From NCBI GenBank assembly GCA_902793685.1, contig CADBEN010000014.1, positions 1 through 53,526 on the forward strand: a DNA stretch of 53,526 nt. Direction: 5' to 3'. Shown piece by piece: positions 1-53,526 of this stretch. Position numbers and translations under genes: made by a program. The number at the start of each line of letters is the position of its first letter. Within the stretch, counting starts at the first letter, position 1. The notes beneath the pieces were generated by a model. It saw only the letters and a list, made by a program, of their open reading frames with translations, was not told where the DNA came from and did not search any database. This DNA is from an uncultured Lachnospiraceae bacterium. GTDB lineage: Bacteria > Bacillota > Clostridia > Lachnospirales > Lachnospiraceae.

Positions 1-20
1 TTCTCTCCACAATGCAATTA

Positions 21-178
21 CAGCAGCCTGTGCTTCAAAGGGGCACACGCTGCTGTTTCGCTGCCGGCTTTCGGATAAAGGTATAACACACTAGACTTTC
101 CACGGAAAGTCGTGTGCCAAAAGGAACGCTGTCCCCTTTTGAATCCTCTGCCACGAAACCTACGGTTTCTTTGGATTC
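21..178. other. Cluster of four stem-loops left of the phosphate transporter
   Basis: Four hairpins follow one another with almost no spacing. Arms lie at 21-33/42-55, at 87-91 plus 94-101/104-116 (an 8-bp perfect arm GACTTTCC with a 2-nt loop), at 119-124/135-140, and at 141-146/173-178 with a nested 6-bp stem at 155-160/164-169. The region lies just past the transporter stop codon and holds no convincing gene. It could be a structured 3' end, a set of terminators, or part of a repeat family cut by the window edge. Confidence 0.4.
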
Positions 179-211
179 TTCCTGCGCTGCATCATTCGTT
201 CTCTTTACCAT

Positions 212-1954
212 TTAACTACAATACTTCGCCAAATACATATTATACTGCTGCTCATAGTCTTCCTTCGAATCTCTGATGATACGTTGGTTTTCATGCATGT
301 TCATATTCCTGTCTGCTGTGTCAAGAACGCATCCCGAAATATTTGAACAGTGGTCTGACACGCGCTCCAGATTTGTCAGCAGATCTGACCAGATAAAGCC
401 TGCAGCCACAGAACATTCTCTGTTCTGAAGGCGGACAAAATGGCGGGTCCGCAGCTCTTCCTTCAGTTTATCGATCACCTGTTCAAGGGATTCTGTCATC
501 CTGGCCGAATGAAGATCGTCTTTTAAAAATGCCTGATAGGACAGATCCAGTATCTCTGTTACCGCCTTGCAGATCACGCTGTATTCATGGGCGGCATTTT
601 CCGAAAGCGTTACATTTTTGCTTTTCATTTCTTCTGAAGATTCCAGAATGTTCACCGCATGGTCGGCAATCCGTTCATAGTCCCCGATCATTTTCATATA
701 CTCTGTCGCCCTGGCACTTTCCTCCTCACTCAGATGTCGGGATGTCAGTTTTAAAAGGTATGTACCTATGACATCTTCCAGATGATCAGTTTCATCTTCT
801 GCTTTGCGTATATTTTCCGCCCTGTCTTCTTCATAGTGAATTACATTTTCGAGGCTGTCTTTTAAGGCCGCGACGGCTGTCTCTGCCATGAGGTCAAGCA
901 CCTGTTTGCACCTGCCCAAGGCAAGTGCCGAGCTTGCGAGTAAGCGCTCGTCAAGTTCCTTTTCCCTTTCCGGTGCTTTTGCATCAGGAAGAATCCTGCA
1001 AACCATATGTTCAAGGGCCTGACTGAACGGAAGCAGCAGTAAGGTACAAAGAATGTTAAATACCGAATGGAAAACCGCGATTCCCACCAGACTGGCAGCC
1101 TGTGCAAGAAATACCGGAGCAAAAATTGTTTTTACCAGCCAGAAAACCGTCAGCCATACGGCAGCTCCTATGAGGTTGAAGGCAAAATGAACAAGCGCGG
1201 CTCTTTTTGCATTTCTGGTCGTACCGATCGAAGAAAGCATTGCTGTTATGCAGGTACCAATATTCTGACCCATAATGATCGGGATGGCCGCACCATAGGA
1301 GACTGCGCCCGTTGAAGCAAGCGCCTGTAAAATACCTACTGATGCAGAACTGGACTGTATAATGGCCGTCAGGACCGCACCGGCAATGACCCCCAGAACA
1401 GGATTCGTAAAAGCAGGAAACATCTGTTGAAAAGACGGATCATTTCTGAGTGCCGAAACAGCGCCTGACATGGTGTCCATTCCGTACATAAGCGTTGCAA
1501 AGCCGAGCAGTATCAGCCCTGTATCCTTTCGCTTACTGTTTTGGGATACCATAAAGAAAATGATTCCCAACAGTGCAAGAATCGGCGTAAATGACGACGG
1601 CTTTAACAGTTTAACAAAAACATTGCTGCTCTCGATCCCGGCAAGGCTTAAAATCCATGCCGTTACAGTGGTACCGATATTTGCTCCCATGATGACATTG
1701 ATGGACTGCTTCAGGGTCATCAACCCCGAGTTAACAAAGCCTACCACCATGACTGTGGTTGCCGACGAGCTTTGTATGATAGCCGTAACCCCCAGCCCTG
1801 TCAAAAGACCGGTAAGTCGGTTGGTCGTCATTCGCCCCAGGAGTGCTTTTAACCTGTTGCCTGCACGGCGTTCCAACGCCTGCCCCATCAGTGTCATACC
1901 GAACAGAAACAGGCTTAAACCACCGATCAGATTCAATACATCAAACAAATCCAT
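212..1954 (-). CDS. Na+/phosphate cotransporter, NptA family with C-terminal PhoU-like domain
   Basis: A 580-residue inner-membrane protein predicted to import inorganic phosphate with sodium. The N-terminal half holds two inverted copies of the family's signature, seen as QSSSATTVMVVGF near residue 61 and QSSSASVGILQAL near residue 200, among about eight hydrophobic segments. From about residue 340 to 560 the sequence is soluble, helical and charged like PhoU, as in many Firmicute members. It lies downstream of phoB-phoR but behind a terminator, so it probably has its own promoter. PhoP-box-like repeats at 2025-2041 suggest induction on phosphate limitation. Family assignment is firm; the substrate is inferred from family and context. 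Confidence 0.93.
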   Translation of the reverse strand: MDLFDVLNLIGGLSLFLFGMTLMGQALERRAGNRLKALLGRMTTNRLTGLLTGLGVTAIIQSSSATTVMVVGFVNSGLMTLKQSINVIMGANIGTTVTAWILSLAGIESSNVFVKLLKPSSFTPILALLGIIFFMVSQNSKRKDTGLILLGFATLMYGMDTMSGAVSALRNDPSFQQMFPAFTNPVLGVIAGAVLTAIIQSSSASVGILQALASTGAVSYGAAIPIIMGQNIGTCITAMLSSIGTTRNAKRAALVHFAFNLIGAAVWLTVFWLVKTIFAPVFLAQAASLVGIAVFHSVFNILCTLLLLPFSQALEHMVCRILPDAKAPEREKELDERLLASSALALGRCKQVLDLMAETAVAALKDSLENVIHYEEDRAENIRKAEDETDHLEDVIGTYLLKLTSRHLSEEESARATEYMKMIGDYERIADHAVNILESSEEMKSKNVTLSENAAHEYSVICKAVTEILDLSYQAFLKDDLHSARMTESLEQVIDKLKEELRTRHFVRLQNRECSVAAGFIWSDLLTNLERVSDHCSNISGCVLDTADRNMNMHENQRIIRDSKEDYEQQYNMYLAKYCS

Positions 1955-2024
1955 AATATACTCTCCATTCTCTTTTTCTCAGTTACAGAATAGAGAGTCA
2001 ACATCAAATCCGTTATCGTGCTTC

Positions 2025-2041
2025 TGTAAAAAGGATGTAAG
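2025..2041 (-). promoter_or_regulatory. PhoP-box-like direct repeat before the Na+/phosphate transporter
   Basis: On the minus strand CTTACA and TTTACA start 11 bp apart, the helical repeat used by OmpR/PhoB-family regulators, and resemble the TT(A/T)ACA half-sites of Firmicute PhoP boxes. A TATTCT hexamer at 1987-1992 is a possible -10, and the start codon lies about 70 bp downstream. The same type of repeat precedes phoB. Confidence 0.5.
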
Positions 2042-2051
2042 GCGATCACAT

Positions 2052-2079
2052 AAAAAAGCAGAGACCACCGGGTCCCTGC
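2052..2079 (-). terminator. Rho-independent terminator after phoR
   Basis: Read leftwards, a 9-bp stem (GCAGGGACC with GGTCTCTGC, one G-U pair) and a CGGT loop are followed by six T residues. It lies 20 bp past the phoR stop and separates phoBR from the transporter. Confidence 0.85.
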
Positions 2080-2098
2080 AAAAGACTGATCTCTTATA

Positions 2099-3457
2099 TC
2101 ACATTCCGTCCTCCGGCTCATTCGGTATCGATACAATAAACTCCGAGCCTTCGCCGGGTCTGCTGTCCAGTCTGATTGTTCCATTATGAATCAGGACTGC
2201 ATGTTTCACAATGGAAAGTCCAAGGCCTGTACCGCCAGCCTCTTTACTCCTGCTTTTGTCCACACGATAAAAACGTTCAAAAATGCGTTCCTTTTCCTCC
2301 TCCGGAATACCAATACCCGTGTCCCTCACGGTAAGCACTGTATGTCTTTGGTCTTGCGATACAGATATACTGACGCTGCCTCCTCGATGATTGTACTTAA
2401 TCGCATTGTCACACAGGTTATATGCTATGCTGTACAGCAGCTGTGGGATCGCTGTTACAGGAGCTGGTTCACCGCTTAGGGTAAAAATGATATCCATGGC
2501 AGAGGCTGCGGCTTCCAGTGTATCAACCGCTGTTTCCGCAATACTATAAAAATCGCAATTCTCCCATTTCATTTCTGTCCCGCCGTTGTCCAGCTTCGTC
2601 AGATCGATAATATCCTCGATCAGTCTTGTCATACGTAAGGATTCGGCACGAATCTTTTCCGCAAAAGTCTTTATGTCCTCTTCTTTGACCAGACCGTTTT
2701 CAAGAAGCTCCGCATATCCGGAGATCGCATGAAGCGGCGTTTTCAATTCATGGGATACGTTTGCGCTGAATTCCTGCCTGATCAATGCTGCCTTTTCAAT
2801 TTCCTCCTGATCGCTCCTTAACTGAGCCTGTTGTGCAGCAATACGACGCAGCAGAGGCTCTATCTCCTCATAATTTTCTTTTCCAAAATACTGGTTCGGA
2901 TGATTAAGGTCGAGCTCATTGATCGGCTTTACGATCTTCGCAGCGATCCGTGAGGCAAGCACATAAGAAAGAATTAATGCTGCAAGGATCACAAAGCAGA
3001 TCGGCTGGCCAAAACCGAAAAGAAGACTCCATACAGAGAGCTGTGCAACAGACATACGGAGTACAGATCCGTCCGGAAGCCGTTTAGCCGCATAGTACTG
3101 CTGGTCTGCCAGAGTATAGGAGTGTCTGGCCGCTTCTCCGTATCCTTCCTCCAGTGCCTGCCTAATCTCCGGCCGCTCCATATGATTCTGCATGGTCGAG
3201 GTGTCCGCCTCATCATCAAATAAAACATCTCCCTCCGGGCTGACCCAGGTGATCCTGTAGCTCCCGTCATTTAATCCTTCAAAGTATTCCGCCCCGGAAA
3301 GTGCGACTCCCTGTGCTGCCAGTTCGGTCTCCACGCGAAGCTGGTTCTTCTGTATGGAGGAAAAGTATGCATACAACGATCCCATGATCAACAGCAAAGA
3401 AGCCAGAAAAACCAGGAGGGCAACAGTCCAGATTGCCTTAAAAATCTTACTGCTCAT
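2099..3457 (-). CDS. phoR: PhoR-type sensor histidine kinase
   Basis: A 452-residue membrane kinase, the expected partner of the adjacent PhoB-type regulator. Transmembrane segments at about 10-32 and 146-168 flank a roughly 110-residue extracytoplasmic domain. The dimerisation helix carries the phospho-accepting His236 in NVSHELKTPL. The ATPase domain shows an N box (NLCDNAIKYN), G1 (DTGIGIP) and G2 (GGTGLGLSIVKH). The start at 3457 is chosen because a GGAGG site precedes it and the membrane segment follows at once; it overlaps the end of phoB by 11 bp, so translation is likely coupled. The phosphate-sensing role is inferred from the neighbouring phosphate transporter and PhoP-like boxes. 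Confidence 0.9.
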   Translation of the reverse strand: MSSKIFKAIWTVALLVFLASLLLIMGSLYAYFSSIQKNQLRVETELAAQGVALSGAEYFEGLNDGSYRITWVSPEGDVLFDDEADTSTMQNHMERPEIRQALEEGYGEAARHSYTLADQQYYAAKRLPDGSVLRMSVAQLSVWSLLFGFGQPICFVILAALILSYVLASRIAAKIVKPINELDLNHPNQYFGKENYEEIEPLLRRIAAQQAQLRSDQEEIEKAALIRQEFSANVSHELKTPLHAISGYAELLENGLVKEEDIKTFAEKIRAESLRMTRLIEDIIDLTKLDNGGTEMKWENCDFYSIAETAVDTLEAAASAMDIIFTLSGEPAPVTAIPQLLYSIAYNLCDNAIKYNHRGGSVSISVSQDQRHTVLTVRDTGIGIPEEEKERIFERFYRVDKSRSKEAGGTGLGLSIVKHAVLIHNGTIRLDSRPGEGSEFIVSIPNEPEDGM

Positions 3458-4124
3458 TTTCCGCCTCCATCTTATATCCAACACCCCGAATAGTCTGGAT
3501 ATGATCCCCTGCTTTTTCGAGCTTGGTTCTAAGCGTACCGATATGAACATCCACCGTTCTGGTCTCACCGGAAAAGTCAATGCCCCACACGCTCTGAAGG
3601 ATATTGTCTCTTGTAAAGACCCTCCCCGGACTCTCCAGCAGAAGTTTCAGAAGCTCATATTCTTTCAATGTCAGCAGGACAGGCTTCCCGTCCACGGTTA
3701 CAGTATGCTTGCTTTCATCCATCGAAATCATACCGCAGGATAAAATCAAATCCTGATGATTGCCTGCACGACGAAGAACCGCCTTTATGCGCGAAACCAT
3801 CTCCATCATTCCAAACGGCTTCGCAAGATAATCGTCTGCACCGGAATCCAGACCAATTACTTTGTCATACTCGCTGTCTTTTGCAGTTGCCATAATTACA
3901 GGAATATCCGATGTAACAGGGGACGACCGTAATTTTTGAAGGATAGTCAGGCCGTCTTCCCCGGGCAGCATAACGTCCAATATAATCATTTCCGGCCTTT
4001 GTTCTTTCATGGCAGCCCAAAAACCGGTATCATTCTCAAAACCCATTGCTTCAAAACCGGAAGCTCTCAGTGTATAAACCATGAGATCCCGGATAGCGCT
4101 GTCATCTTCAACACAATAGATCAT
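3447..4124 (-). CDS. phoB: PhoB/PhoP-type response regulator (OmpR family)
   Basis: A 225-residue DNA-binding response regulator. The receiver domain (about 1-115) has the acidic pair EDD near residue 7, the phosphoacceptor Asp50 in ILDVMLPGEDG and the lysine in YLAKPFGMMEM. A winged-helix domain follows (about 130-225) ending in the typical HIGTLRTKLE and IRGVGYKM motifs. The start at 4124 is preceded by AGGAGGAGG; a longer in-frame extension upstream has no such site and covers the promoter. It is first in a leftward operon with phoR. PhoP-box-like repeats in its own promoter suggest autoregulation. Confidence 0.92.
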   Translation of the reverse strand: MIYCVEDDSAIRDLMVYTLRASGFEAMGFENDTGFWAAMKEQRPEMIILDVMLPGEDGLTILQKLRSSPVTSDIPVIMATAKDSEYDKVIGLDSGADDYLAKPFGMMEMVSRIKAVLRRAGNHQDLILSCGMISMDESKHTVTVDGKPVLLTLKEYELLKLLLESPGRVFTRDNILQSVWGIDFSGETRTVDVHIGTLRTKLEKAGDHIQTIRGVGYKMEAENEQ

Positions 4125-4151
4125 GTGGAAACCTCCTCCTTTGACACTCTC

Positions 4152-4206
4152 AATATAAATGAAGAATGTAAGCCCTGTAATCGGTGAACTGTAAAATCTC
4201 AGTAAA
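4152..4206 (-). promoter_or_regulatory. phoB promoter with four PhoP-box-like half-sites
   Basis: On the minus strand there is a TATATT -10 (4152-4157) and no good -35. Its place is taken by TTTAC-like half-sites: CTTACA (4167-4172), ATTACA (4176-4181), TTTACA (4190-4195) and TTTACT (4201-4206). The last two start 11 bp apart. This is the layout of an activator-dependent promoter. Confidence 0.55.
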
Positions 4207-4209
4207 GTC

Positions 4210-4248
4210 ACAAAACCGGATTGCCGTAGGATAAGCAGTCCGGTTTTG
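4210..4248 (-). terminator. Hairpin between rlmD and phoB
   Basis: Arms CAAAACCGGA (4211-4220) and TCCGGTTTTG (4239-4248) are a perfect inverted repeat with an 18-nt loop, lying 55 bp past the rlmD stop. There is no clear T run beyond the TTTT inside the arm, so it is a weak terminator candidate. Confidence 0.45.
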
Positions 4249-4302
4249 TCTGATGTTTTATGATTGATGTGGAATTTATATGTTTTCGTCTTCAATGATC
4301 CT

Positions 4303-5979
4303 TCAGATCATCCGAAACGCCTTAAACGCCGCAATAATCGCCTCTTCCTTTTCCTTCGGTGTCTCCGGCGACCGGCTATCCTCACTTTTCGGCAGATTGT
4401 AATTCTGCCGTTCGATGATCCCACATTTCCGCTTCGTCTTTGCGATATTCAAATGCGACACATGGAATCCATACTTCTCCTTCACCCACTCCTTAATCTC
4501 CTGATAGGTCGCCTTACTCTCCGCTGCCGTCAGATCCATTTCATTCATATCGACCTTCACACTGATATGATTCTTGGCTTCAGAAAGTTTGGACAATAAA
4601 CATACCGTCTCCACGTGCACCGTCTGCGGGAACATGTCCACGGGCTGCACCGCTGTCAGGCTGTACTGCCCGCTGGCCAGGAGGTATTTCAGGTCACGGG
4701 CAAGGGTCGCGGAGTCGCAGCTCACATAGACGATGCGCTCCGGCGCCACCTGCAGCATGGTCTGAAGGCAGGCCTCGTCGCAGCCCTTCCGCGGCGGGTC
4801 CACGCAGATCACGTCGATCTTCTCCCGCGCAGCTTCCGGCTTCCGCTGCTGCTCCGCGTACCAGGCCGGCAGAACCTCCTCTGCCTTCCCTACAAAGAAT
4901 TCCGCGTTGCAGATGCCGTTCCGGACAGCGTTCCGCCGTGCGTCCTCAATAGCCTGAGGCACGATCTCGTCCCCGTACACCTTTTTTGCCTGCTTCGCCA
5001 TGAAGAGGGAGATGGTTCCGATACCGCAGTACAGATCCCAGACATTCTCCTTCCCGGTCAGTCCCGCGTACTTCAGCGCGGTCCCGTAGAGTACCTCCGT
5101 CTGTACCGGATTCACCTGGTAGAAGGACTGGGCGGAGATCTCAAACTCCGTGTCCCCGATGGTATCCGTGATGAAGCCCGGGCCCGCCAGGACGAGGGTC
5201 TCCTTTCCGAGGATCACATTGGTGCGCTCCCGGTTGATGTTCTGCACCACCGTCGTGACGCCGGGCAGTGCCATGAGCCGGTCTGAGAGAACGCCGGGCT
5301 TTTTCAGATCCGCTCCGTTTGTCACAAGACAGACCATGATCTGCCCGCTCCTGAATCCCTTCCGGATCAGGACATGGCGGACGATGCCGGTGCCCGCAGC
5401 TTCGTCGTAGGCCGGCACATGGAATTCCTCCATCCAGTCCAGCACGGTCTTCAGGATCTCCCGGTTCTCCTCCGTCCCCAGAAGGCAGTCTTCGCAGGGG
5501 ATGATGCTGTGGGTCCGGCCGGCATAAAAACCCGCGACGGGCTTCCCCGCCTTATCCGTCCCCACCGGGAACTGGGCTTTGTTCCGGTAGCGGAAGGGAT
5601 CCTCCATACCCCGGATGGGATGGCAGTTCACGCCCGACAGGTCCAGGCCGCCGATGCGCCGGAGATTGTTTAAAACCTTGTTTTCCTTGAATCTAAGCTG
5701 CGCCGCGTAATTCATGGCCTGGAGGGTGCATCCGCCGCAGGCCCGGGCAATGGGACATGCCGGAGCGATCCGGTCCGGGCTCGGGACCAGGACCTCCTGA
5801 AGTCTCGCGTAGCCGTAGCTTTTCTTCGTCTTCATGACCGTCGCCCGGATCCGGTCTCCCGGCAGCGCGTCCTTCACAAACCAGAGAAAGGCATCGGTCC
5901 GTCCGATGCCTTCTCCCTCCGCGCCGAGATCTGTGATCTCCAGCGTGATCTCTTCGTTTTTCCGATAATCTGTACTCAT
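4303..5979 (-). CDS. rlmD: 23S rRNA (uracil-5-)-methyltransferase, RlmD/RumA family, with extra C-terminal module
   Basis: A 558-residue SAM-dependent RNA methyltransferase. An N-terminal TRAM domain (about 8-65) is followed by the iron-sulphur motif C75-x5-C81-x2-C84. The Rossmann core carries DLYCGIGTIS, the motif DPPRKGCD and the catalytic region VYVSCD. The start at 5979 fits the beginning of TRAM; the codons further upstream encode arginine-rich non-homologous sequence. Residues 466-558 form an extension beyond the normal RlmD end, marked by VKVDMNEMDLTAAESKATY and NYNLPKSEDSR. From memory, this module also occurs on other clostridial methyltransferases. Base composition drops where the extension begins (about 4600), suggesting separate origin of the 3' end. 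Confidence 0.88.
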   Translation of the reverse strand: MSTDYRKNEEITLEITDLGAEGEGIGRTDAFLWFVKDALPGDRIRATVMKTKKSYGYARLQEVLVPSPDRIAPACPIARACGGCTLQAMNYAAQLRFKENKVLNNLRRIGGLDLSGVNCHPIRGMEDPFRYRNKAQFPVGTDKAGKPVAGFYAGRTHSIIPCEDCLLGTEENREILKTVLDWMEEFHVPAYDEAAGTGIVRHVLIRKGFRSGQIMVCLVTNGADLKKPGVLSDRLMALPGVTTVVQNINRERTNVILGKETLVLAGPGFITDTIGDTEFEISAQSFYQVNPVQTEVLYGTALKYAGLTGKENVWDLYCGIGTISLFMAKQAKKVYGDEIVPQAIEDARRNAVRNGICNAEFFVGKAEEVLPAWYAEQQRKPEAAREKIDVICVDPPRKGCDEACLQTMLQVAPERIVYVSCDSATLARDLKYLLASGQYSLTAVQPVDMFPQTVHVETVCLLSKLSEAKNHISVKVDMNEMDLTAAESKATYQEIKEWVKEKYGFHVSHLNIAKTKRKCGIIERQNYNLPKSEDSRSPETPKEKEEAIIAAFKAFRMI

Positions 5980-6055
5980 ATTCGCTTTCCGCCCGTGTCC
6001 GGGCTCTTTCGAAAATCTGCCGCGAATTCCGTGGACAGAGGGCCTCCTGCCCTTA

Positions 6056-7000
6056 TCACTCCGACGTCTTCCGGAGGTTGCTGTCCAGGAAGCGGTTGAA
6101 GCCGAGCCAGCCGCTGTTGTCCCCCGCCTGCACCAGGATCTCCCGGAAGGTCTCCATCTTGGCGTCCGTATTGTCCGCAAGATTCAGGGCCATGGCCTCG
6201 ATCAGCGCCGGCTTCTTCGGCGATCCGAACTCATATTCCCCGTGGTGGGCAATGATGCAGTGGCGGAGCTCCGCCGCCTTCTTCTCCGGGAATCCCGGGA
6301 TCTCGCGGATCTTTTCCGCCAGCATCTCGCAGCCGATGACGATATGCCCGAGAAGCTGTCCCTCGTCCGTGTAGCTGTTCTCCGGGAATGCCGAAAGCTC
6401 CCGGGTCTTTCCGATGTCATGGCAGATGGCTGCCGTGATCAGGAGATCGTGATTCAGCGCCGGGTAAGCCGTGCAGTAATATTCGCAGAGCTTCGCCACG
6501 CTGAGGGTGTGCTCCAGGAGTCCGCCCATGAAGCCGTGGTGCACGCTCTTCGCCGCGGAGCTCTCCCGGAATTTCCGGACAAAGGCCGGGTCCTTCAGGA
6601 AGAAGCTTTCCAGCAGCCTGCTGAGGTACGGGTCCTTCACGCCGGCGATCTCCTCCAGGAGTTCGCTGAACATTACGTCGTTGTCCTTGTCCGAGGTGGG
6701 GAGATAATCCGCGGGGATATACTCGCTCTCGTCCGCCTTGCGGATCCGCCGGATGTTCAGCTGAAGACTGCCGTTGAACAGCTGCACGTCAGCATCGACC
6801 GCCACATAGTCCGGCGCGTCGAAATCTCCGATGCCCGGATTCCCCGGATCCCAGATCTTTCCGTCGACGCTGCCGGTCTTGTCCTGCAGCGTGATGCTCT
6901 CGTATTCTTTGCCGGTCTTGGTGAGATGCGTGGACTTCGCGCGGCACAGCCAGACCGAGGAGACGCGGGTATTTTCTCTCAGAGTTTCGATAAACTTCAT
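6056..7000 (-). CDS. yhaM: HD-domain 3'-5' exoribonuclease, YhaM family
   Basis: A 314-residue protein with an OB-fold (about 10-90; KTGKEYESITLQDKTG, then VQLFNGSLQLNIRRIRK) followed by an HD phosphohydrolase domain. Metal-binding residues are visible in HHGFMGGLLEHT, AAICHDIGK, GHIVIGCEML and IIAHHGEYEFGSPKKP, the arrangement known in YhaM/CBF1 nucleases acting on single-stranded RNA or DNA. The start at 7000 has only a weak AGGAAA site but matches the family start MKFIETLREN. It lies between the HtrA-like gene and rlmD on the same strand with gaps of about 160 and 76 bp, so co-transcription is plausible. Confidence 0.88.
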   Translation of the reverse strand: MKFIETLRENTRVSSVWLCRAKSTHLTKTGKEYESITLQDKTGSVDGKIWDPGNPGIGDFDAPDYVAVDADVQLFNGSLQLNIRRIRKADESEYIPADYLPTSDKDNDVMFSELLEEIAGVKDPYLSRLLESFFLKDPAFVRKFRESSAAKSVHHGFMGGLLEHTLSVAKLCEYYCTAYPALNHDLLITAAICHDIGKTRELSAFPENSYTDEGQLLGHIVIGCEMLAEKIREIPGFPEKKAAELRHCIIAHHGEYEFGSPKKPALIEAMALNLADNTDAKMETFREILVQAGDNSGWLGFNRFLDSNLRKTSE

Positions 7001-7159
7001 ATATGATCGTTTCCTGTTCTTCTTTTTTTCTTTTCGCCCGGAGCATATCTTCACCGGTGCCACCGGGCGCTGCCGGACATGCTGTCCTGCCCATGCTGCG
7101 GGGCGGTCCCTGCCGGGCAGGGCGTTCCGTCTTTCCGCCGCCGGATCTGCTCCCGGAGG

Positions 7160-8557
7160 TCACCGCGCTCCGACGTTCAGCATGAACTCAAGCTCAGCGT
7201 ATTCATTCTCATCCCGGCCGGTGCGCATGACGACGAACCGGACCGAATCCTCCGCATGGAGTTTTTCCACTTCCGCGGTATAGTCCCGCATGGTCCTGAT
7301 CTCCGTATCCCCGACGCGGGTGATGATGTCGCCGGGCTGGAGTCCTGCGTTGTATGCCGGGCTGTCCCGGGTGATCCGGGTGATATAAAGTCCTGCCGGG
7401 ATCTCCTGCTCCTGCATCTCCTGGCTCACGGCACTGCCGCGGACCCCGATGAGGGGCGAGGCCTGCCCGTTGATCATGTGCTCCAGGATCGCCTTGAATT
7501 CGGAGACGCCGAGAACCACCGTATGCTTTGTATTCTGGTCGCTGAACACATCCGTGACCCAGCCGACCAGCCGTCCCTCAGTGTCCAGCATCCAGGTTCC
7601 CGCGGAGGCATTGCCCGCGGATTTCGTATGGAAGAGGGTCGCCGCGCCGTCCGTCACACTGATCGGGGACACGCCGCCGATCACGCCGTAATCCGCGGAA
7701 TGGACCATGCCGAGAGGCGCCCCGACCGCGATCAGGATATCCCCGCGGCGGAGCCGGTAAGAGTTCCCGAGTTCCAGCGGTGTCACGCCTTCTGTTTTCT
7801 CCCGGTTCTCATCCGTCACCGGGACCGTGAGCACCGCAAGCCCGCTGGCTGTATCCGGCCGCTTGACGGATGCATCAGACTTCAGTCCCTTGCCGAAATC
7901 CACCACCAGACGGTCCGCGCCGCTGACCGCGTTCCCGGAGGCCAGGATCAGGATCTCACTGTCCGTCTTTGCGATCACGACGCCTGAGTAAAGACCCGAG
8001 GTTCGGAGTTCGTTATCGAACCAGTCCTGTCCTTCCCGGACCTGTTCGATGGTGACGACGGAGAGATCCGCCGTGTCCGCCACGCCGCGGAGCCCGTAGG
8101 AAAGCTTAAGTACTTCCGGCATGCCGAAGGGCCAGGTCTCTATCTCTGCCTTCACGATCTCCCCGACCGGTACCGTCTCCTCCGGGGCAGTGGTCTCCGC
8201 CGGGGAAGTTCCCTCGGAACCGCTTTCTCCCGTGCTGTCCGCACCGGTGTTCTCCCCGGACTCCCCGGAGGGACCGGATTCTTCCGCGGACGGGGTCGAT
8301 TCATCCCTTCCCAGAGTCACCGTGGTCTCTCCCGAAGACACGACCGGCCCGAAGCGGGCCTGCACCCGCGGGACCGCGATCACCGCCACCACCACGGCCG
8401 CCAGCGAAAAGGCGACGCCGGCCAGCATCGACCGCCCGATCATCCGGAGCGTCCGCATTTTGCTGTCCCGGCGTCCGACGATCTTCTGCGTCATAAATGG
8501 TTTACGCTCTTCGTTATTGTTATCCGGGTCATTTCCCGGCCGCATTTCATCCGCCAT
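7160..8557 (-). CDS. Membrane-anchored HtrA/DegP-like PDZ protein lacking the catalytic triad
   Basis: A 465-residue protein with a short cytoplasmic N-terminus, one transmembrane segment (about 44-64), a Ser/Thr/Glu/Gly-rich linker (about 75-130), a trypsin-like fold (about 150-360) and a C-terminal PDZ domain (about 368-460; SPAYNAGLQPGDIITRVGDTEI). Alignment by eye to HtrA puts Asn209 at the catalytic His (ASGNAVSGA for NNHVVxGA), Gly239 at the Asp (SGLAVL for TDLAVL) and Ala317 at the Ser (AGNASAG for PGNSGGP). It is therefore probably not a protease but a scaffold or sensor at the cell surface. An AAGGAA site precedes the start. It is transcribed divergently from mutS2. Confidence 0.85.
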   Translation of the reverse strand: MADEMRPGNDPDNNNEERKPFMTQKIVGRRDSKMRTLRMIGRSMLAGVAFSLAAVVVAVIAVPRVQARFGPVVSSGETTVTLGRDESTPSAEESGPSGESGENTGADSTGESGSEGTSPAETTAPEETVPVGEIVKAEIETWPFGMPEVLKLSYGLRGVADTADLSVVTIEQVREGQDWFDNELRTSGLYSGVVIAKTDSEILILASGNAVSGADRLVVDFGKGLKSDASVKRPDTASGLAVLTVPVTDENREKTEGVTPLELGNSYRLRRGDILIAVGAPLGMVHSADYGVIGGVSPISVTDGAATLFHTKSAGNASAGTWMLDTEGRLVGWVTDVFSDQNTKHTVVLGVSEFKAILEHMINGQASPLIGVRGSAVSQEMQEQEIPAGLYITRITRDSPAYNAGLQPGDIITRVGDTEIRTMRDYTAEVEKLHAEDSVRFVVMRTGRDENEYAELEFMLNVGAR

Positions 8558-8654
8558 AAAACGTTCCTTCCGTGAACCCTGTCCGCGTGCGCCGTCCCGT
8601 TTTGTATGGAGATCCCTCTCCGCCCGCACATTGTCCGCAGGCAGATTCCTCGCT

Positions 8655-8684
8655 ATTATACCATTGTTTTATGGTATACTTCAA
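8655..8684. promoter_or_regulatory. Overlapping divergent promoters of the htrA-like gene and mutS2
   Basis: The palindrome ATACCAT-TGTTTT-ATGGTAT (8658-8677) contains two extended -10 elements facing away from each other. Leftwards it is TGGTATAAT (-10 at 8655-8660) with TTGAAG at 8679-8684 as -35, 18 bp away. Rightwards it is TGGTATACT (-10 at 8675-8680) with no good -35. The two promoters cannot easily be occupied at once. Confidence 0.65.
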
Positions 8685-8714
8685 TGTAACACAGTCTGCG
8701 GAGGAATTTCACAA

Positions 8715-11090
8715 ATGAATGAGAAATCTCTCAGAATTCTCGAATATGACAAGATCATCGCCATGCTGTGCGACTGCGCGACCAGCGCGCCCGGCAGGAA
8801 GCTCTGCAGCGGGCTTCTGCCTTCTTCCGACTTAAGCGAGATCACCCTGGCCCAGCGGGAAACCACGGATGCCTGCACCAGGATCCGGATGCGCGGGCAG
8901 ATCTCTTTCGGGGACACCCGGGATATCGGCGGTTCCCTGATGCGCCTTGAAGTAGGCGCTTCCCTCAACACCTCCGAGCTCCTGCACATCAGCGCGCTCC
9001 TCGGAAACGCCGGAAGGGTGCGGAGCTGGGGCGTCCATGAGGACGATGAATTCGAGCCCGACTCTCTCGAAGAAAGCTTCCGGGCTCTGGATCCCATGCC
9101 TTCGGAAGCGCAGGAACTGGCCCGCTGCATTCTGGGGGAAGATCTGGTGGCCGATGCTGCCTCCCCGGAACTGAACCGGATCCGCCGGCAGCTGAAGACC
9201 ATCGACGACCGGATGCACAGTGAACTGAACGGTGTGCTGAATCAGTACCGCGGCTATCTCATGGACAATGTGATCGCCATGAGGAACGGCAGCTACTGCC
9301 TCCCGGTCAAGAGCGAATTCAAGACCAAGGTCCCGGGCGTGGTCCACGACCAGAGTTCCAGCGGCTCCACCGTCTTTATCGAGCCCATGGCCGTGATCCG
9401 TATGAACAACGAGCGCCGGGAGCTGGAGATCAAGGAACAGCGGGAGATCGCGGAGATCCTGAAAAATCTCAGCATCATGCTGATGCCCGGCGTGGAAGCG
9501 ATCCGCGCGGATCTCTCCCTGATGGCCCACCTGGATTTTGTCTTCGCGAAGGCAAAGCTTTCCGGCCAGATGTCTGCCAGCGAGCCCGCCTTCAACACCC
9601 GGGGCTTCCTGGAGATCAAGGACGGCCGGCATCCGCTGATCCCGAAGGACAAGGTGGTCCCGATCACCATCCGCCTGGGAGATACTTTCGATCTTCTGAT
9701 CATCACCGGCCCGAACACCGGCGGCAAGACCGTCTCCCTGAAGACGGTGGGCCTCTTCTCCCTGATGGGTCAGGCCGGACTTCATATTCCTGCCTTCCAG
9801 GGAAGCTCCCTGGCAGTCTTTGAGGACGTGTTTGCCGACATCGGCGACGAGCAGAGCATAGAACAGTCCCTCTCCACCTTCTCCGGTCACATGAAGAACA
9901 CAGTGGAGATCCTGGAGAAGGCGGATTCCCGCTCTCTCTGCCTCTTTGACGAACTGGGCGCGGGTACGGATCCCACCGAGGGCGCCGCGCTGGCCATCTC
10001 CATCCTCTCCTTCCTGCACGGCATGAAGACGCGGACGGTGGCCACCACCCACTACAGCGAGCTGAAGGTCTTTGCCCTCTCCACGCCGGGCGTGGAGAAC
10101 GCCTGCTGTGAATTCGATGTGGAGACGCTCCGGCCCACCTACCGGATCCTGATCGGTGTCCCCGGAAAGTCCAACGCCTTCGCCATCTCCCGGAAGCTGG
10201 GGCTCCCGGAATACATCATCGAGGACGCGAAGACCCACATCGAACGGAACGACGCCGCCTTTGAGGACCTGCTGACCAAGCTGGAGACCGACCGCACCAC
10301 CATCGAAAAGGACCGTGCGGAGATCGACGCCTTCAAGCGGGAGATCGAGGCCATGAAGGCGCGGCAGGAAAAGCAGGAGGAGCACACCGACGAAAAGCGG
10401 GACAAGATCCTGAAGAAGGCGAAGGAAGAAGCCGCCCGGATCCTCGCCGAAGCCAAGGAGACCGCGGACGATTCGATCCGCCGCATCAACCGCCTTACCA
10501 ATGACGCCGGCCTCATGCGGGAGCTGGAGAAGGAGCGCACACGGCTCCGGGAAAACCTGAAGTCCGTCGAGACAAAACAGGGCATCCGCCCCGCGGAAAA
10601 GCCCGCGAAGAGCGAAAAGCCGAAACAGCTGAAGCTGGGTGACAGCGTCCGGGTCCTCAGCATGAACCACGACGCTATCGTCTCCTCTCTGCCGGACAAG
10701 AACGGAAAGCTCTTTGTCCGCATGGGGATTCTGCGGACCCAGGTCAGCCTGGACGACGTGATCCTGATCGGGGAGGATGACTCCGCGGCGAAGGCCAAGG
10801 GTGCCCGGCGTGCCGGCTCCGCCCCCTCCTTCTCGAAGGCCGCCGGCATCTCCCCGGAGATCAACCTCATCGGAAACAACGTGGACGAGGCCTGCGCTGC
10901 CCTGAGCAAATACCTGGACGACGCCCTCCTGGCCCATCTGGACCCGGTCCGCATCATCCACGGCCGCGGCACCGGCGCCCTGAAAAAGGGCATCCGTGAG
11001 TACCTCCGGAAGCAGAAATTCATCAAGTCCTTCAAGGACGCGGAGTTCGACGACGGCGGCGAGGCTGTCACCGTGGTCCACTTCAAATAA
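8715..11090 (+). CDS. mutS2: Endonuclease MutS2 (MutS family ATPase with Smr domain)
   Basis: A 791-residue MutS2. The ABC ATPase core shows Walker A TGPNTGGKT (near residue 334), the MutS signature around EQSLSTFSGHM, Walker B LCLFDELGAGTDPTEGAA and the family motif VATTHYSELK. A long charged coiled coil follows (about 515-640), then a KOW-like segment and a C-terminal Smr nuclease domain (about 715-791) with the HGRGTGALK motif. The family suppresses recombination and, in recent work on Bacillus, acts in rescue of collided ribosomes. The start at 8715 has GGAGG upstream and begins with the typical MNEKSLRILEYDKI. Length is normal for the family. Confidence 0.96.
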   Translation: MNEKSLRILEYDKIIAMLCDCATSAPGRKLCSGLLPSSDLSEITLAQRETTDACTRIRMRGQISFGDTRDIGGSLMRLEVGASLNTSELLHISALLGNAGRVRSWGVHEDDEFEPDSLEESFRALDPMPSEAQELARCILGEDLVADAASPELNRIRRQLKTIDDRMHSELNGVLNQYRGYLMDNVIAMRNGSYCLPVKSEFKTKVPGVVHDQSSSGSTVFIEPMAVIRMNNERRELEIKEQREIAEILKNLSIMLMPGVEAIRADLSLMAHLDFVFAKAKLSGQMSASEPAFNTRGFLEIKDGRHPLIPKDKVVPITIRLGDTFDLLIITGPNTGGKTVSLKTVGLFSLMGQAGLHIPAFQGSSLAVFEDVFADIGDEQSIEQSLSTFSGHMKNTVEILEKADSRSLCLFDELGAGTDPTEGAALAISILSFLHGMKTRTVATTHYSELKVFALSTPGVENACCEFDVETLRPTYRILIGVPGKSNAFAISRKLGLPEYIIEDAKTHIERNDAAFEDLLTKLETDRTTIEKDRAEIDAFKREIEAMKARQEKQEEHTDEKRDKILKKAKEEAARILAEAKETADDSIRRINRLTNDAGLMRELEKERTRLRENLKSVETKQGIRPAEKPAKSEKPKQLKLGDSVRVLSMNHDAIVSSLPDKNGKLFVRMGILRTQVSLDDVILIGEDDSAAKAKGARRAGSAPSFSKAAGISPEINLIGNNVDEACAALSKYLDDALLAHLDPVRIIHGRGTGALKKGIREYLRKQKFIKSFKDAEFDDGGEAVTVVHFK

Positions 11091-11097
11091 CGGATCC

Positions 11098-11156
11098 GCC
11101 GGGCACGGAATGCCCGGCAGAATCACGATACTCCGGGCGCGGGACGCCCGGCAGAA
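11098..11156 (+). repeat. Two tandem G+C-rich hairpins between mutS2 and the response regulator
   Basis: Hairpin one has arms GCCGGGC (11098-11104) and GCCCGGC (11112-11118). Hairpin two has arms CCGGGCG (11133-11139) and CGCCCGG (11145-11151). Each ends in the same 11-mer GCCCGGCAGAA (11112-11122, 11146-11156), the second running into the ribosome binding site of the next gene. There is no T run, so they are not classical terminators. Their position suggests an effect on readthrough or translation. Confidence 0.55.
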
Positions 11157-11171
11157 AGGAATCGATCATAC

Positions 11172-11882
11172 ATGGCTGAAAAGCAGAAGATCCTCATTGT
11201 CGACGACGACGAAAACATTGCGGAGCTTATCTCCCTCTACCTGATGAAGGAATGCTACGACACTCTGACCGTCTATGACGGCGAGGCCGCGCTGAAATCC
11301 TTCGCCTCCTACGCGCCGGACCTGGTCCTCCTGGACCTGATGCTCCCCGGCATCGACGGCTACCAGGTCTGCCGGGAGATCCGCAGCACCTCCCAGACGC
11401 CGGTCATCATGCTGTCCGCCAAGGGCGAAGTCTTTGACAAGGTCCTTGGGCTCGAGCTCGGCGCCGACGACTATATCATCAAGCCCTTCGACTCGAAGGA
11501 GCTGGTGGCGCGCGTGAAAGCCGTGCTCCGCCGCTATCATCAGGCAAAGACCGTGACCCCGCCGGAACCGAACAAGAGCGAGTCTGTCGAATATTCGGGC
11601 CTGTCCATCAATCTCACGAATTACTCCGTCATCTACGACGGCCGCCAGGTCGACATGCCCCCGAAGGAGCTGGAACTCCTCTATTTCCTTGCCTCCCATC
11701 CGAATCAGGTCTTTACCCGGGAACAGCTGCTGGACCATATCTGGGGCTACGAATACGCGGGCGATACCCGCACCGTGGACGTTCACATCAAGCGCCTGCG
11801 CGAAAAGATCAAAGACAACGGGAACTGGGCCCTCAGCACTGTCTGGGGCGTCGGATACAAGTTTGACCTGCGGAGAACATGA
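11172..11882 (+). CDS. OmpR-family response regulator
   Basis: A 236-residue regulator: receiver domain with acidic DDD near residues 11-13, phosphoacceptor Asp55 in LLDLMLPGIDG and YIIKPFDSKEL, then a winged helix ending in VDVHIKRLREKIK and TVWGVGYKFD. AGAAAGGA lies before the ATG. Its last four bases overlap the kinase start (ATGA), so the two are translationally coupled. Two secreted choline-binding-repeat genes lie directly downstream of the kinase on the same strand and are possible targets. The sequence is close to the PhoP/WalR group but I cannot assign a specific signal. Confidence 0.92.
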   Translation: MAEKQKILIVDDDENIAELISLYLMKECYDTLTVYDGEAALKSFASYAPDLVLLDLMLPGIDGYQVCREIRSTSQTPVIMLSAKGEVFDKVLGLELGADDYIIKPFDSKELVARVKAVLRRYHQAKTVTPPEPNKSESVEYSGLSINLTNYSVIYDGRQVDMPPKELELLYFLASHPNQVFTREQLLDHIWGYEYAGDTRTVDVHIKRLREKIKDNGNWALSTVWGVGYKFDLRRT

Positions 11883-13288
11883 AACCGAAACTGATCATCA
11901 AATTCCTGCTGACATATCTTTTTTTCGGCGCTGCCGGCTTCTTTGCCGTGGCAACGCTTTCTTCGCGTCTCACTTATGACTACCTGACGCGGTCCAGAAG
12001 CCGGACCCTTTACGACGAAGCCAGCCTGATTGCGTCGACCTATTCCACCGTCTACGAAGGCAGCGGCATGGATCTGGCCAACGCCTATCCCCAGCTCCGG
12101 GCCGTCTCCACCTACCTTCAGGCCCAGATCTGGGTCATGGACCGCCACGGAAACATCCTGGTGGACTCGGACGGAAAGCGGGACGGGGACATCATCCCCG
12201 GCTTTGATCCCACCGCCACCGGGAACCGTTCCTACATGACCGGCTCCTACTTCGGCTCCTTCTCCTATCCGGTGCTCAGCGTCTCTGCCCCCATCACGGG
12301 AAATTACCGGACCTACGGCTATGTGGTCATCCATCTTCCCATGGAGCGGGTGCAGGACAGCGCCAACGAGATCCTGAACATTGTCTACATTACATTCCTG
12401 ATCGTGTTCCTTCTCTCTCTTTCCCTTCTTCTGACCTTCAGCCTCGCAGTCTACCGCCCCCTCCGGGCGGTCACCGAGGGCGCGCGGCGCTTTGCGGAGG
12501 GGGATCTCTCCTACCGGATCCCGGTGGACTCCCACGACGAGATGGGATACCTGGCCGACACGATGAACCGCATGGCAGAACGGCTGGAGCGCGCCGAGGA
12601 CGATGAGCGGCGCTTCATCGCCAACGTCTCCCACGATTTCCGTTCCCCTCTCACTTCCATCAAGGGGTTTCTGGAAGCCATTCTGGACGGCACCATTCCG
12701 CCGGAAATGCATGAGAAATATCTGAGGCGCGTCATCTCTGAGACCGACCGCCTCACGAAGCTGACTCAGGGAATGCTGACCCTGACTTCCCTTGACGCGG
12801 ACCGGGGACTCCGCAGAAGCAATTTCGACATCAACCGCGTGATACAGGATACGGCCGCCAGCTTTGAAGGCCAGTGTCTGGAGAAAAACATCCGTCTGGA
12901 CCTTTCCTTCGCGGTGGAGCACGAGATGGTCTACGCGGATCTCGGCAGGATACAGCAGGTGCTCTACAACCTGATCGACAACGCCATCAAATTCTCCCCG
13001 CAGGAAAGCTCTATCGATATCCAGAGCTATGAAAAGCACGGGAAGGTCTTTGTCTCCGTCAAAGACCGGGGCTGCGGCATCTCCAGAAAAGACCAGGCCC
13101 ACGTGTTTGACAGGTTCTACAAATCCGACCAGTCCCGGGGCCGCGACAAAAAGGGCACCGGTCTCGGCCTTTCCATCGCAAAAGAGATCATTCAGGCCCA
13201 CGGCGAGAACATTGACCTCATCAGCACGGAGGGGGTCGGCTCCGAATTCATCTTCTCCCTCCCGAGGGCCGAAGCAAGTCTTCCGTAA
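11879..13288 (+). CDS. Membrane sensor histidine kinase with HAMP domain
   Basis: A 469-residue kinase. Transmembrane helices at about 8-28 and 168-190 enclose a roughly 140-residue extracytoplasmic domain. HAMP (about 190-242) follows, then the dimerisation helix with His252 in NVSHDFRSPLTS, and an ATPase domain with NLIDNAIKFS, DRGCGIS and GTGLGLSIAKE. The start overlaps the response regulator stop by 4 bp. After the stop, a 12-bp perfect palindrome of CCCGGG units (13320-13331) may end transcription. The signal is unknown; the external domain and the downstream envelope-protein genes point to cell-envelope sensing. Confidence 0.92.
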   Translation: MKPKLIIKFLLTYLFFGAAGFFAVATLSSRLTYDYLTRSRSRTLYDEASLIASTYSTVYEGSGMDLANAYPQLRAVSTYLQAQIWVMDRHGNILVDSDGKRDGDIIPGFDPTATGNRSYMTGSYFGSFSYPVLSVSAPITGNYRTYGYVVIHLPMERVQDSANEILNIVYITFLIVFLLSLSLLLTFSLAVYRPLRAVTEGARRFAEGDLSYRIPVDSHDEMGYLADTMNRMAERLERAEDDERRFIANVSHDFRSPLTSIKGFLEAILDGTIPPEMHEKYLRRVISETDRLTKLTQGMLTLTSLDADRGLRRSNFDINRVIQDTAASFEGQCLEKNIRLDLSFAVEHEMVYADLGRIQQVLYNLIDNAIKFSPQESSIDIQSYEKHGKVFVSVKDRGCGISRKDQAHVFDRFYKSDQSRGRDKKGTGLGLSIAKEIIQAHGENIDLISTEGVGSEFIFSLPRAEASLP

Positions 13289-13359
13289 AAGGCATTCCGG
13301 GAATCTTCCGCCCCCGACCCCCGGGCCCGGGACGCTGTTTTGTTAAAAATATATAAAGT

Positions 13360-13406
13360 AAATGTAAGGGTATTCTATCCCCTGAATTTACATAATGTGT
13401 TATACT
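13360..13406 (+). promoter_or_regulatory. Promoter region of the first secreted repeat protein
   Basis: An extended -10, TGTTATACT (-10 at 13401-13406), has no recognisable -35 hexamer. Upstream lie TGTAAGGG and an inverted GTAAAT/ATTTAC pair. TGTAAGGG also occurs before the next gene (14330-14337). An activator-dependent promoter is likely; the neighbouring response regulator is the obvious candidate, by inference only. Confidence 0.45.
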
Positions 13407-13450
13407 TTATCCGATACAATTGGAAATACTATGATTGAGGGAGGGTTTTC

Positions 13451-14260
13451 ATGAAATACCTGAAGAAACTGTCAGCGTTTTTCCTCTGCCTTGCGCTCAT
13501 GACTGCGCTGGGTGCGGGAACCGCCTTTGCGAAGACTGATGAGGATGAATCGGATGATTATTCCGTCTCTGACGTTTATTTCGACGTCACCGACTCCGCG
13601 ATCTACGTCGGCTGGTCCGTCGGCGACGGAGAATGCAAGTACAGCGTGCAGCTGTACGACTCATCCTCCTTTAAGTCCAAAAACAAGGTGGGAAGCGCCT
13701 CGACTGTCGGCTACAAAGCCGAGATCCTGGATGTGACCCAGAAGATCCTCAACAAAGGATCCGGCACTTACTACGCAGTCGTTACCTGCAAGAAAAAACC
13801 GAAGGGCGCCAGCGAATATGACAGCGCCTACGCCAAAGAGACGATCTACTCCGACGAACTCGCCGAGATCCGGAAAAACCGCAAGGAATCGGCCGAGGCC
13901 TCTGCTTCTTCTTCCTCCTCCTCCGGAACGGGAGTGACCGGCGTGAGCGGCGGCCCGGGCGTCTCGTCCGGAACCGGGACGGCAGCAGGCACCGCAGCGG
14001 CATCCGCAGGATGGCAGGCGCTGGACAACGGCCAGTGGGCTTATATTCTCCCGGACGGCAGCCGCGCGGTCGGCTGGTATGAAGCCGGCGGAAAATGGTA
14101 CTGGTCCGGAGAAGACGGCATCATGGCCGCTTCCCGCTGGATCCCCAGCATGACGGAAGCAGGCGTCTATTATTACGTCGACGAGACCGGCGCAATGATG
14201 ACGAACGCCACGACGCCGGACGGATACCAGGTGGACGCGGACGGAAAGTGGCATGCCTGA
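13451..14260 (+). CDS. Secreted protein with fibronectin-like N-domain and choline-binding-type repeats
   Basis: A 269-residue exported protein. The signal peptide (1-27) ends in AGTAFA. Residues 35-130 look like a beta-sandwich (DSAIYVGWSVGDGECKYSVQ, alternating hydrophobic strands). A low-complexity Ser/Gly/Thr/Ala linker (about 148-185) leads to three or four imperfect choline-binding-type repeats (GQWAYILPDGSRAVGWYEAGG, GKWYWSGEDGIM, YYYVDETGAMM, YQVDADGKWHA). Such repeats bind wall teichoic acids or similar polymers in other Firmicutes. GAGGGAGGG precedes the start. It is paralogous in layout to the next gene. The biological role is unknown. Confidence 0.85.
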   Translation: MKYLKKLSAFFLCLALMTALGAGTAFAKTDEDESDDYSVSDVYFDVTDSAIYVGWSVGDGECKYSVQLYDSSSFKSKNKVGSASTVGYKAEILDVTQKILNKGSGTYYAVVTCKKKPKGASEYDSAYAKETIYSDELAEIRKNRKESAEASASSSSSSGTGVTGVSGGPGVSSGTGTAAGTAAASAGWQALDNGQWAYILPDGSRAVGWYEAGGKWYWSGEDGIMAASRWIPSMTEAGVYYYVDETGAMMTNATTPDGYQVDADGKWHA

Positions 14261-14301
14261 CCGGTTTCCCGGCTGTTCATCCATTTCCATAAGATTTCCC
14301 T

Positions 14302-14330
14302 CAGAATCCCGAAAGCATTCTGGTTTTTTT
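14302..14330 (+). terminator. Terminator after the first secreted repeat protein
   Basis: CAGAAT (14302-14307) pairs with ATTCTG (14317-14322) and is followed by G and seven T residues. The stem is short, the position is right. Confidence 0.65.
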
Positions 14331-14385
14331 GTAAGGGAAACGTAAGTCCGCTTCCCTTGGAATTTCCCGGAGCTTCCGATATGAT
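14330..14385 (+). promoter_or_regulatory. Promoter of the second secreted repeat protein with upstream direct repeat
   Basis: TTGGAA (14357-14362) and TATGAT (14380-14385) are 17 bp apart. Ten bases upstream of the -35, TGTAAG (14330-14335) and CGTAAG (14341-14346) start 11 bp apart. This matches the TGTWAH-N5-TGTWAH pattern of WalR/PhoP-type regulators and suggests activation by an OmpR-family protein. Confidence 0.6.
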
Positions 14386-14459
14386 GATTCCAGAAGAAAA
14401 ACCCAAATAAACATATAACAGAAATATCACGGGCAAGATCAAAATAAGGAGGAACCCTA

Positions 14460-15512
14460 ATGTTTAACCTGAATGTACTGAAAAAGTTCGCACCGGTCCT
14501 TCTGACCGGGGCCATGCTCTTCGGAATGACCACGGTCGCAGGCGCAGCCACCAAAGATCCCATTGACAGCGTGACCCTGAGCCTCAACTATGAGCTTTCC
14601 AACGGAATGACCAAGAGCGATGTCGACGTTGAATGCGAGTCCGACGGTGTCGACACCTCCACCGTCTCTTCCATCACCAACACTTCCTACGGCAAGAAGC
14701 CGAAGGTCACCATCAAGCTGAAGGCTGACAGTGACTACACCTTCAAGGGTCTCAGCAAGAGCAAAGTCTCCATCTCCGGAGACGACGCCACCGTCACCAA
14801 GGTCAGCGCCAGCACCTCTTCCTGCACCGTCACCGTCACCCTTCCGAAGATCGGAACCACGGATGACACCTCTCTCGAAGTCAGCGACGTCACCTGGGGC
14901 GAGGATGACAACGGTGTGGTCAACTGGGAGCAGGCGGATGATGCCGACAAGTACGAGGTCAAGCTGATGCGCGGCTCCTCCACCAAGGAGACCGCCACCA
15001 CCACCGGAACTTCCTACAACTTCCGCAGCGCGATCCGTGCCAACGGAAAGGGCACCTACACCGTTCGCGTCCGCGCGATCGCAGGCTCCTACAAGGGCGA
15101 ATGGACCGAGTCCGAGGACTGGGATATCGATGAAGACGTTCTGAGCGACCTGGGCGGCAAGACCAGCGGCGGTTCCTCCTCCGGTTCCGGTTCTTCTTCC
15201 TCTTCCGGCGGCGCTCCCTCCGGCAGCAGCTCCTCCGGCGGCGCATGGCTGAGAGATACCAACGGCTGGTGGTACTGCAACGCAGACCGTTCCTACACCA
15301 CCAACAACTGGCAGCAGATCGACGGATACTGGTACTTCTTCAATGAGTATGGCTACATGAAGACCGGCTGGCTCCAGAGCCCGTATTCCGGCAAGTGGTA
15401 CTGGCTGAGCACCGACTCCAACACCTACGGCCGCATGCTCACGAACCAGTGGGTCGACAACGGCAGATACTATGTCGACGCAAACGGTATCTGGAACGGC
15501 CAGACCCGGTAA
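14460..15512 (+). CDS. Secreted protein with two beta-domains and C-terminal choline-binding-type repeats
   Basis: A 350-residue exported protein with a signal peptide (about 1-30, ending VAGAA). Two domains follow: residues 35-135, a beta-rich unit with SVTLSLNYELSNGMTKSD, and residues 140-230, a fibronectin-III-like unit (VNWEQADDADKYEVKLMRG, YTVRVRAIAGSYKGEW). A Gly/Ser linker (about 235-260) precedes repeats with Trp/Tyr/Gly spacing (GWWYCNADRSYTTNNWQQI, GYWYFFNEYGYMKTGW, YYVDANGIWNGQ). AAGGAGG precedes the start. Together with the upstream gene it forms a pair of envelope proteins next to a two-component system. Function unknown. Confidence 0.87.
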   Translation: MFNLNVLKKFAPVLLTGAMLFGMTTVAGAATKDPIDSVTLSLNYELSNGMTKSDVDVECESDGVDTSTVSSITNTSYGKKPKVTIKLKADSDYTFKGLSKSKVSISGDDATVTKVSASTSSCTVTVTLPKIGTTDDTSLEVSDVTWGEDDNGVVNWEQADDADKYEVKLMRGSSTKETATTTGTSYNFRSAIRANGKGTYTVRVRAIAGSYKGEWTESEDWDIDEDVLSDLGGKTSGGSSSGSGSSSSSGGAPSGSSSSGGAWLRDTNGWWYCNADRSYTTNNWQQIDGYWYFFNEYGYMKTGWLQSPYSGKWYWLSTDSNTYGRMLTNQWVDNGRYYVDANGIWNGQTR

Positions 15513-15544
15513 GATACAGACAAGGACCGCAGGACTCTCCTGCA

Positions 15545-15588
15545 GGCAATAAAAATAAGACCGCGTGAGCGGTCTTATTTTTATTGCC
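15545..15588. terminator. Bidirectional terminator with 20-bp perfect arms
   Basis: Arms at 15545-15564 and 15569-15588 are perfect reverse complements around a GTGA loop, with GACCGC/GCGGTC at the tip and A/T runs below. It can stop transcription rightwards from the secreted protein and leftwards from the aminotransferase. Confidence 0.93.
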
Positions 15589-15601
15589 TCGTATTACGGT
15601 T

Positions 15602-15698
15602 CGCCGGGGCAGCACCCGCGGACTTCTTTCCGCCGGGGCAGCACCCGCGGACTTCTTTCCGCCGGGGCAGCGCCCGCGGATTTCTTTCCGCCGGGTCA
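15602..15698. repeat. 29-bp tandem repeat, three copies plus a partial copy
   Basis: Copies start at 15602, 15631 and 15660; copies one and two are identical and copy three has two substitutions. A fourth, partial copy from 15689 runs through the stop codon of the aminotransferase gene. Each unit holds a small G+C-rich hairpin (CGGGG with CCCGCG) and a pyrimidine tract CTTCTTTC. Confidence 0.9.
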
Positions 15699-16880
15699 GC
15701 TGTTTTCTCTGTCCAGACGTTCCGTGAATCTCTGGATCCTTTCCAGCGCTTCCTTCAGCTGCTTCAGAGAATAGGCATAGGAGATCCTGATAAAGCCCTC
15801 TCCGCAGGCGCCGAAGGCGGTGCCGGGCACCACCGCGACCTTCTCCTCTTTCAGAAGCGTGGTCGCGAAATCGTCGCTGGTCATCCCGAAGCGGCTGATG
15901 TTCGGGAAAATATAGAAGGCGCCTTCCGGCTCAAAGCAGGGGATGTTCATCTCCTCCAGCCGGCTCAGAACGTATCTGCGGCGCTGGTTGTAGGAGTCGC
16001 GCATCATAGCGACTGCCTCGTCCCCGTCCCGGAGTGCGGCCACCGCGGCATACTGGCTCGTCGTCGGCGCGCACATGATCGCGAACTGGTGGATCTTGAT
16101 CATCTGCTTCAGGATCGGCGCCGGCCCGCAGGCGTAACCGAGACGCCAGCCGGTCATCGCGTAGGCCTTGGAGAAGCCGTTGATCAGAATGGTCCGGTCA
16201 CGCATACCCGGAATCTGGGTGATGGACGCGGGATCTTCGCCCGTGTAGGTCAGCTCTGTATAGATCTCATCGGAGATGACATAGAGGTCATTCTCGATGA
16301 CGACTTCCGCGATCGCCTCCAGTTCCTCCCGGGTCATGACAGAACCGGTCGGATTGTTCGGGAAGGGCAGGACCAGCATCTTGGTCTTCGGCGTGATTTT
16401 TGCCCGGAGATCCTCCGGCATCAGCTTGAAGCGGTCCTTCTCCTTCAGTTCCAGGATCACCGGGACGCCGTCAGCGAGGACAACGCAGGGCTCGTAGGAC
16501 ACATAGCTGGGCTGCGGGATGATGACCTCGTCCCCGGGATTCAGCATGGCGCGGAAGGCAAGGTCGATTCCTTCGGAACCGCCGACCGTGACCGTGATCT
16601 CGGAATTCGGATCGTAGGGAACGCCGAAACGGCGCTCCAGATACCGCGCGATCTCCGCCTTCAGCTCAAAGAGACCGGAGTTGCTGGTATAGAAGGTCCG
16701 TCCGCGCTCCAGAGAATAGATTCCCTCTTCCCGGATGGGCCAGGGCGTGTCGAAATCCGGCTCGCCGACACCCAGGGAGATGGCGTCCTTCATGGTGCTG
16801 ACAATGTCAAAAAACTTCCGGATCCCGGAGGGGCGGATCGCCACCGTTTTACTGGAAAGCTGTTCGTTGATATCTTTCAT
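15696..16880 (-). CDS. PLP-dependent class I/II aminotransferase
   Basis: A 394-residue cytoplasmic aminotransferase of fold type I (aspartate/aromatic aminotransferase-like, PatA group). The PLP-binding lysine is Lys238 in NGFSKAYAMTGWRLGY. Other family positions are NNPTGS (175-180), DEIY (204-207) and the C-terminal RISY. It begins with MKDINEQLSSKT and is full length. Its ATG overlaps the stop of the upstream AsnC-type regulator (ATGA), so the two are co-translated and the regulator probably controls or senses a substrate amino acid. The exact substrate cannot be read from sequence. Confidence 0.92.
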   Translation of the reverse strand: MKDINEQLSSKTVAIRPSGIRKFFDIVSTMKDAISLGVGEPDFDTPWPIREEGIYSLERGRTFYTSNSGLFELKAEIARYLERRFGVPYDPNSEITVTVGGSEGIDLAFRAMLNPGDEVIIPQPSYVSYEPCVVLADGVPVILELKEKDRFKLMPEDLRAKITPKTKMLVLPFPNNPTGSVMTREELEAIAEVVIENDLYVISDEIYTELTYTGEDPASITQIPGMRDRTILINGFSKAYAMTGWRLGYACGPAPILKQMIKIHQFAIMCAPTTSQYAAVAALRDGDEAVAMMRDSYNQRRRYVLSRLEEMNIPCFEPEGAFYIFPNISRFGMTSDDFATTLLKEEKVAVVPGTAFGACGEGFIRISYAYSLKQLKEALERIQRFTERLDRENS

Positions 16881-17359
16881 AAGCTGATCAGCTGCCTTTC
16901 ATCCTGTGCTTTTTCCGCGAGAATGGTACCGTGATCCTTATACTTCTTCAGGACAAAGTGCGTCGCGGTGCTGACAACGGAATCCAGCGGAGACAGCTTC
17001 TCCGCCACAAACAGAGCGACCTCCCGCATGGTGCGGCCGGAGATGAAAACGGTAAAATCGAAGGCTCCGCTCATCAGATAGACCGAATCCACCTCATTGT
17101 ACTGGTAGATCCGCTCCGCGATCTTGTCAAATCCCATGCCGCGCTGCGGCGTGACCTTGACCTCGATCAGAGCCTCGACCTTCTCATTGCCTGTATTGTC
17201 CCAGTTGATCAGCGTATGGTAGCCGCAGATCACATGCTCTGTCTCCATATCCGCGATCTCGTTTGCGACGGCTGCCTCGGACTCGCCCAGCAGCACTGCG
17301 AGATCATGGATGTCGATGCGGGCATTCTTTTCAATTACTGCAAGTATCTTTTCACGCAT
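16877..17359 (-). CDS. Lrp/AsnC-family transcriptional regulator
   Basis: A 160-residue regulator. A short N-terminal winged helix (about 1-50; VIEKNARIDIHDLAVLLGES) is followed by the RAM ligand-binding domain (about 65-145; VEALIEVKVTPQRG, VDSVYLMSGAFDFTVFISG). Amino acids usually serve as ligands and the proteins act as octamers. It is coupled by a 4-bp overlap to the aminotransferase. AAGGA lies before the start. The gap to the upstream PurM-C-like gene is only 62 bp with no terminator, so a four-gene transcript from 18110 is possible. Confidence 0.9.
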   Translation of the reverse strand: MREKILAVIEKNARIDIHDLAVLLGESEAAVANEIADMETEHVICGYHTLINWDNTGNEKVEALIEVKVTPQRGMGFDKIAERIYQYNEVDSVYLMSGAFDFTVFISGRTMREVALFVAEKLSPLDSVVSTATHFVLKKYKDHGTILAEKAQDERQLISL

Positions 17360-17421
17360 AGTCCTGATTTCCTTCCCTCTCCCGGAAATGATTCCGGATT
17401 TTTGTCTTTTCCCGCCGCCGT

Positions 17422-17964
17422 TCAGACGTCCGCCGGCTTATTCTCCGCTTCCGGAAGGATCCTGTACAGCTCATCCGGTTCCGGCCGGTTCAGATATTCC
17501 GTTTCTTCCTTGTCGACGATCACCTTGTCCAGGCCGTCCGTCAGCCGGCCTGCCGCGCGCGCGGGGATTCCCCGCTCCCGCAGGATTTCTTCGGTATATC
17601 CGCCGTCCGGCGTCAGGATCACCATACAGCGGCTCCTGAGCCGGTAAGGGTTCAGCCGGTACAGCTCACAGAGCTCTACAGTCTCCTGCCGTACCGGAAT
17701 GTCCCGGAGACGCAGACGCAGTCCGCATTTCCGTTCCGCCGCGATCCGGTAGAGCGCGGCAAGGACGCCGCCATCCTCCGCCGGGATCACGGTCTCAGCC
17801 CCCGCTTTCCGGAGAAGCTCTTCATCCGGAAGGACGCCGGTCCTCCGGAAAAACCTTTCCGCACAGTCTGCACGGAACCGTCCGCGGATCTCCTGTTCCT
17901 TTATCTCCGCGATCCGGACCGCGCCATCCTCGCCGGCAAAGCCCGCAAGTACGATGTCCGTCAC
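17422..17964 (-). CDS. Stand-alone PurM/HypE C-terminal-like (AIR-synthase-related) protein
   Basis: A 180-residue protein beginning with GTG. The segment VELCELYRLNPYRLRSRCM followed by ILTPDGGYTEEILRERGIPA resembles the C-terminal domain of the AIR synthase/HypE/ThiL superfamily. There the domain completes the active site of a larger protein, but the ATP-binding N-terminal domain is absent here. I infer a ligand-binding or degenerate role. The GTG overlaps the stop of a 34-codon membrane-protein gene by 4 bp (GTGA), and the AsnC-aminotransferase pair follows, suggesting a link to amino-acid metabolism. Family similarity is read by eye and is moderate. Confidence 0.6.
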   Translation of the reverse strand: MTDIVLAGFAGEDGAVRIAEIKEQEIRGRFRADCAERFFRRTGVLPDEELLRKAGAETVIPAEDGGVLAALYRIAAERKCGLRLRLRDIPVRQETVELCELYRLNPYRLRSRCMVILTPDGGYTEEILRERGIPARAAGRLTDGLDKVIVDKEETEYLNRPEPDELYRILPEAENKPADV

Positions 17965-18065
17965 CTGATTACATACAGACCCGCAGACGCCAGGCCCAGG
18001 ATCATGGAAGCCGCAAGAATCACGACGATCACGATGGAGATCGTCTTTCTCTTCTTATCGTTCAT
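17961..18065 (-). CDS. 34-residue single-pass membrane protein
   Basis: A small gene with a clear AGGTGAG site 4 nt before ATG. The product starts MNDKKRKTIS and continues as one hydrophobic helix (about 10-31; IVIVVILAASMILGLASAGL), ending VIR. The positive N-terminus predicts a cytoplasmic start. Its stop overlaps the GTG start of the PurM-C-like gene, so translation is coupled. A promoter lies just upstream. I do not recognise the family. Confidence 0.65.
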   Translation of the reverse strand: MNDKKRKTISIVIVVILAASMILGLASAGLYVIR

Positions 18066-18116
18066 TTTCTCACCTCGAATCAATTGTAAACCTATTGCAA
18101 AATGCTTCAGTGCACT

Positions 18117-18145
18117 ATTTTATTGTATTCCCGGGAAATAAGCAA
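18117..18145 (-). promoter_or_regulatory. Promoter of the small membrane protein operon
   Basis: Leftwards, TTGCTT (rc of 18140-18145) and TAAAAT (rc of 18117-18122) are 17 bp apart; TACAAT (rc of 18122-18127) is an alternative -10. It predicts a start near 18110, about 45 nt before the ATG. Confidence 0.5.
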
Positions 18146-18181
18146 GCAGGATTCCGGGCCTGCCGGGATTTCCCTTCCTGC

Positions 18182-18676
18182 TCAGACACGGATCCGGATC
18201 TCCCGGCCCGAAGGCTCATACTGGTAATAGCGGACACCGGCAGCATTCAGCATGCGCTTGCTCGCGCGGACGCTGGGCGTGTCTTTGTACTTGTCCTCCG
18301 CGTAGACCAGGGTGCGGATCCCGCTCTGGATGATGGCCTTCGCGCACTCATTGCAGGGGAACAGCGTAACGTAAAGCTTACTGCCCTCCAGACTTCCGCC
18401 CCGGTAATTCAGGATGGCGTTCAGTTCGCTGTGGGTCGTGTAGAAATACTTCGCATTGTAAGGATCGTCCTTCTCATGCTCTTTTCCCCAGGGGAACTCA
18501 TCGTCCGAGCAGCCCACCGGGAATCCGTTGTAGCCCATGGAAAGGATCTTGTTGTCCCGGCTGACAATGCATGCGCCCACCTGCGTGTTCGGATCCTTGC
18601 TCCGCTTCGCGGCAAGCTGGGCCACGCCCATGAAATACTCGTCCCAGCTGATGTAGTCTTCCCGCTTTCCGCTCAT
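18182..18676 (-). CDS. dCMP/cytidine deaminase family protein, ComEB-like
   Basis: A 164-residue zinc deaminase. The catalytic HxE is H82-S-E84 in THSELNAIL and the second zinc motif is PC-x2-C (Cys108, Cys111) in LFPCNECAK. The N-terminal WDEYFMGVAQLAAKRSKDP is typical of dCMP deaminases, which supply dUMP for thymidylate synthesis. Length is normal. Its ATG overlaps the upstream sua5 stop by 4 bp, at the end of a leftward operon. A hairpin at about 18128-18175 (GGGAAAT/ATTTCCC outer arms, GCAGG/CCTGC inner arms) follows the gene. Confidence 0.92.
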   Translation of the reverse strand: MSGKREDYISWDEYFMGVAQLAAKRSKDPNTQVGACIVSRDNKILSMGYNGFPVGCSDDEFPWGKEHEKDDPYNAKYFYTTHSELNAILNYRGGSLEGSKLYVTLFPCNECAKAIIQSGIRTLVYAEDKYKDTPSVRASKRMLNAAGVRYYQYEPSGREIRIRV

Positions 18677-19767
18677 CTCGCACCTCCTGTCTCTTCCACG
18701 TTTCCGTTCTCGTCGATCCGGATCTTGTGGTATCCGGCCGCCTTCGTCAGGCGGTTCATGATGGCAAGCCCCAGTTCATCCCCGGAGAACACCTCCGAAA
18801 AGATGACATCGGCCCCGTCGTCGTCAAAATCCCTCAGCACCGCGAACAGGTTGTGGGCCACCGTGCGCTCGTCGGACCTGCGGCCGATGCTCCTGACGTC
18901 CACGTGCGGGTACCGGTCCACAGTCTCATCGGTGGCGATGATCCCCACCTTTTTTCCTTCCGCCGCCGCCTTTGCCGCCCGGGCCGTAATGTACCGGACC
19001 ACCATCTCTGTGGGGCCCTCCACCAGAAGCATGTCTGCCTTCGGGGCGTAGTGGCGGTATTTCATCCCAGGCGCCTTCGGGTGTACGTCCGGCGCAAGGG
19101 GTTCCGTCAGCACCCGGTCCAGCTCCACCGTTCCAAGGACCGACTCCAGCATGGACAGGGTGACTGCACCGGGCCTGAGCAGCACCGGCACTTCGCCGGT
19201 GAGATCCACGATGGTGGATTCCACGCCCACCGGGACGTCCCCGCCGTCAATGATCATCTCGATCCTTCCGTTCATGTCCTCAATAACGTGAGCCGCGGAA
19301 GTCGGGCTCGGACGTCCGGAGGTATTTGCGGAAGGCGCCGCCACCGGCACGCCCGCGGTCCGGATCAGAGCGTTCGCGACCGGGTCGCTGGGCATCCGCA
19401 CCGCGACGGTCGGAAGTCCTCCGCTCGTCGTGTCCGGGATCAGCCCGCTCTTCGGAAGGATCAGCGTCATGGGGCCGGGCCAGTAGGCTGCAGCCAGTTT
19501 CCGCGCGCTTTCGGGGATTTCCTTTACCAGAGGCGGCAGCTCTTCCATACAGGAAATATGCACGATCAGCGGGTTGTCGCTGGGGCGTCCCTTGGCCGCG
19601 TAGATCTTCTCCGAGGCACCTGCGTCCAGCGCGTTTCCTCCGAGTCCGTAGACCGTCTCTGTCGGGAAAGCCACCAGCCCGCCGGTCCGCAGGATCTCTG
19701 CCGCCTTCTTAAGCTTTGACTCATCCACCGGAGCCCGGTCCGTAATCTTCAGTATCTCTGTCTTCAT
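18673..19767 (-). CDS. L-threonylcarbamoyladenylate synthase, Sua5 type
   Basis: A 364-residue enzyme of the tRNA t6A pathway; it makes threonylcarbamoyl-AMP from threonine, bicarbonate and ATP. The YrdC-like domain (about 15-205) shows KxR-type residues in AKGRPSDNPLIVHI, the PTETVYGLGG motif and VPVAAPSANTSGRPSPT. A linker leads to the C-terminal Sua5 domain (about 235-350; PGMKYRHYAPKADMLLVEG), so it is the long form. The ATG overlaps the preceding stop by one base (TAATG). Neighbours: RibU-like upstream, dCMP deaminase downstream. Confidence 0.94.
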   Translation of the reverse strand: MKTEILKITDRAPVDESKLKKAAEILRTGGLVAFPTETVYGLGGNALDAGASEKIYAAKGRPSDNPLIVHISCMEELPPLVKEIPESARKLAAAYWPGPMTLILPKSGLIPDTTSGGLPTVAVRMPSDPVANALIRTAGVPVAAPSANTSGRPSPTSAAHVIEDMNGRIEMIIDGGDVPVGVESTIVDLTGEVPVLLRPGAVTLSMLESVLGTVELDRVLTEPLAPDVHPKAPGMKYRHYAPKADMLLVEGPTEMVVRYITARAAKAAAEGKKVGIIATDETVDRYPHVDVRSIGRRSDERTVAHNLFAVLRDFDDDGADVIFSEVFSGDELGLAIMNRLTKAAGYHKIRIDENGNVEETGGAR

Positions 19768-20498
19768 TACCGCACCGCCGCGTTCTTCAGGAAGGGGCTG
19801 AGCCGTTTGTACAGGATCATGGTCAGCACCGAGTCGATCCCGCCCTTCAGAAGATTCAGCGGAGCCACCGCGTACAGCGCCATGGTCCCGGCGCTGGTGA
19901 TCGCGGGATTCAGCTTGGTGCCCATCTCGACGATCGCCTCCAGCGGAGCGCCGAAAAGCTCCGCGAACTTCGGGAGCAGATAGATCGCATTGAACGCGGA
20001 GCCGACCACTGTCATGATCAGGACTCCGGCAATCAGGGCGTTCACAGCCATCTTCCGGGTCTTTTTCTCAAGATAAATAATGGAAGCCGGGAGCACCATC
20101 GAGCAGCCCACGGTGAAATTCGCAAGCTCGCCGACAAAGGCGGTGGTAGTAGACTTCAGCACCAGCTTCAGCAGGATCTTGATGAACTCCGTCATCACGC
20201 CGGCCACCGGCCCGTAGGCAAAGGCGATGACCAGGATCGGCAGTTCCGAAAGGTCGATCTTGTAGAAGGGCGGCGCGAAGGGCACCGGAATCTCAAACAG
20301 CATCAGAATCGTGCTGACCGCGGAAAACAGGCCGATCAGGGCAAGCTTCCGGGTGGAAAGGATCCGCTCTGCATAGTGCTTCCGGAGATAGACCCGCTTC
20401 TCCACCACGTATGCGATCAGGAAAAGGACAAACACCACCGCCGCGAACTCCATCACAAAGACCAGATTCTCTGCAACTTTACTGCCGATACCATTCAT
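19767..20498 (-). CDS. ECF transporter S component, RibU-like
   Basis: A 243-residue membrane protein with about six hydrophobic helices. The segment PFAPPFYKIDLSELPILVIA followed by FAYGPVAGV matches the substrate-binding subunits of ECF vitamin transporters, closest by eye to riboflavin-type RibU. An extra N-terminal helix (about 10-32) precedes the usual fold. No energy-coupling genes are nearby, as expected for a group II system that shares its module. I see no FMN riboswitch in the 51 bp upstream. It sits in the run GH18, this gene, sua5, dCMP deaminase. Confidence 0.8.
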   Translation of the reverse strand: MNGIGSKVAENLVFVMEFAAVVFVLFLIAYVVEKRVYLRKHYAERILSTRKLALIGLFSAVSTILMLFEIPVPFAPPFYKIDLSELPILVIAFAYGPVAGVMTEFIKILLKLVLKSTTTAFVGELANFTVGCSMVLPASIIYLEKKTRKMAVNALIAGVLIMTVVGSAFNAIYLLPKFAELFGAPLEAIVEMGTKLNPAITSAGTMALYAVAPLNLLKGGIDSVLTMILYKRLSPFLKNAAVR

Positions 20499-20549
20499 AT
20501 CTCTACCTCTTTCTGAGACTCCCGTCAGGGAGCCTGCCCTATCATATCA

Positions 20550-22262
20550 CTATTGACCCGTCTGTGCATCCGGAGAAAGTATTTTCCAGACACTTTCTTC
20601 CTCAAATCCCAGGCGCCAGCAGGCAATCCCGGCCACACTGTACTCCCGGGCCGCCTGCACCCTTTCTTTTTCGGAAGCATCGTCCTCCATCCAGATGCTC
20701 CGGGCCGTTCCGCTCTCCGATGTTACGCTGCCGGTGTTCTGCCCGAGATCCGGATCCCATTTCAGGACGATCCCCTGTTCTTCAGCCCAGGCTGCGGCGC
20801 CTGCCATGGAAAGGGCCTCACTGGAAACTCTCCCTTCCGAAGTGACGGTCCAGGCCCGGGTGTAGAAGGGAATGCCGGCGATCAGCCGCTCTGCCGGAAC
20901 CTCCGAAAGCGTCCGCTCCAGCCCGTCCCGGAAGAAGGGCAGGGAAGACGTGGAGCCCGGATCATCGCCCGCCGTGTGCTCGTCATAGCCCATGTTGATC
21001 ACGTAATCGCAGAAGACTGCCAGTTCCCCGCGGTCGTAATGGGTGTTGTAGGAAGCGGCGTTAGGAACGTCCACACTCAGCACCAGCCCCTTTTCACGGC
21101 AGGGCACCGAGAGTTCCCGGATGAACTCCAGATAGGCCTTCGCCGCGTCGCCGCGCAGGTACTCAAAGTCGACATTGATGCCGTCGATCCCGTAGAATTC
21201 CGCGTCCGCCATGATCTGTGCGATCAGCTTCCGGCGCACGGCCGTTTTTTTCAGGAGCGTCCCCAGAGTGACACTGTCGTCAAGGTTCTCGATCAGCGCC
21301 CAGACCTGGACCCCCTTCTCGTGGGCGCTGTCCACATAGGAAGCGTCCGCATAGCATTCGTACAGCCCCTCGTTGCCCCGCAGAGAGAACCAGGTCGGCG
21401 AGACCACCGTGAGCCCCGCCGCATTGGCAGTCAGCCCCGCGAGATACCGGTTCGCGTCTTTGTTCGTCACCTGGTGCCAGCCGAGGAGCACCGGTGTCTT
21501 CTCCGCCGGCGTCCGGCCGTAGTCCGGTGCCCGGAAGCCGCTGTCGTAATCCGATGCCTCCGCTTCATAAAGACGGGACCTCCGGATGTAGCCGGTAAAG
21601 CCGTCCGGCGTCATTACCCGCTGCCACACCTCGTTCGGCGCGCTGTTCGGATGTTCGGGAACGACCCGGACTTTGGAGCCTTTGGCGACCTCCGTGATCA
21701 CGTACCCTTTGTAGGAGGTCCTGGTCCGGAGCGCCGTCTTTCCGCGCACGCCGCAGACTGATTCGCCGTAGAAATCCGGCGTGGTCACGAACACCCGGGA
21801 CACGTCCCGGTCCGAAAACTCTTCGATCCGGACATCCGTATACTTCCGGATGACGTCCGTGGAGATCCAGACTTTTCCCTCCGCCTCGATCAGAAGGCGT
21901 TTTCCGTCCTCCCCTGTCATCCGGCTGTCCATGCGGACCACCTCGCCCGGCATGACGTACACCATCAGGTGTTCATCCTCATCCCAGTAAAAGCGCTTGT
22001 TCAGGATGGTCTGCACCCAGTCGCCGGGAAGGTAGCAGGTTCCGTTCTCCCGGATGCCTGTGGCTTTCTGAAGCTCATAATTGTACATGATGGCCGTCTG
22101 CTCTTCGTTCACGCCGAACAGATCGGCAATGTCCGCCTCCTCGGTGTTTGGCCCGATGATACGGTAGATCTTCCATCCTCCGAATCCGAGAATTATGAGC
22201 ACGAGCAGAACGAGGACGATGCCTCCGGCTCTGCTTTTTCTCCGTCTTCTGCTTTTTGCCAT
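20550..22262 (-). CDS. Membrane-anchored glycoside hydrolase family 18 protein with SH3-like domain
   Basis: A 570-residue protein. After an Arg/Lys-rich cytoplasmic start there is one transmembrane helix (about 13-35), an extracellular stalk-like region (about 45-165), an SH3-like segment (about 170-235; VITEVAKGSKVRVVPEHP) and a GH18 barrel (about 255-560). The GH18 signature appears as YGIDGINVDFEYLRG with the catalytic Glu at the end of DFE. Close relatives include the spore-cortex enzyme SleL and YdhD, which act on N-acetylglucosamine linkages of peptidoglycan or chitin-like chains. Substrate here is inferred. GGAGG lies 11 nt before ATG. Confidence 0.9.
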   Translation of the reverse strand: MAKSRRRRKSRAGGIVLVLLVLIILGFGGWKIYRIIGPNTEEADIADLFGVNEEQTAIMYNYELQKATGIRENGTCYLPGDWVQTILNKRFYWDEDEHLMVYVMPGEVVRMDSRMTGEDGKRLLIEAEGKVWISTDVIRKYTDVRIEEFSDRDVSRVFVTTPDFYGESVCGVRGKTALRTRTSYKGYVITEVAKGSKVRVVPEHPNSAPNEVWQRVMTPDGFTGYIRRSRLYEAEASDYDSGFRAPDYGRTPAEKTPVLLGWHQVTNKDANRYLAGLTANAAGLTVVSPTWFSLRGNEGLYECYADASYVDSAHEKGVQVWALIENLDDSVTLGTLLKKTAVRRKLIAQIMADAEFYGIDGINVDFEYLRGDAAKAYLEFIRELSVPCREKGLVLSVDVPNAASYNTHYDRGELAVFCDYVINMGYDEHTAGDDPGSTSSLPFFRDGLERTLSEVPAERLIAGIPFYTRAWTVTSEGRVSSEALSMAGAAAWAEEQGIVLKWDPDLGQNTGSVTSESGTARSIWMEDDASEKERVQAAREYSVAGIACWRLGFEEESVWKILSPDAQTGQ

Positions 22263-22332
22263 TCTGAGTAAAGCCTCCGATCTGTCCGATGCCGCATCTT
22301 ATCTGTTCCGGCTCTCCGCCTGCTCCCGGATT

Positions 22333-22377
22333 CGGAATGCTTCGCATTCCGGAGTGCCTGACAATCAATTCATTATA
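22333..22377 (-). promoter_or_regulatory. GH18 operon promoter and leader hairpin
   Basis: Leftwards there is an extended -10, TGTTATAAT (-10 is rc of 22372-22377), without a strong -35. The predicted leader is about 100 nt and starts with a perfect hairpin CGGAATGC-GAA-GCATTCCG (22333-22351). Confidence 0.55.
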
Positions 22378-23032
22378 ACATAAGAACGCTTTCCCGAATA
22401 CGAAAGAACAGCAGGCGTTCCCGCGCCCGCTGTTCTCACATTTCCATGTTCAGTTTTCCGATGCAGATTCCTGTTTGTCTGCGTATCAGTTATTTTGTTG
22501 TTTTAATGAGATCTGCCACGGGATGCAGGCCCGGCAGCTTCCCTTTTCTCCGGACGACTCTGAGATGCGGCCAATGGATGCCGGCCAGTGAAATGATTTG
22601 AAACAGGAGGAAAATGCCGTGACACATTTCCTTTCGTCCGGGCGACTGCGGAACTCAGACGCTCCGCGCCTCGTGCTTCGTGAGATGGCATGATTTCCGG
22701 AATAGTCTCCGGGATGACTCCGATGCTGTTCTGATCTTTTTGTTTTTGGGATTTGTTGCTGAGATTTGAATCAATGGAATTGAATTGAAACCGGAATTTG
22801 AAGCTGAAGATAAAACTTGAACTAATATGCTGAGAATAGATGGATCATGCCAAAACGGCAGCTCATTGTAACTTTTTTCTGCTGTCAGTTCATACGACCA
22901 TGGTCTGGTTCGGGGGACGACCACGCGTTTTTCGGATCCTGCATCACCTCCTTCGTTCCATCTCAATGACATTCTAATCCTCTGCCTCCGGCACGGCAAT
23001 TGCGAACTGTCATTTGCGTCGATATATCGTCA

Positions 23033-23061
23033 TTGCCAAAAACCCGAATCCGTTGTATCAT
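23033..23061 (+). promoter_or_regulatory. mecA promoter
   Basis: TTGCCA (23033-23038) and TATCAT (23056-23061) are separated by 17 bp. The predicted start lies about 42 nt before the GTG codon. Confidence 0.55.
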
Positions 23062-23109
23062 GTTCAAAAGTCTATTCACCGCAGCGAACCGGGAAAGGAG
23101 GGATGCCGG

Positions 23110-23826
23110 GTGAAAATTGAACGACTGAGCGATTCCCAGATACGCTGTATCCTCTCGGAGATGGATCTGAACGAACGGAGCCTGAACCTGAGCGAACTTG
23201 CCTACGGCAGCGACAAAGCACGCCGCCTGTTCCGCGAGATGGTGCAGAAAGCCTCTGCGGAGGTCGGTTTTGACGCGGAGGATATTCCCCTGATGATCGA
23301 AGCGATCCCGCTCTCCAACCGGAGCGTCATGCTGGTCATCACCAAAGTGGATGATCCGGAAGAGATCGATACCCGCTTCTCCAGATTTGCCCCCTCACCC
23401 GAGGGAGAGTTCCCGGAACTCGGAGCGGATTCCTTTGACGCAGGACTGGAGGGTGCTTCGCCTTCCGCGGCGAAAAACACGACCACTGCTCCGGAAGCCG
23501 CATCGGAAGAAACGCCGGAGACAACTCCGCAGGAGCGGATCCGGATCTACATATTCCAGACACTGGACCGCGTCATCGATGCCGCAAAGGCGGCTGATGC
23601 CGGCAGCAGCTTAAGGAGTACGCTCTACAAGAACCCTCAGAACGGAAACTACTATCTGGTCCTGTCAGACCAGGGCGGGGATCCGGAGGTCTTCTCTTCC
23701 GTCTGCAATTTCCTGTCAGAATACGGGATGAGGGCCAGACAGAACTATTCCAGCGAGTCTTATTATCAGGAGCATTTCGACGTGATCCTGAAAGAGAACG
23801 CCCTCGACTCACTCCGGAAGATCTGA
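23110..23826 (+). CDS. mecA: Adaptor protein MecA
   Basis: A 238-residue adaptor that in Bacillus delivers substrates such as ComK to the ClpCP protease. The N-terminal substrate-binding part (VKIERLSDSQIRCILSEMDL) and the C-terminal ClpC-binding part (about 150-238; YIFQTLDRVIDAAK, then LVLSDQGGD and FLSEYGMRA) are both present, joined by an acidic, Ala/Thr-rich linker (about 95-145). I choose the GTG at 23110 because AAGGAGGG lies 8 nt upstream and homologues start MKIERL; the codons further upstream are not conserved and overlap the promoter. Confidence 0.88.
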   Translation: MKIERLSDSQIRCILSEMDLNERSLNLSELAYGSDKARRLFREMVQKASAEVGFDAEDIPLMIEAIPLSNRSVMLVITKVDDPEEIDTRFSRFAPSPEGEFPELGADSFDAGLEGASPSAAKNTTTAPEAASEETPETTPQERIRIYIFQTLDRVIDAAKAADAGSSLRSTLYKNPQNGNYYLVLSDQGGDPEVFSSVCNFLSEYGMRARQNYSSESYYQEHFDVILKENALDSLRKI

Positions 23827-23851
23827 AAAAATGTTTTCCAAAAAAAGCATG

Positions 23852-23879
23852 AATTTAAGGACGTCTTCCTTGAATTTTT
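23852..23879 (+). terminator. mecA terminator
   Basis: AATTTAAGGA (23852-23861) pairs with TCCTTGAATT (23867-23876) with one G-U pair and is followed by TTT. Its right arm contains the -35 of the next gene. Confidence 0.65.
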
Positions 23880-23898
23880 AATATTGCTCATATACAAT
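23870..23898 (+). promoter_or_regulatory. Ferredoxin gene promoter
   Basis: TTGAAT (23870-23875) and TACAAT (23893-23898) are 17 bp apart. The -35 lies inside the 3' arm of the mecA terminator. Confidence 0.7.
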
Positions 23899-23952
23899 GA
23901 ATTTACGAAACAGAAATTGTTTTCATTTCTACTACGAAGGAGGAACTTAGAT

Positions 23953-24123
23953 ATGGCACGCAAGATTACTGATTCCTGCGTTATGTGCGGCAGCTGTGCT
24001 GGCGAGTGCCCGGTCGGTGCTATTTCCCAGGGCGAGTCTCAGTACGAGATCGATGAAGCAGCTTGCATCGACTGCGGCGCATGCGAGGGTGCATGTCCGA
24101 CCGGCGCGATCGTTGAGGCATAA
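23953..24123 (+). CDS. 2[4Fe-4S] clostridial-type ferredoxin
   Basis: A 56-residue electron carrier. Two cluster motifs are complete: CVMCGSCAGECP (Cys 9, 12, 15, 19) and CIDCGACEGACP (Cys 38, 41, 44, 48), related by the usual internal duplication. The start at 23953 follows GAAGGAGGA and gives the family's normal length; an in-frame ATG further up overlaps the promoter. It is monocistronic, between its own promoter and a strong terminator, as is typical of a highly expressed redox protein in an anaerobe. Confidence 0.96.
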   Translation: MARKITDSCVMCGSCAGECPVGAISQGESQYEIDEAACIDCGACEGACPTGAIVEA

Positions 24124-24146
24124 GTTTCCTCTTCGTTCAGCGTAAA

Positions 24147-24193
24147 GAATGCAGAAAAAAGACCGCCGGCGGCGGTCTTTTTTTCTGTATTCT
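24147..24193. terminator. Bidirectional terminator between ferredoxin and dnaB
   Basis: AAAAAAGACCGCC-GGC-GGCGGTCTTTTTT, extended outwards by GAATGCAG/CTGTATTC with one mismatch. It serves both convergent genes. Confidence 0.93.
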
Positions 24194-24227
24194 TTTCCGT
24201 GCAGTGCAGACTCGGAAAACCTTCGGT

Positions 24228-25565
24228 TTACCTCGCTATGTTTACGAACCGCGTCGTCTCCGGCTTCCAGAGGAGCGTCACCGTCCCGATGGGACCGTTT
24301 CGCTGTTTCGCGATGATGACCTCCGCCTCGTTCGGGTGTTCAGTCTCCTTATTGTAATAGTCGTCCCTGTAAAGGAACATGACCACGTCCGCGTCCTGCT
24401 CGATGGCGCCGGATTCACGGAGATCCGAAAGCATCGGCCTGTGATCCGTCCTCTGCTCACAGGCGCGGGACAGCTGGGACAGCGCCACCACCGGCGCATG
24501 CATCTCACGGGCGATCTGCTTCAGGCTTCTGGAGATCTCGGAGATCTCCTGCTGACGGTTCTCGCTGCGCTTTCCGCTGCCGCTCATCAGCTGCAGGTAG
24601 TCGATGATGATCAGGTCCAGGCCCGTCTCAAGCTTCCGTTTCCGGCACTTGCTTAGGAGTTCTGTCACCGTGATGCCGGGCGTGTCGTCGATCACCAGTC
24701 CTTTTGACTGTGAGACCCGGACCGCCGCAGGAATCAGTTCGTCGAAATCCGTGATCGTCAGATCACCGGTGCGGAGCTTCTGGGCGTCGATCCCGGACTC
24801 CATGGAGAGCAGACGGTTCACCAGCTGCTCCTTGCTCATCTCCAGGGAAAAGATCATGCAGTTCAGGCCCTTCCGGACCGCCGCGTTCTGAACCAGGTTC
24901 AGGACAAAGGCTGTCTTTCCCATGGAAGGGCGGGCTGCGATCAGTACCAGATCCGACGGCTGCAGACCGCTGGTCTTATTGTCGAGATCGATAAATCCCG
25001 TGGGGATGCCGGTGACCGCGCCGCCGTTTTTGTGCGCTTCCTGGATCTGCTCCATCACCCGCAGGGTGACCTGGTCGATGGGAACCAGTTCCGAGGCTCC
25101 CTTGGTCTGAAGAAGGTGAAAGATCTTCTGTTCAGTCTCGGCGAGGACCTCATCAGTACCAGTGCGGTCCGCATAACAGGTGCCGGCGATCTCCTCGTTC
25201 ACTTTGATCAGGCGGCGCTTCACCGCCTTATCGTGAACGATCTGGGCGTAAGCGCGGATGTTCGCGGAGGTCGGGACATTCTCGACGATGCCGCGGACAA
25301 ACTCCATGCTTCCGGCCTCCGGAGAGGTATCCTTCTCTCTGAGCTTCTCCTGCACGGTGACCAGGTCGATCGGCCTGCCCTCATTGAACAGCTCCCCCAT
25401 GCACTCAAAAAGCACACCGTACTGACGGGAGTAAAAATCGTCCGGGCTTAAGATCTCCAGGGCTGCGGCCACCGCATCCTTGTCCATCAGCATGGCGCCC
25501 AGCACCGACTGCTCCGCGTCCAGGTTGTGCGGGAGGACCCGCTTCAACAGGTTTTCTTCTGCCAT
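24228..25565 (-). CDS. dnaB: Replicative DNA helicase DnaB
   Basis: A 445-residue hexameric helicase. The N-terminal domain (about 5-110; PHNLDAEQSVLGAMLMD) is followed by a linker helix and the RecA-like motor (about 175-445) with Walker A ARPSMGKTAF, Walker B LIIIDYLQLM and the arginine-finger region SQLSRACEQR. No intein is present. The start overlaps the rplI stop by one base (TAATG). The order gdpP, rplI, dnaB is conserved in Firmicutes. Confidence 0.97.
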   Translation of the reverse strand: MAEENLLKRVLPHNLDAEQSVLGAMLMDKDAVAAALEILSPDDFYSRQYGVLFECMGELFNEGRPIDLVTVQEKLREKDTSPEAGSMEFVRGIVENVPTSANIRAYAQIVHDKAVKRRLIKVNEEIAGTCYADRTGTDEVLAETEQKIFHLLQTKGASELVPIDQVTLRVMEQIQEAHKNGGAVTGIPTGFIDLDNKTSGLQPSDLVLIAARPSMGKTAFVLNLVQNAAVRKGLNCMIFSLEMSKEQLVNRLLSMESGIDAQKLRTGDLTITDFDELIPAAVRVSQSKGLVIDDTPGITVTELLSKCRKRKLETGLDLIIIDYLQLMSGSGKRSENRQQEISEISRSLKQIAREMHAPVVALSQLSRACEQRTDHRPMLSDLRESGAIEQDADVVMFLYRDDYYNKETEHPNEAEVIIAKQRNGPIGTVTLLWKPETTRFVNIAR

Positions 25566-26011
25566 TATGCTTCCACGACCTTTACCTTAAGCTTCGCCTG
25601 TACTTCCCGGTGAAGCTTGATGACTGCCTCATGGGTTCCGAATGTCTTCAGCGGCTCCGCCAGGACGATCTTCTTCTTGTCGATGTCCAGGCCCAGCTGC
25701 TTCTTCGCTGCATCCGCGATCTCCTTCGTGGAGACGGAGCCGTAGGTCTTTCCGTTCTCGCCGCCCTTGATGGCGACCGTAACGCTGCCGGCCTCGATCT
25801 TTGCCGCGATATCCTTTGCCTCCGCCAGTTCCGCCGCCGCCACGCGCTCTTCGTTGGCCTTCTGAAGCTTAAGCGTGTTCAGGTTGTCCGCGGTCGCGGG
25901 GGCGCCCAGCTTTTTCGGCAGAAGGAAGTTCCGTGCATATCCTTCGGAGACTTCCACGACAGTTCCCTTTTTCCCAAGTGCTTTTACATCCTGCAGTAAT
26001 ACGATCTTCAT
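25565..26011 (-). CDS. rplI: 50S ribosomal protein L9
   Basis: A 148-residue protein with the highly conserved N-terminal rRNA-binding domain ([17 protein letters not shown], then [13 protein letters not shown]), the long connecting helix (about 40-80) and the C-terminal domain (about 85-148; [15 protein letters not shown]). Its start overlaps the gdpP stop (ATGA) and its end overlaps dnaB by one base. Confidence 0.97.
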
Positions 26012-28011
26012 GCTATTTCGCCTTTCTCTGTCATTTCATCCAGGACTTCCCGGACTCTCTGTTTTGCTTCCTCTGCCGTGACGCCGGTAAGCTGCGCACC
26101 CGCGATGGTCCTGTGGCCGCCGCCGCCCAGCTTCTCCATCATGACCTGTACGTTTACTTCGTCGATGGAGCGCGCGCTGAGGAAGATCTTGCCGTCATAT
26201 TCCGTCAATACAATGCTTGCCTTGATCCCGACGATATCCAGCAGGTCATTTGCAGTCTGCGCGCCGACGATGGTGGGACTGTCAAGCCCCTCCGCAGGGC
26301 ACTGGCTGATGGCGAAGTACTGGCGGTAGATCTCCGCATTGTGGATCGCCTCGGCCTTCGCCCGGCAATCCTCGATCTTTTCCCGGAACAGCTTGCGGAC
26401 CCGGGTCACATCGGCCCCGTTCCGCCGGAGGAACGCCGCCGCCTCGAAGGTGCGCACGCCTGCCTGGTTCTGGAAATTGTGGGTGTCGATCACGATGCCG
26501 GCATACATGGCGTCCGCCTCCGCCGCGCGGATCCGGACATTGTCCGAAATATACTGGACGATCTCGGAAACCATCTCGCAGGCGCTGGAGGCGAAGGTCT
26601 CCACATAGGAGAGCTGCGCGTTCTTGATGGAATCGGAGCTCTGCCGGTGATGGTCCAGGACCACCACGGTCTTCGCCGCTTCCAGAAGCTTCGGCGCCTC
26701 TACGATGCTGGGCCGGTTCGTGTCGACCACCACCACCACCGCCGTGTCGTCCAGCATCTCCAGAGCCTGGTCCTCACTGATGAAAAGATCCTCCGGATAC
26801 TCTCCGCCCCTGAAGCGGTTCATCATCGGGGCGACGGATGAATTCGTGCTGGAGACCACGATGTGCGCCTTCTTGTTCATGCTCACGGCGATGCGCCAGA
26901 TGCCGATGGCCGCGCCCAGAGCGTCGATGTCAAGAAGCCGGTGCCCCATGATGAAAAGCCGGTCCTTCGTCTCGATCAGCTCGCGGAAGGCGTGGGCCTT
27001 GACGCGGGCCTTGACACGGGTCGTCTTCTCCTTGGAGTTCGACTTTCCGCCGTAATACTGAATGCTTTCGTTGTTCTTGATCACGGCCTGGTCGCCGCCT
27101 CTTCCGAGGGCAAGCTCCATAGCCTGGCGCGCGAATTCAGCGCACTGCACGTAGGTCTCGCCGCCGTCGCCGATGCCCACCGAGATCGTGACCCGCATCT
27201 CGTTTCCGATGCTGATGGTCTTGACCTGCTCCAACAGATCGAAGTGGTTCTCCTCCAGGGTCTTCAGGTGCTTCCGCTCCACGACGAAGAAATATTTGTC
27301 CTTCTCCAGCTTGCGGATGATGGCATCCATCCCGTCGAAGTACCGGACGATCTTCCGGTCGATCATGGCAGCCAGCAGGGATCTCCGGACCTCGTCCATG
27401 CTCTCCATGGCCTCTTCGTAGTTGTCCAGATAGACCAGACCCGCAACAAGGCGCATGCTGGCGTTCTCTTCCTGCAGCGTGCGGAGCTCCGTCTCATCAT
27501 ACAGATATGCGGCGAAGATCCGGTCTGTCGCCTCCCCTGTGCGGGTAATGCGGACCCGGAACCTGCGGCTGTCCAGCTCCGCATGGAAATCTTCCGTCTC
27601 CCCGATGCGGTTCATCTCGTCGAGCGTGATCTGGGGGAACAGATCCTGGAAGCGTTTCGGGTTCTTTTTCTTCTCCCGGACCAGAGTCTTCATCGTCTTG
27701 TTCTGCCAGACGATAATGCCCTGCCGGTCCACGAAGGCGTAGGGCACGTCCAGATCGTCCGAGAGACGCTTCTGGAGCTCGTCTGCGGCCACGGACCATC
27801 CCACCAGGGCCTTCACAATGTTTTTCCGGCCCGCAAGGTAAAGATGGGCGCAGAAGGCCGTTATGAACAGTGCGAAGGCTGCCGCGATCAGTCCTGCCTT
27901 CCTGTCGGCGCAGGTGACGCAGAAGGCCGCGGCGACCGATGCCCCGGCAGGGATCAGCGGCCACCTCATGTATGTGCGCAGGAGTTCCTGCGCTTTCTTC
28001 TCTTTCTTCAT
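26008..28011 (-). CDS. gdpP: c-di-AMP phosphodiesterase GdpP/YybT family
   Basis: A 667-residue membrane protein. Two transmembrane helices (about 17-60) are followed by a PAS domain (about 85-175), a degenerate GGDEF domain (about 185-310; no GGDEF signature) and DHH/DHHA1 phosphodiesterase domains (about 345-667). Metal-binding residues are visible in [12 protein letters not shown] (His357, Asp361, Asp363), VVVVDTNRP (Asp430) and VVLDHHRQS (453-455); [12 protein letters not shown] marks DHHA1. The enzyme degrades cyclic di-AMP and so affects wall and osmotic homeostasis. The ATG at 28011 has AGGAG upstream. The leader is about 90 nt. Confidence 0.95.
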
Positions 28012-28109
28012 GATCACTCCACTCCTGAACAGATGCAGATCACTGCCGCTGTCCGGCATCCGTACGCCGGGCAGAAAGATGAAGTAATGATTAAGACATT
28101 AGTAAATCG

Positions 28110-28161
28110 AGTATAACATAGAACCGTTTCGATTCACAACTTATTCTGCCTGTGCTATATT
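28110..28161. promoter_or_regulatory. Back-to-back promoters of gdpP and the deacylase sharing a -35
   Basis: Rightwards: TTCACA (28133-28138), 17 bp, TATATT (28156-28161). Leftwards: TTGTGA (rc of 28134-28139), 18 bp, TATACT (rc of 28110-28115) preceded by an extended TG. The two -35 hexamers are the same seven bases read on opposite strands, so only one polymerase can bind at a time. Confidence 0.7.
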
Positions 28162-28167
28162 AAGGGC

Positions 28168-28653
28168 ATGTCGAAAACAGCTGAAAAAACCAATGTCTGC
28201 CGTCTGCTTGACGCGAAAAAAGTCCCCTATACGGAACACACATATCCCCCTGAGGAAGCACTGAGCGGCGTGGAGGTCGCCGAATATCTTCATCAGGACC
28301 CGGCACGTGTGTTCAAGACTCTGGTGACCGTCGCGCCGAAAAGCGGGCAGCACTACGTCTTCGTGATCCCCGGCCCGGAGGAGCTGGACCTGAAAAAGGC
28401 CGCTTCCGCCGTGGGTGAAAAATCCATTGAAATGCTGAAGTCCAAAGATCTGCTGGGACTCACAGGCTATATCCACGGCGGATGTTCTCCCATCGGGATG
28501 AAAAAGTTTTTCCGTACGACCGTACACCGGACCGCGGAAGACTACCCCACCATCTTTGTCTCTGCCGGAAAACGCGGTCATCAGGCTGAGCTTTCCCTGG
28601 ACAGTCTCCGGAAAATGATCCGTCTGGAAACTGCCGACCTGATCCGCAGCTGA
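28168..28653 (+). CDS. YbaK/EbsC-family Cys-tRNA(Pro) deacylase
   Basis: A 161-residue trans-editing enzyme that hydrolyses mischarged Cys-tRNA(Pro). The fold is recognisable from TNVCRLLDAKKVPYTEHTYP, DPARVFKTLVT with the family lysine, the GYIHGGCSPIGMKK loop and FVSAGKRGHQAELS. The start at 28168 matches the family. The predicted transcription start falls at or next to the ATG, so the mRNA may be leaderless. The gene is followed after 24 bp by the penicillin-binding protein gene, likely in one transcript. Confidence 0.92.
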   Translation: MSKTAEKTNVCRLLDAKKVPYTEHTYPPEEALSGVEVAEYLHQDPARVFKTLVTVAPKSGQHYVFVIPGPEELDLKKAASAVGEKSIEMLKSKDLLGLTGYIHGGCSPIGMKKFFRTTVHRTAEDYPTIFVSAGKRGHQAELSLDSLRKMIRLETADLIRS

Positions 28654-28677
28654 ATACCCTTTGGAGGTAACTGCCGA

Positions 28678-31128
28678 ATGGCTGCTTCAGAGAAGAAACG
28701 GAAAAAAAGAGGGCATCCGGTCCTGCGCGGGATCCTGACCTTGATCAAGACCATCCTGCTTCTGATGATCGTCGCTATCCTGGCCGGCGGAGGCTACGCA
28801 GCCTACCGCCTGTACCCGGAGTTCAAAGAGCTCCAGGCCCACGCCCTGGAAACCTGCGCCAGCATGGACGAAGATGATTTCCGCATGGTGGCCGACACGG
28901 AGATCTTTGACCGGGACGGAAAACGGATCGGCCTCATCAACGCCGGACATTACACCTACGTCGCCTTCGACGACATCAGCCCCTGGCTGAAAAAAGGCTA
29001 CATCGCCCAGGAGGACCGCCGCTTCTATTCCCACAATGGCGTAGACTTTTTGGCAATGGGGCGCGCAGTGATCTCCTGGATCAAAAACAGGCGCGTGACC
29101 CAGGGCGGCTCCACCATCACCCAGCAGGTCATCAAGAACACCTACCTCACCCAGGAGCGGACCATCGAGCGGAAGCTGACGGAGATCATGATCGCGCCGG
29201 AGCTGGAAAGACGCTTCGGCAAGGACAAGATCCTGGAATTTTACTGCAACGGAAACTTCTACGCCCACGGCTGCTACGGCGTCGGCGCGGCGAGCCGGTA
29301 CTATTTCGGGAAATCCGCGTCAGATCTGGAGCCCTGGGAGGCGGCGGTCCTGATCGGGATCAGCAACCGGCCCGCGACCTACGAGCCGGTGGGGCACCCT
29401 GAAAACGCGAAAAGGAAGCGGAACGAAGTCCTGGAAAGCCTGTATGAATGCGGCGACCTGACAGAGTCCCAGCTGAAAGAGTACCAGGCAAAACCCCTGG
29501 AGATCCTGCAGGAGCGCGAGGCCACTGCCGCCGAGAACTATCAGGCAAGCTACGCCATCCACTGTGCGGCCCTCCAGCTGATGCGGAATGACGGGTTCGA
29601 GTTTGAGTATACCTTTGACTCCAAAGCGGCTTACACGGACTACCAGGCCCGCTACAAGGAAAGCTACAGCGAGAAGAGCGAATCGATCCGCGGCGGCGGC
29701 TACCTGATCTACACAACACTGGACAGCGGGCTTCAGGCAATGCTGCAGGACTGCATCGACCGCGAGATGGACAGCCGTTCGGACGAGCTGCAGGAAAACG
29801 GAAAATACGCCATGCAGAGCGCCGGCGTGATCGTGGATAACGGCAGCAATTCGGTTGTGGCGATCGTCGGCGGACGGGGAACACGTGATGAGTTCAACCG
29901 CGGCTTCCTCTCCACCCGTCAGCCCGGCTCCTCCATCAAGCCCCTCCTGGACTACGGTCCGGCCTTCGAGACCGGATACTATTACCCCTCCTACATCATC
30001 AATGACCGCGAATTTGAGGACGGTCCGAAGAATTCCGGCGGAAAGTACCGGGGGCCGCTCCCCATCCGCGAGGCCCTGAACCGCTCTCTCAACACGGTCG
30101 CATGGCAGCTGCTGCAGAAGATCGGCATCCGTGTCGGGCTCTCCTACCTCGGAAAAATGCAGTTCTCCTCCCTCTCCTGGGAAGACAGCACCGCCATGGC
30201 AGTCTCCATCGGCGGCTTCACCTACGGCGCCCGCGTCGTCGACATGGCAAAGGGATACAATACTCTGGCCAACGGCGGCATCTATGACGAGCAGACCTGC
30301 CTCCGCAGCATTATCTACGAGCAGACCGGAGAAGAGCTGATGCAGACGGAACCCCGGAAGTTCCGGGTCTACACGGAAGGTACTGCCTACATCCTGACCG
30401 ACGTCCTGAAAGGCACCATGGACAAACCCTACGGCACCGGCCGCGGGCTGGACATCGAAGGTCAGCAGGCAGCCGGAAAGACCGGAACCACGAACGACAG
30501 CAAGGACACCTGGTTCTGTGGCTACACCCGCTATTACACCGCTGCGGTGTGGGTCGGTTACGACACGCCGCGGGCCATGCCGGGCATATACGGCGCCACG
30601 GTGGCCGGATCAATCTGGCAGGACGCCATGACCCGCCTGCATGAGGGTCTCCCGGAGCTCGACTGGGAACTGCCCTCATCCGTCGAGTGGGGGAACGTCA
30701 GCTATGAGACCGGCGTCCGCGTTCCCTACAACAGCGGAGAACGCGATCTCTTCAACATGGAAGTGGATCCTGAGGCGCGCCGCATCTACGAAGATGTGAA
30801 CGGCACCACGGAATATGATCCGGACGCCATCCGCTGGAGCCCGGAAGAGACCCTGCCGGCGGAGACGCCCCCGGAGACGCTGCCGGCGGAGACCGAGACT
30901 CCGCCGGAACCGGTGACCGGGATCTACGGCGGCCCCGGCCTGACAATGCCTGCGACCGAGCCCTACACCCCGACCACCCAGGAAACGGTGCCGGCCATCG
31001 GTCCCGGCGTCCAGCCGACAGCAGCGCCGGTCGTCGAAGCGCCCGCTCCCGCTCCTGCCCCGGCACCTGCTCCCGCAGAGCCGGCAGGGCCGGATATGGC
31101 GACTGTCGGCCCCGCCCCCGGCCCGTAA
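28678..31128 (+). CDS. Class A penicillin-binding protein (PBP1A-type)
   Basis: An 816-residue bifunctional peptidoglycan synthase. After a basic N-terminus and a transmembrane helix (about 22-45) comes the GT51 glycosyltransferase with catalytic Glu112 in QEDRRFYSHNG and GGSTITQQ. The transpeptidase carries SxxK (Ser418 in PGSSIKP), SxN in RSLNT and KTGTT. The C-terminal 120 residues are a low-complexity tail of Pro, Glu, Thr and Ala (TLPAETPPETLPAET, repeated PAPA), probably spanning or binding the wall. GGAGG precedes the start. It is co-oriented with the deacylase 24 bp upstream. Confidence 0.95.
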   Translation: MAASEKKRKKRGHPVLRGILTLIKTILLLMIVAILAGGGYAAYRLYPEFKELQAHALETCASMDEDDFRMVADTEIFDRDGKRIGLINAGHYTYVAFDDISPWLKKGYIAQEDRRFYSHNGVDFLAMGRAVISWIKNRRVTQGGSTITQQVIKNTYLTQERTIERKLTEIMIAPELERRFGKDKILEFYCNGNFYAHGCYGVGAASRYYFGKSASDLEPWEAAVLIGISNRPATYEPVGHPENAKRKRNEVLESLYECGDLTESQLKEYQAKPLEILQEREATAAENYQASYAIHCAALQLMRNDGFEFEYTFDSKAAYTDYQARYKESYSEKSESIRGGGYLIYTTLDSGLQAMLQDCIDREMDSRSDELQENGKYAMQSAGVIVDNGSNSVVAIVGGRGTRDEFNRGFLSTRQPGSSIKPLLDYGPAFETGYYYPSYIINDREFEDGPKNSGGKYRGPLPIREALNRSLNTVAWQLLQKIGIRVGLSYLGKMQFSSLSWEDSTAMAVSIGGFTYGARVVDMAKGYNTLANGGIYDEQTCLRSIIYEQTGEELMQTEPRKFRVYTEGTAYILTDVLKGTMDKPYGTGRGLDIEGQQAAGKTGTTNDSKDTWFCGYTRYYTAAVWVGYDTPRAMPGIYGATVAGSIWQDAMTRLHEGLPELDWELPSSVEWGNVSYETGVRVPYNSGERDLFNMEVDPEARRIYEDVNGTTEYDPDAIRWSPEETLPAETPPETLPAETETPPEPVTGIYGGPGLTMPATEPYTPTTQETVPAIGPGVQPTAAPVVEAPAPAPAPAPAPAEPAGPDMATVGPAPGP

Positions 31129-31148
31129 AACGGATTTTTTCTGCAGAC

Positions 31149-31191
31149 AACGAACTGCCGTATCCGGTATTCCCGGATACGGCAGTTCGTT
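31149..31191. terminator. 19-bp perfect hairpin between convergent genes
   Basis: Arms 31149-31167 and 31173-31191 are perfect complements (outer AACGAACTGCC, inner TATCCGG) with a 5-nt loop. There is no strong T run on either side, but its place between converging genes fits a terminator. Confidence 0.7.
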
Positions 31192-31233
31192 ATATCATCA
31201 TAAATTGTCAAAGAGAAGCGTCCCGGCTGACGA

Positions 31234-32574
31234 TCAGCCCCAGTTGAACGTAACCATACCGTAGATATACAGCGCCAGCACGCAGACCGGAACGAAGTAT
31301 TTGAAGACCGGCTTCATCCAGGGCTGCACCTTGAGGCCTTTGCCGGCATTGGCTTCTTCAATGAACTTGTCCCATCCCCAGCCGATGTTGTAGCAGCAGA
31401 AGATGGAGAAGATCAGCGCGCCGAGGGGCAGCAGGTTCGTGCTGACGATGAAATCCCAGAAATCAAGCCATGCGCTGCCTTCCGCGAAGGGCTGGAAATG
31501 AAGCACGCTGTAGCCCAGCGCCGTGGTAAGGGAAAGCAGGAAAATGCCGATGCCGCAGAAAAGGCAGCCCTTCGGGCGGCTCCAGCCGGTCAGCTCACGG
31601 ATGCATGCAAGGATATTCTCGAAGACCGCAAGCTCCGTCGAGAAAGCGGCAAACACCATGAAGAGGAAGAACAGAGATCCCCAGAATCTGCCGTTCGCCA
31701 TATTGTTGAAAACCGTAGCCATCGTGTTGAAAAGGAGAGACGGGCCGGCGTCCACTTCAAGGCCGTAGGTATAGCAGGCGGGGAACATGATGAGGCCGGC
31801 GATAATGGCGACTGCCGTATCCAGGATGATGATATTGATAGATTCTCCCAGAAGACTGTGATCCTTCCCGATATAGCTTCCGAAGATCGCCATGGAACCG
31901 ATTCCGATACTGAGAGTAAAGAATGCCTGGTTCATGGCACCGACGATGACGGAGCCGTTGATCTTGGACAGGTCGGGGACAAGGTAGAATTTAAGTCCTT
32001 CTCCTGCGCCGCTGAGGGTCATGCTGTGGCCTGCAAGGACGACCATCAGGAGGAAGAGGAGCAGCATCATGTACTTGGTGACTCGCTCCAGACCGCCCTG
32101 GAGATTAAAGCTCAGGACGACAAATCCGACGACAACCGCGATCAGAAGGTAAAGAACGTTGACGCCCGGATTGGTGATCATTCCGACAAAGGTCAGGTCC
32201 GCGCTGTTTCCGGTAAGGAACATTACAAAGTAATAGATCATCCAGCCCGTGACAACGGTATAGAAGGCCATCAGGCAGATATTGCCGAGCATTGCCAGGA
32301 ATCCATGGATATGCCATTTCTGTCCGGGCTTCTCAAGCTTCTGGTACATCTTTACGATACTTGCCTGTGAAGCGCGGCCGAGGGCGAATTCCATGACCAT
32401 GGCGGGCAGACCCAGGAGGAGCAGGCATAACACATAAACAAGGACAAAACCGCCTCCTCCGTACTGTCCGGTCATCCAGGGGAATTTCCATACATTTCCG
32501 CAGCCGATGGCACAGCCGGCGCTGAGGAGGATAAAACCTAAGCGGCTTCCCAGTTTCTCTCTTTCACCGTTCAT
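31234..32574 (-). CDS. Neurotransmitter:sodium symporter (NSS) family transporter
   Basis: A 446-residue membrane protein with about eleven transmembrane helices and the LeuT fold. The N-terminal signature LGFILLSAGCAIGCGNVWKF matches NSS TM1, with the unwound region that binds substrate and sodium. SIGIGSMAIFGSYIGKD corresponds to TM6 and FSTELAVFENILA to TM8. Bacterial NSS proteins of this length import amino acids with Na+; the substrate cannot be told. It has its own promoter (32699-32730) and a leader with a very stable hairpin. Confidence 0.93.
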   Translation of the reverse strand: MNGEREKLGSRLGFILLSAGCAIGCGNVWKFPWMTGQYGGGGFVLVYVLCLLLLGLPAMVMEFALGRASQASIVKMYQKLEKPGQKWHIHGFLAMLGNICLMAFYTVVTGWMIYYFVMFLTGNSADLTFVGMITNPGVNVLYLLIAVVVGFVVLSFNLQGGLERVTKYMMLLLFLLMVVLAGHSMTLSGAGEGLKFYLVPDLSKINGSVIVGAMNQAFFTLSIGIGSMAIFGSYIGKDHSLLGESINIIILDTAVAIIAGLIMFPACYTYGLEVDAGPSLLFNTMATVFNNMANGRFWGSLFFLFMVFAAFSTELAVFENILACIRELTGWSRPKGCLFCGIGIFLLSLTTALGYSVLHFQPFAEGSAWLDFWDFIVSTNLLPLGALIFSIFCCYNIGWGWDKFIEEANAGKGLKVQPWMKPVFKYFVPVCVLALYIYGMVTFNWG

Positions 32575-32624
32575 ATTTGATCTCCCATCAATTTTTTTTA
32601 TTTTTGCAACTGCTCCGCACCCCG

Positions 32625-32651
32625 GGCGGGGGCCGCTCGGCGGCCCCCGCC
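32625..32651 (-). promoter_or_regulatory. Very stable G+C hairpin in the NSS transporter leader
   Basis: Perfect 12-bp arms GGCGGGGGCCGC (32625-32636) and GCGGCCCCCGCC (32640-32651) close a 3-nt loop. It lies between promoter and start codon. Read leftwards it is followed by A-rich, not T-rich, sequence, so it is not a standard terminator. Confidence 0.6.
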
Positions 32652-32698
32652 GTCAGCAGTCAGAGATGCTGAACAATTACATTTTTTTACGGTTGTCT

Positions 32699-32730
32699 AT
32701 TATAATAATACATCTCCGCATCGATTACAA
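32699..32730 (-). promoter_or_regulatory. NSS transporter promoter
   Basis: Leftwards, TTGTAA (rc of 32725-32730) is 17 bp from TATTAT (rc of 32702-32707); a perfect TATAAT (rc of 32699-32704) overlaps it at 20 bp spacing. Confidence 0.6.
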
Positions 32731-32752
32731 TGTTGCATGATTCCTGTCCTGA

Positions 32753-32790
32753 AAAAAAAGAAGAACGGCATGGCCTGCAGCCATGCCGTT
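32753..32790 (-). terminator. Terminator of the rpsF-ssb-rpsR operon
   Basis: Arms AACGGCATGGC (32764-32774) and GCCATGCCGTT (32780-32790). Leftwards the stem is followed by TCTTCTTTTTTTT. The T run on the other side makes it potentially bidirectional. Confidence 0.92.
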
Positions 32791-32819
32791 TTTTCTCTTC
32801 GTTTGTCTCCGCCGCCGGA

Positions 32820-33089
32820 TCAGTCGACCTGATACGGAAGCAGTGCGATGTGGCGCGCTCTCTTGATCGCGACGGTCAGCGCTCTCTGGTGGGTAGCGCA
32901 GTTTCCGGTGATGCGGCGCGGAAGGATCTTACCTCTCTCGGAGATATATCTTCTCAGCGTTGCGACATCCTTATAATCGATCGGCTTTGCGCCCTGTGCA
33001 CAGAACACACAGACTTTTCTTCTTCTGCGCACGCCGCCAGGTCTTCTGGTTCTCTGGCCTTCGGGTCTGTCACTCTTGTTAAAAGGCAT
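32820..33089 (-). CDS. rpsR: 30S ribosomal protein S18
   Basis: An 89-residue S18 with [20 protein letters not shown] and the basic C-terminus. Cys residues in KVCVFCAQG and the C-x2-H of NCATHQ suggest the zinc-binding (C+) form. I choose the ATG at 33089 ([10 protein letters not shown]) because AAGGGGG lies about 8 nt before it; an ATG 18 nt upstream lacks a site. Last gene of the rpsF-ssb-rpsR operon, 24 bp after ssb. Confidence 0.96.
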
Positions 33090-33113
33090 GGTCTTGTCCC
33101 CCTTCATTCGGAA

Positions 33114-33629
33114 TTAGTTGAACGGAAGTCCTTCGTCCTCGACTCCGTCCGGGATGTTCATGAATCCCTCGGTGCTGGCGCTCTGCGGAGCGGGCTTTTC
33201 ACTGCCCTGATATCCTGCGGAGCTGTTCTGGCTCTGGCTCCTGCCGCCGTAATTCTGGCTTCCGCCGTAATTCTGGCCGCCTGCCGGTGCTGCAGCACCC
33301 TTGCTGTCCGCGAATTCCTGGTCATCAACGATGACCTCGGTCGTATAAACTTTCTGTCCATCTCGGTTGGTGTAGCTGCCGGTCTGGATCCTTCCGGAGA
33401 CAAGAACACGCATGCCCTGGCGGAAATACTTCTCCGCGAACTCGCCTGCCTTGTCAAACGCGACGCAGGGAATAAAATCAGCTGTCTGCTGCTGGTCGCC
33501 GTTCTGGCTCCTTCTGCCTCTTCTGTCAACCGCCAGTGTGTAGCGGGTGATCGCCATGGAGCGCTCTCCGTTGGAATATCTGACTTCCGGATCTCTGGTC
33601 AGCCTTCCCATCAAAATGACTCTGTTCAT
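33114..33629 (-). CDS. ssb: Single-stranded DNA-binding protein
   Basis: A 171-residue SSB. The OB-fold (about 1-110) starts MNRVILMGRLTRDPEVRY and includes VAFDKAGEFAEKYFRQG. A Gly/Gln/Ser-rich flexible tail (about 112-155) ends in the acidic tip DEGLPFN, which in other SSBs binds repair and replication partners. Its place between rpsF and rpsR identifies it as the replicative SSB. AGAGGAAAG precedes the start. Confidence 0.97.
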   Translation of the reverse strand: MNRVILMGRLTRDPEVRYSNGERSMAITRYTLAVDRRGRRSQNGDQQQTADFIPCVAFDKAGEFAEKYFRQGMRVLVSGRIQTGSYTNRDGQKVYTTEVIVDDQEFADSKGAAAPAGGQNYGGSQNYGGRSQSQNSSAGYQGSEKPAPQSASTEGFMNIPDGVEDEGLPFN

Positions 33630-33645
33630 ACTTTCCTCTTTCTGA

Positions 33646-33939
33646 TTATTCAGCGATGTCTGAAACGATCAGATAACGCAGAACCGGCTCGTAAATGCGA
33701 AGTCTTGCTTCGACTTCGTTCGGGCAGGCTGCTTCTTCAGACTCGAACTTGATGAAATAGCGGAAACCTTCCTTCTGCTTCTGGATCTCATAAGCAAGTC
33801 TCTGCTTTCCCAAGTCCTCGATGCCGGTAACGGTGCCGTTGAAGCGGGTGATATAACCCTGGACCTTCTCCAGCGCTGCTGCCTTTGCATCTTCTTCGAG
33901 CCTTCCGTTCAGAACAAGCGCTAATTCGTATTTGTTCAT
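33646..33939 (-). CDS. rpsF: 30S ribosomal protein S6
   Basis: A 97-residue S6 (MNKYELALVLNGRLEEDA, IEDLGKQRLAYEIQKQKEG, FRYFIKFESE). AAGGAGG precedes the ATG. First gene of the operon; the leader contains a hairpin with CCG/CGG elements where S6:S18 may bind. Confidence 0.96.
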   Translation of the reverse strand: MNKYELALVLNGRLEEDAKAAALEKVQGYITRFNGTVTGIEDLGKQRLAYEIQKQKEGFRYFIKFESEEAACPNEVEARLRIYEPVLRYLIVSDIAE

Positions 33940-33960
33940 CTGCTCTTAATCCTCCTTTTG

Positions 33961-33990
33961 GACTCCGGCCCCCGGCTGATGCCGGGAACA
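33961..33990 (-). promoter_or_regulatory. rpsF leader hairpin, possible S6:S18 autoregulatory site
   Basis: Leftwards, CCCGGC-ATCA-GCCGGG (33971-33986) is followed by GGCCGGAGTCC just upstream of the ribosome binding site. S6:S18 is known to bind CCG-containing leader structures of rpsF operons in many bacteria. The match here is by position and CCG content only. Confidence 0.35.
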
Positions 33991-34013
33991 AGGAAAATGT
34001 GTCACGGGTATAT

Positions 34014-34042
34014 ATTCTAAACCATGCGTCTTCAAAATGCAA
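34014..34042 (-). promoter_or_regulatory. rpsF operon promoter
   Basis: TTGCAT (rc of 34037-34042) and TAGAAT (rc of 34014-34019) are 17 bp apart, giving a leader of about 70 nt. Confidence 0.65.
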
Positions 34043-34124
34043 GCATCGTTTTCCACAGAAAACGCGGACGATGCCGTCCCGGTTCAGGTCATTCTTCCCC
34101 CTCGCTGAGAAATCCCGGTCCGGG

Positions 34125-34313
34125 TCATTCTTCCTCCGCCCGGGAGAGCCCCCGCAGGTTCTTCTCCGCCAGAGTGCGCCTCATCATGACCTGGTGCCCG
34201 CATCCGGTGCATTTTAAACGGAAGTCCTGCCCGATCCGCAGGACTTCCCAGGTATACGCACCGCAGGGGTGCGGCTTTTTCAGTTTGATGATATCTCCGA
34301 CCCGGATATCCAT
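34125..34313 (-). CDS. DUF951 family small protein (YyzM-like)
   Basis: A 62-residue protein. The pattern MDIRVGDIIKLKKPHPCG, then WEVLRIGQDFRLKCTGCG and VMMRR is the DUF951 hallmark: a beta-barrel-like fold with Cys residues in KPHPCG and CTGCGH. Function is not established in any organism I know. In Bacillus the homologue lies near rpsF/engD. The ATG at 34313 fits the family; an upstream ATG adds 14 non-conserved codons. A 12-base direct repeat (GGAAGAATGACC, minus strand) covers the stop and recurs about 40 bp later. Confidence 0.85.
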   Translation of the reverse strand: MDIRVGDIIKLKKPHPCGAYTWEVLRIGQDFRLKCTGCGHQVMMRRTLAEKNLRGLSRAEEE

Positions 34314-34358
34314 CCCTCTGATTCCTCCGGCGCTTCTGCGCCCTGTTAAATCCACTCA

Positions 34359-34389
34359 CGGTTCAGGAACGCTATGCATTCCTGAACCG
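34359..34389 (-). terminator. Hairpin between purC and the DUF951 gene
   Basis: Perfect 11-bp arms CGGTTCAGGAA (34359-34369) and TTCCTGAACCG (34379-34389). No T run is seen, so termination may be partial. Confidence 0.5.
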
Positions 34390-34406
34390 CGGGCGGGTAC
34401 TTCTCT

Positions 34407-35279
34407 TTATGCCAGGTCCTTCCCGGTGATCATGGTGAAGGCTTCTCTGTACTTCGCGCTGGTCTTTTCAACCACGTCCTCCGGAAGATGGTAATCACTG
34501 TCCGGATTCGCCTTCAGCCAGTTGCGGACAAACTGCTTGTCAAAGGACGGCTGTCCGTGGCCGGCTTCGTAGCCCTCCAGCGGCCAGAACCGGCTGCTGT
34601 CCGGGGTCAGCATCTCGTCCGCAATGACGACGCTGCCGGCCTCGTCAACACCGAACTCGAACTTCGTGTCGGCGATGATGATGCCGCGGCTCAGCGCGTA
34701 GTCCGCGCACTTCCTGTAAAGGGCGATGGTGTAGTCGCGGATCTTTGCCGCATAGTCCGCGCCGTGTCCCGGGAACGCTTTCTCGCAGACCTCGACGCAC
34801 TGTCCAAAGTTGATGTTCTCATCATGAATGCCGATCTCTGCCTTGGTGCTGGGGGTGAAGATGGGCTCCGGCAGCTTCTCGCACTCCTTGAGGCCTGCCG
34901 GCAGGGTGATCCCGCAGACCGTTCCGTTCTCCTTGTAGCTCTCCCAGCCGCTGCCGGTGATATAGCCGCGGACGATGCACTCGATGGGGATCATGCTCAG
35001 CTTCCGGCAGAGGGTGCTCTTGCCTGCGTACTCCGGCGCGCGGAAGAACTCCGGCATGTCCGCCGGGTCGATACTGATCATATGGTTCGGAACGATGTCC
35101 TTCGTGTAGTCGAACCAGAACTTGCTCATCTGGGTCAGGACCTTGCCTTTGTCCGGGATGGTGTTCTTCAGAATATAATCAAAGGCGGAAATGCGGTCCG
35201 TTGCCACCATGATCAGCTGATCGCCGATGTCGTAAAGCTCGCGGACTTTCCCTTCTTTGACCGGTCTGTACTCCTGCAT
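34407..35279 (-). CDS. purC: Phosphoribosylaminoimidazole-succinocarboxamide synthase
   Basis: A 290-residue SAICAR synthase of de novo purine synthesis; it joins CAIR and aspartate using ATP. Signature segments: GKVRELYDIGDQLIMVATDR, ISAFDY, VRGYITGSGWESY, IIADTKFEFGVD and the late DEMLTPDSSRFWP. AAGGAGG precedes the start. It stands alone, without other pur genes, and has its own promoter. I see no purine riboswitch in the leader. Confidence 0.97.
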   Translation of the reverse strand: MQEYRPVKEGKVRELYDIGDQLIMVATDRISAFDYILKNTIPDKGKVLTQMSKFWFDYTKDIVPNHMISIDPADMPEFFRAPEYAGKSTLCRKLSMIPIECIVRGYITGSGWESYKENGTVCGITLPAGLKECEKLPEPIFTPSTKAEIGIHDENINFGQCVEVCEKAFPGHGADYAAKIRDYTIALYRKCADYALSRGIIIADTKFEFGVDEAGSVVIADEMLTPDSSRFWPLEGYEAGHGQPSFDKQFVRNWLKANPDSDYHLPEDVVEKTSAKYREAFTMITGKDLA

Positions 35280-35321
35280 AATACTGCCTCCTTAAATATA
35301 AATAAAAATCAAAGATAGCTT

Positions 35322-35351
35322 ATTATACAGCGTCCCCCGCGTCCAGTTCAA
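35322..35351 (-). promoter_or_regulatory. purC promoter
   Basis: TTGAAC (rc of 35346-35351) and TATAAT (rc of 35322-35327) with an 18-bp spacer, directly after the cspA terminator. Confidence 0.75.
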
Positions 35352-35356
35352 GACTG

Positions 35357-35387
35357 CAAAAAAGGACCGTCCTTTCGGGACGGTCCT
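35357..35387 (-). terminator. cspA terminator
   Basis: AGGACCGTCC (35363-35372) and GGACGGTCCT (35378-35387) form a perfect 10-bp stem; leftwards it ends in six T residues. Confidence 0.93.
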
Positions 35388-35412
35388 CACACTGTGATCT
35401 GGTCTTTATCTA

Positions 35413-35619
35413 TTACTGAACAGCGGTAACGTTGACAGCCTGCGGTCCTCTGTTGCCCTCAGCGACATCGAAGGTAACCTTCTGGCCATCCTCAAGGGTC
35501 TTGTAGCCTTCCGCGTTGATGCCGGAGAAGTGAACGAAGATCTCGCTCTTGTCAGCATCATCCGTAATAAATCCGTATCCCTTAGTTGCGTTAAACCACT
35601 TTACAGTTCCGTTATGCAT
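35413..35619 (-). CDS. Cold-shock protein, CspA family
   Basis: A 68-residue OB-fold RNA chaperone with RNP1 (KGYGFI) and RNP2 (IFVHFS), starting [14 protein letters not shown] and ending [11 protein letters not shown]. The start at 35619 is the family start; GGAGG precedes it. It has a strong promoter and a roughly 130-nt leader with an extended hairpin, as known for cold-inducible csp genes whose leaders change fold with temperature. Confidence 0.95.
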
Positions 35620-35678
35620 GTTTCTGTGCCTCCATAAGTATGAAAAAAATAGTTCTGCAACTCTCATAGACGAAAAAA

Positions 35679-35729
35679 CACATATCAGTGTAAAGCATGG
35701 ATGGAACTACATGTCTTACACGATATGTG
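35679..35729 (-). promoter_or_regulatory. cspA leader stem-loop, candidate thermoswitch
   Basis: Three stacked stems: 35679-35686 with 35722-35729 (CACATATC/GATATGTG), 35688-35693 with 35716-35721 (GTGTAA/TTACAC) and 35696-35699 with 35710-35713 (CATG/CATG), with 1- or 2-nt irregularities. The hairpin lies wholly between promoter and ribosome binding site. Confidence 0.65.
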
Positions 35730-35757
35730 AATCCTAGCCCACTCGAATTACAAGGCG

Positions 35758-35786
35758 AGTATAGCAAAGCCCACTTCCAAAGTCAA
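35758..35786 (-). promoter_or_regulatory. cspA promoter
   Basis: TTGACT (rc of 35781-35786) and TATACT (rc of 35758-35763) with a 17-bp spacer, the nearest to consensus in the window. Confidence 0.82.
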
Positions 35787-35877
35787 TCACGATGCGCGAA
35801 AAACCCCAAAATATTCAGCCAAATCAAACACTTTTTGCGCATTTTCCACATACAAAATGGAACATGGTTCCGGAATG

Positions 35878-35886
35878 TGGTATGAT
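35878..35886 (+). promoter_or_regulatory. Extended -10 before the carboxypeptidase gene
   Basis: TGGTATGAT (-10 at 35881-35886) has a weak -35. The predicted transcription start is at about 35893, one base before the ATG. Confidence 0.5.
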
Positions 35887-35893
35887 TAGGCAC

Positions 35894-37039
35894 ATGGAAA
35901 GAAAAGATAACCGGGACAATTTACAGGAACTGACGCCGGCGGAGCACCGGCGCCGGCTCCGGGCAAGAAAACGGGCAGAACAGATCCGGCGGCGGAGAAT
36001 GATCATCGCCGTGCTGGCGGCGATCCTTTTTGGTACAGTTTTTCTGACAGTGCAGCTAAGGCGGAAAATCAGTAGTCACGACACCGGAGAAAGCACCGTG
36101 GCAGGTTCTGAAGACTCCGCAGGTGATGCCGGCACTTCAGAAAGCACTGACGCAGCCGCCGCGGAAACACCGGGCGCAGTCCAGGAGAACACCGGCAGCG
36201 CGGAGACCGCGGACTTCTTCTCCGGCTATACAGTGCATACAGCTCCTTCTGTGGCCGCAGCACTGACCGGTGAAGGCATGAGCGACCATGCGGTCCTTAT
36301 CAACGTGAATACCGGCGAGATCGTCGCAGGGAAGAACTGGGAAGGTCCGATTGTCCCCGCCTCCATGACCAAGATCCTGACGGTTCTGGTAGCGGCGGAG
36401 CATCTGGGGCCGGCAGCCCTGGACGAGCCCTTCACTGTCACCATCGACGACACCGACTACTCCTACCGGAACGACGGCAGCGCCGCCGGCTTCGGCATCG
36501 ATGAGACTGTCACGGTGCGGGACCTTTTCTACGGTACCATCCTTCCCTCCGGGGCGGACGCAGCCAGCGCGCTGGCGCGCCGCACCGCCGGCTCCCGGGA
36601 GGCCTTCGCGGACCTCATGAACCAGAAGCTGGCAGAGCTGGGGCTCGCGGACACCGCCCACTTCACGAACTGTGTCGGCCTCTATGACGCCGGCCACTAC
36701 TGTACCCTCACCGACATGGCGATGATACTGAAGGCCGCTGTAGAGAACGACATCTGCCGGGAGGTCCTGTCCGCCCATACCTGGACCACCACCGCGACAG
36801 AACAGCATCCGGAAGGGATCACCATCTCCAACTGGTTCCTCCGCCGGATCGAGGACAAGGACACCCACGGCGAGGTCCGCTGCGCCAAGACCGGCTTCGT
36901 CAAGGAATCCCGGAACTGTGCCGCCAGCTGGCATATCGCCTCAGACGGCACGGACTGGATCTGCGTCACCGCAGGCGCCCACAGCGCATGGCGCTGCATC
37001 TACGACCACGTGGACATCTACCAGAAATTCACACAGTAA
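35894..37039 (+). CDS. Membrane-anchored D-alanyl-D-alanine carboxypeptidase (S11 family)
   Basis: A 381-residue protein. A strongly basic N-terminus (17-36) and one transmembrane helix (about 36-54) place the C-terminal domain outside. A Ser/Glu/Ala linker (about 60-110) leads to the S11 domain. The SxxK motif is SMTK (157-160) and KTG is at 332-334. The third motif reads SGA (219-221) where SGN or SAN is usual. The enzyme should trim pentapeptide side chains of peptidoglycan. Unlike soluble-type DacF it lacks a cleavable signal peptide and a C-terminal amphipathic anchor. The ribosome binding site is poor. Confidence 0.87.
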   Translation: MERKDNRDNLQELTPAEHRRRLRARKRAEQIRRRRMIIAVLAAILFGTVFLTVQLRRKISSHDTGESTVAGSEDSAGDAGTSESTDAAAAETPGAVQENTGSAETADFFSGYTVHTAPSVAAALTGEGMSDHAVLINVNTGEIVAGKNWEGPIVPASMTKILTVLVAAEHLGPAALDEPFTVTIDDTDYSYRNDGSAAGFGIDETVTVRDLFYGTILPSGADAASALARRTAGSREAFADLMNQKLAELGLADTAHFTNCVGLYDAGHYCTLTDMAMILKAAVENDICREVLSAHTWTTTATEQHPEGITISNWFLRRIEDKDTHGEVRCAKTGFVKESRNCAASWHIASDGTDWICVTAGAHSAWRCIYDHVDIYQKFTQ

Positions 37040-37060
37040 AGGCAAAGGGAGTATTAAACA

Positions 37061-37557
37061 ATGGGTTTTCAGGCCGCATTTCCTTCTGCGCTCACCATGT
37101 ATCAGCAGCTCGTCATCCTCGTCCGCATCGTCCTGGCCACCGCCTGCGGTTCGGTGATCGGCCTTGAGAGGAGCCGCCGTCTGAAGGGCGCAGGCATACG
37201 CACCCACAGCGTCGTCGCAGCGGCAGCGGCATGTATGTGGCGGGCATCTTTACCACAGCCTTTATCTTGGGTCTGCAGATCTTCATGCATAAGCATATGA
37301 TCGGCGCGGACCTCTACAACGATATGAAGATCGAGATCACCATGAAGGACAGCCCGGAGCTCCGGGAAGAGATCAACCGGCAGCTGGCCCTCTGGGACCC
37401 GGTCATCGTCGAGGAGGCGATCTCGCGGACCGGGGCGGGGCTCATCAAATACAGCTTTACGCTGAAATCCCGGGGGAAGCTGACCCACAAGGATGTCCAC
37501 GAATACATGTCAAAGCACCCGGACATCCAGGATTTCAGAATCTACGGCGAATTCTGA
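37061..37557 (+). pseudogene. mgtC/sapB-family gene with internal deletion
   Basis: The first frame (37061-about 37230) encodes the normal start of an MgtC-family membrane protein: VRIVLATACGSVIGLERSRR and the GIRTHSVVAAAA stretch. The second frame (about 37222-37557) encodes the usual end: YVAGIFTTAFILGLQIFMHKH and a soluble ACT-like tail ending RIYGEF. The middle, roughly 80-100 residues with the GFLGAG and GLTTAA regions, is missing and the frame is shifted. The junction lies in a GCAGCGGCAGCGGC run. AAAGGGAG precedes the start. Confidence 0.75.
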
Positions 37558-37612
37558 GACCCCGAAGACCGTCCGGGGACCGGAATGTCATTGCCTGGAG
37601 ACGTTATAATCG

Positions 37613-37640
37613 AAAAAGCAGGGCCTCAGCCCTGCTTTTT
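37613..37640. terminator. Bidirectional terminator
   Basis: AAAAAGCAGGGC-CTCA-GCCCTGCTTTTT, perfect 12-bp arms with T runs in both directions. Confidence 0.9.
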
Positions 37641-37655
37641 CTGTCCTGTTATGCA

Positions 37656-37698
37656 GGAAAGGGGCTGCCGGCGGCAGCCTCTTTCCGTTTTTCTTTTT
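37656..37698 (+). terminator. Second terminator between the mgtC pseudogene and pgm
   Basis: Arms 37656-37669 and 37673-37686 (one G-U pair) around GGC, followed rightwards by GTTTTTCTTTTTT. Confidence 0.85.
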
Positions 37699-37718
37699 TA
37701 TGCTGTAAAACCGTCCTA

Positions 37719-39401
37719 TCATGCAAGGATCGGCTTGCAGGCCTCTGCCAGCTCGTCCTTCTCCTTCTTCGCCTCCGCGAGGTCCTTGCCAAGGGTGGTG
37801 AAGTAGGTCTTGATCTTCGGCTCGGTGCCGGACGGGCGGACAATAACAGATGCGCCGTCCTCCAGGGCGTAGATCAGGACGTTCGCCTTCGGAAGTCCGG
37901 TCTCTTCGGGCTTCGCGAAGTCGGTGGCCTTGACGACCTTTCTGCCGGCGAATTCCGTCGGCGGATTCTTTCTCAGGTTCTCCATGATGCCTGCCATCTT
38001 GTCCATGCCGGACAGGCCCGGGAACTCGGTGGAATCCACCAGGTTCAGGTAACGGCCGTACTGGGCGTAGATCTCCTCAAGACGCTGCTTGATGGAGGAG
38101 CCGATGGAGCGGTAATATGCTGCCATCTCGCAGATCAGCATGGAGCCGATGATGGCATCCTTGTCGCGGACATACGGTCCTGCGAGGTATCCGTAGCTCT
38201 CCTCGAAACCGAAGATGAAGCGGTCGACCTCGCCCGCTGCTTCCAGGTTCGCGATCTGATCGCCGATCCACTTGAAGCCGGTCAGGACGTGACGGAGCTC
38301 GACGCCATAGTGCTCGGCGACCTTGTCCGCCAGCGGCGTGGAGACCAGGGACATGACAGCCACCGGATTCTTCGGCATGGTGCCCTTCTCGATGCGGCCT
38401 GCGCAGATGTAGTCCAGAAGCAGGACGCCCATCTCGTTGCCGGAGACTAGCTCATAGCTGCCGTCCGGGCACTTCATGGCAATGCCGACACGGTCCGCGT
38501 CCGGATCCGTTGCCAGCATCAGGTCAGCGCCGACTTCCTTGGCAAGGGCAAGGCCCTTCTCAAGAGCAGCGAAGATCTCGGGGTTCGGATACGGGCAGGT
38601 GGTAAAGTAGCCGTTCGGATACTCCTGCTCCGGAACGATGGTGACATCGGTGATGCCCATGTCCTTCAGAATTCTGGTGACCGGGACCAGGCCGGTGCCG
38701 TTCAGCGGAGAATAGACCAGCTTCAGGCCGGCGTCCTTCGCGAGACCCGGACGGACCTGGCGGGATTCAATGGCCTCATACAGGGCTTCCTTGCAGTCGT
38801 CGCCGACGAACTTGATGAGACCCTTGTCAACGCCTTCCGCAAAGCTCATGTACTTCGCGCCGGTGAGGACATCGGTCTTCTGGATGGAATCGTAAACGAC
38901 TGCTGCGGCATCGTCCGTCATCTGGCAGCCGTCCGGTCCGTAAGCCTTGTAGCCATTGTACTTCGCCGGGTTGTGGGACGCCGTGATCATGATGCCTGCG
39001 TTGCACTTATAATAACGGGTTGCAAAGGAAAGTGCCGGGACCGGCATCAGCTCGTCGTAGATGCGGACGTTGATGCCGTTTGCAGCGAGGACGCCTGCAG
39101 CGTCACGCGCGAAATTCCAGCCCTTCAGACGGCTGTCATAGCTGATAGCGACGGTCTGGGTCCCGCCCTGGGTCTTGACCCAGTCAGCGACACCCTGGGT
39201 TGCCTGACGGACGACCCAGATGTTCATGCGGTTCGTACCTGCGCCGAGTGTGCCGCGAAGACCCGCCGTACCGAACTTCAGAGCGACGGCGAAGCGTTCC
39301 TTGATCTCGTCGTCATTCCCCTCGATGTCACGAAGCTCCTTGTTCAGGTCAAAATCAATCAGATCTGCCGCAAGCCAGCGCTTATAATCATCCTGATACA
39401 T
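37719..39401 (-). CDS. Phosphoglucomutase/phosphomannomutase family protein
   Basis: A 560-residue alpha-D-phosphohexomutase, the long form found in Firmicutes (PgcA-like). The substrate phosphate loop FGTAGLRGTLG is near residue 43. The active serine is in TASHNPAKYNGYK, the metal loop is DPDADRVG, the sugar-binding loop is GFEESYG and the C-terminal phosphate-binding loop is RPSGTEPKIK. It interconverts glucose 1- and 6-phosphate and so feeds glycogen or wall-polymer synthesis. GGGGGAAAG precedes the start. The promoter is covered by a palindrome. Confidence 0.95.
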   Translation of the reverse strand: MYQDDYKRWLAADLIDFDLNKELRDIEGNDDEIKERFAVALKFGTAGLRGTLGAGTNRMNIWVVRQATQGVADWVKTQGGTQTVAISYDSRLKGWNFARDAAGVLAANGINVRIYDELMPVPALSFATRYYKCNAGIMITASHNPAKYNGYKAYGPDGCQMTDDAAAVVYDSIQKTDVLTGAKYMSFAEGVDKGLIKFVGDDCKEALYEAIESRQVRPGLAKDAGLKLVYSPLNGTGLVPVTRILKDMGITDVTIVPEQEYPNGYFTTCPYPNPEIFAALEKGLALAKEVGADLMLATDPDADRVGIAMKCPDGSYELVSGNEMGVLLLDYICAGRIEKGTMPKNPVAVMSLVSTPLADKVAEHYGVELRHVLTGFKWIGDQIANLEAAGEVDRFIFGFEESYGYLAGPYVRDKDAIIGSMLICEMAAYYRSIGSSIKQRLEEIYAQYGRYLNLVDSTEFPGLSGMDKMAGIMENLRKNPPTEFAGRKVVKATDFAKPEETGLPKANVLIYALEDGASVIVRPSGTEPKIKTYFTTLGKDLAEAKKEKDELAEACKPILA

Positions 39402-39447
39402 GTCTTTCCCCCGTTCTGAAATATTGGTTGTTTTGCTGATAAAACGC

Positions 39448-39483
39448 TACTTTAACTGTACCGATTCTGTTAAAGTATGTCAA
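39448..39483 (-). promoter_or_regulatory. pgm promoter with overlapping palindromic operator candidate
   Basis: TTGACA (rc of 39478-39483) and TACAGT (rc of 39455-39460) are 17 bp apart. A perfect inverted repeat, TACTTTAAC (39448-39456) and GTTAAAGTA (39469-39477), spans the spacer and -10. A bound dimeric repressor here would block polymerase. Confidence 0.7.
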
Positions 39484-39516
39484 GGAAAACGGGCCATTGC
39501 CTGCCCGCTGTTACAG

Positions 39517-39554
39517 GAAAAAAAAACACGGAGCGCAGGGCTGCGTTCCGTGTT
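39517..39554 (-). terminator. Terminator of the small secreted repeat protein
   Basis: AACACGGAGCGCA (39525-39537) pairs with TGCGTTCCGTGTT (39542-39554); leftwards it ends in eight or more T residues. Confidence 0.9.
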
Positions 39555-39566
39555 TTCCAGGTAGTC

Positions 39567-40028
39567 TTATCTGTGCGGGTCGGAGACGCCGCCGGCGCCG
39601 GGGCCGTAGTTTGAAGGACGGTAGCCGGCACCGCTGTAGTTTGGTCCGTAGCCGTTATTGTAGCCTCCGGAGTTCGGCGTCACTGTTCCGCCGTTTGGGA
39701 CAGTACCGGTCCCGTTCTTCCGGTAGCTGTTCCCGGAGTTCGCGCTGGGCACCCAGACCCCGTTCGCGTCGTAAATGTAGCCGTCGTCCGCGATCCCCAC
39801 GCTGTTGGCGCGGGTGCCGTCCGCGGTGATCCAGTACCAGACGCCGTCGTGCATGACCCACTTGCTCTTCGCGTACTGGCCGTCATCCCCGATATAGAAC
39901 AAACGATTGGTCTGCCAGCCGTTGGGGGAAATGTTGGTCCATGCGCCGGCAAATGCCGGAAACGCTGACACTGCGGCGAGGGCCGCAGCCAGCAGACCCG
40001 CTGCGATGATTCTCATAATTCTGTTCAC
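39567..40028 (-). CDS. Small secreted protein with choline-binding-type repeats
   Basis: A 153-residue exported protein with a signal peptide (about 1-27, ending FPAFA). Residues 28-95 hold two or three short Trp/Tyr/Gly repeats of the choline-binding type (GWQTNRLFYIGDDGQYAKSKW, GVWYWITADGTRANS, GYIYDANGVWV). The rest is a Gly/Asn/Pro/Tyr-rich low-complexity tail. The start is GTG at 40028, 7 nt after GGGAGG. It has the same type of repeats as the proteins at 13451 and 14460 but lacks their N-terminal domains. Function unknown. Confidence 0.8.
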   Translation of the reverse strand: MNRIMRIIAAGLLAAALAAVSAFPAFAGAWTNISPNGWQTNRLFYIGDDGQYAKSKWVMHDGVWYWITADGTRANSVGIADDGYIYDANGVWVPSANSGNSYRKNGTGTVPNGGTVTPNSGGYNNGYGPNYSGAGYRPSNYGPGAGGVSDPHR

Positions 40029-40159
40029 TTGTATCGCCTCCCTGCTGTAAATTGGTCAACGAGAAACTGCTCTTATTAAATTGTACTTCTATCATAATTG
40101 TTTCACAACTTACAATTCTTTTATCTTTTTTCTGTGCTGTCATCCCGTATACAGTGCAG

Positions 40160-40254
40160 AAAGAAGTTCAGCCCCTGTGCCATATGACACAGAGGCCGGA
40201 CTTCTTTGTTTTTCAACTTTTTCCGCCCGGCCGGGCCGCCGTTTCCGGCGGTCC
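40160..40254. terminator. Two hairpins downstream of the giant surface protein gene
   Basis: Hairpin one has arms AAAGAAGT (40160-40167) and ACTTCTTT (40200-40207) with inner CTGTG/CACAG. Hairpin two is GGGCCGCCG (40233-40241), TTTC, CGGCGGTCC (40246-40254). Hairpin two is repeated exactly after the second surface-protein gene (50637-50658). Confidence 0.6.
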
Positions 40255-40280
40255 GTACCGTGCGCTTCTGCCAGTTTCAG

Positions 40281-43200
40281 TTACTCTTCGTCGTCGTCGC
40301 GCTTCTTAAAGCCGAACAGCGCTCCGAACATGGCGAGCATCGCGAAGAGCATCGGGATCGCTCTGCCTGCCGGCTCACCGGTCTTCGGCAGTGCGCCCGG
40401 CACCGGTGCCTCAGGAATCACAGGCGTTCCGGGATCTGCCGGCGTCGAAGGCGTCGGGGTGCGTCCGCCGGGACCGCCGGGACCGCCGCCGCCAGGTGTG
40501 TTGCTGCCGCCTCCGCCGGTAGTACGGTCATACTCGTTGGTGAACGCAATGTCAAGCTTGCTTCCGGGCACGCCGTCTTCCGTCGTGACGGTGGAAATGG
40601 TCTCGCTGCCGTTCTTCTTCAGGGTGACCGTCTCCTTCAGCCTGCCGTCCTCCACCTTCACCTCCACGGTGATCTCGTAGTAGTCCTTGGAGTAGGTGTA
40701 GTACTTTGCGCCTCCGTCGATCTCGGTGATCTTGTACTTGTAGGTTCCTGCCTTATCGTACTCGATCTTTCCGAACTCCTCGGAGCCCTCGCCGGTGACG
40801 CTGACCTCGATGTAGTAGTTTCCGTCACTGTCCTTCTTGACCGTGGTGCCCTTCGGGAACAGGTCTGTTCCGTTCATTCCGGTCATCCGGAAGGTGAAGG
40901 TCTCGTCGGTGGTGATGGTGCCTCTCTTGATCTTAATGATCTTCTCCACCGGCGGGTCGATCCAGACCGGATTCATCAGCTCGTGCTTGTTCGTGATGCT
41001 GACGGTCCAGGTGCCGGTATCATCCTGCTCATAGACCGCGTCTTCCGCGGTGTAGTACTTCAGGTCGTCCTTCTTCACTTCCTTCTCTTCCGCGGTCCAG
41101 GTGACCTTGACGTCATCGTCCAGGCCGAAGAGGTGCGCCACCTTGCCGGCAGCTTCCTTGACCGCATCGATCAGGTCGTTGAAGATGCTGCCGTCAAGCA
41201 GCTCGCCGTCCTCATCGAATGCGTCGCTCACGGACGCGTCGCTGAAGGATGCCGTCTTCGCCTTGCTGCCGGAAGCAGTGTCAGCGAAGGATGCGGATGC
41301 GTTGGTGACTGCCTCGGATGCGGATGCGTCGCTGATGGTTGCCACGAGCTCCTTGTCGAGGTCGATGAACGCGGTGAAGCTGTTCTCATCGTCCAGCGTG
41401 ACCGTCGTGAACGGCTTGTCCTCACGCTCGCCGTCCAGCTCTCTGTAGATGTCGAAGCTGACCTGCTTCGGACGGAATCCGTCGTAGTCGTCCTCGTCAT
41501 CCCAGACCTTCTCGACCTTGAGCTTGTCCTTGGTGATCTCGCGGTTGATGAAGTTCACGTAGGAGACCTTGTCCTTGCGGATGGTTCCCTCGCCGCCGAA
41601 GACCACAGGCGTGTACAGGTTCTCGCCTTCCTTCTCGGTCACGGTGTAGGTCGCGCCTGCCGGCAGTCCGACGATGCGGATGATCTCGTTCGCCTTGAGG
41701 GTGATGCCCTCGACGCCGTCGACGTATGCCTTGCCGTCCTTGAAGTTCACCGTTCCGGTGATCTTTCCTTCGGTCTTGGTCTCGTCGTAGTTCTTGGAGT
41801 ACGCGGTGTAGAACGCTGCCTCGACATCCAGCGGTTCGCCGTCCTCCTTCGTGACTTCTACGAGGAAGGTATAAGGCGTATCGCCGTGCTCGCTGTCGAT
41901 CTCGTCCTTCGTCGCGACGTTCATGAGCTTCTTGATCGCCAGGTCGCCGGCGTCGGTGCGGTTGATCAGGACGACGTTGGTCTTATCCGGGTCATCCGGG
42001 TCAGCGTCGCTCTTGGATGCAAGGGTGAAGCCTTCCGGTGCGTCAGTCTCTTCGACGGTGTAGCTGATCTCCGTGCCGAGGTAGTACTTCGGCAGGTTCT
42101 CGAAGGTGTAGCTCCACTTGGTGGCGTCGCTCACCGTCGCGATGTTCTTCTGATCGTCGTTGTACGGATAGACTACCATCTCGTCGCCGTCCACCGTCGC
42201 GGTACCGGTGATCTGAAGCGTCAGTTCCTCGCTTCTGGTCTCCAGACGGTCGTCCGCGTCGTCCCAGTACTTCAGGACGTCGTAGGTCCGGTTCTGGTAG
42301 AAGTTCGTGATGGTCGGGGTTGCCTTCTCACTGTCATAGGTGACCTCAGCCTCAAGGTAGCCCTTTCCGCTGTCGGTGACCTCGACCGTGACTTCGATCA
42401 CTCTGTCGAGATCGAAGGTGATGTACGGGTTGTCCTCGTAATTGTAATCAGTGCTGGTATCCGCCTCGGTGATCTTGAACTCGTAGGTTCCGACCTCGGT
42501 GAATTCAAGCCTGCTGAAGGTCGCCACGCCGTCGGCGTCGTTTGCCACGGTTTCGACGGTCTCAGCGTCAGAGCCGCTTGCCAGCGTGAAGCTGAACTGG
42601 CCTTCGTGGATCTCTGCCGGGCCTTCCAGAGCCTTCCTGACCTTCAGGGCAGTATCGCCATCCAGGACTGCCGGTTCCGGACTGTACTTGTTCTCGATCT
42701 CCGTCTTGACCGGCTTGACCGTCATGGTGCCGTCGCCGTTGTCGGTCGCTTCGATCGTGACTGTATGCTCGGTGGTGTCAAGCGTCCAGCCATCGCCTTC
42801 CGTATGCCAGTCAGGCTCGGTCTCCTTCACCGTGTAGGTGTAGGTTCCCTCTCTGTGGAAGGTGATCTTGCCGAAGTCGATGATCTGCGTCTCGGCCTTG
42901 CTGAAGGTCGCACTGCCGGTGGTGTTCTCTGCTCCGTCCTTCTCCGGCAGCGGTGCGTCCGCAGGATTGACTGCCGCGATCTTGAACTCGAAGGTCTTCG
43001 GCTGCCACTCGGTTCCGTCCGCAATGTGCTCGGTCACGACGGTCTTCGTGAGGATCGCGCCGCCCTCGGTGGAGGTGTCATCCTCACCGGTGGGCTCGTA
43101 CTTGTTGACGATCTCCGCACAGGTCGGGACTGCTGTCAGCGTGCCCTTTCCGTCGTCGGTAACTTCGATCGTGACTTCCTTCTCCTCAAGGTCGAAGGTC

Positions 43201-46200
43201 CAGCCATCGCCTTCCTTATGCCAGTCGGGCTCGATCTCCTGAAGGACGTACCTGTAGGTTCCGGCCTTTCTGTAGCTCAGGATGCCGAAGTCGATGATCT
43301 GGGTCTCCTGCGGCTGGCTGAAGGTTGCCGTTCCGGTGATCGGGTTCGGGTCGACCTCGTCCGCGTCGGAAACAGTTGCCAGTGTGAAGGTAAAGGTCTT
43401 ATCCGCCCACGCGGTTCCGTATGCGTCGACCGTCTTCATGAGGACTGCGCCTTCCTCGGTGGAGGTGTCGTCCTCGCCGTAAGGCTCGTACTTGTTCTCG
43501 ACCTGTGCCGCGCCGCCTTCCACGACAGCGGTCAGGTGTCCCTTGCCGTCGTCGGTGACAGTGACCGTTACAGTCTTCGGCTCGTTGTCGCAGGTCCAGC
43601 CTTCGCCGCTCTCCGTGGTCTCAGTCAGCGTGTAGGTATAGGTTCCGGACTTCGTGTACTTCAGCTTACCGAAGCTGATGATCTGCTCACCGGCCTCATT
43701 GAAGGTCGCCTTTCCGTTGACCGGAGCTGCCTGTGCAGTCTCTCCCGCCGTTCCTTCTGCCGGTGCTTCCGCTGCGTCAGAAACGGTGGCCAGCGTGAAG
43801 TCGAAGGTCTTCGGTGCCCATGCGGTTCCTTCCGCGGTCACCGTCTTCTTCAGGACTGCGCCGGTATCGGTGGAGGTATCCAGCTCGCCTTCCGGCTTGT
43901 ACTCGTTGATGATCTCCTGCGTCACAGGCGTAGCAACCAGGTTGCCCTTGCCGTCATCCTCAACAGTAACAACAACAGTTACCGCCTTGCTTTCCGGCGT
44001 GCAGGTCCAGCCTTCGCCGCCGTCCTGTTTCTCAGTAATCGTGTAAGTGTAGGTACCTGCCTTCTTGAACTCGATCGTACCGAAGTCGATCGCACCAGTG
44101 TAGGTGCCGTCCTGGATCTGATCCTCGGTAACGGTGATCCGGCCCGTCGTCTGATACTCGCTTCTTCCCCTCTGTGCCGGGGCCAGCGGCGCGGTTCCGG
44201 TCGTATCGTCCTCGTAAACCGCGGAGCCTTCGCCGGCACTGATCTCAAAGACGAAGGTCTTGCCAGCAGCTCCAAGGCTTGTCTTGGGCTCGTCGGTCTT
44301 GACGGTCTTGTTCACCGCAACGGTGTCATTTCCGTCCGTATCCCAGGTGCCCGTCGGCTTGTAGGTATTGGTGATCTCGGCCACTTTGCCGCCTTCGACC
44401 TCAGCCTTCAGGGTTCCGTCCCTATTGTCGGTCACGACGATATTGACGGTCTTCGGTCCCTTGTTGTCACAGCTCCAGCCCTTCCACTCTTCGCCGGAGA
44501 GATCGGTCGTCTCCGTAACCTGGTAGGTGTACCGACCTGCCTGATTGAATGTGATCACGCCGAAATCGATGGTCAAAGTATCCGCTTTCTCGAATTTCGC
44601 GGTGCCGGTCGTGTTGTCGACCAGCTTGCCGTCAGAGCCTTCCACCTTCGGGAACGGTGCGTTTCCGAACGGTGTGATCTCAAACTCGAACTCCTTGGGC
44701 GCCCACTTCGTGCTTGTGGTACCTTCGATCTTGACGGTCTTCTTGAGAACCGGCGTCACGCTGGTGTCCAGCTTGCCCTCGGCAGCGTACTTATTGATGA
44801 TGACGACCTTCTCGGTCTGCACTCCCAGAGATCCGTCGCTGTTCTGAGTGACCTGGACAATAAATTTGTGCTCAGCATTGTCATATGTCCAGCCGTCATT
44901 CTTGCCGGTCGTAGTCTCCTTGACCTTGTAGGTATAGGTTCCTGTATGATCGAACGTAATCTTGCCAAAGTCAATCTGCTTCTGACCGACTTCAGTGAAG
45001 GTCGCGGTTCCATTCATGTTCACCACGCCGTCCTTCATCGGCATCGGAGCATCCTGCGGGTTTTCCGCCTCGATCACAAAGTCAAAGGTCTTCGGCGCCC
45101 ACCCGTTGTCTTTGGCTTCGACCTTCTTTGTGAGAACTTCACGTTCAAACGTATCCAGCTCGACTTTCGGGCCGTAGGTATTCGTGATCTCAGCTTCAGT
45201 CGTCACCGTGACGGCGAGCGTTCCATTCTGCTGCTTGTCGACCGTAACAACAACCTCGTGCGTTTTATTGTCGCAGATCCAGAGGTCATCACTCTGCGTG
45301 GTCTCCTTGACGTTGTACTTGTAGGTTCCTTTCTCTGTGTACACGATGGTACCGAAGTCGATCGTCTGTGTTCCTTTCTGGCTGAAGGTCGCGCTTCCGG
45401 TCGTAATATCCTTTCCGGTGCTGTCCTTCGCCAGCGGTGCTCCGTCAATCGCTTCGATCTTGAACTCAAAGGTCTTTTCGGGGAACCTAAGTTCCCTGGA
45501 CTCAACGGTCTTCGTCAGGATCGGCGTTACACTGGTATCCAGCACTTCCGGCTTATAGGTATTCGTGATCGTGACCTGTTCAGCTGTCGCGGTCAGAGTT
45601 CCGTCCAGATTGTCAACAACATTGACCGTGATTGTATGCGGCTCATTGTCATAGATCCAGGCGTCCTTATCCGCGCCGGCAGGCTTCTGTTCCGTTATAG
45701 TGTAGCTGTATTCACCAGCCTTCGTGTACTTAATGGTACCGAAGCCGATTTCCTGCGTTCCTGCCTGGTTGAAGGTTGCGGTGCCGGTGGTGTTCACTGC
45801 TCCGGCCTTCTCCGGCAGCGGTGCGTCCGCAGGATCGACTGCCGCGATCTTGAACTCGAAGGTCTTCGGCGCCCAGTCAGTACCGGCCGCTTCAACCGTC
45901 TTCTTAAGAATCGGCGTCGCATCGGTATCCAGCTTGCCTTCCGCCTTGTAGGTGTTCGTGATCGTATCGTCGTTCGTGTACTTAATATCTGCGGTGATGT
46001 TTCCGTCACCGTTCTCCGTAAGGGTCACAGTGGCAGTGATGTCACCGGACTTCGATACGCCGCCCGGAAGGGCAGAGGTCTCACTGATCCTGTAGGTCAG
46101 GGTCTTCGTGCCGACACCGTCTTTGTAATCAGCTGCATCGAAGTCGTCCTGCGTGACCTTGATCGACTTGAAGTTCTGGCTGCCATCAGCTGAGTAATCA

Positions 46201-49200
46201 AGGGTTTCGACCGCTTTGCCAGCTGCGTCATACAACGTGAACGTATACTTCTCGTCAGTCTTCCAGTCTCTGCCGACCAGTTTCTTGATGCCTGCCAGCT
46301 GGAATTCACCCTCCGCCTTGTAAGTGTTGGTGATCTTCAGCGGGTCGTTCTCATCATAGGTCGTATCATAATGATCAATCGGGGTTTCCTCGACAGTATA
46401 GACATAGGTGTATCCTTCCTTGTCATACTTCGGAAGAGAAGCAAAGGTATAGGTGTTGCCGCTCCAGGTCGGCGTCACGGATGCCGCTGCCGTTGCTTCG
46501 CCGGCTTCCGCAGTCACCTCTTCCTTCTGAGCCCCCGGCTTTTTGCTCATCCGATACAGGGTCAATGAGACTTCCGTCTCATTTTCATGGGTCTTGTCCG
46601 GATCCTTGTCCACCCAGATCTTTTCACCGGACACGTCGATGGTCTCTGTACGGGTGTTGGTGATATCTTTACCGGTGATGGTGTAATCCGTTCTGTCCCA
46701 GGGCTCCGCCGCATCGTCGTAGTAGATGTCGTAATCCGCGACATTCGCATACTTGCCCGCGACTTGGCTCTCTCTTACAGAATAGGTATACGGATAGCCG
46801 GAGCTGTCATACTTCGGAAGTCCGGAATATGAATAGGTATTTCCATTCCAGGAAACTGCGTACGAACCGCCGCCGGCCTGTCCCTTCTTGACCGTCTCGC
46901 TCTCCCGGTACAGGACCAGAGTGACATCCGTGCTGTTGTCGTGCTGCCTCGCGCTTTCGCCTTCCTTCCAGGTCTTAGTACCTGAGAATGAAGTGCTGCC
47001 TCTCAGGGTGTTAACAAAGTTTCTCCCGGTACTGTCAGGACGGGACTCATAATAATCTCCCTCTTCCAGATAGGTCGGCTTCTTTACCTCCTCAGAGACC
47101 GAGTACTTGTATTCGTAGCGCTCGTCATTATATCTGGGCAGGTTTTCAAACTTATAAGTGTCCCCTGTCCAGGCCGGCACAAGATCCAAATCCTCTCTGA
47201 CGTTCTGTCCGTCAATAAGTGAGGACCTGCTCAGTTTGACGATCAGTTCCTCAGCATTGTTATGCTGATACTTTCCGCCGTCGTTCCAGGTCTTCTTTCC
47301 CTGGACCGTGATCATCTCCTGATTCAACGTGTTTACGATATCGAAGAAATTGCCGTCACCGTCTTTGTCCAGATAGGTCGTGGTAAACCCTGCGACGCTT
47401 CCCTCTTCGATCTCATACTTATACGCTTTGCCGTCTTCATCGTATTTCGGAACGTCCTTAATGGTGAAGATGTTACCGTCCCAGCTGAGTCTCGTATCCT
47501 TGTCATACTCATACTCAGTTCTATTTCCGGATTCGTCAATCTGATACAGGTTCAGAGCCAGAGCCTCGTTCGCAACGTGCTTCGTGTCTCCGGCAATCCA
47601 GGTCTTCGTGCCTACGATATCCCAGTCCAGCGTATTTTTGACCGTATAGTTCTGCGCCACGCCGTTCGGTGTATACTGTACGTCGATCCAGTGGTCAGTA
47701 CGGGTCGCTGCATGTGCATTAATGGCATAATACTGCGCCGGGAGATATACATCTACAACGCCTTTTTCTCGCTGGTAGAAAGTAATATTCTCAACACCTG
47801 TCCGGCCATTTCCGGTCCATCCCGTCTTCTCGACTGTCAGTTCTCCACTTTCTTCAAGCCCGGAAAGATCTATCTCCTTTCCGTCGATCTTGATCGTCTG
47901 GATATGATAGCCTGTATTCGGAGTCATGGTGATCACCTTCGGCTCACCATAGTTTCTGTATCTCCATTCACCCTGCTCAGAAATGGTGCCTCCGGTACCT
48001 CCGGCTGTCAGATCATTCACTGTAGTCTTCAGGGCAAAGGGCTTAATCTCCGTACATATACCTGTTCCGCAGCTATAACCGGTCCAGCGGATGTTAAATC
48101 CTTCCTCACTGAGATTCGCTCTTGCCACTAATCCGGAGTTTAAGCTATACGGCGTATCCTGATCAAGTGCATAAGCGCGGACGCTTCCATCCTCCTGCTG
48201 CTTAAACGCTGTATAGGTAACCTTTGTAGGATTTGTACCCTTCAGCGGCAGTGTATAGAAGGTATCTTCGATTCCTTCCAGAAGATATATACTCTCCTGC
48301 CTTCCGCCTGCGTTTTTCCCGGCAGTTACGTCAAGATCTACAAAAGACAACAGGGTCTGGCCGGAAGTGACCCCAGGGACTTTAAAATTCATGTCCATGG
48401 AAATACCGCCGATTCCGCCGCCGCCGGGTCCGGCCTCGAGGTTGTGTTGGCCGTTTTCTTTCATGATAACCTGGCCGGTTCCCTGGTTAATCTTATAAAT
48501 ACTGACATTGGAGACCGTCATAACTACTGGAAGCGTACTTCCAGTTGATGTTCCGTCCAGGATCGTTACGGCATCAGGAAATGTCAGCGTATAATAGTGG
48601 TCTGTTTCTACCAGTGCATTCTTTAATGTGTTAAGATTCGGGTAAATTTTTGTATCCGGATTAAACGAGATACTGGACCCGTTTTTTTTGAAACGCGAAT
48701 CGCCGGAGTTTGCGGCAACCCGGTTCCCGTCCTTGTCGTATTCCTGGAAAGTTGCTTTGCTGATAGCCAGCTTTCCAGGATTAAACACTGCCTGAGTAGC
48801 TTCGATCCAGTCTGTCTGCAGTCCCGGCTGAATATGCCAGTCTGAGCCTCCGGTCACATCTACCGTGGCCTTTGAACTCGTTGCCACATCCAGGACTGCG
48901 TCGGAGATCGTCGCAGGATACTTATAATCGTCCTCGATTTCACCCTGAATGATTTCCACATCATCATATCCGGGCACAGGGACTTCCTGCACAGTGTACT
49001 TGATCTCTTTGCCTTCGCTGTCATATCTCGGTACATCCTCGAAGGAGCCCTTCCAGTTTCCTTCTTCATCCGGGGTAATGGTAAGAGTCTGGACGACTTC
49101 ATCCCCGTTCTTCAGCTGCACAACAACACTTGCAGGCCGTTTCCCCTCGGCGTTGTTACCGTCCTGCCACGTTTTTTCAATATCAATGGTAATCTTCTGA

Positions 49201-49304
49201 TCCACATCCGGTGCTGCAAACGTGTTGACCGGAAGACCGGTGACCAGCATCATGGCGCTGAGTGCAGATGCAAGACACCGTTTGAATTGTCTGTATCTGT
49301 TCAT
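40281..49304 (-). CDS. Giant LPKTG-anchored surface protein with Cna_B and FctA/Spy0128-type modules
   Basis: A 3007-residue adhesin- or pilin-like protein. Layout: signal peptide (1-31, ending NTFAA); one Cna_B module (about 36-112); a unique region of about 400 residues (about 160-560) that may be the binding tip; about four Cna_B modules (about 560-990; GTKTW and YTVxE motifs); an FctA-like module (about 1000-1110); nine diverged tandem FctA/Spy0128-like modules (about 1110-2340); Cna_B-like modules with an inserted Ser/Ala-rich segment (about 2340-2800); a final FctA-like module; a Gly/Pro linker; and LPKTG (2972-2976), a hydrophobic helix and KKRDDDEE. Cna_B and FctA modules usually form Lys-Asn isopeptide bonds. 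GGAGGG precedes the start. No sortase gene is in the window. Confidence 0.93.
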   Translation of the reverse strand: MNRYRQFKRCLASALSAMMLVTGLPVNTFAAPDVDQKITIDIEKTWQDGNNAEGKRPASVVVQLKNGDEVVQTLTITPDEEGNWKGSFEDVPRYDSEGKEIKYTVQEVPVPGYDDVEIIQGEIEDDYKYPATISDAVLDVATSSKATVDVTGGSDWHIQPGLQTDWIEATQAVFNPGKLAISKATFQEYDKDGNRVAANSGDSRFKKNGSSISFNPDTKIYPNLNTLKNALVETDHYYTLTFPDAVTILDGTSTGSTLPVVMTVSNVSIYKINQGTGQVIMKENGQHNLEAGPGGGGIGGISMDMNFKVPGVTSGQTLLSFVDLDVTAGKNAGGRQESIYLLEGIEDTFYTLPLKGTNPTKVTYTAFKQQEDGSVRAYALDQDTPYSLNSGLVARANLSEEGFNIRWTGYSCGTGICTEIKPFALKTTVNDLTAGGTGGTISEQGEWRYRNYGEPKVITMTPNTGYHIQTIKIDGKEIDLSGLEESGELTVEKTGWTGNGRTGVENITFYQREKGVVDVYLPAQYYAINAHAATRTDHWIDVQYTPNGVAQNYTVKNTLDWDIVGTKTWIAGDTKHVANEALALNLYQIDESGNRTEYEYDKDTRLSWDGNIFTIKDVPKYDEDGKAYKYEIEEGSVAGFTTTYLDKDGDGNFFDIVNTLNQEMITVQGKKTWNDGGKYQHNNAEELIVKLSRSSLIDGQNVREDLDLVPAWTGDTYKFENLPRYNDERYEYKYSVSEEVKKPTYLEEGDYYESRPDSTGRNFVNTLRGSTSFSGTKTWKEGESARQHDNSTDVTLVLYRESETVKKGQAGGGSYAVSWNGNTYSYSGLPKYDSSGYPYTYSVRESQVAGKYANVADYDIYYDDAAEPWDRTDYTITGKDITNTRTETIDVSGEKIWVDKDPDKTHENETEVSLTLYRMSKKPGAQKEEVTAEAGEATAAASVTPTWSGNTYTFASLPKYDKEGYTYVYTVEETPIDHYDTTYDENDPLKITNTYKAEGEFQLAGIKKLVGRDWKTDEKYTFTLYDAAGKAVETLDYSADGSQNFKSIKVTQDDFDAADYKDGVGTKTLTYRISETSALPGGVSKSGDITATVTLTENGDGNITADIKYTNDDTITNTYKAEGKLDTDATPILKKTVEAAGTDWAPKTFEFKIAAVDPADAPLPEKAGAVNTTGTATFNQAGTQEIGFGTIKYTKAGEYSYTITEQKPAGADKDAWIYDNEPHTITVNVVDNLDGTLTATAEQVTITNTYKPEVLDTSVTPILTKTVESRELRFPEKTFEFKIEAIDGAPLAKDSTGKDITTGSATFSQKGTQTIDFGTIVYTEKGTYKYNVKETTQSDDLWICDNKTHEVVVTVDKQQNGTLAVTVTTEAEITNTYGPKVELDTFEREVLTKKVEAKDNGWAPKTFDFVIEAENPQDAPMPMKDGVVNMNGTATFTEVGQKQIDFGKITFDHTGTYTYKVKETTTGKNDGWTYDNAEHKFIVQVTQNSDGSLGVQTEKVVIINKYAAEGKLDTSVTPVLKKTVKIEGTTSTKWAPKEFEFEITPFGNAPFPKVEGSDGKLVDNTTGTAKFEKADTLTIDFGVITFNQAGRYTYQVTETTDLSGEEWKGWSCDNKGPKTVNIVVTDNRDGTLKAEVEGGKVAEITNTYKPTGTWDTDGNDTVAVNKTVKTDEPKTSLGAAGKTFVFEISAGEGSAVYEDDTTGTAPLAPAQRGRSEYQTTGRITVTEDQIQDGTYTGAIDFGTIEFKKAGTYTYTITEKQDGGEGWTCTPESKAVTVVVTVEDDGKGNLVATPVTQEIINEYKPEGELDTSTDTGAVLKKTVTAEGTAWAPKTFDFTLATVSDAAEAPAEGTAGETAQAAPVNGKATFNEAGEQIISFGKLKYTKSGTYTYTLTETTESGEGWTCDNEPKTVTVTVTDDGKGHLTAVVEGGAAQVENKYEPYGEDDTSTEEGAVLMKTVDAYGTAWADKTFTFTLATVSDADEVDPNPITGTATFSQPQETQIIDFGILSYRKAGTYRYVLQEIEPDWHKEGDGWTFDLEEKEVTIEVTDDGKGTLTAVPTCAEIVNKYEPTGEDDTSTEGGAILTKTVVTEHIADGTEWQPKTFEFKIAAVNPADAPLPEKDGAENTTGSATFSKAETQIIDFGKITFHREGTYTYTVKETEPDWHTEGDGWTLDTTEHTVTIEATDNGDGTMTVKPVKTEIENKYSPEPAVLDGDTALKVRKALEGPAEIHEGQFSFTLASGSDAETVETVANDADGVATFSRLEFTEVGTYEFKITEADTSTDYNYEDNPYITFDLDRVIEVTVEVTDSGKGYLEAEVTYDSEKATPTITNFYQNRTYDVLKYWDDADDRLETRSEELTLQITGTATVDGDEMVVYPYNDDQKNIATVSDATKWSYTFENLPKYYLGTEISYTVEETDAPEGFTLASKSDADPDDPDKTNVVLINRTDAGDLAIKKLMNVATKDEIDSEHGDTPYTFLVEVTKEDGEPLDVEAAFYTAYSKNYDETKTEGKITGTVNFKDGKAYVDGVEGITLKANEIIRIVGLPAGATYTVTEKEGENLYTPVVFGGEGTIRKDKVSYVNFINREITKDKLKVEKVWDDEDDYDGFRPKQVSFDIYRELDGEREDKPFTTVTLDDENSFTAFIDLDKELVATISDASASEAVTNASASFADTASGSKAKTASFSDASVSDAFDEDGELLDGSIFNDLIDAVKEAAGKVAHLFGLDDDVKVTWTAEEKEVKKDDLKYYTAEDAVYEQDDTGTWTVSITNKHELMNPVWIDPPVEKIIKIKRGTITTDETFTFRMTGMNGTDLFPKGTTVKKDSDGNYYIEVSVTGEGSEEFGKIEYDKAGTYKYKITEIDGGAKYYTYSKDYYEITVEVKVEDGRLKETVTLKKNGSETISTVTTEDGVPGSKLDIAFTNEYDRTTGGGGSNTPGGGGPGGPGGRTPTPSTPADPGTPVIPEAPVPGALPKTGEPAGRAIPMLFAMLAMFGALFGFKKRDDDEE
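42270..46330 (-). repeat. Tandem FctA/Spy0128-like modules within the giant surface protein
   Basis: About ten units of roughly 105-145 codons. Each unit begins near LDT-x-KKTV, continues WAPKTFxF, then xIDFGxITYxxxGTYTYxVxE, GWxxDN and VTVxVTDxxDGTLxA, and ends ITNTYKPEG. Copies are diverged, several with loop insertions, so most are old duplications. Near-identical blocks (for example DADAPLPEK-type stretches at about 42950 and 45820) point to local gene conversion. Confidence 0.85.
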
Positions 49305-49520
49305 ATTCCCTCCGTATCATGGAATTCCTGATTCCTTTTAAATCCTGCTTTCCCCTTCTCGAGCCTCAGGGAGGCAAAGAGTCCCGAACCTGTCCGGGAT
49401 CTTTATTATTTATGCTTCCCGGACATCGGAGCCGCGCCGGGCTTCGGCAGCTCCCCGGACCGCGGCATGCCGCAGGCCATGTCCCGGACCTGCATCTCCG
49501 CCGTGTTTTTCCTGTATCTC

Positions 49521-50183
49521 TCATGCTTCTTTCCTCACTACATTCATGTTGATGCCCACCTGGCCGCGCCTTCGGATCAGTACGTCCTCGCAGCCCGCCG
49601 CCTTCAGGGAAGATGAGAGGTCCGCAAGGATGTTCCGGAGATAAGACTTGTGGTTCCTGTCCCCCTGCCAGAGGTACTGCTCGATCTCGTCTGTGCTGAA
49701 AACTGTGCCGTTCCGGACAATCAGGTATTTCATCAGGGTCCTGGTCTTGCTGTATTTGAAATCCAGGATTTTTTCTCCTGCCATGACCTCCTGGTTCTCC
49801 AGAAGCTTGATCCGTGTCTTCGGGCCCGGTTCATACCGCAGCCGGGAAAGCTCTTCCCCGATGATCTCCTCGGTGATCGGCTCTGAAAGATACCCGCTGG
49901 GGCGGAGCTTGATGGCATCCGCCGCGTACTGATTGCTGTCCGCCATGAAGATCAGGTTCAGCTTCGGGAACATTCCGCTAAGGACGCGGCCCAGGATGAT
50001 GCCGTTCAGCGGTTCCATCTCGATCCGGAGAAACGCGACGTCCGGGACCAGGTCCCTTACCGCTTCCAGAAGCCTGTCCGTATCCTGAAACAGACGGACT
50101 GATGCATCCGGCCTTGCCTTGAGAACCGCGGACTTCAAAAATTCCAGTTTCTGGTTATCCCGATCCAGTATGATCACTTTCAT
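49521..50183 (-). CDS. Transcription factor with degenerate receiver domain and winged helix
   Basis: A 220-residue protein. Residues 1-115 have the fold of a response-regulator receiver (VIILDRDN, then PDVAFLRIEMEPLNG), but Arg53 replaces the phosphoacceptor Asp and Glu101 stands at the conserved Lys (YLSEPI for YLxKPI). The C-terminal domain (about 125-220; FKYSKTRTLMKYLIVRNG, then KSYLRNILADL and VLIRRRGQVGIN) resembles the OmpR/SARP winged helix. It lies between two surface-protein genes on the same strand, and no kinase is near. The start is uncertain: an ATG nine codons upstream (50210) is also possible. Confidence 0.78.
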   Translation of the reverse strand: MKVIILDRDNQKLEFLKSAVLKARPDASVRLFQDTDRLLEAVRDLVPDVAFLRIEMEPLNGIILGRVLSGMFPKLNLIFMADSNQYAADAIKLRPSGYLSEPITEEIIGEELSRLRYEPGPKTRIKLLENQEVMAGEKILDFKYSKTRTLMKYLIVRNGTVFSTDEIEQYLWQGDRNHKSYLRNILADLSSSLKAAGCEDVLIRRRGQVGINMNVVRKEA

Positions 50184-50684
50184 TCCTAATACTTCATCCC
50201 TTTCTGCCATACCGTGATGCCGATCTTACTCAAAACCTGCCCGATGAATTTCATTAAGTTAATTAATTCATGAAGATTATTTGCCTATTTAAACATACCT
50301 TAATTTAACTTATATCATTTATTACAGATTTGCAACCCTTAAGCGGCACAAAATATGAACAAAACATCCCAACCAAAGTTTTCCGGAGAGGTCAAGGCAG
50401 GGGAAACGACACAAAACAGTTCAGAAATATTCATGTTAATATACGCAAACAATCCTGTTTTTCATCAAGTAATTAAATTCAAGACGATCTATTGCGTATA
50501 TTGCTCATTAATAACATCAAAAAAGCACGGCCCCGGGATCTCTCCCGGGGCCGTGCCTCGTTTTGTTTCTTTGATTCTGTTTTGTTTCTTTGCCCCCCGA
50601 TCCGGGGTGCCCGCATCAGCTTCCTTCATCCGGTCCGGGCCGCCGTTTCCGGCGGTCCGGCCATCTGTTTTTTACTGAATGCCT
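50184..50684. other. 501-bp A+T-rich intergenic region between regulator and second surface protein
   Basis: The A+T-rich left part carries an inverted repeat, TAAGTTAATTAA (50255-50266) with TTAATTTAACTTA (50300-50312), probably in the promoter region of the regulator. A direct repeat TGTTTTGTTTCTTTG lies at about 50559-50591. The right end holds the terminator of the second surface protein and the duplicated GGGCCGCCG hairpin (50637-50658). No gene is seen. Confidence 0.6.
50519..50556 (-). terminator. Terminator of the second surface-protein gene
   Basis: Perfect 14-bp arms GCACGGCCCCGGGA (50525-50538) and TCCCGGGGCCGTGC (50543-50556) with a TCTC loop; leftwards it ends in six T residues. 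Confidence 0.92.
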
Positions 50685-53526
50685 TTACTCCTCGTCGTCC
50701 TCGTCGCGCTTCCTGAAGCCGAACAGCGCTCCGAACATGGCGAGCATCGCGAAGAGCATCGGGACTGCCTTGCCGGAAGACTCACCGGTCTTCGGCAGTG
50801 CGCCCGGCACCGGAACCTCCGGAAGCACCGGAGAACCGGGCTCCACCGGAGTGGACGGGGTGTGTCCGCGGCGTCCGCCGCCACCACCACTGTTGCCACC
50901 GCCTCCGCGGTTGGTTCTGTCGTAGGTGTTGACGAACTCGATGCCAAGGACATCTCCGCCGACGCCGTCGCTGGTCTTGATGGTGTAGATCTTGTCACTG
51001 CCGTTCTTCACGACGGTGACATTCTCGACAAGCTTTCCGCCCTCGACCTTCACTTCCGCCGTGATCTCGTAGGTGTCGGTGGAGTAGGTGTAGTAGCCTG
51101 CGCTTCCCTTGACCTCGCTGATCCTGTACTTATAGGTTCCGGCCTTATCGTACTCGATCTTGCCGAACTCCTCAGAGCCTTCGCCGGTGATGGTGAGCTC
51201 CATGTACGGATTTCCGTCGGCGTCCGCGTAGAGCGTCGCGCCTGCCGGGAACTCTGTGGTTCCGTCCAGTCCGGTCATCCGGAAGGTGAAGGTCTCAGCC
51301 GTCGTGATGGTGCCTCTGATCACCGAGATGATCTTCTTCACCGGCGGATCGATCCACACCGGGCTCATCAGCTCGTGGGTGTTGGTAAAGGTCAGCTCGT
51401 GGGTCTCGGTATCGTAATCGTCGTAAGTCACGTCGTAGTAATCCGGGACTTCCGTCTCTTCGACGCGGAAGCTGATCTCCGTGTCGTCGTCGATACCGAA
51501 GAGCGTTCCGATCTTGCCTGCCGCTTCCTTAACAGCATCCTTCACAACGGTGAACAGGTCGTCGAAGATCGTACCGTCCTTAAGAACGCCATCCTCATCG
51601 AACGCATCTGTAACTGCTGCATCCGAGAAGCTTGCGGAGCTGGAGCTTGCGGTCGATGCGCTTGCCTTCGTGGTGTAGGCACTGCTTGCGCTTGCGTTTG
51701 CATTGGTCTTAGTTGCGTCGGCAACGGTCGCCACTGCGTCGTAGCCGTCGAGGTTGAAGAGCTCAGTCCAGCTGTTCTCTGCGGTCAGTTCAACATTTTC
51801 CGCATACAGCTTTTCTTCCTCGCCCTGTACCTTATAGACGTTGACCTTGATCTTGTCCGGACGGAATCCGTCGCGGTCTTCTCCATCTTCCCACTTCTTG
51901 ATGATCTTCAGGGTCCGCTCATCCAGCTCGCGGTTGATGTAGCTCACGTACTGGGTCTTTCCGTTCAGGATGGTTCCTTCGTTGTTGAAGAATACCGGAT
52001 CATAGTTCGTGGATGCATCGACAGATTCCTCGACCTTGTAGGTCGCGCCTGCCGGCAGTCCGACGATCCTGACGATCTCATCCGAGTGCAGCGTGAACTT
52101 CGCCTCGCCGTTCCTGAAGGTGATCGTTCCGGTGGTCTTTCCGTCGCTGCTGTTTGCCTTGGCAGTGTAGAAGACAACATCCTTCGAGAAAGTTCTGTCA
52201 TCGTCAGATTCAACGGTGACTGTGAACTGATAATCCTTCGTGTCGTCCTTGTCGAATTCCTTCGTCGCGGAGTTCACGTACTTCTTGATGCTCAGGTCGC
52301 CGGTGTCGGTGGTGTTGACGAAGATCAGGCCCTCGTCAGCTCTCTCGGCATCGCTTGCCGTGGACTTGGTGTAGCCTGTGACGTCGCTGGTCTCTTCCGC
52401 GTAGTACTCGATCTCATAACCGTTGTACTTCGCAGGCAGGTTCTCAAGCGTGAGCGTCCAGTTGTTATCCGCGTTCAGGGTAACTTCCTGTTCGAACAGC
52501 GTGTCTCCGGAAACCATTCCGTAGACCATGATGGTGAGCGTATCCGGGCGGATCTGCAGCCTGTTGTCTGCATCGTCCCAGACCTTCGTCACGGTGTAAG
52601 TCGTATCCTCGTAGATGTTGGTAAAGGTCGTTTCGCCTGTGTAGTTCGTCTTCGCGCTCATCGTTCCGTCGCCGTTGTCGGTCAGGGTAACGGTGGCGGT
52701 GACTTCATGCTCATCGTAGGTTACGTAGCAGTACGGCTCACCCTTCTGGTCAGGCTCGATCTCCCTGATGGTATAGGTGAACTTACCCTTTTCAAGATCT
52801 TTTGCCGTGTACGTGATCGGAGCAAATGCTGCGACCGGGTTTGCGTTGCTTGCGGAAGCCGTTCCAAGCGGTTCACCGGACTCGTCGAGAAGCTCGAACT
52901 CGTAGGTCTCGCCTTCCTCCCAGTCACGTCCCTTAAGTTCCTTGGTGACCTCGAGCGTAATTTCGGTCGGCTCGATATCATAGGTGTTCGTGAAGGTCAG
53001 CGGGTTCTTCTCGGCGGAGGACGGAGATGCTGTCAGCGTTCCGTCTCCATTGTCAGTGACATTGACAGTAACAGTCTTACCGGTTTCAGCCTCAGGATCA
53101 TTGGTAACGCCCTTGACAGATCCGGTCTCAGTCACCGTGTACTTGTAGGTTCCCGGTGCCGTGAAGCTGAAGCCGCCAAATGTTGCCTTGGGCGCTGCCT
53201 TGGTCACGGTTCCGGTCATCGTTTTCGCTTCCGGTGCTCCGTCTTCTGCAGCCACCTCGATGTCGTAGCTCCAGTCTTCAGGACCAGTCATGCTCTCTAC
53301 GGCCTTGCTCATGATCTTCTCGACCGGGAATTCCGCTGTGGTCGGCTCGACAGAGTAGGTGTTCGTAAAGGTCAGCGGTTCATCATCAGTAGAGGTAGGC
53401 GTCGCCGTCAGAGTTCCGTCGCCGTTATCAACGACAGTAACCGTGACAGTCTTTCCTGCCGCATCTTTGTCATTTGTGACACCTGCGACCGTTCCGGTCT
53501 CGCTCACTGTGTAGGTATATTCTCCG
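50685..53526 (-). CDS. Second LPKTG-anchored surface protein (partial, 5' end outside the window)
   Basis: The reading frame is open to the window edge, so about 945 C-terminal residues are seen. It has FctA-like modules (GTYKYTVTETG, TVNVTDNGDGTLTA), then Cna_B-like modules (VTKVWDDADNRLQIRP, IIKKWEDGEDRDGFRP), an inserted Ser/Ala-rich segment with an amphipathic helix, a last FctA-like module, a Gly-rich linker, LPKTGE and a hydrophobic helix followed by RKRDEDDEE. The order and sequence of the last 550 residues parallel the 3007-residue neighbour, so the two genes are paralogues. A sortase elsewhere should anchor it to the wall. Confidence 0.93.
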   Translation of the reverse strand, partial: GEYTYTVSETGTVAGVTNDKDAAGKTVTVTVVDNGDGTLTATPTSTDDEPLTFTNTYSVEPTTAEFPVEKIMSKAVESMTGPEDWSYDIEVAAEDGAPEAKTMTGTVTKAAPKATFGGFSFTAPGTYKYTVTETGSVKGVTNDPEAETGKTVTVNVTDNGDGTLTASPSSAEKNPLTFTNTYDIEPTEITLEVTKELKGRDWEEGETYEFELLDESGEPLGTASASNANPVAAFAPITYTAKDLEKGKFTYTIREIEPDQKGEPYCYVTYDEHEVTATVTLTDNGDGTMSAKTNYTGETTFTNIYEDTTYTVTKVWDDADNRLQIRPDTLTIMVYGMVSGDTLFEQEVTLNADNNWTLTLENLPAKYNGYEIEYYAEETSDVTGYTKSTASDAERADEGLIFVNTTDTGDLSIKKYVNSATKEFDKDDTKDYQFTVTVESDDDRTFSKDVVFYTAKANSSDGKTTGTITFRNGEAKFTLHSDEIVRIVGLPAGATYKVEESVDASTNYDPVFFNNEGTILNGKTQYVSYINRELDERTLKIIKKWEDGEDRDGFRPDKIKVNVYKVQGEEEKLYAENVELTAENSWTELFNLDGYDAVATVADATKTNANASASSAYTTKASASTASSSSASFSDAAVTDAFDEDGVLKDGTIFDDLFTVVKDAVKEAAGKIGTLFGIDDDTEISFRVEETEVPDYYDVTYDDYDTETHELTFTNTHELMSPVWIDPPVKKIISVIRGTITTAETFTFRMTGLDGTTEFPAGATLYADADGNPYMELTITGEGSEEFGKIEYDKAGTYKYRISEVKGSAGYYTYSTDTYEITAEVKVEGGKLVENVTVVKNGSDKIYTIKTSDGVGGDVLGIEFVNTYDRTNRGGGGNSGGGGGRRGHTPSTPVEPGSPVLPEVPVPGALPKTGESSGKAVPMLFAMLAMFGALFGFRKRDEDDEE

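What the first reader, a model, noticed from the sequence alone, without database searches (positions are those of the whole stretch)
40281..53526. Paired giant LPKTG surface proteins flanking a phosphorylation-independent regulator
Two paralogous adhesins with many Cna_B and FctA/Spy0128-like modules lie on the same strand on either side of a small winged-helix factor whose receiver domain has lost its Asp. The layout suggests a self-contained adhesion locus whose regulator reads something other than phosphorylation, for example partner binding, redox state or protein level. Phase-dependent or population-heterogeneous expression would fit, but that is speculation.
Basis: partly seen in the sequence, partly recalled or inferred. 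Interest (0 to 1): 0.72.

Follow-up and report, generated by a model that had tools for sequence, protein, structure and literature searches.

The report
Kinase-free regulator pair controlling surface fibres
A bacterium carries two sister gene switches that have lost the usual phosphate-accepting site, and both appear to read the same rare DNA sign, one at a giant surface-adhesin locus and one at a pilus-type gene cluster, so that its surface fibres may be controlled by how much switch protein is made and not by a sensor kinase.

Summary
At 49521-50210 (-) lies a receiver plus winged-helix regulator with the phosphoacceptor Asp replaced by Arg62, between two LPKTG adhesins built from FctA and Cna_B modules. 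Adhesin 2 runs off the contig end.

The loss looks selective. Of 28 receiver columns conserved in 96 Asp-bearing relatives this protein keeps 25 and loses two Asp positions and the active-site Lys (its sister keeps 23). A histidine kinase gene lies within 1.5 kb of 68 of 80 assessable Asp-bearing relatives and 0 of 6 Asp-less ones.

The trio was not found elsewhere, has no sortase, and a terminator separates adhesin 2 from the regulator. More telling is a sister Arg-type regulator (48% identical) that heads a signal peptidase-pilin-sortase gene run. Both promoters carry two copies of one palindrome, TCATTAAGT-N5-ACTTAATGA. At up to 3 mismatches the 2.5-Mb assembly holds three such sites, all in these promoters (shuffle controls 0 of 3000 and 0 of 1000). 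Recognition helix and wing are 76% identical between the sisters, receivers 47%.

Best reading: a phosphorylation-independent, autoregulating and probably cross-binding pair linking adhesin and pilus loci. Binding, sign and signal are inferred. Phase-variable expression has no support.

The parts
49521..50210 (-). Asp-less (Arg62) receiver plus winged-helix regulator, 229 aa from the first ATG; the family-conserved Met is residue 10 (codon starting at 50183). The C-terminal extension of Asp-bearing relatives is missing
50025..50027 (-). codon of Arg62 (CGG) at the place of the phosphoacceptor Asp
50251..50273 (.). operator-like palindrome O1, TCATTAAGTTAATTAATTCATGA, 2 mismatches to TCATTAAGT-N5-ACTTAATGA
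50462..50484 (.). operator-like palindrome O2, TCATCAAGTAATTAAATTCAAGA, 4 mismatches; 211 bp from O1, within a 40-nt direct repeat 75% identical to the one that holds O1
50522..50559 (-). intrinsic terminator (17-bp stem plus T run) downstream of adhesin 2 and upstream of the regulator
49305..49520 (-). 216-nt leader between regulator and adhesin 1; no minus-strand terminator reported in it, no operator-like site; predicted RNA structure -80.9 kcal/mol, z -2.39
40281..49304 (-). adhesin 1, 3007 aa, 12 FctA and 7 Cna_B stretches, LPKTG anchor
50685..53526 (-). adhesin 2, C-terminal 946 aa only (contig end), 4 FctA and 2 Cna_B stretches, LPKTG anchor

Best explanation
The factor is a pseudo-receiver response regulator that binds DNA without phosphorylation. 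It sits as a dimer on the palindrome TCATTAAGT-N5-ACTTAATGA, present twice (211 bp apart) before its own gene, and thereby autoregulates the regulator-adhesin 1 unit. A sister Arg-type regulator on contig C40 has the same palindrome twice (192 bp apart) before its own gene and heads a signal peptidase-pilin-sortase gene run. Because their DNA-reading surfaces are much alike, each probably binds both promoters, as homodimer or heterodimer, and ties the giant-adhesin locus to the pilus locus. Output would be set by how much of each regulator is present. Shown from sequence: loss of the pocket, retention of most other conserved receiver positions, no detected kinase neighbour, shared operator-like sites in these two promoters, sister relationship, gene order at C40. 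Inferred: binding, dimerisation, cross-binding, co-transcription of regulator and adhesin 1, sign of regulation (a repressing loop is my guess), and any role for adhesin 2.
For: Pocket loss and retention: 25 of 28 group-conserved receiver columns kept; the lost ones are positions 17, 62 and 110.
Kinase absence: a kinase gene within 1.5 kb on the same strand for 68 of 80 Asp-bearing relatives with full flanks (76 of all 96), against 0 of 6 Asp-less.
Sisterhood: support 100/99 on a stem of 1.17, so one shared Asp-to-Arg change is the simplest reading.
Operators: found as repeats within each locus separately; 3 places in the whole assembly at up to 3 mismatches, all in the two promoters, reversed-pattern control 0; in 139,591 bases of own-genome sequence read at up to 4 mismatches only the four sites, control 0; 0 of 3000 shuffles of the 474-bp window promoter have a site with 2 or fewer mismatches; 0 of 1000 shuffled promoter pairs share so similar an inverted repeat at any spacer of 0-12; upstream (up to 600 bp, less at contig ends) of 102 regulators the only sites at up to 4 mismatches are these four, control pattern 1.
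DNA-reading part conserved between the sisters: recognition helix and wing 76% (best other relative 58%), receiver 47% (best other 45%), linker 12%.
C40: regulator overlapping a Peptidase_S26 gene, then LPNTG and LPSTG proteins, two sortases and an LPRTG protein.
Against: No binding or expression data. The palindrome was derived from the same four sites, so finding them again is by construction; the weight is on the match between two loci, on the absence of others, and on the shuffles. The whole genome was scanned only to 3 mismatches, so uniqueness of O2 (4 mismatches) is shown only for the stretches. A plain shared-word comparison of the two promoters was not significant at widths 14 and 20 (39 and 6 of 60 shuffles as good; 1 of 60 at width 28). 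Across the family the pattern is at or below chance level (34 sites in 31 of 397 genomes including my own two, against 58 for the reversed control by my hand count). The sister keeps fewer receiver columns (23 of 28; it also lost two positions outside the catalytic set, 88 and 95; 13 of 17 in the stricter set against 15 for the window protein), and both keep only 6 of 12 conserved linker and DNA-binding residues, which could mean relaxed constraint. No operator-like site precedes the C6 gene that may be the start of adhesin 2, so control of adhesin 2 has no support. The kinase contrast is not phylogenetically independent: the six Asp-less proteins need four changes on the tree.
Confidence: 0.55

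Rival explanations
1. The regulator works through a partner: it forms heterodimers with a response regulator that still has its Asp (for instance the third own homologue on C5), so that a signal enters through the partner.
For: A third own homologue with intact Asp exists (36% identical; Asp column). BldM/WhiI in Streptomyces is a precedent for atypical regulators pairing (PMC4125116, passages).
Against: No operator-like site lies near the C5 gene, and no kinase was detected next to it either. The DNA-reading parts of the two Arg-type sisters match each other best.
Confidence: 0.1
2. Arg62 is itself the switch: the protein-arginine kinase McsB phosphorylates it, or marks the protein for ClpCP.
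For: The genome has an McsB-family gene (PF00217 E 4.5e-49) between an McsA-like gene and a ClpC-like gene (these two names from my reading of the sequence). The ALR survey counts 63 sequences with Arg at this place and names arginine phosphorylation as a possibility (PMC4395418, passages).
Against: McsB-ClpC is general housekeeping in many Bacillota (recalled). No residue context was tested. Only two Arg-type sequences are known here.
Confidence: 0.06
3. The palindrome belongs to another transcription factor that controls both loci, and the two Arg-type regulators are decaying relics.
For: Half of the conserved linker and DNA-binding-domain columns are changed (6 of 12 kept in each) and the C-terminal extension is gone.
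Against: Full open frames in both; 15 and 13 of 17 non-catalytic conserved receiver columns kept; recognition helix and wing 76% identical after long divergence. Near the 102 regulators examined the site occurs only with these two.
Confidence: 0.14
4. Ordinary two-component regulator driven by a distant kinase or a small phosphodonor.
For: The Pfam receiver match is over the cut-off.
Against: Phosphoacceptor Asp, second acidic-pair Asp, switch Thr and active-site Lys are all replaced; no kinase detected nearby.
Confidence: 0.03
5. The regulator controls only its own gene and adhesin 1; the likeness to the C40 promoter is left over from the duplication and has no functional cross-talk.
For: The operator-like sites lie only before the two regulator genes.
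Against: The palindrome is the best shared inverted repeat of the two upstream regions, so its survival suggests selection by a common binder; much alike recognition helices make non-crossing binding less likely.
Confidence: 0.12

Closest known systems
Aspartate-less receivers / pseudo-receivers (ChxR, HP1043, RitR, WhiI and the phosphorylation-independent BldM; PMC4395418, PMC12632262, PMC4125116)
   Same: Receiver fold without a working phosphorylation pocket, DNA-binding output domain, no obvious partner kinase; a palindromic operator and a cross-acting partner are reported for BldM
   Different: Arg at the Asp place is uncommon (63 sequences in the 2015 survey); here two sister pseudo-receivers share one operator-like site and each heads a surface-protein locus
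Asp-bearing receiver/winged-helix relatives (96 found here)
   Same: Homologous over receiver and winged helix (24-37% identity to the window protein for those in alignment A1)
   Different: They keep the Asp, nearly all keep a C-terminal extension (CDYY...YSWAE; conserved columns 83-97%), and 76 of 96 have a kinase gene within 1.5 kb; the window protein and its sister have none of the three
Pilus-island regulators of group A streptococci (RofA, Nra, MsmR; PMC7900414, passages)
   Same: A regulator gene in a SipA-pilin-sortase region; RofA and Nra autoregulate
   Different: RALP and AraC-type proteins, not receivers
FpsR of Ligilactobacillus ruminis (PMC12688256, passages)
   Same: Receiver/OmpR-type regulator of a gut commensal that promotes pili
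   Different: Its gene is followed by a histidine kinase gene; described as part of a typical two-component system
CmrRST of Clostridioides difficile (section 19 of PMC12632262; abstract of PMC12548384 in a listing)
   Same: CmrT is a pseudo-receiver regulator; the system affects colony morphology and motility
   Different: CmrT is encoded with a kinase and a canonical regulator; here no kinase was detected

Membership tests
Aspartate-less / pseudo-receiver response regulators | recognised as a receiver by PF00072 | tested here: met
   30.3 bits against a cut-off of 30.2; sister 35.5 bits
Aspartate-less / pseudo-receiver response regulators | lacks residues needed for phosphotransfer | tested here: met
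   D to R62, D to R17, T to A90, K to E110
Aspartate-less / pseudo-receiver response regulators | acts without phosphorylation | not testable with these tools
   needs purified protein
OmpR/PhoB-type winged-helix response regulators | Trans_reg_C domain | tested here: inconclusive
   18.8 bits, below the cut-off of 26.2; none at E 0.01 for the sister or for a typical relative. The family profile aligns with full-length regulators 1p2f, 1kgs and PhoP 9ji3 into the DNA-binding domain (that these are OmpR-type is recalled)
OmpR/PhoB-type winged-helix response regulators | binding to tandem direct repeats (recalled as usual for the class) | tested here: inconclusive
   the candidate sites are 9-N5-9 inverted repeats, though the two window sites themselves lie in a direct repeat; binding not tested
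Sortase-assembled pilus locus (window locus) | pilus-type sortase gene within the locus | tested here: not met
   the genome's five sortase matches are on C40 (two), C55, C3 and C27, none on C14
Sortase-assembled pilus locus (sister locus on C40) | signal peptidase-like gene, LPXTG pilins and sortases in one gene run | tested here: met
RofA/Nra-type pilus regulators | RALP family protein | tested here: not met
   Pfam at E up to 1 reports a receiver, Trans_reg_C and a below-cut-off ATP-grasp match, and no RALP-type family

The most novel reading that the evidence does not exclude
Two sister pseudo-receivers with Arg in place of the phosphoacceptor Asp form a closed two-locus circuit. Each is encoded at the head of a surface-fibre locus (giant adhesin, pilus), both read the same palindrome, found at up to 3 mismatches only at their own two promoters, and the relative amount of the two proteins, or of their heterodimer, decides which fibre the cell displays, with no sensor kinase involved. 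Arginine phosphorylation by McsB at residue 62 would be a direct input not excluded by the data.
Probability: 0.3. Interest if true: 0.76.

Novelty: new variant of a known kind. Interest (0 to 1): 0.6.

Why it matters
A 2025 review states that the mechanisms which activate and inactivate bacterial pseudo-receivers remain a mystery (PMC12632262, abstract). Here is a case with a defined candidate DNA target, a natural sister for comparison, and many Asp-bearing, mostly kinase-paired relatives, so the question 'what replaces phosphorylation' can be put to direct test with two small proteins and a 23-bp site. It also suggests how a bacterium may tie expression of very large isopeptide-module adhesins to that of a sortase pilus.

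Tried and rejected
Rejected: (a) a known RNA element in the region: Rfam at relaxed threshold gave 9 matches, all below the gathering scores, most of them on the terminator hairpin. (b) The leader 49305-49520 as a regulator binding site: no site at up to 6 mismatches (palindromic pattern, scanned on one strand). (c) The palindrome as a family-wide element: not above the reversed control in 397 genomes, and absent upstream of the other 100 regulators. (d) A conserved adhesin-regulator-adhesin trio: not found. N-terminal adhesin search (600 aa): 8 of 150 family genomes including the own one, outside it only short matches of about 75-132 residues. C-terminal search (655 aa): 6 of 7 genus genomes including the own one, weak matches outside it. 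Five regions in four congeners were fetched and read, with no match to the regulator profile at E 1e-3; the other weak genus matches were not fetched. (e) A wider family of Asp-less receivers in pilus clusters: the Asp-less receiver/coiled-coil protein of L140 was found in 1 of 397 genomes, its own, at E 1e-7. (f) The plain shared-word comparison of the two upstream regions was not significant at widths 14 and 20 (39 of 60 and 6 of 60 shuffles as good) and reached 1 of 60 at width 28; the significant results came from inverted repeats. (g) search for related loci in genome contigs returned one locus, a distant receiver (27% identity over 88 residues).

Limits: the 102 regulators come from 100 regions taken mostly best-first from the places listed, plus the window and two own-genome stretches; weaker rows were not fetched, and the larger searches scored only the first 7 to 12 candidates of each genome. 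Two loci (L143, L146) did not give a full-length frame and were left out; one (L131) gave two regulators. A few relatives are from other families of the same order. Kinase, sortase and anchor neighbours were called with home-made profiles and patterns (the sortase profile rested on two sequences), so misses are possible. The assembly is 94.6% complete in 63 contigs. The taxon was not named by any tool and I do not name it.

Full report
What is there. The window ends inside a surface-protein locus. On the minus strand, in order of transcription, come the C-terminal 946 residues of adhesin 2 (50685-53526, cut by the contig end), a 229-aa regulator (49521-50210) and a 3007-aa adhesin 1 (40281-49304). 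Pfam finds FctA x12 and Cna_B x7 in adhesin 1, and FctA x4 and Cna_B x2 in adhesin 2; both carry LPKTG near the C-terminus. They are paralogues, 55% identical over 647 residues, and the last codons and 3' flank are 78% identical in DNA. A strong intrinsic terminator (50522-50559) lies between adhesin 2 and the regulator; the scan reports no minus-strand terminator between regulator and adhesin 1. So regulator and adhesin 1 may form one unit, and adhesin 2 probably does not belong to it.

The regulator. It matches the receiver family just over the curated cut-off and the OmpR-type C-terminal domain below it. The pocket is destroyed: Arg17, Arg62, Ala90 and Glu110 stand for the second acidic-pair Asp, the phosphoacceptor Asp, the Thr and the Lys. 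To ask whether this is general decay I collected relatives. A search of 397 genomes of the family found matches at E 1e-15 or better in 94, the own genome included; 100 regions were fetched from the places, and with the window and two own-genome stretches this gave 102 full-length regulators. In 96 the Asp is kept. The six without it are two Arg (window, and own contig C40), two Ser and two Glu. Of 28 receiver columns group-conserved in the 96, the window protein keeps 25; the three it loses are positions 17, 62 and 110. Of 17 other strongly conserved receiver residues it keeps 15. The C40 sister keeps 23 of 28 and 13 of 17, its losses of the 28 being positions 18, 62, 88, 95 and 110. For the window protein the loss is therefore close to selective; for the sister less cleanly so. 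The linker and DNA-binding domain have changed more (6 of 12 conserved residues kept in each), and the C-terminal extension seen in relatives is missing in both.

Kinases. A histidine kinase gene lies within 1.5 kb on the same strand for 76 of 96 Asp-bearing relatives, 68 of 80 when only those with full flanks are counted, and for 0 of 6 Asp-less ones (Fisher p 4e-5). Because the six need four changes on the tree, this p-value overstates independence. Twelve Asp-bearing proteins with full flanks also have no detected neighbouring kinase, so orphan status alone is not special.

The sister. The genome carries a second Arg-type regulator, 48% identical, grouped with the window protein at 100/99 support on a long stem. 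It overlaps a Peptidase_S26 gene and is followed by an LPNTG protein (Cna_B, SpaA and a subtilase domain), an LPSTG protein (SpaA), two sortases and an LPRTG protein with a pilin D1 match just below the cut-off. That is the layout of a sortase pilus operon. A search of 391 genomes of the class with this protein gave matches in 18; a check of the loci that supplied (50 sequences: 46 Asp, 2 Arg, both own, 1 Ser, 1 gap) gave no further Arg-type member.

The operator. Repeat searches within each upstream region, run separately, showed a 40-nt direct repeat at the window (50249-50288 and 50460-50499) and a 25-nt inverted repeat at C40. Set side by side they contain one palindrome, TCATTAAGT-N5-ACTTAATGA: perfect at C40 11456-11478, 3 mismatches at C40 11264-11286, 2 at window 50251-50273, 4 at window 50462-50484. 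Scanning the 2.54-Mb assembly at up to 3 mismatches gives exactly the first three places and none for the reversed pattern. At up to 4 mismatches I could scan only 139,591 bases of own-genome sequence: the four sites and no others, control 0. No shuffle of the 474-bp window promoter had a site with 2 or fewer mismatches (0 of 3000), and no pair of shuffled promoters shared so similar an inverted repeat for any spacer from 0 to 12 (0 of 1000; best shuffle 4 differences, observed 2). A plain shared-word comparison had been unconvincing. In the regions up to 600 bp upstream of all 102 regulators, shorter at contig ends, the only sites at up to 4 mismatches are the four at these two loci, against 1 for the control pattern. 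Across 397 family genomes the pattern is not above its control (34 sites in 31 genomes, control 58 by hand count), so it looks private to this regulator pair. The two sites are 211 bp apart at the window and 192 bp at C40 (centre to centre), about 20.1 and 18.3 helical turns at 10.5 bp. The protein side fits: recognition helix and wing are 76% identical between the sisters, more than between either and any other relative (best 58%), while receivers are 47% (best other 45%) and linkers 12% identical.

How it probably works. A dimer that forms without phosphorylation binds these palindromes, autoregulates its own unit and, because the sister reads the same site, couples the adhesin and pilus loci. 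The site nearest the gene lies 68-90 bp upstream of the family-conserved start, downstream of the best -10-like stretch that I could see by eye; repression by looping is therefore my guess, but the consensus promoter scan does not support any one promoter firmly. Binding, dimerisation and sign are inferred. What feeds into the pair is unknown: amount of protein, heterodimer formation as in BldM-WhiI (PMC4125116, passages), or arginine phosphorylation. For the last, the genome has an McsB-family gene between McsA-like and ClpC-like genes, and the ALR survey raises the possibility for Arg-type receivers (PMC4395418, passages). The control rang in none of 14 named genomes although Bacillus subtilis, which I recall as having McsB, appears among the controls, so that control is not informative.

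The trio is not a module seen elsewhere. Adhesin searches found only partial, weak matches outside the own genome (8 of 150 and 6 of 7 genomes, own included), and five surface-protein regions from four congeners, with very large or paired LPKTG proteins, hold no match to the regulator profile. No sortase match lies on this contig. No operator-like site at up to 6 mismatches lies in the about 640 bases before it. Nothing supports phase variation.

Literature. I saw the outline and sections 7, 18 and 19 of PMC12632262, passages of PMC4395418, PMC4125116, PMC12688256 and PMC7900414, and search listings. The papers listed did not, by title and start of abstract, describe a pseudo-receiver pair linked to sortase pili; 'pseudo-receiver' with 'sortase' gave no paper. 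Listings were capped, and most subscription papers are not in that library.

Verdict. It is a new variant of a known kind.

Noticed in passing
L037 (G000:C40) 5142-9908 (-): The LPNTG protein of the pilus cluster carries a subtilase (Peptidase_S8) domain inside a sortase-anchored surface protein.
   Followed up: no
L140 (G081:C121) 2-9171 (-): Kinase, Asp-bearing regulator, an Asp-less receiver (also Arg) fused to a long coiled-coil-like tail, signal peptidase, LPETG protein and a pilin-like start in one run; the Asp-less receiver was found in no other of 397 genomes at E 1e-7.
   Followed up: partly
L100, L148, L089, L117, L107, L103: A separate, well-supported clade of regulators without detected kinase neighbours, with Asp, Ser or Glu at the phosphoacceptor place; the three without Asp (L148, L089, L103) follow a similar gene of about 200 codons: repeated pocket drift in orphans.
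   Followed up: partly
L071, L138, L118, L098, L110, L094, L150: A receiver-only frame of 123-143 codons directly follows the receiver/winged-helix regulator.
   Followed up: no
window 49305-49520 (-): The leader of adhesin 1 has a stable predicted RNA structure (z -2.39, 3 of 200 shuffles as stable); it could be an attenuator.
   Followed up: partly
L204 (G005:C1 1056000-1075900): A same-genus genome has four very long frames (3626-4802 aa) with adhesin-like matches between 1,064,375 and 1,099,718; the one read whole (3633 aa) has LPKTG near its end but then no membrane-spanning tail.
   Followed up: no
L202 (G000:C6) 2-3061 (-): A VWA plus Cna_B surface-protein gene runs off the contig end and could be the missing 5' part of adhesin 2; not joined.
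   Followed up: partly
L037 11513-11641: Two 61-nt direct repeats, 97% identical, each with a hairpin-like inverted repeat, lie upstream of the C40 regulator; possibly a mobile or REP-like element.
   Followed up: no
window 39567-40028 (-): A 153-aa secreted-looking protein with aromatic repeats lies downstream of adhesin 1; no match in NCBIfam at E 0.1.
   Followed up: no
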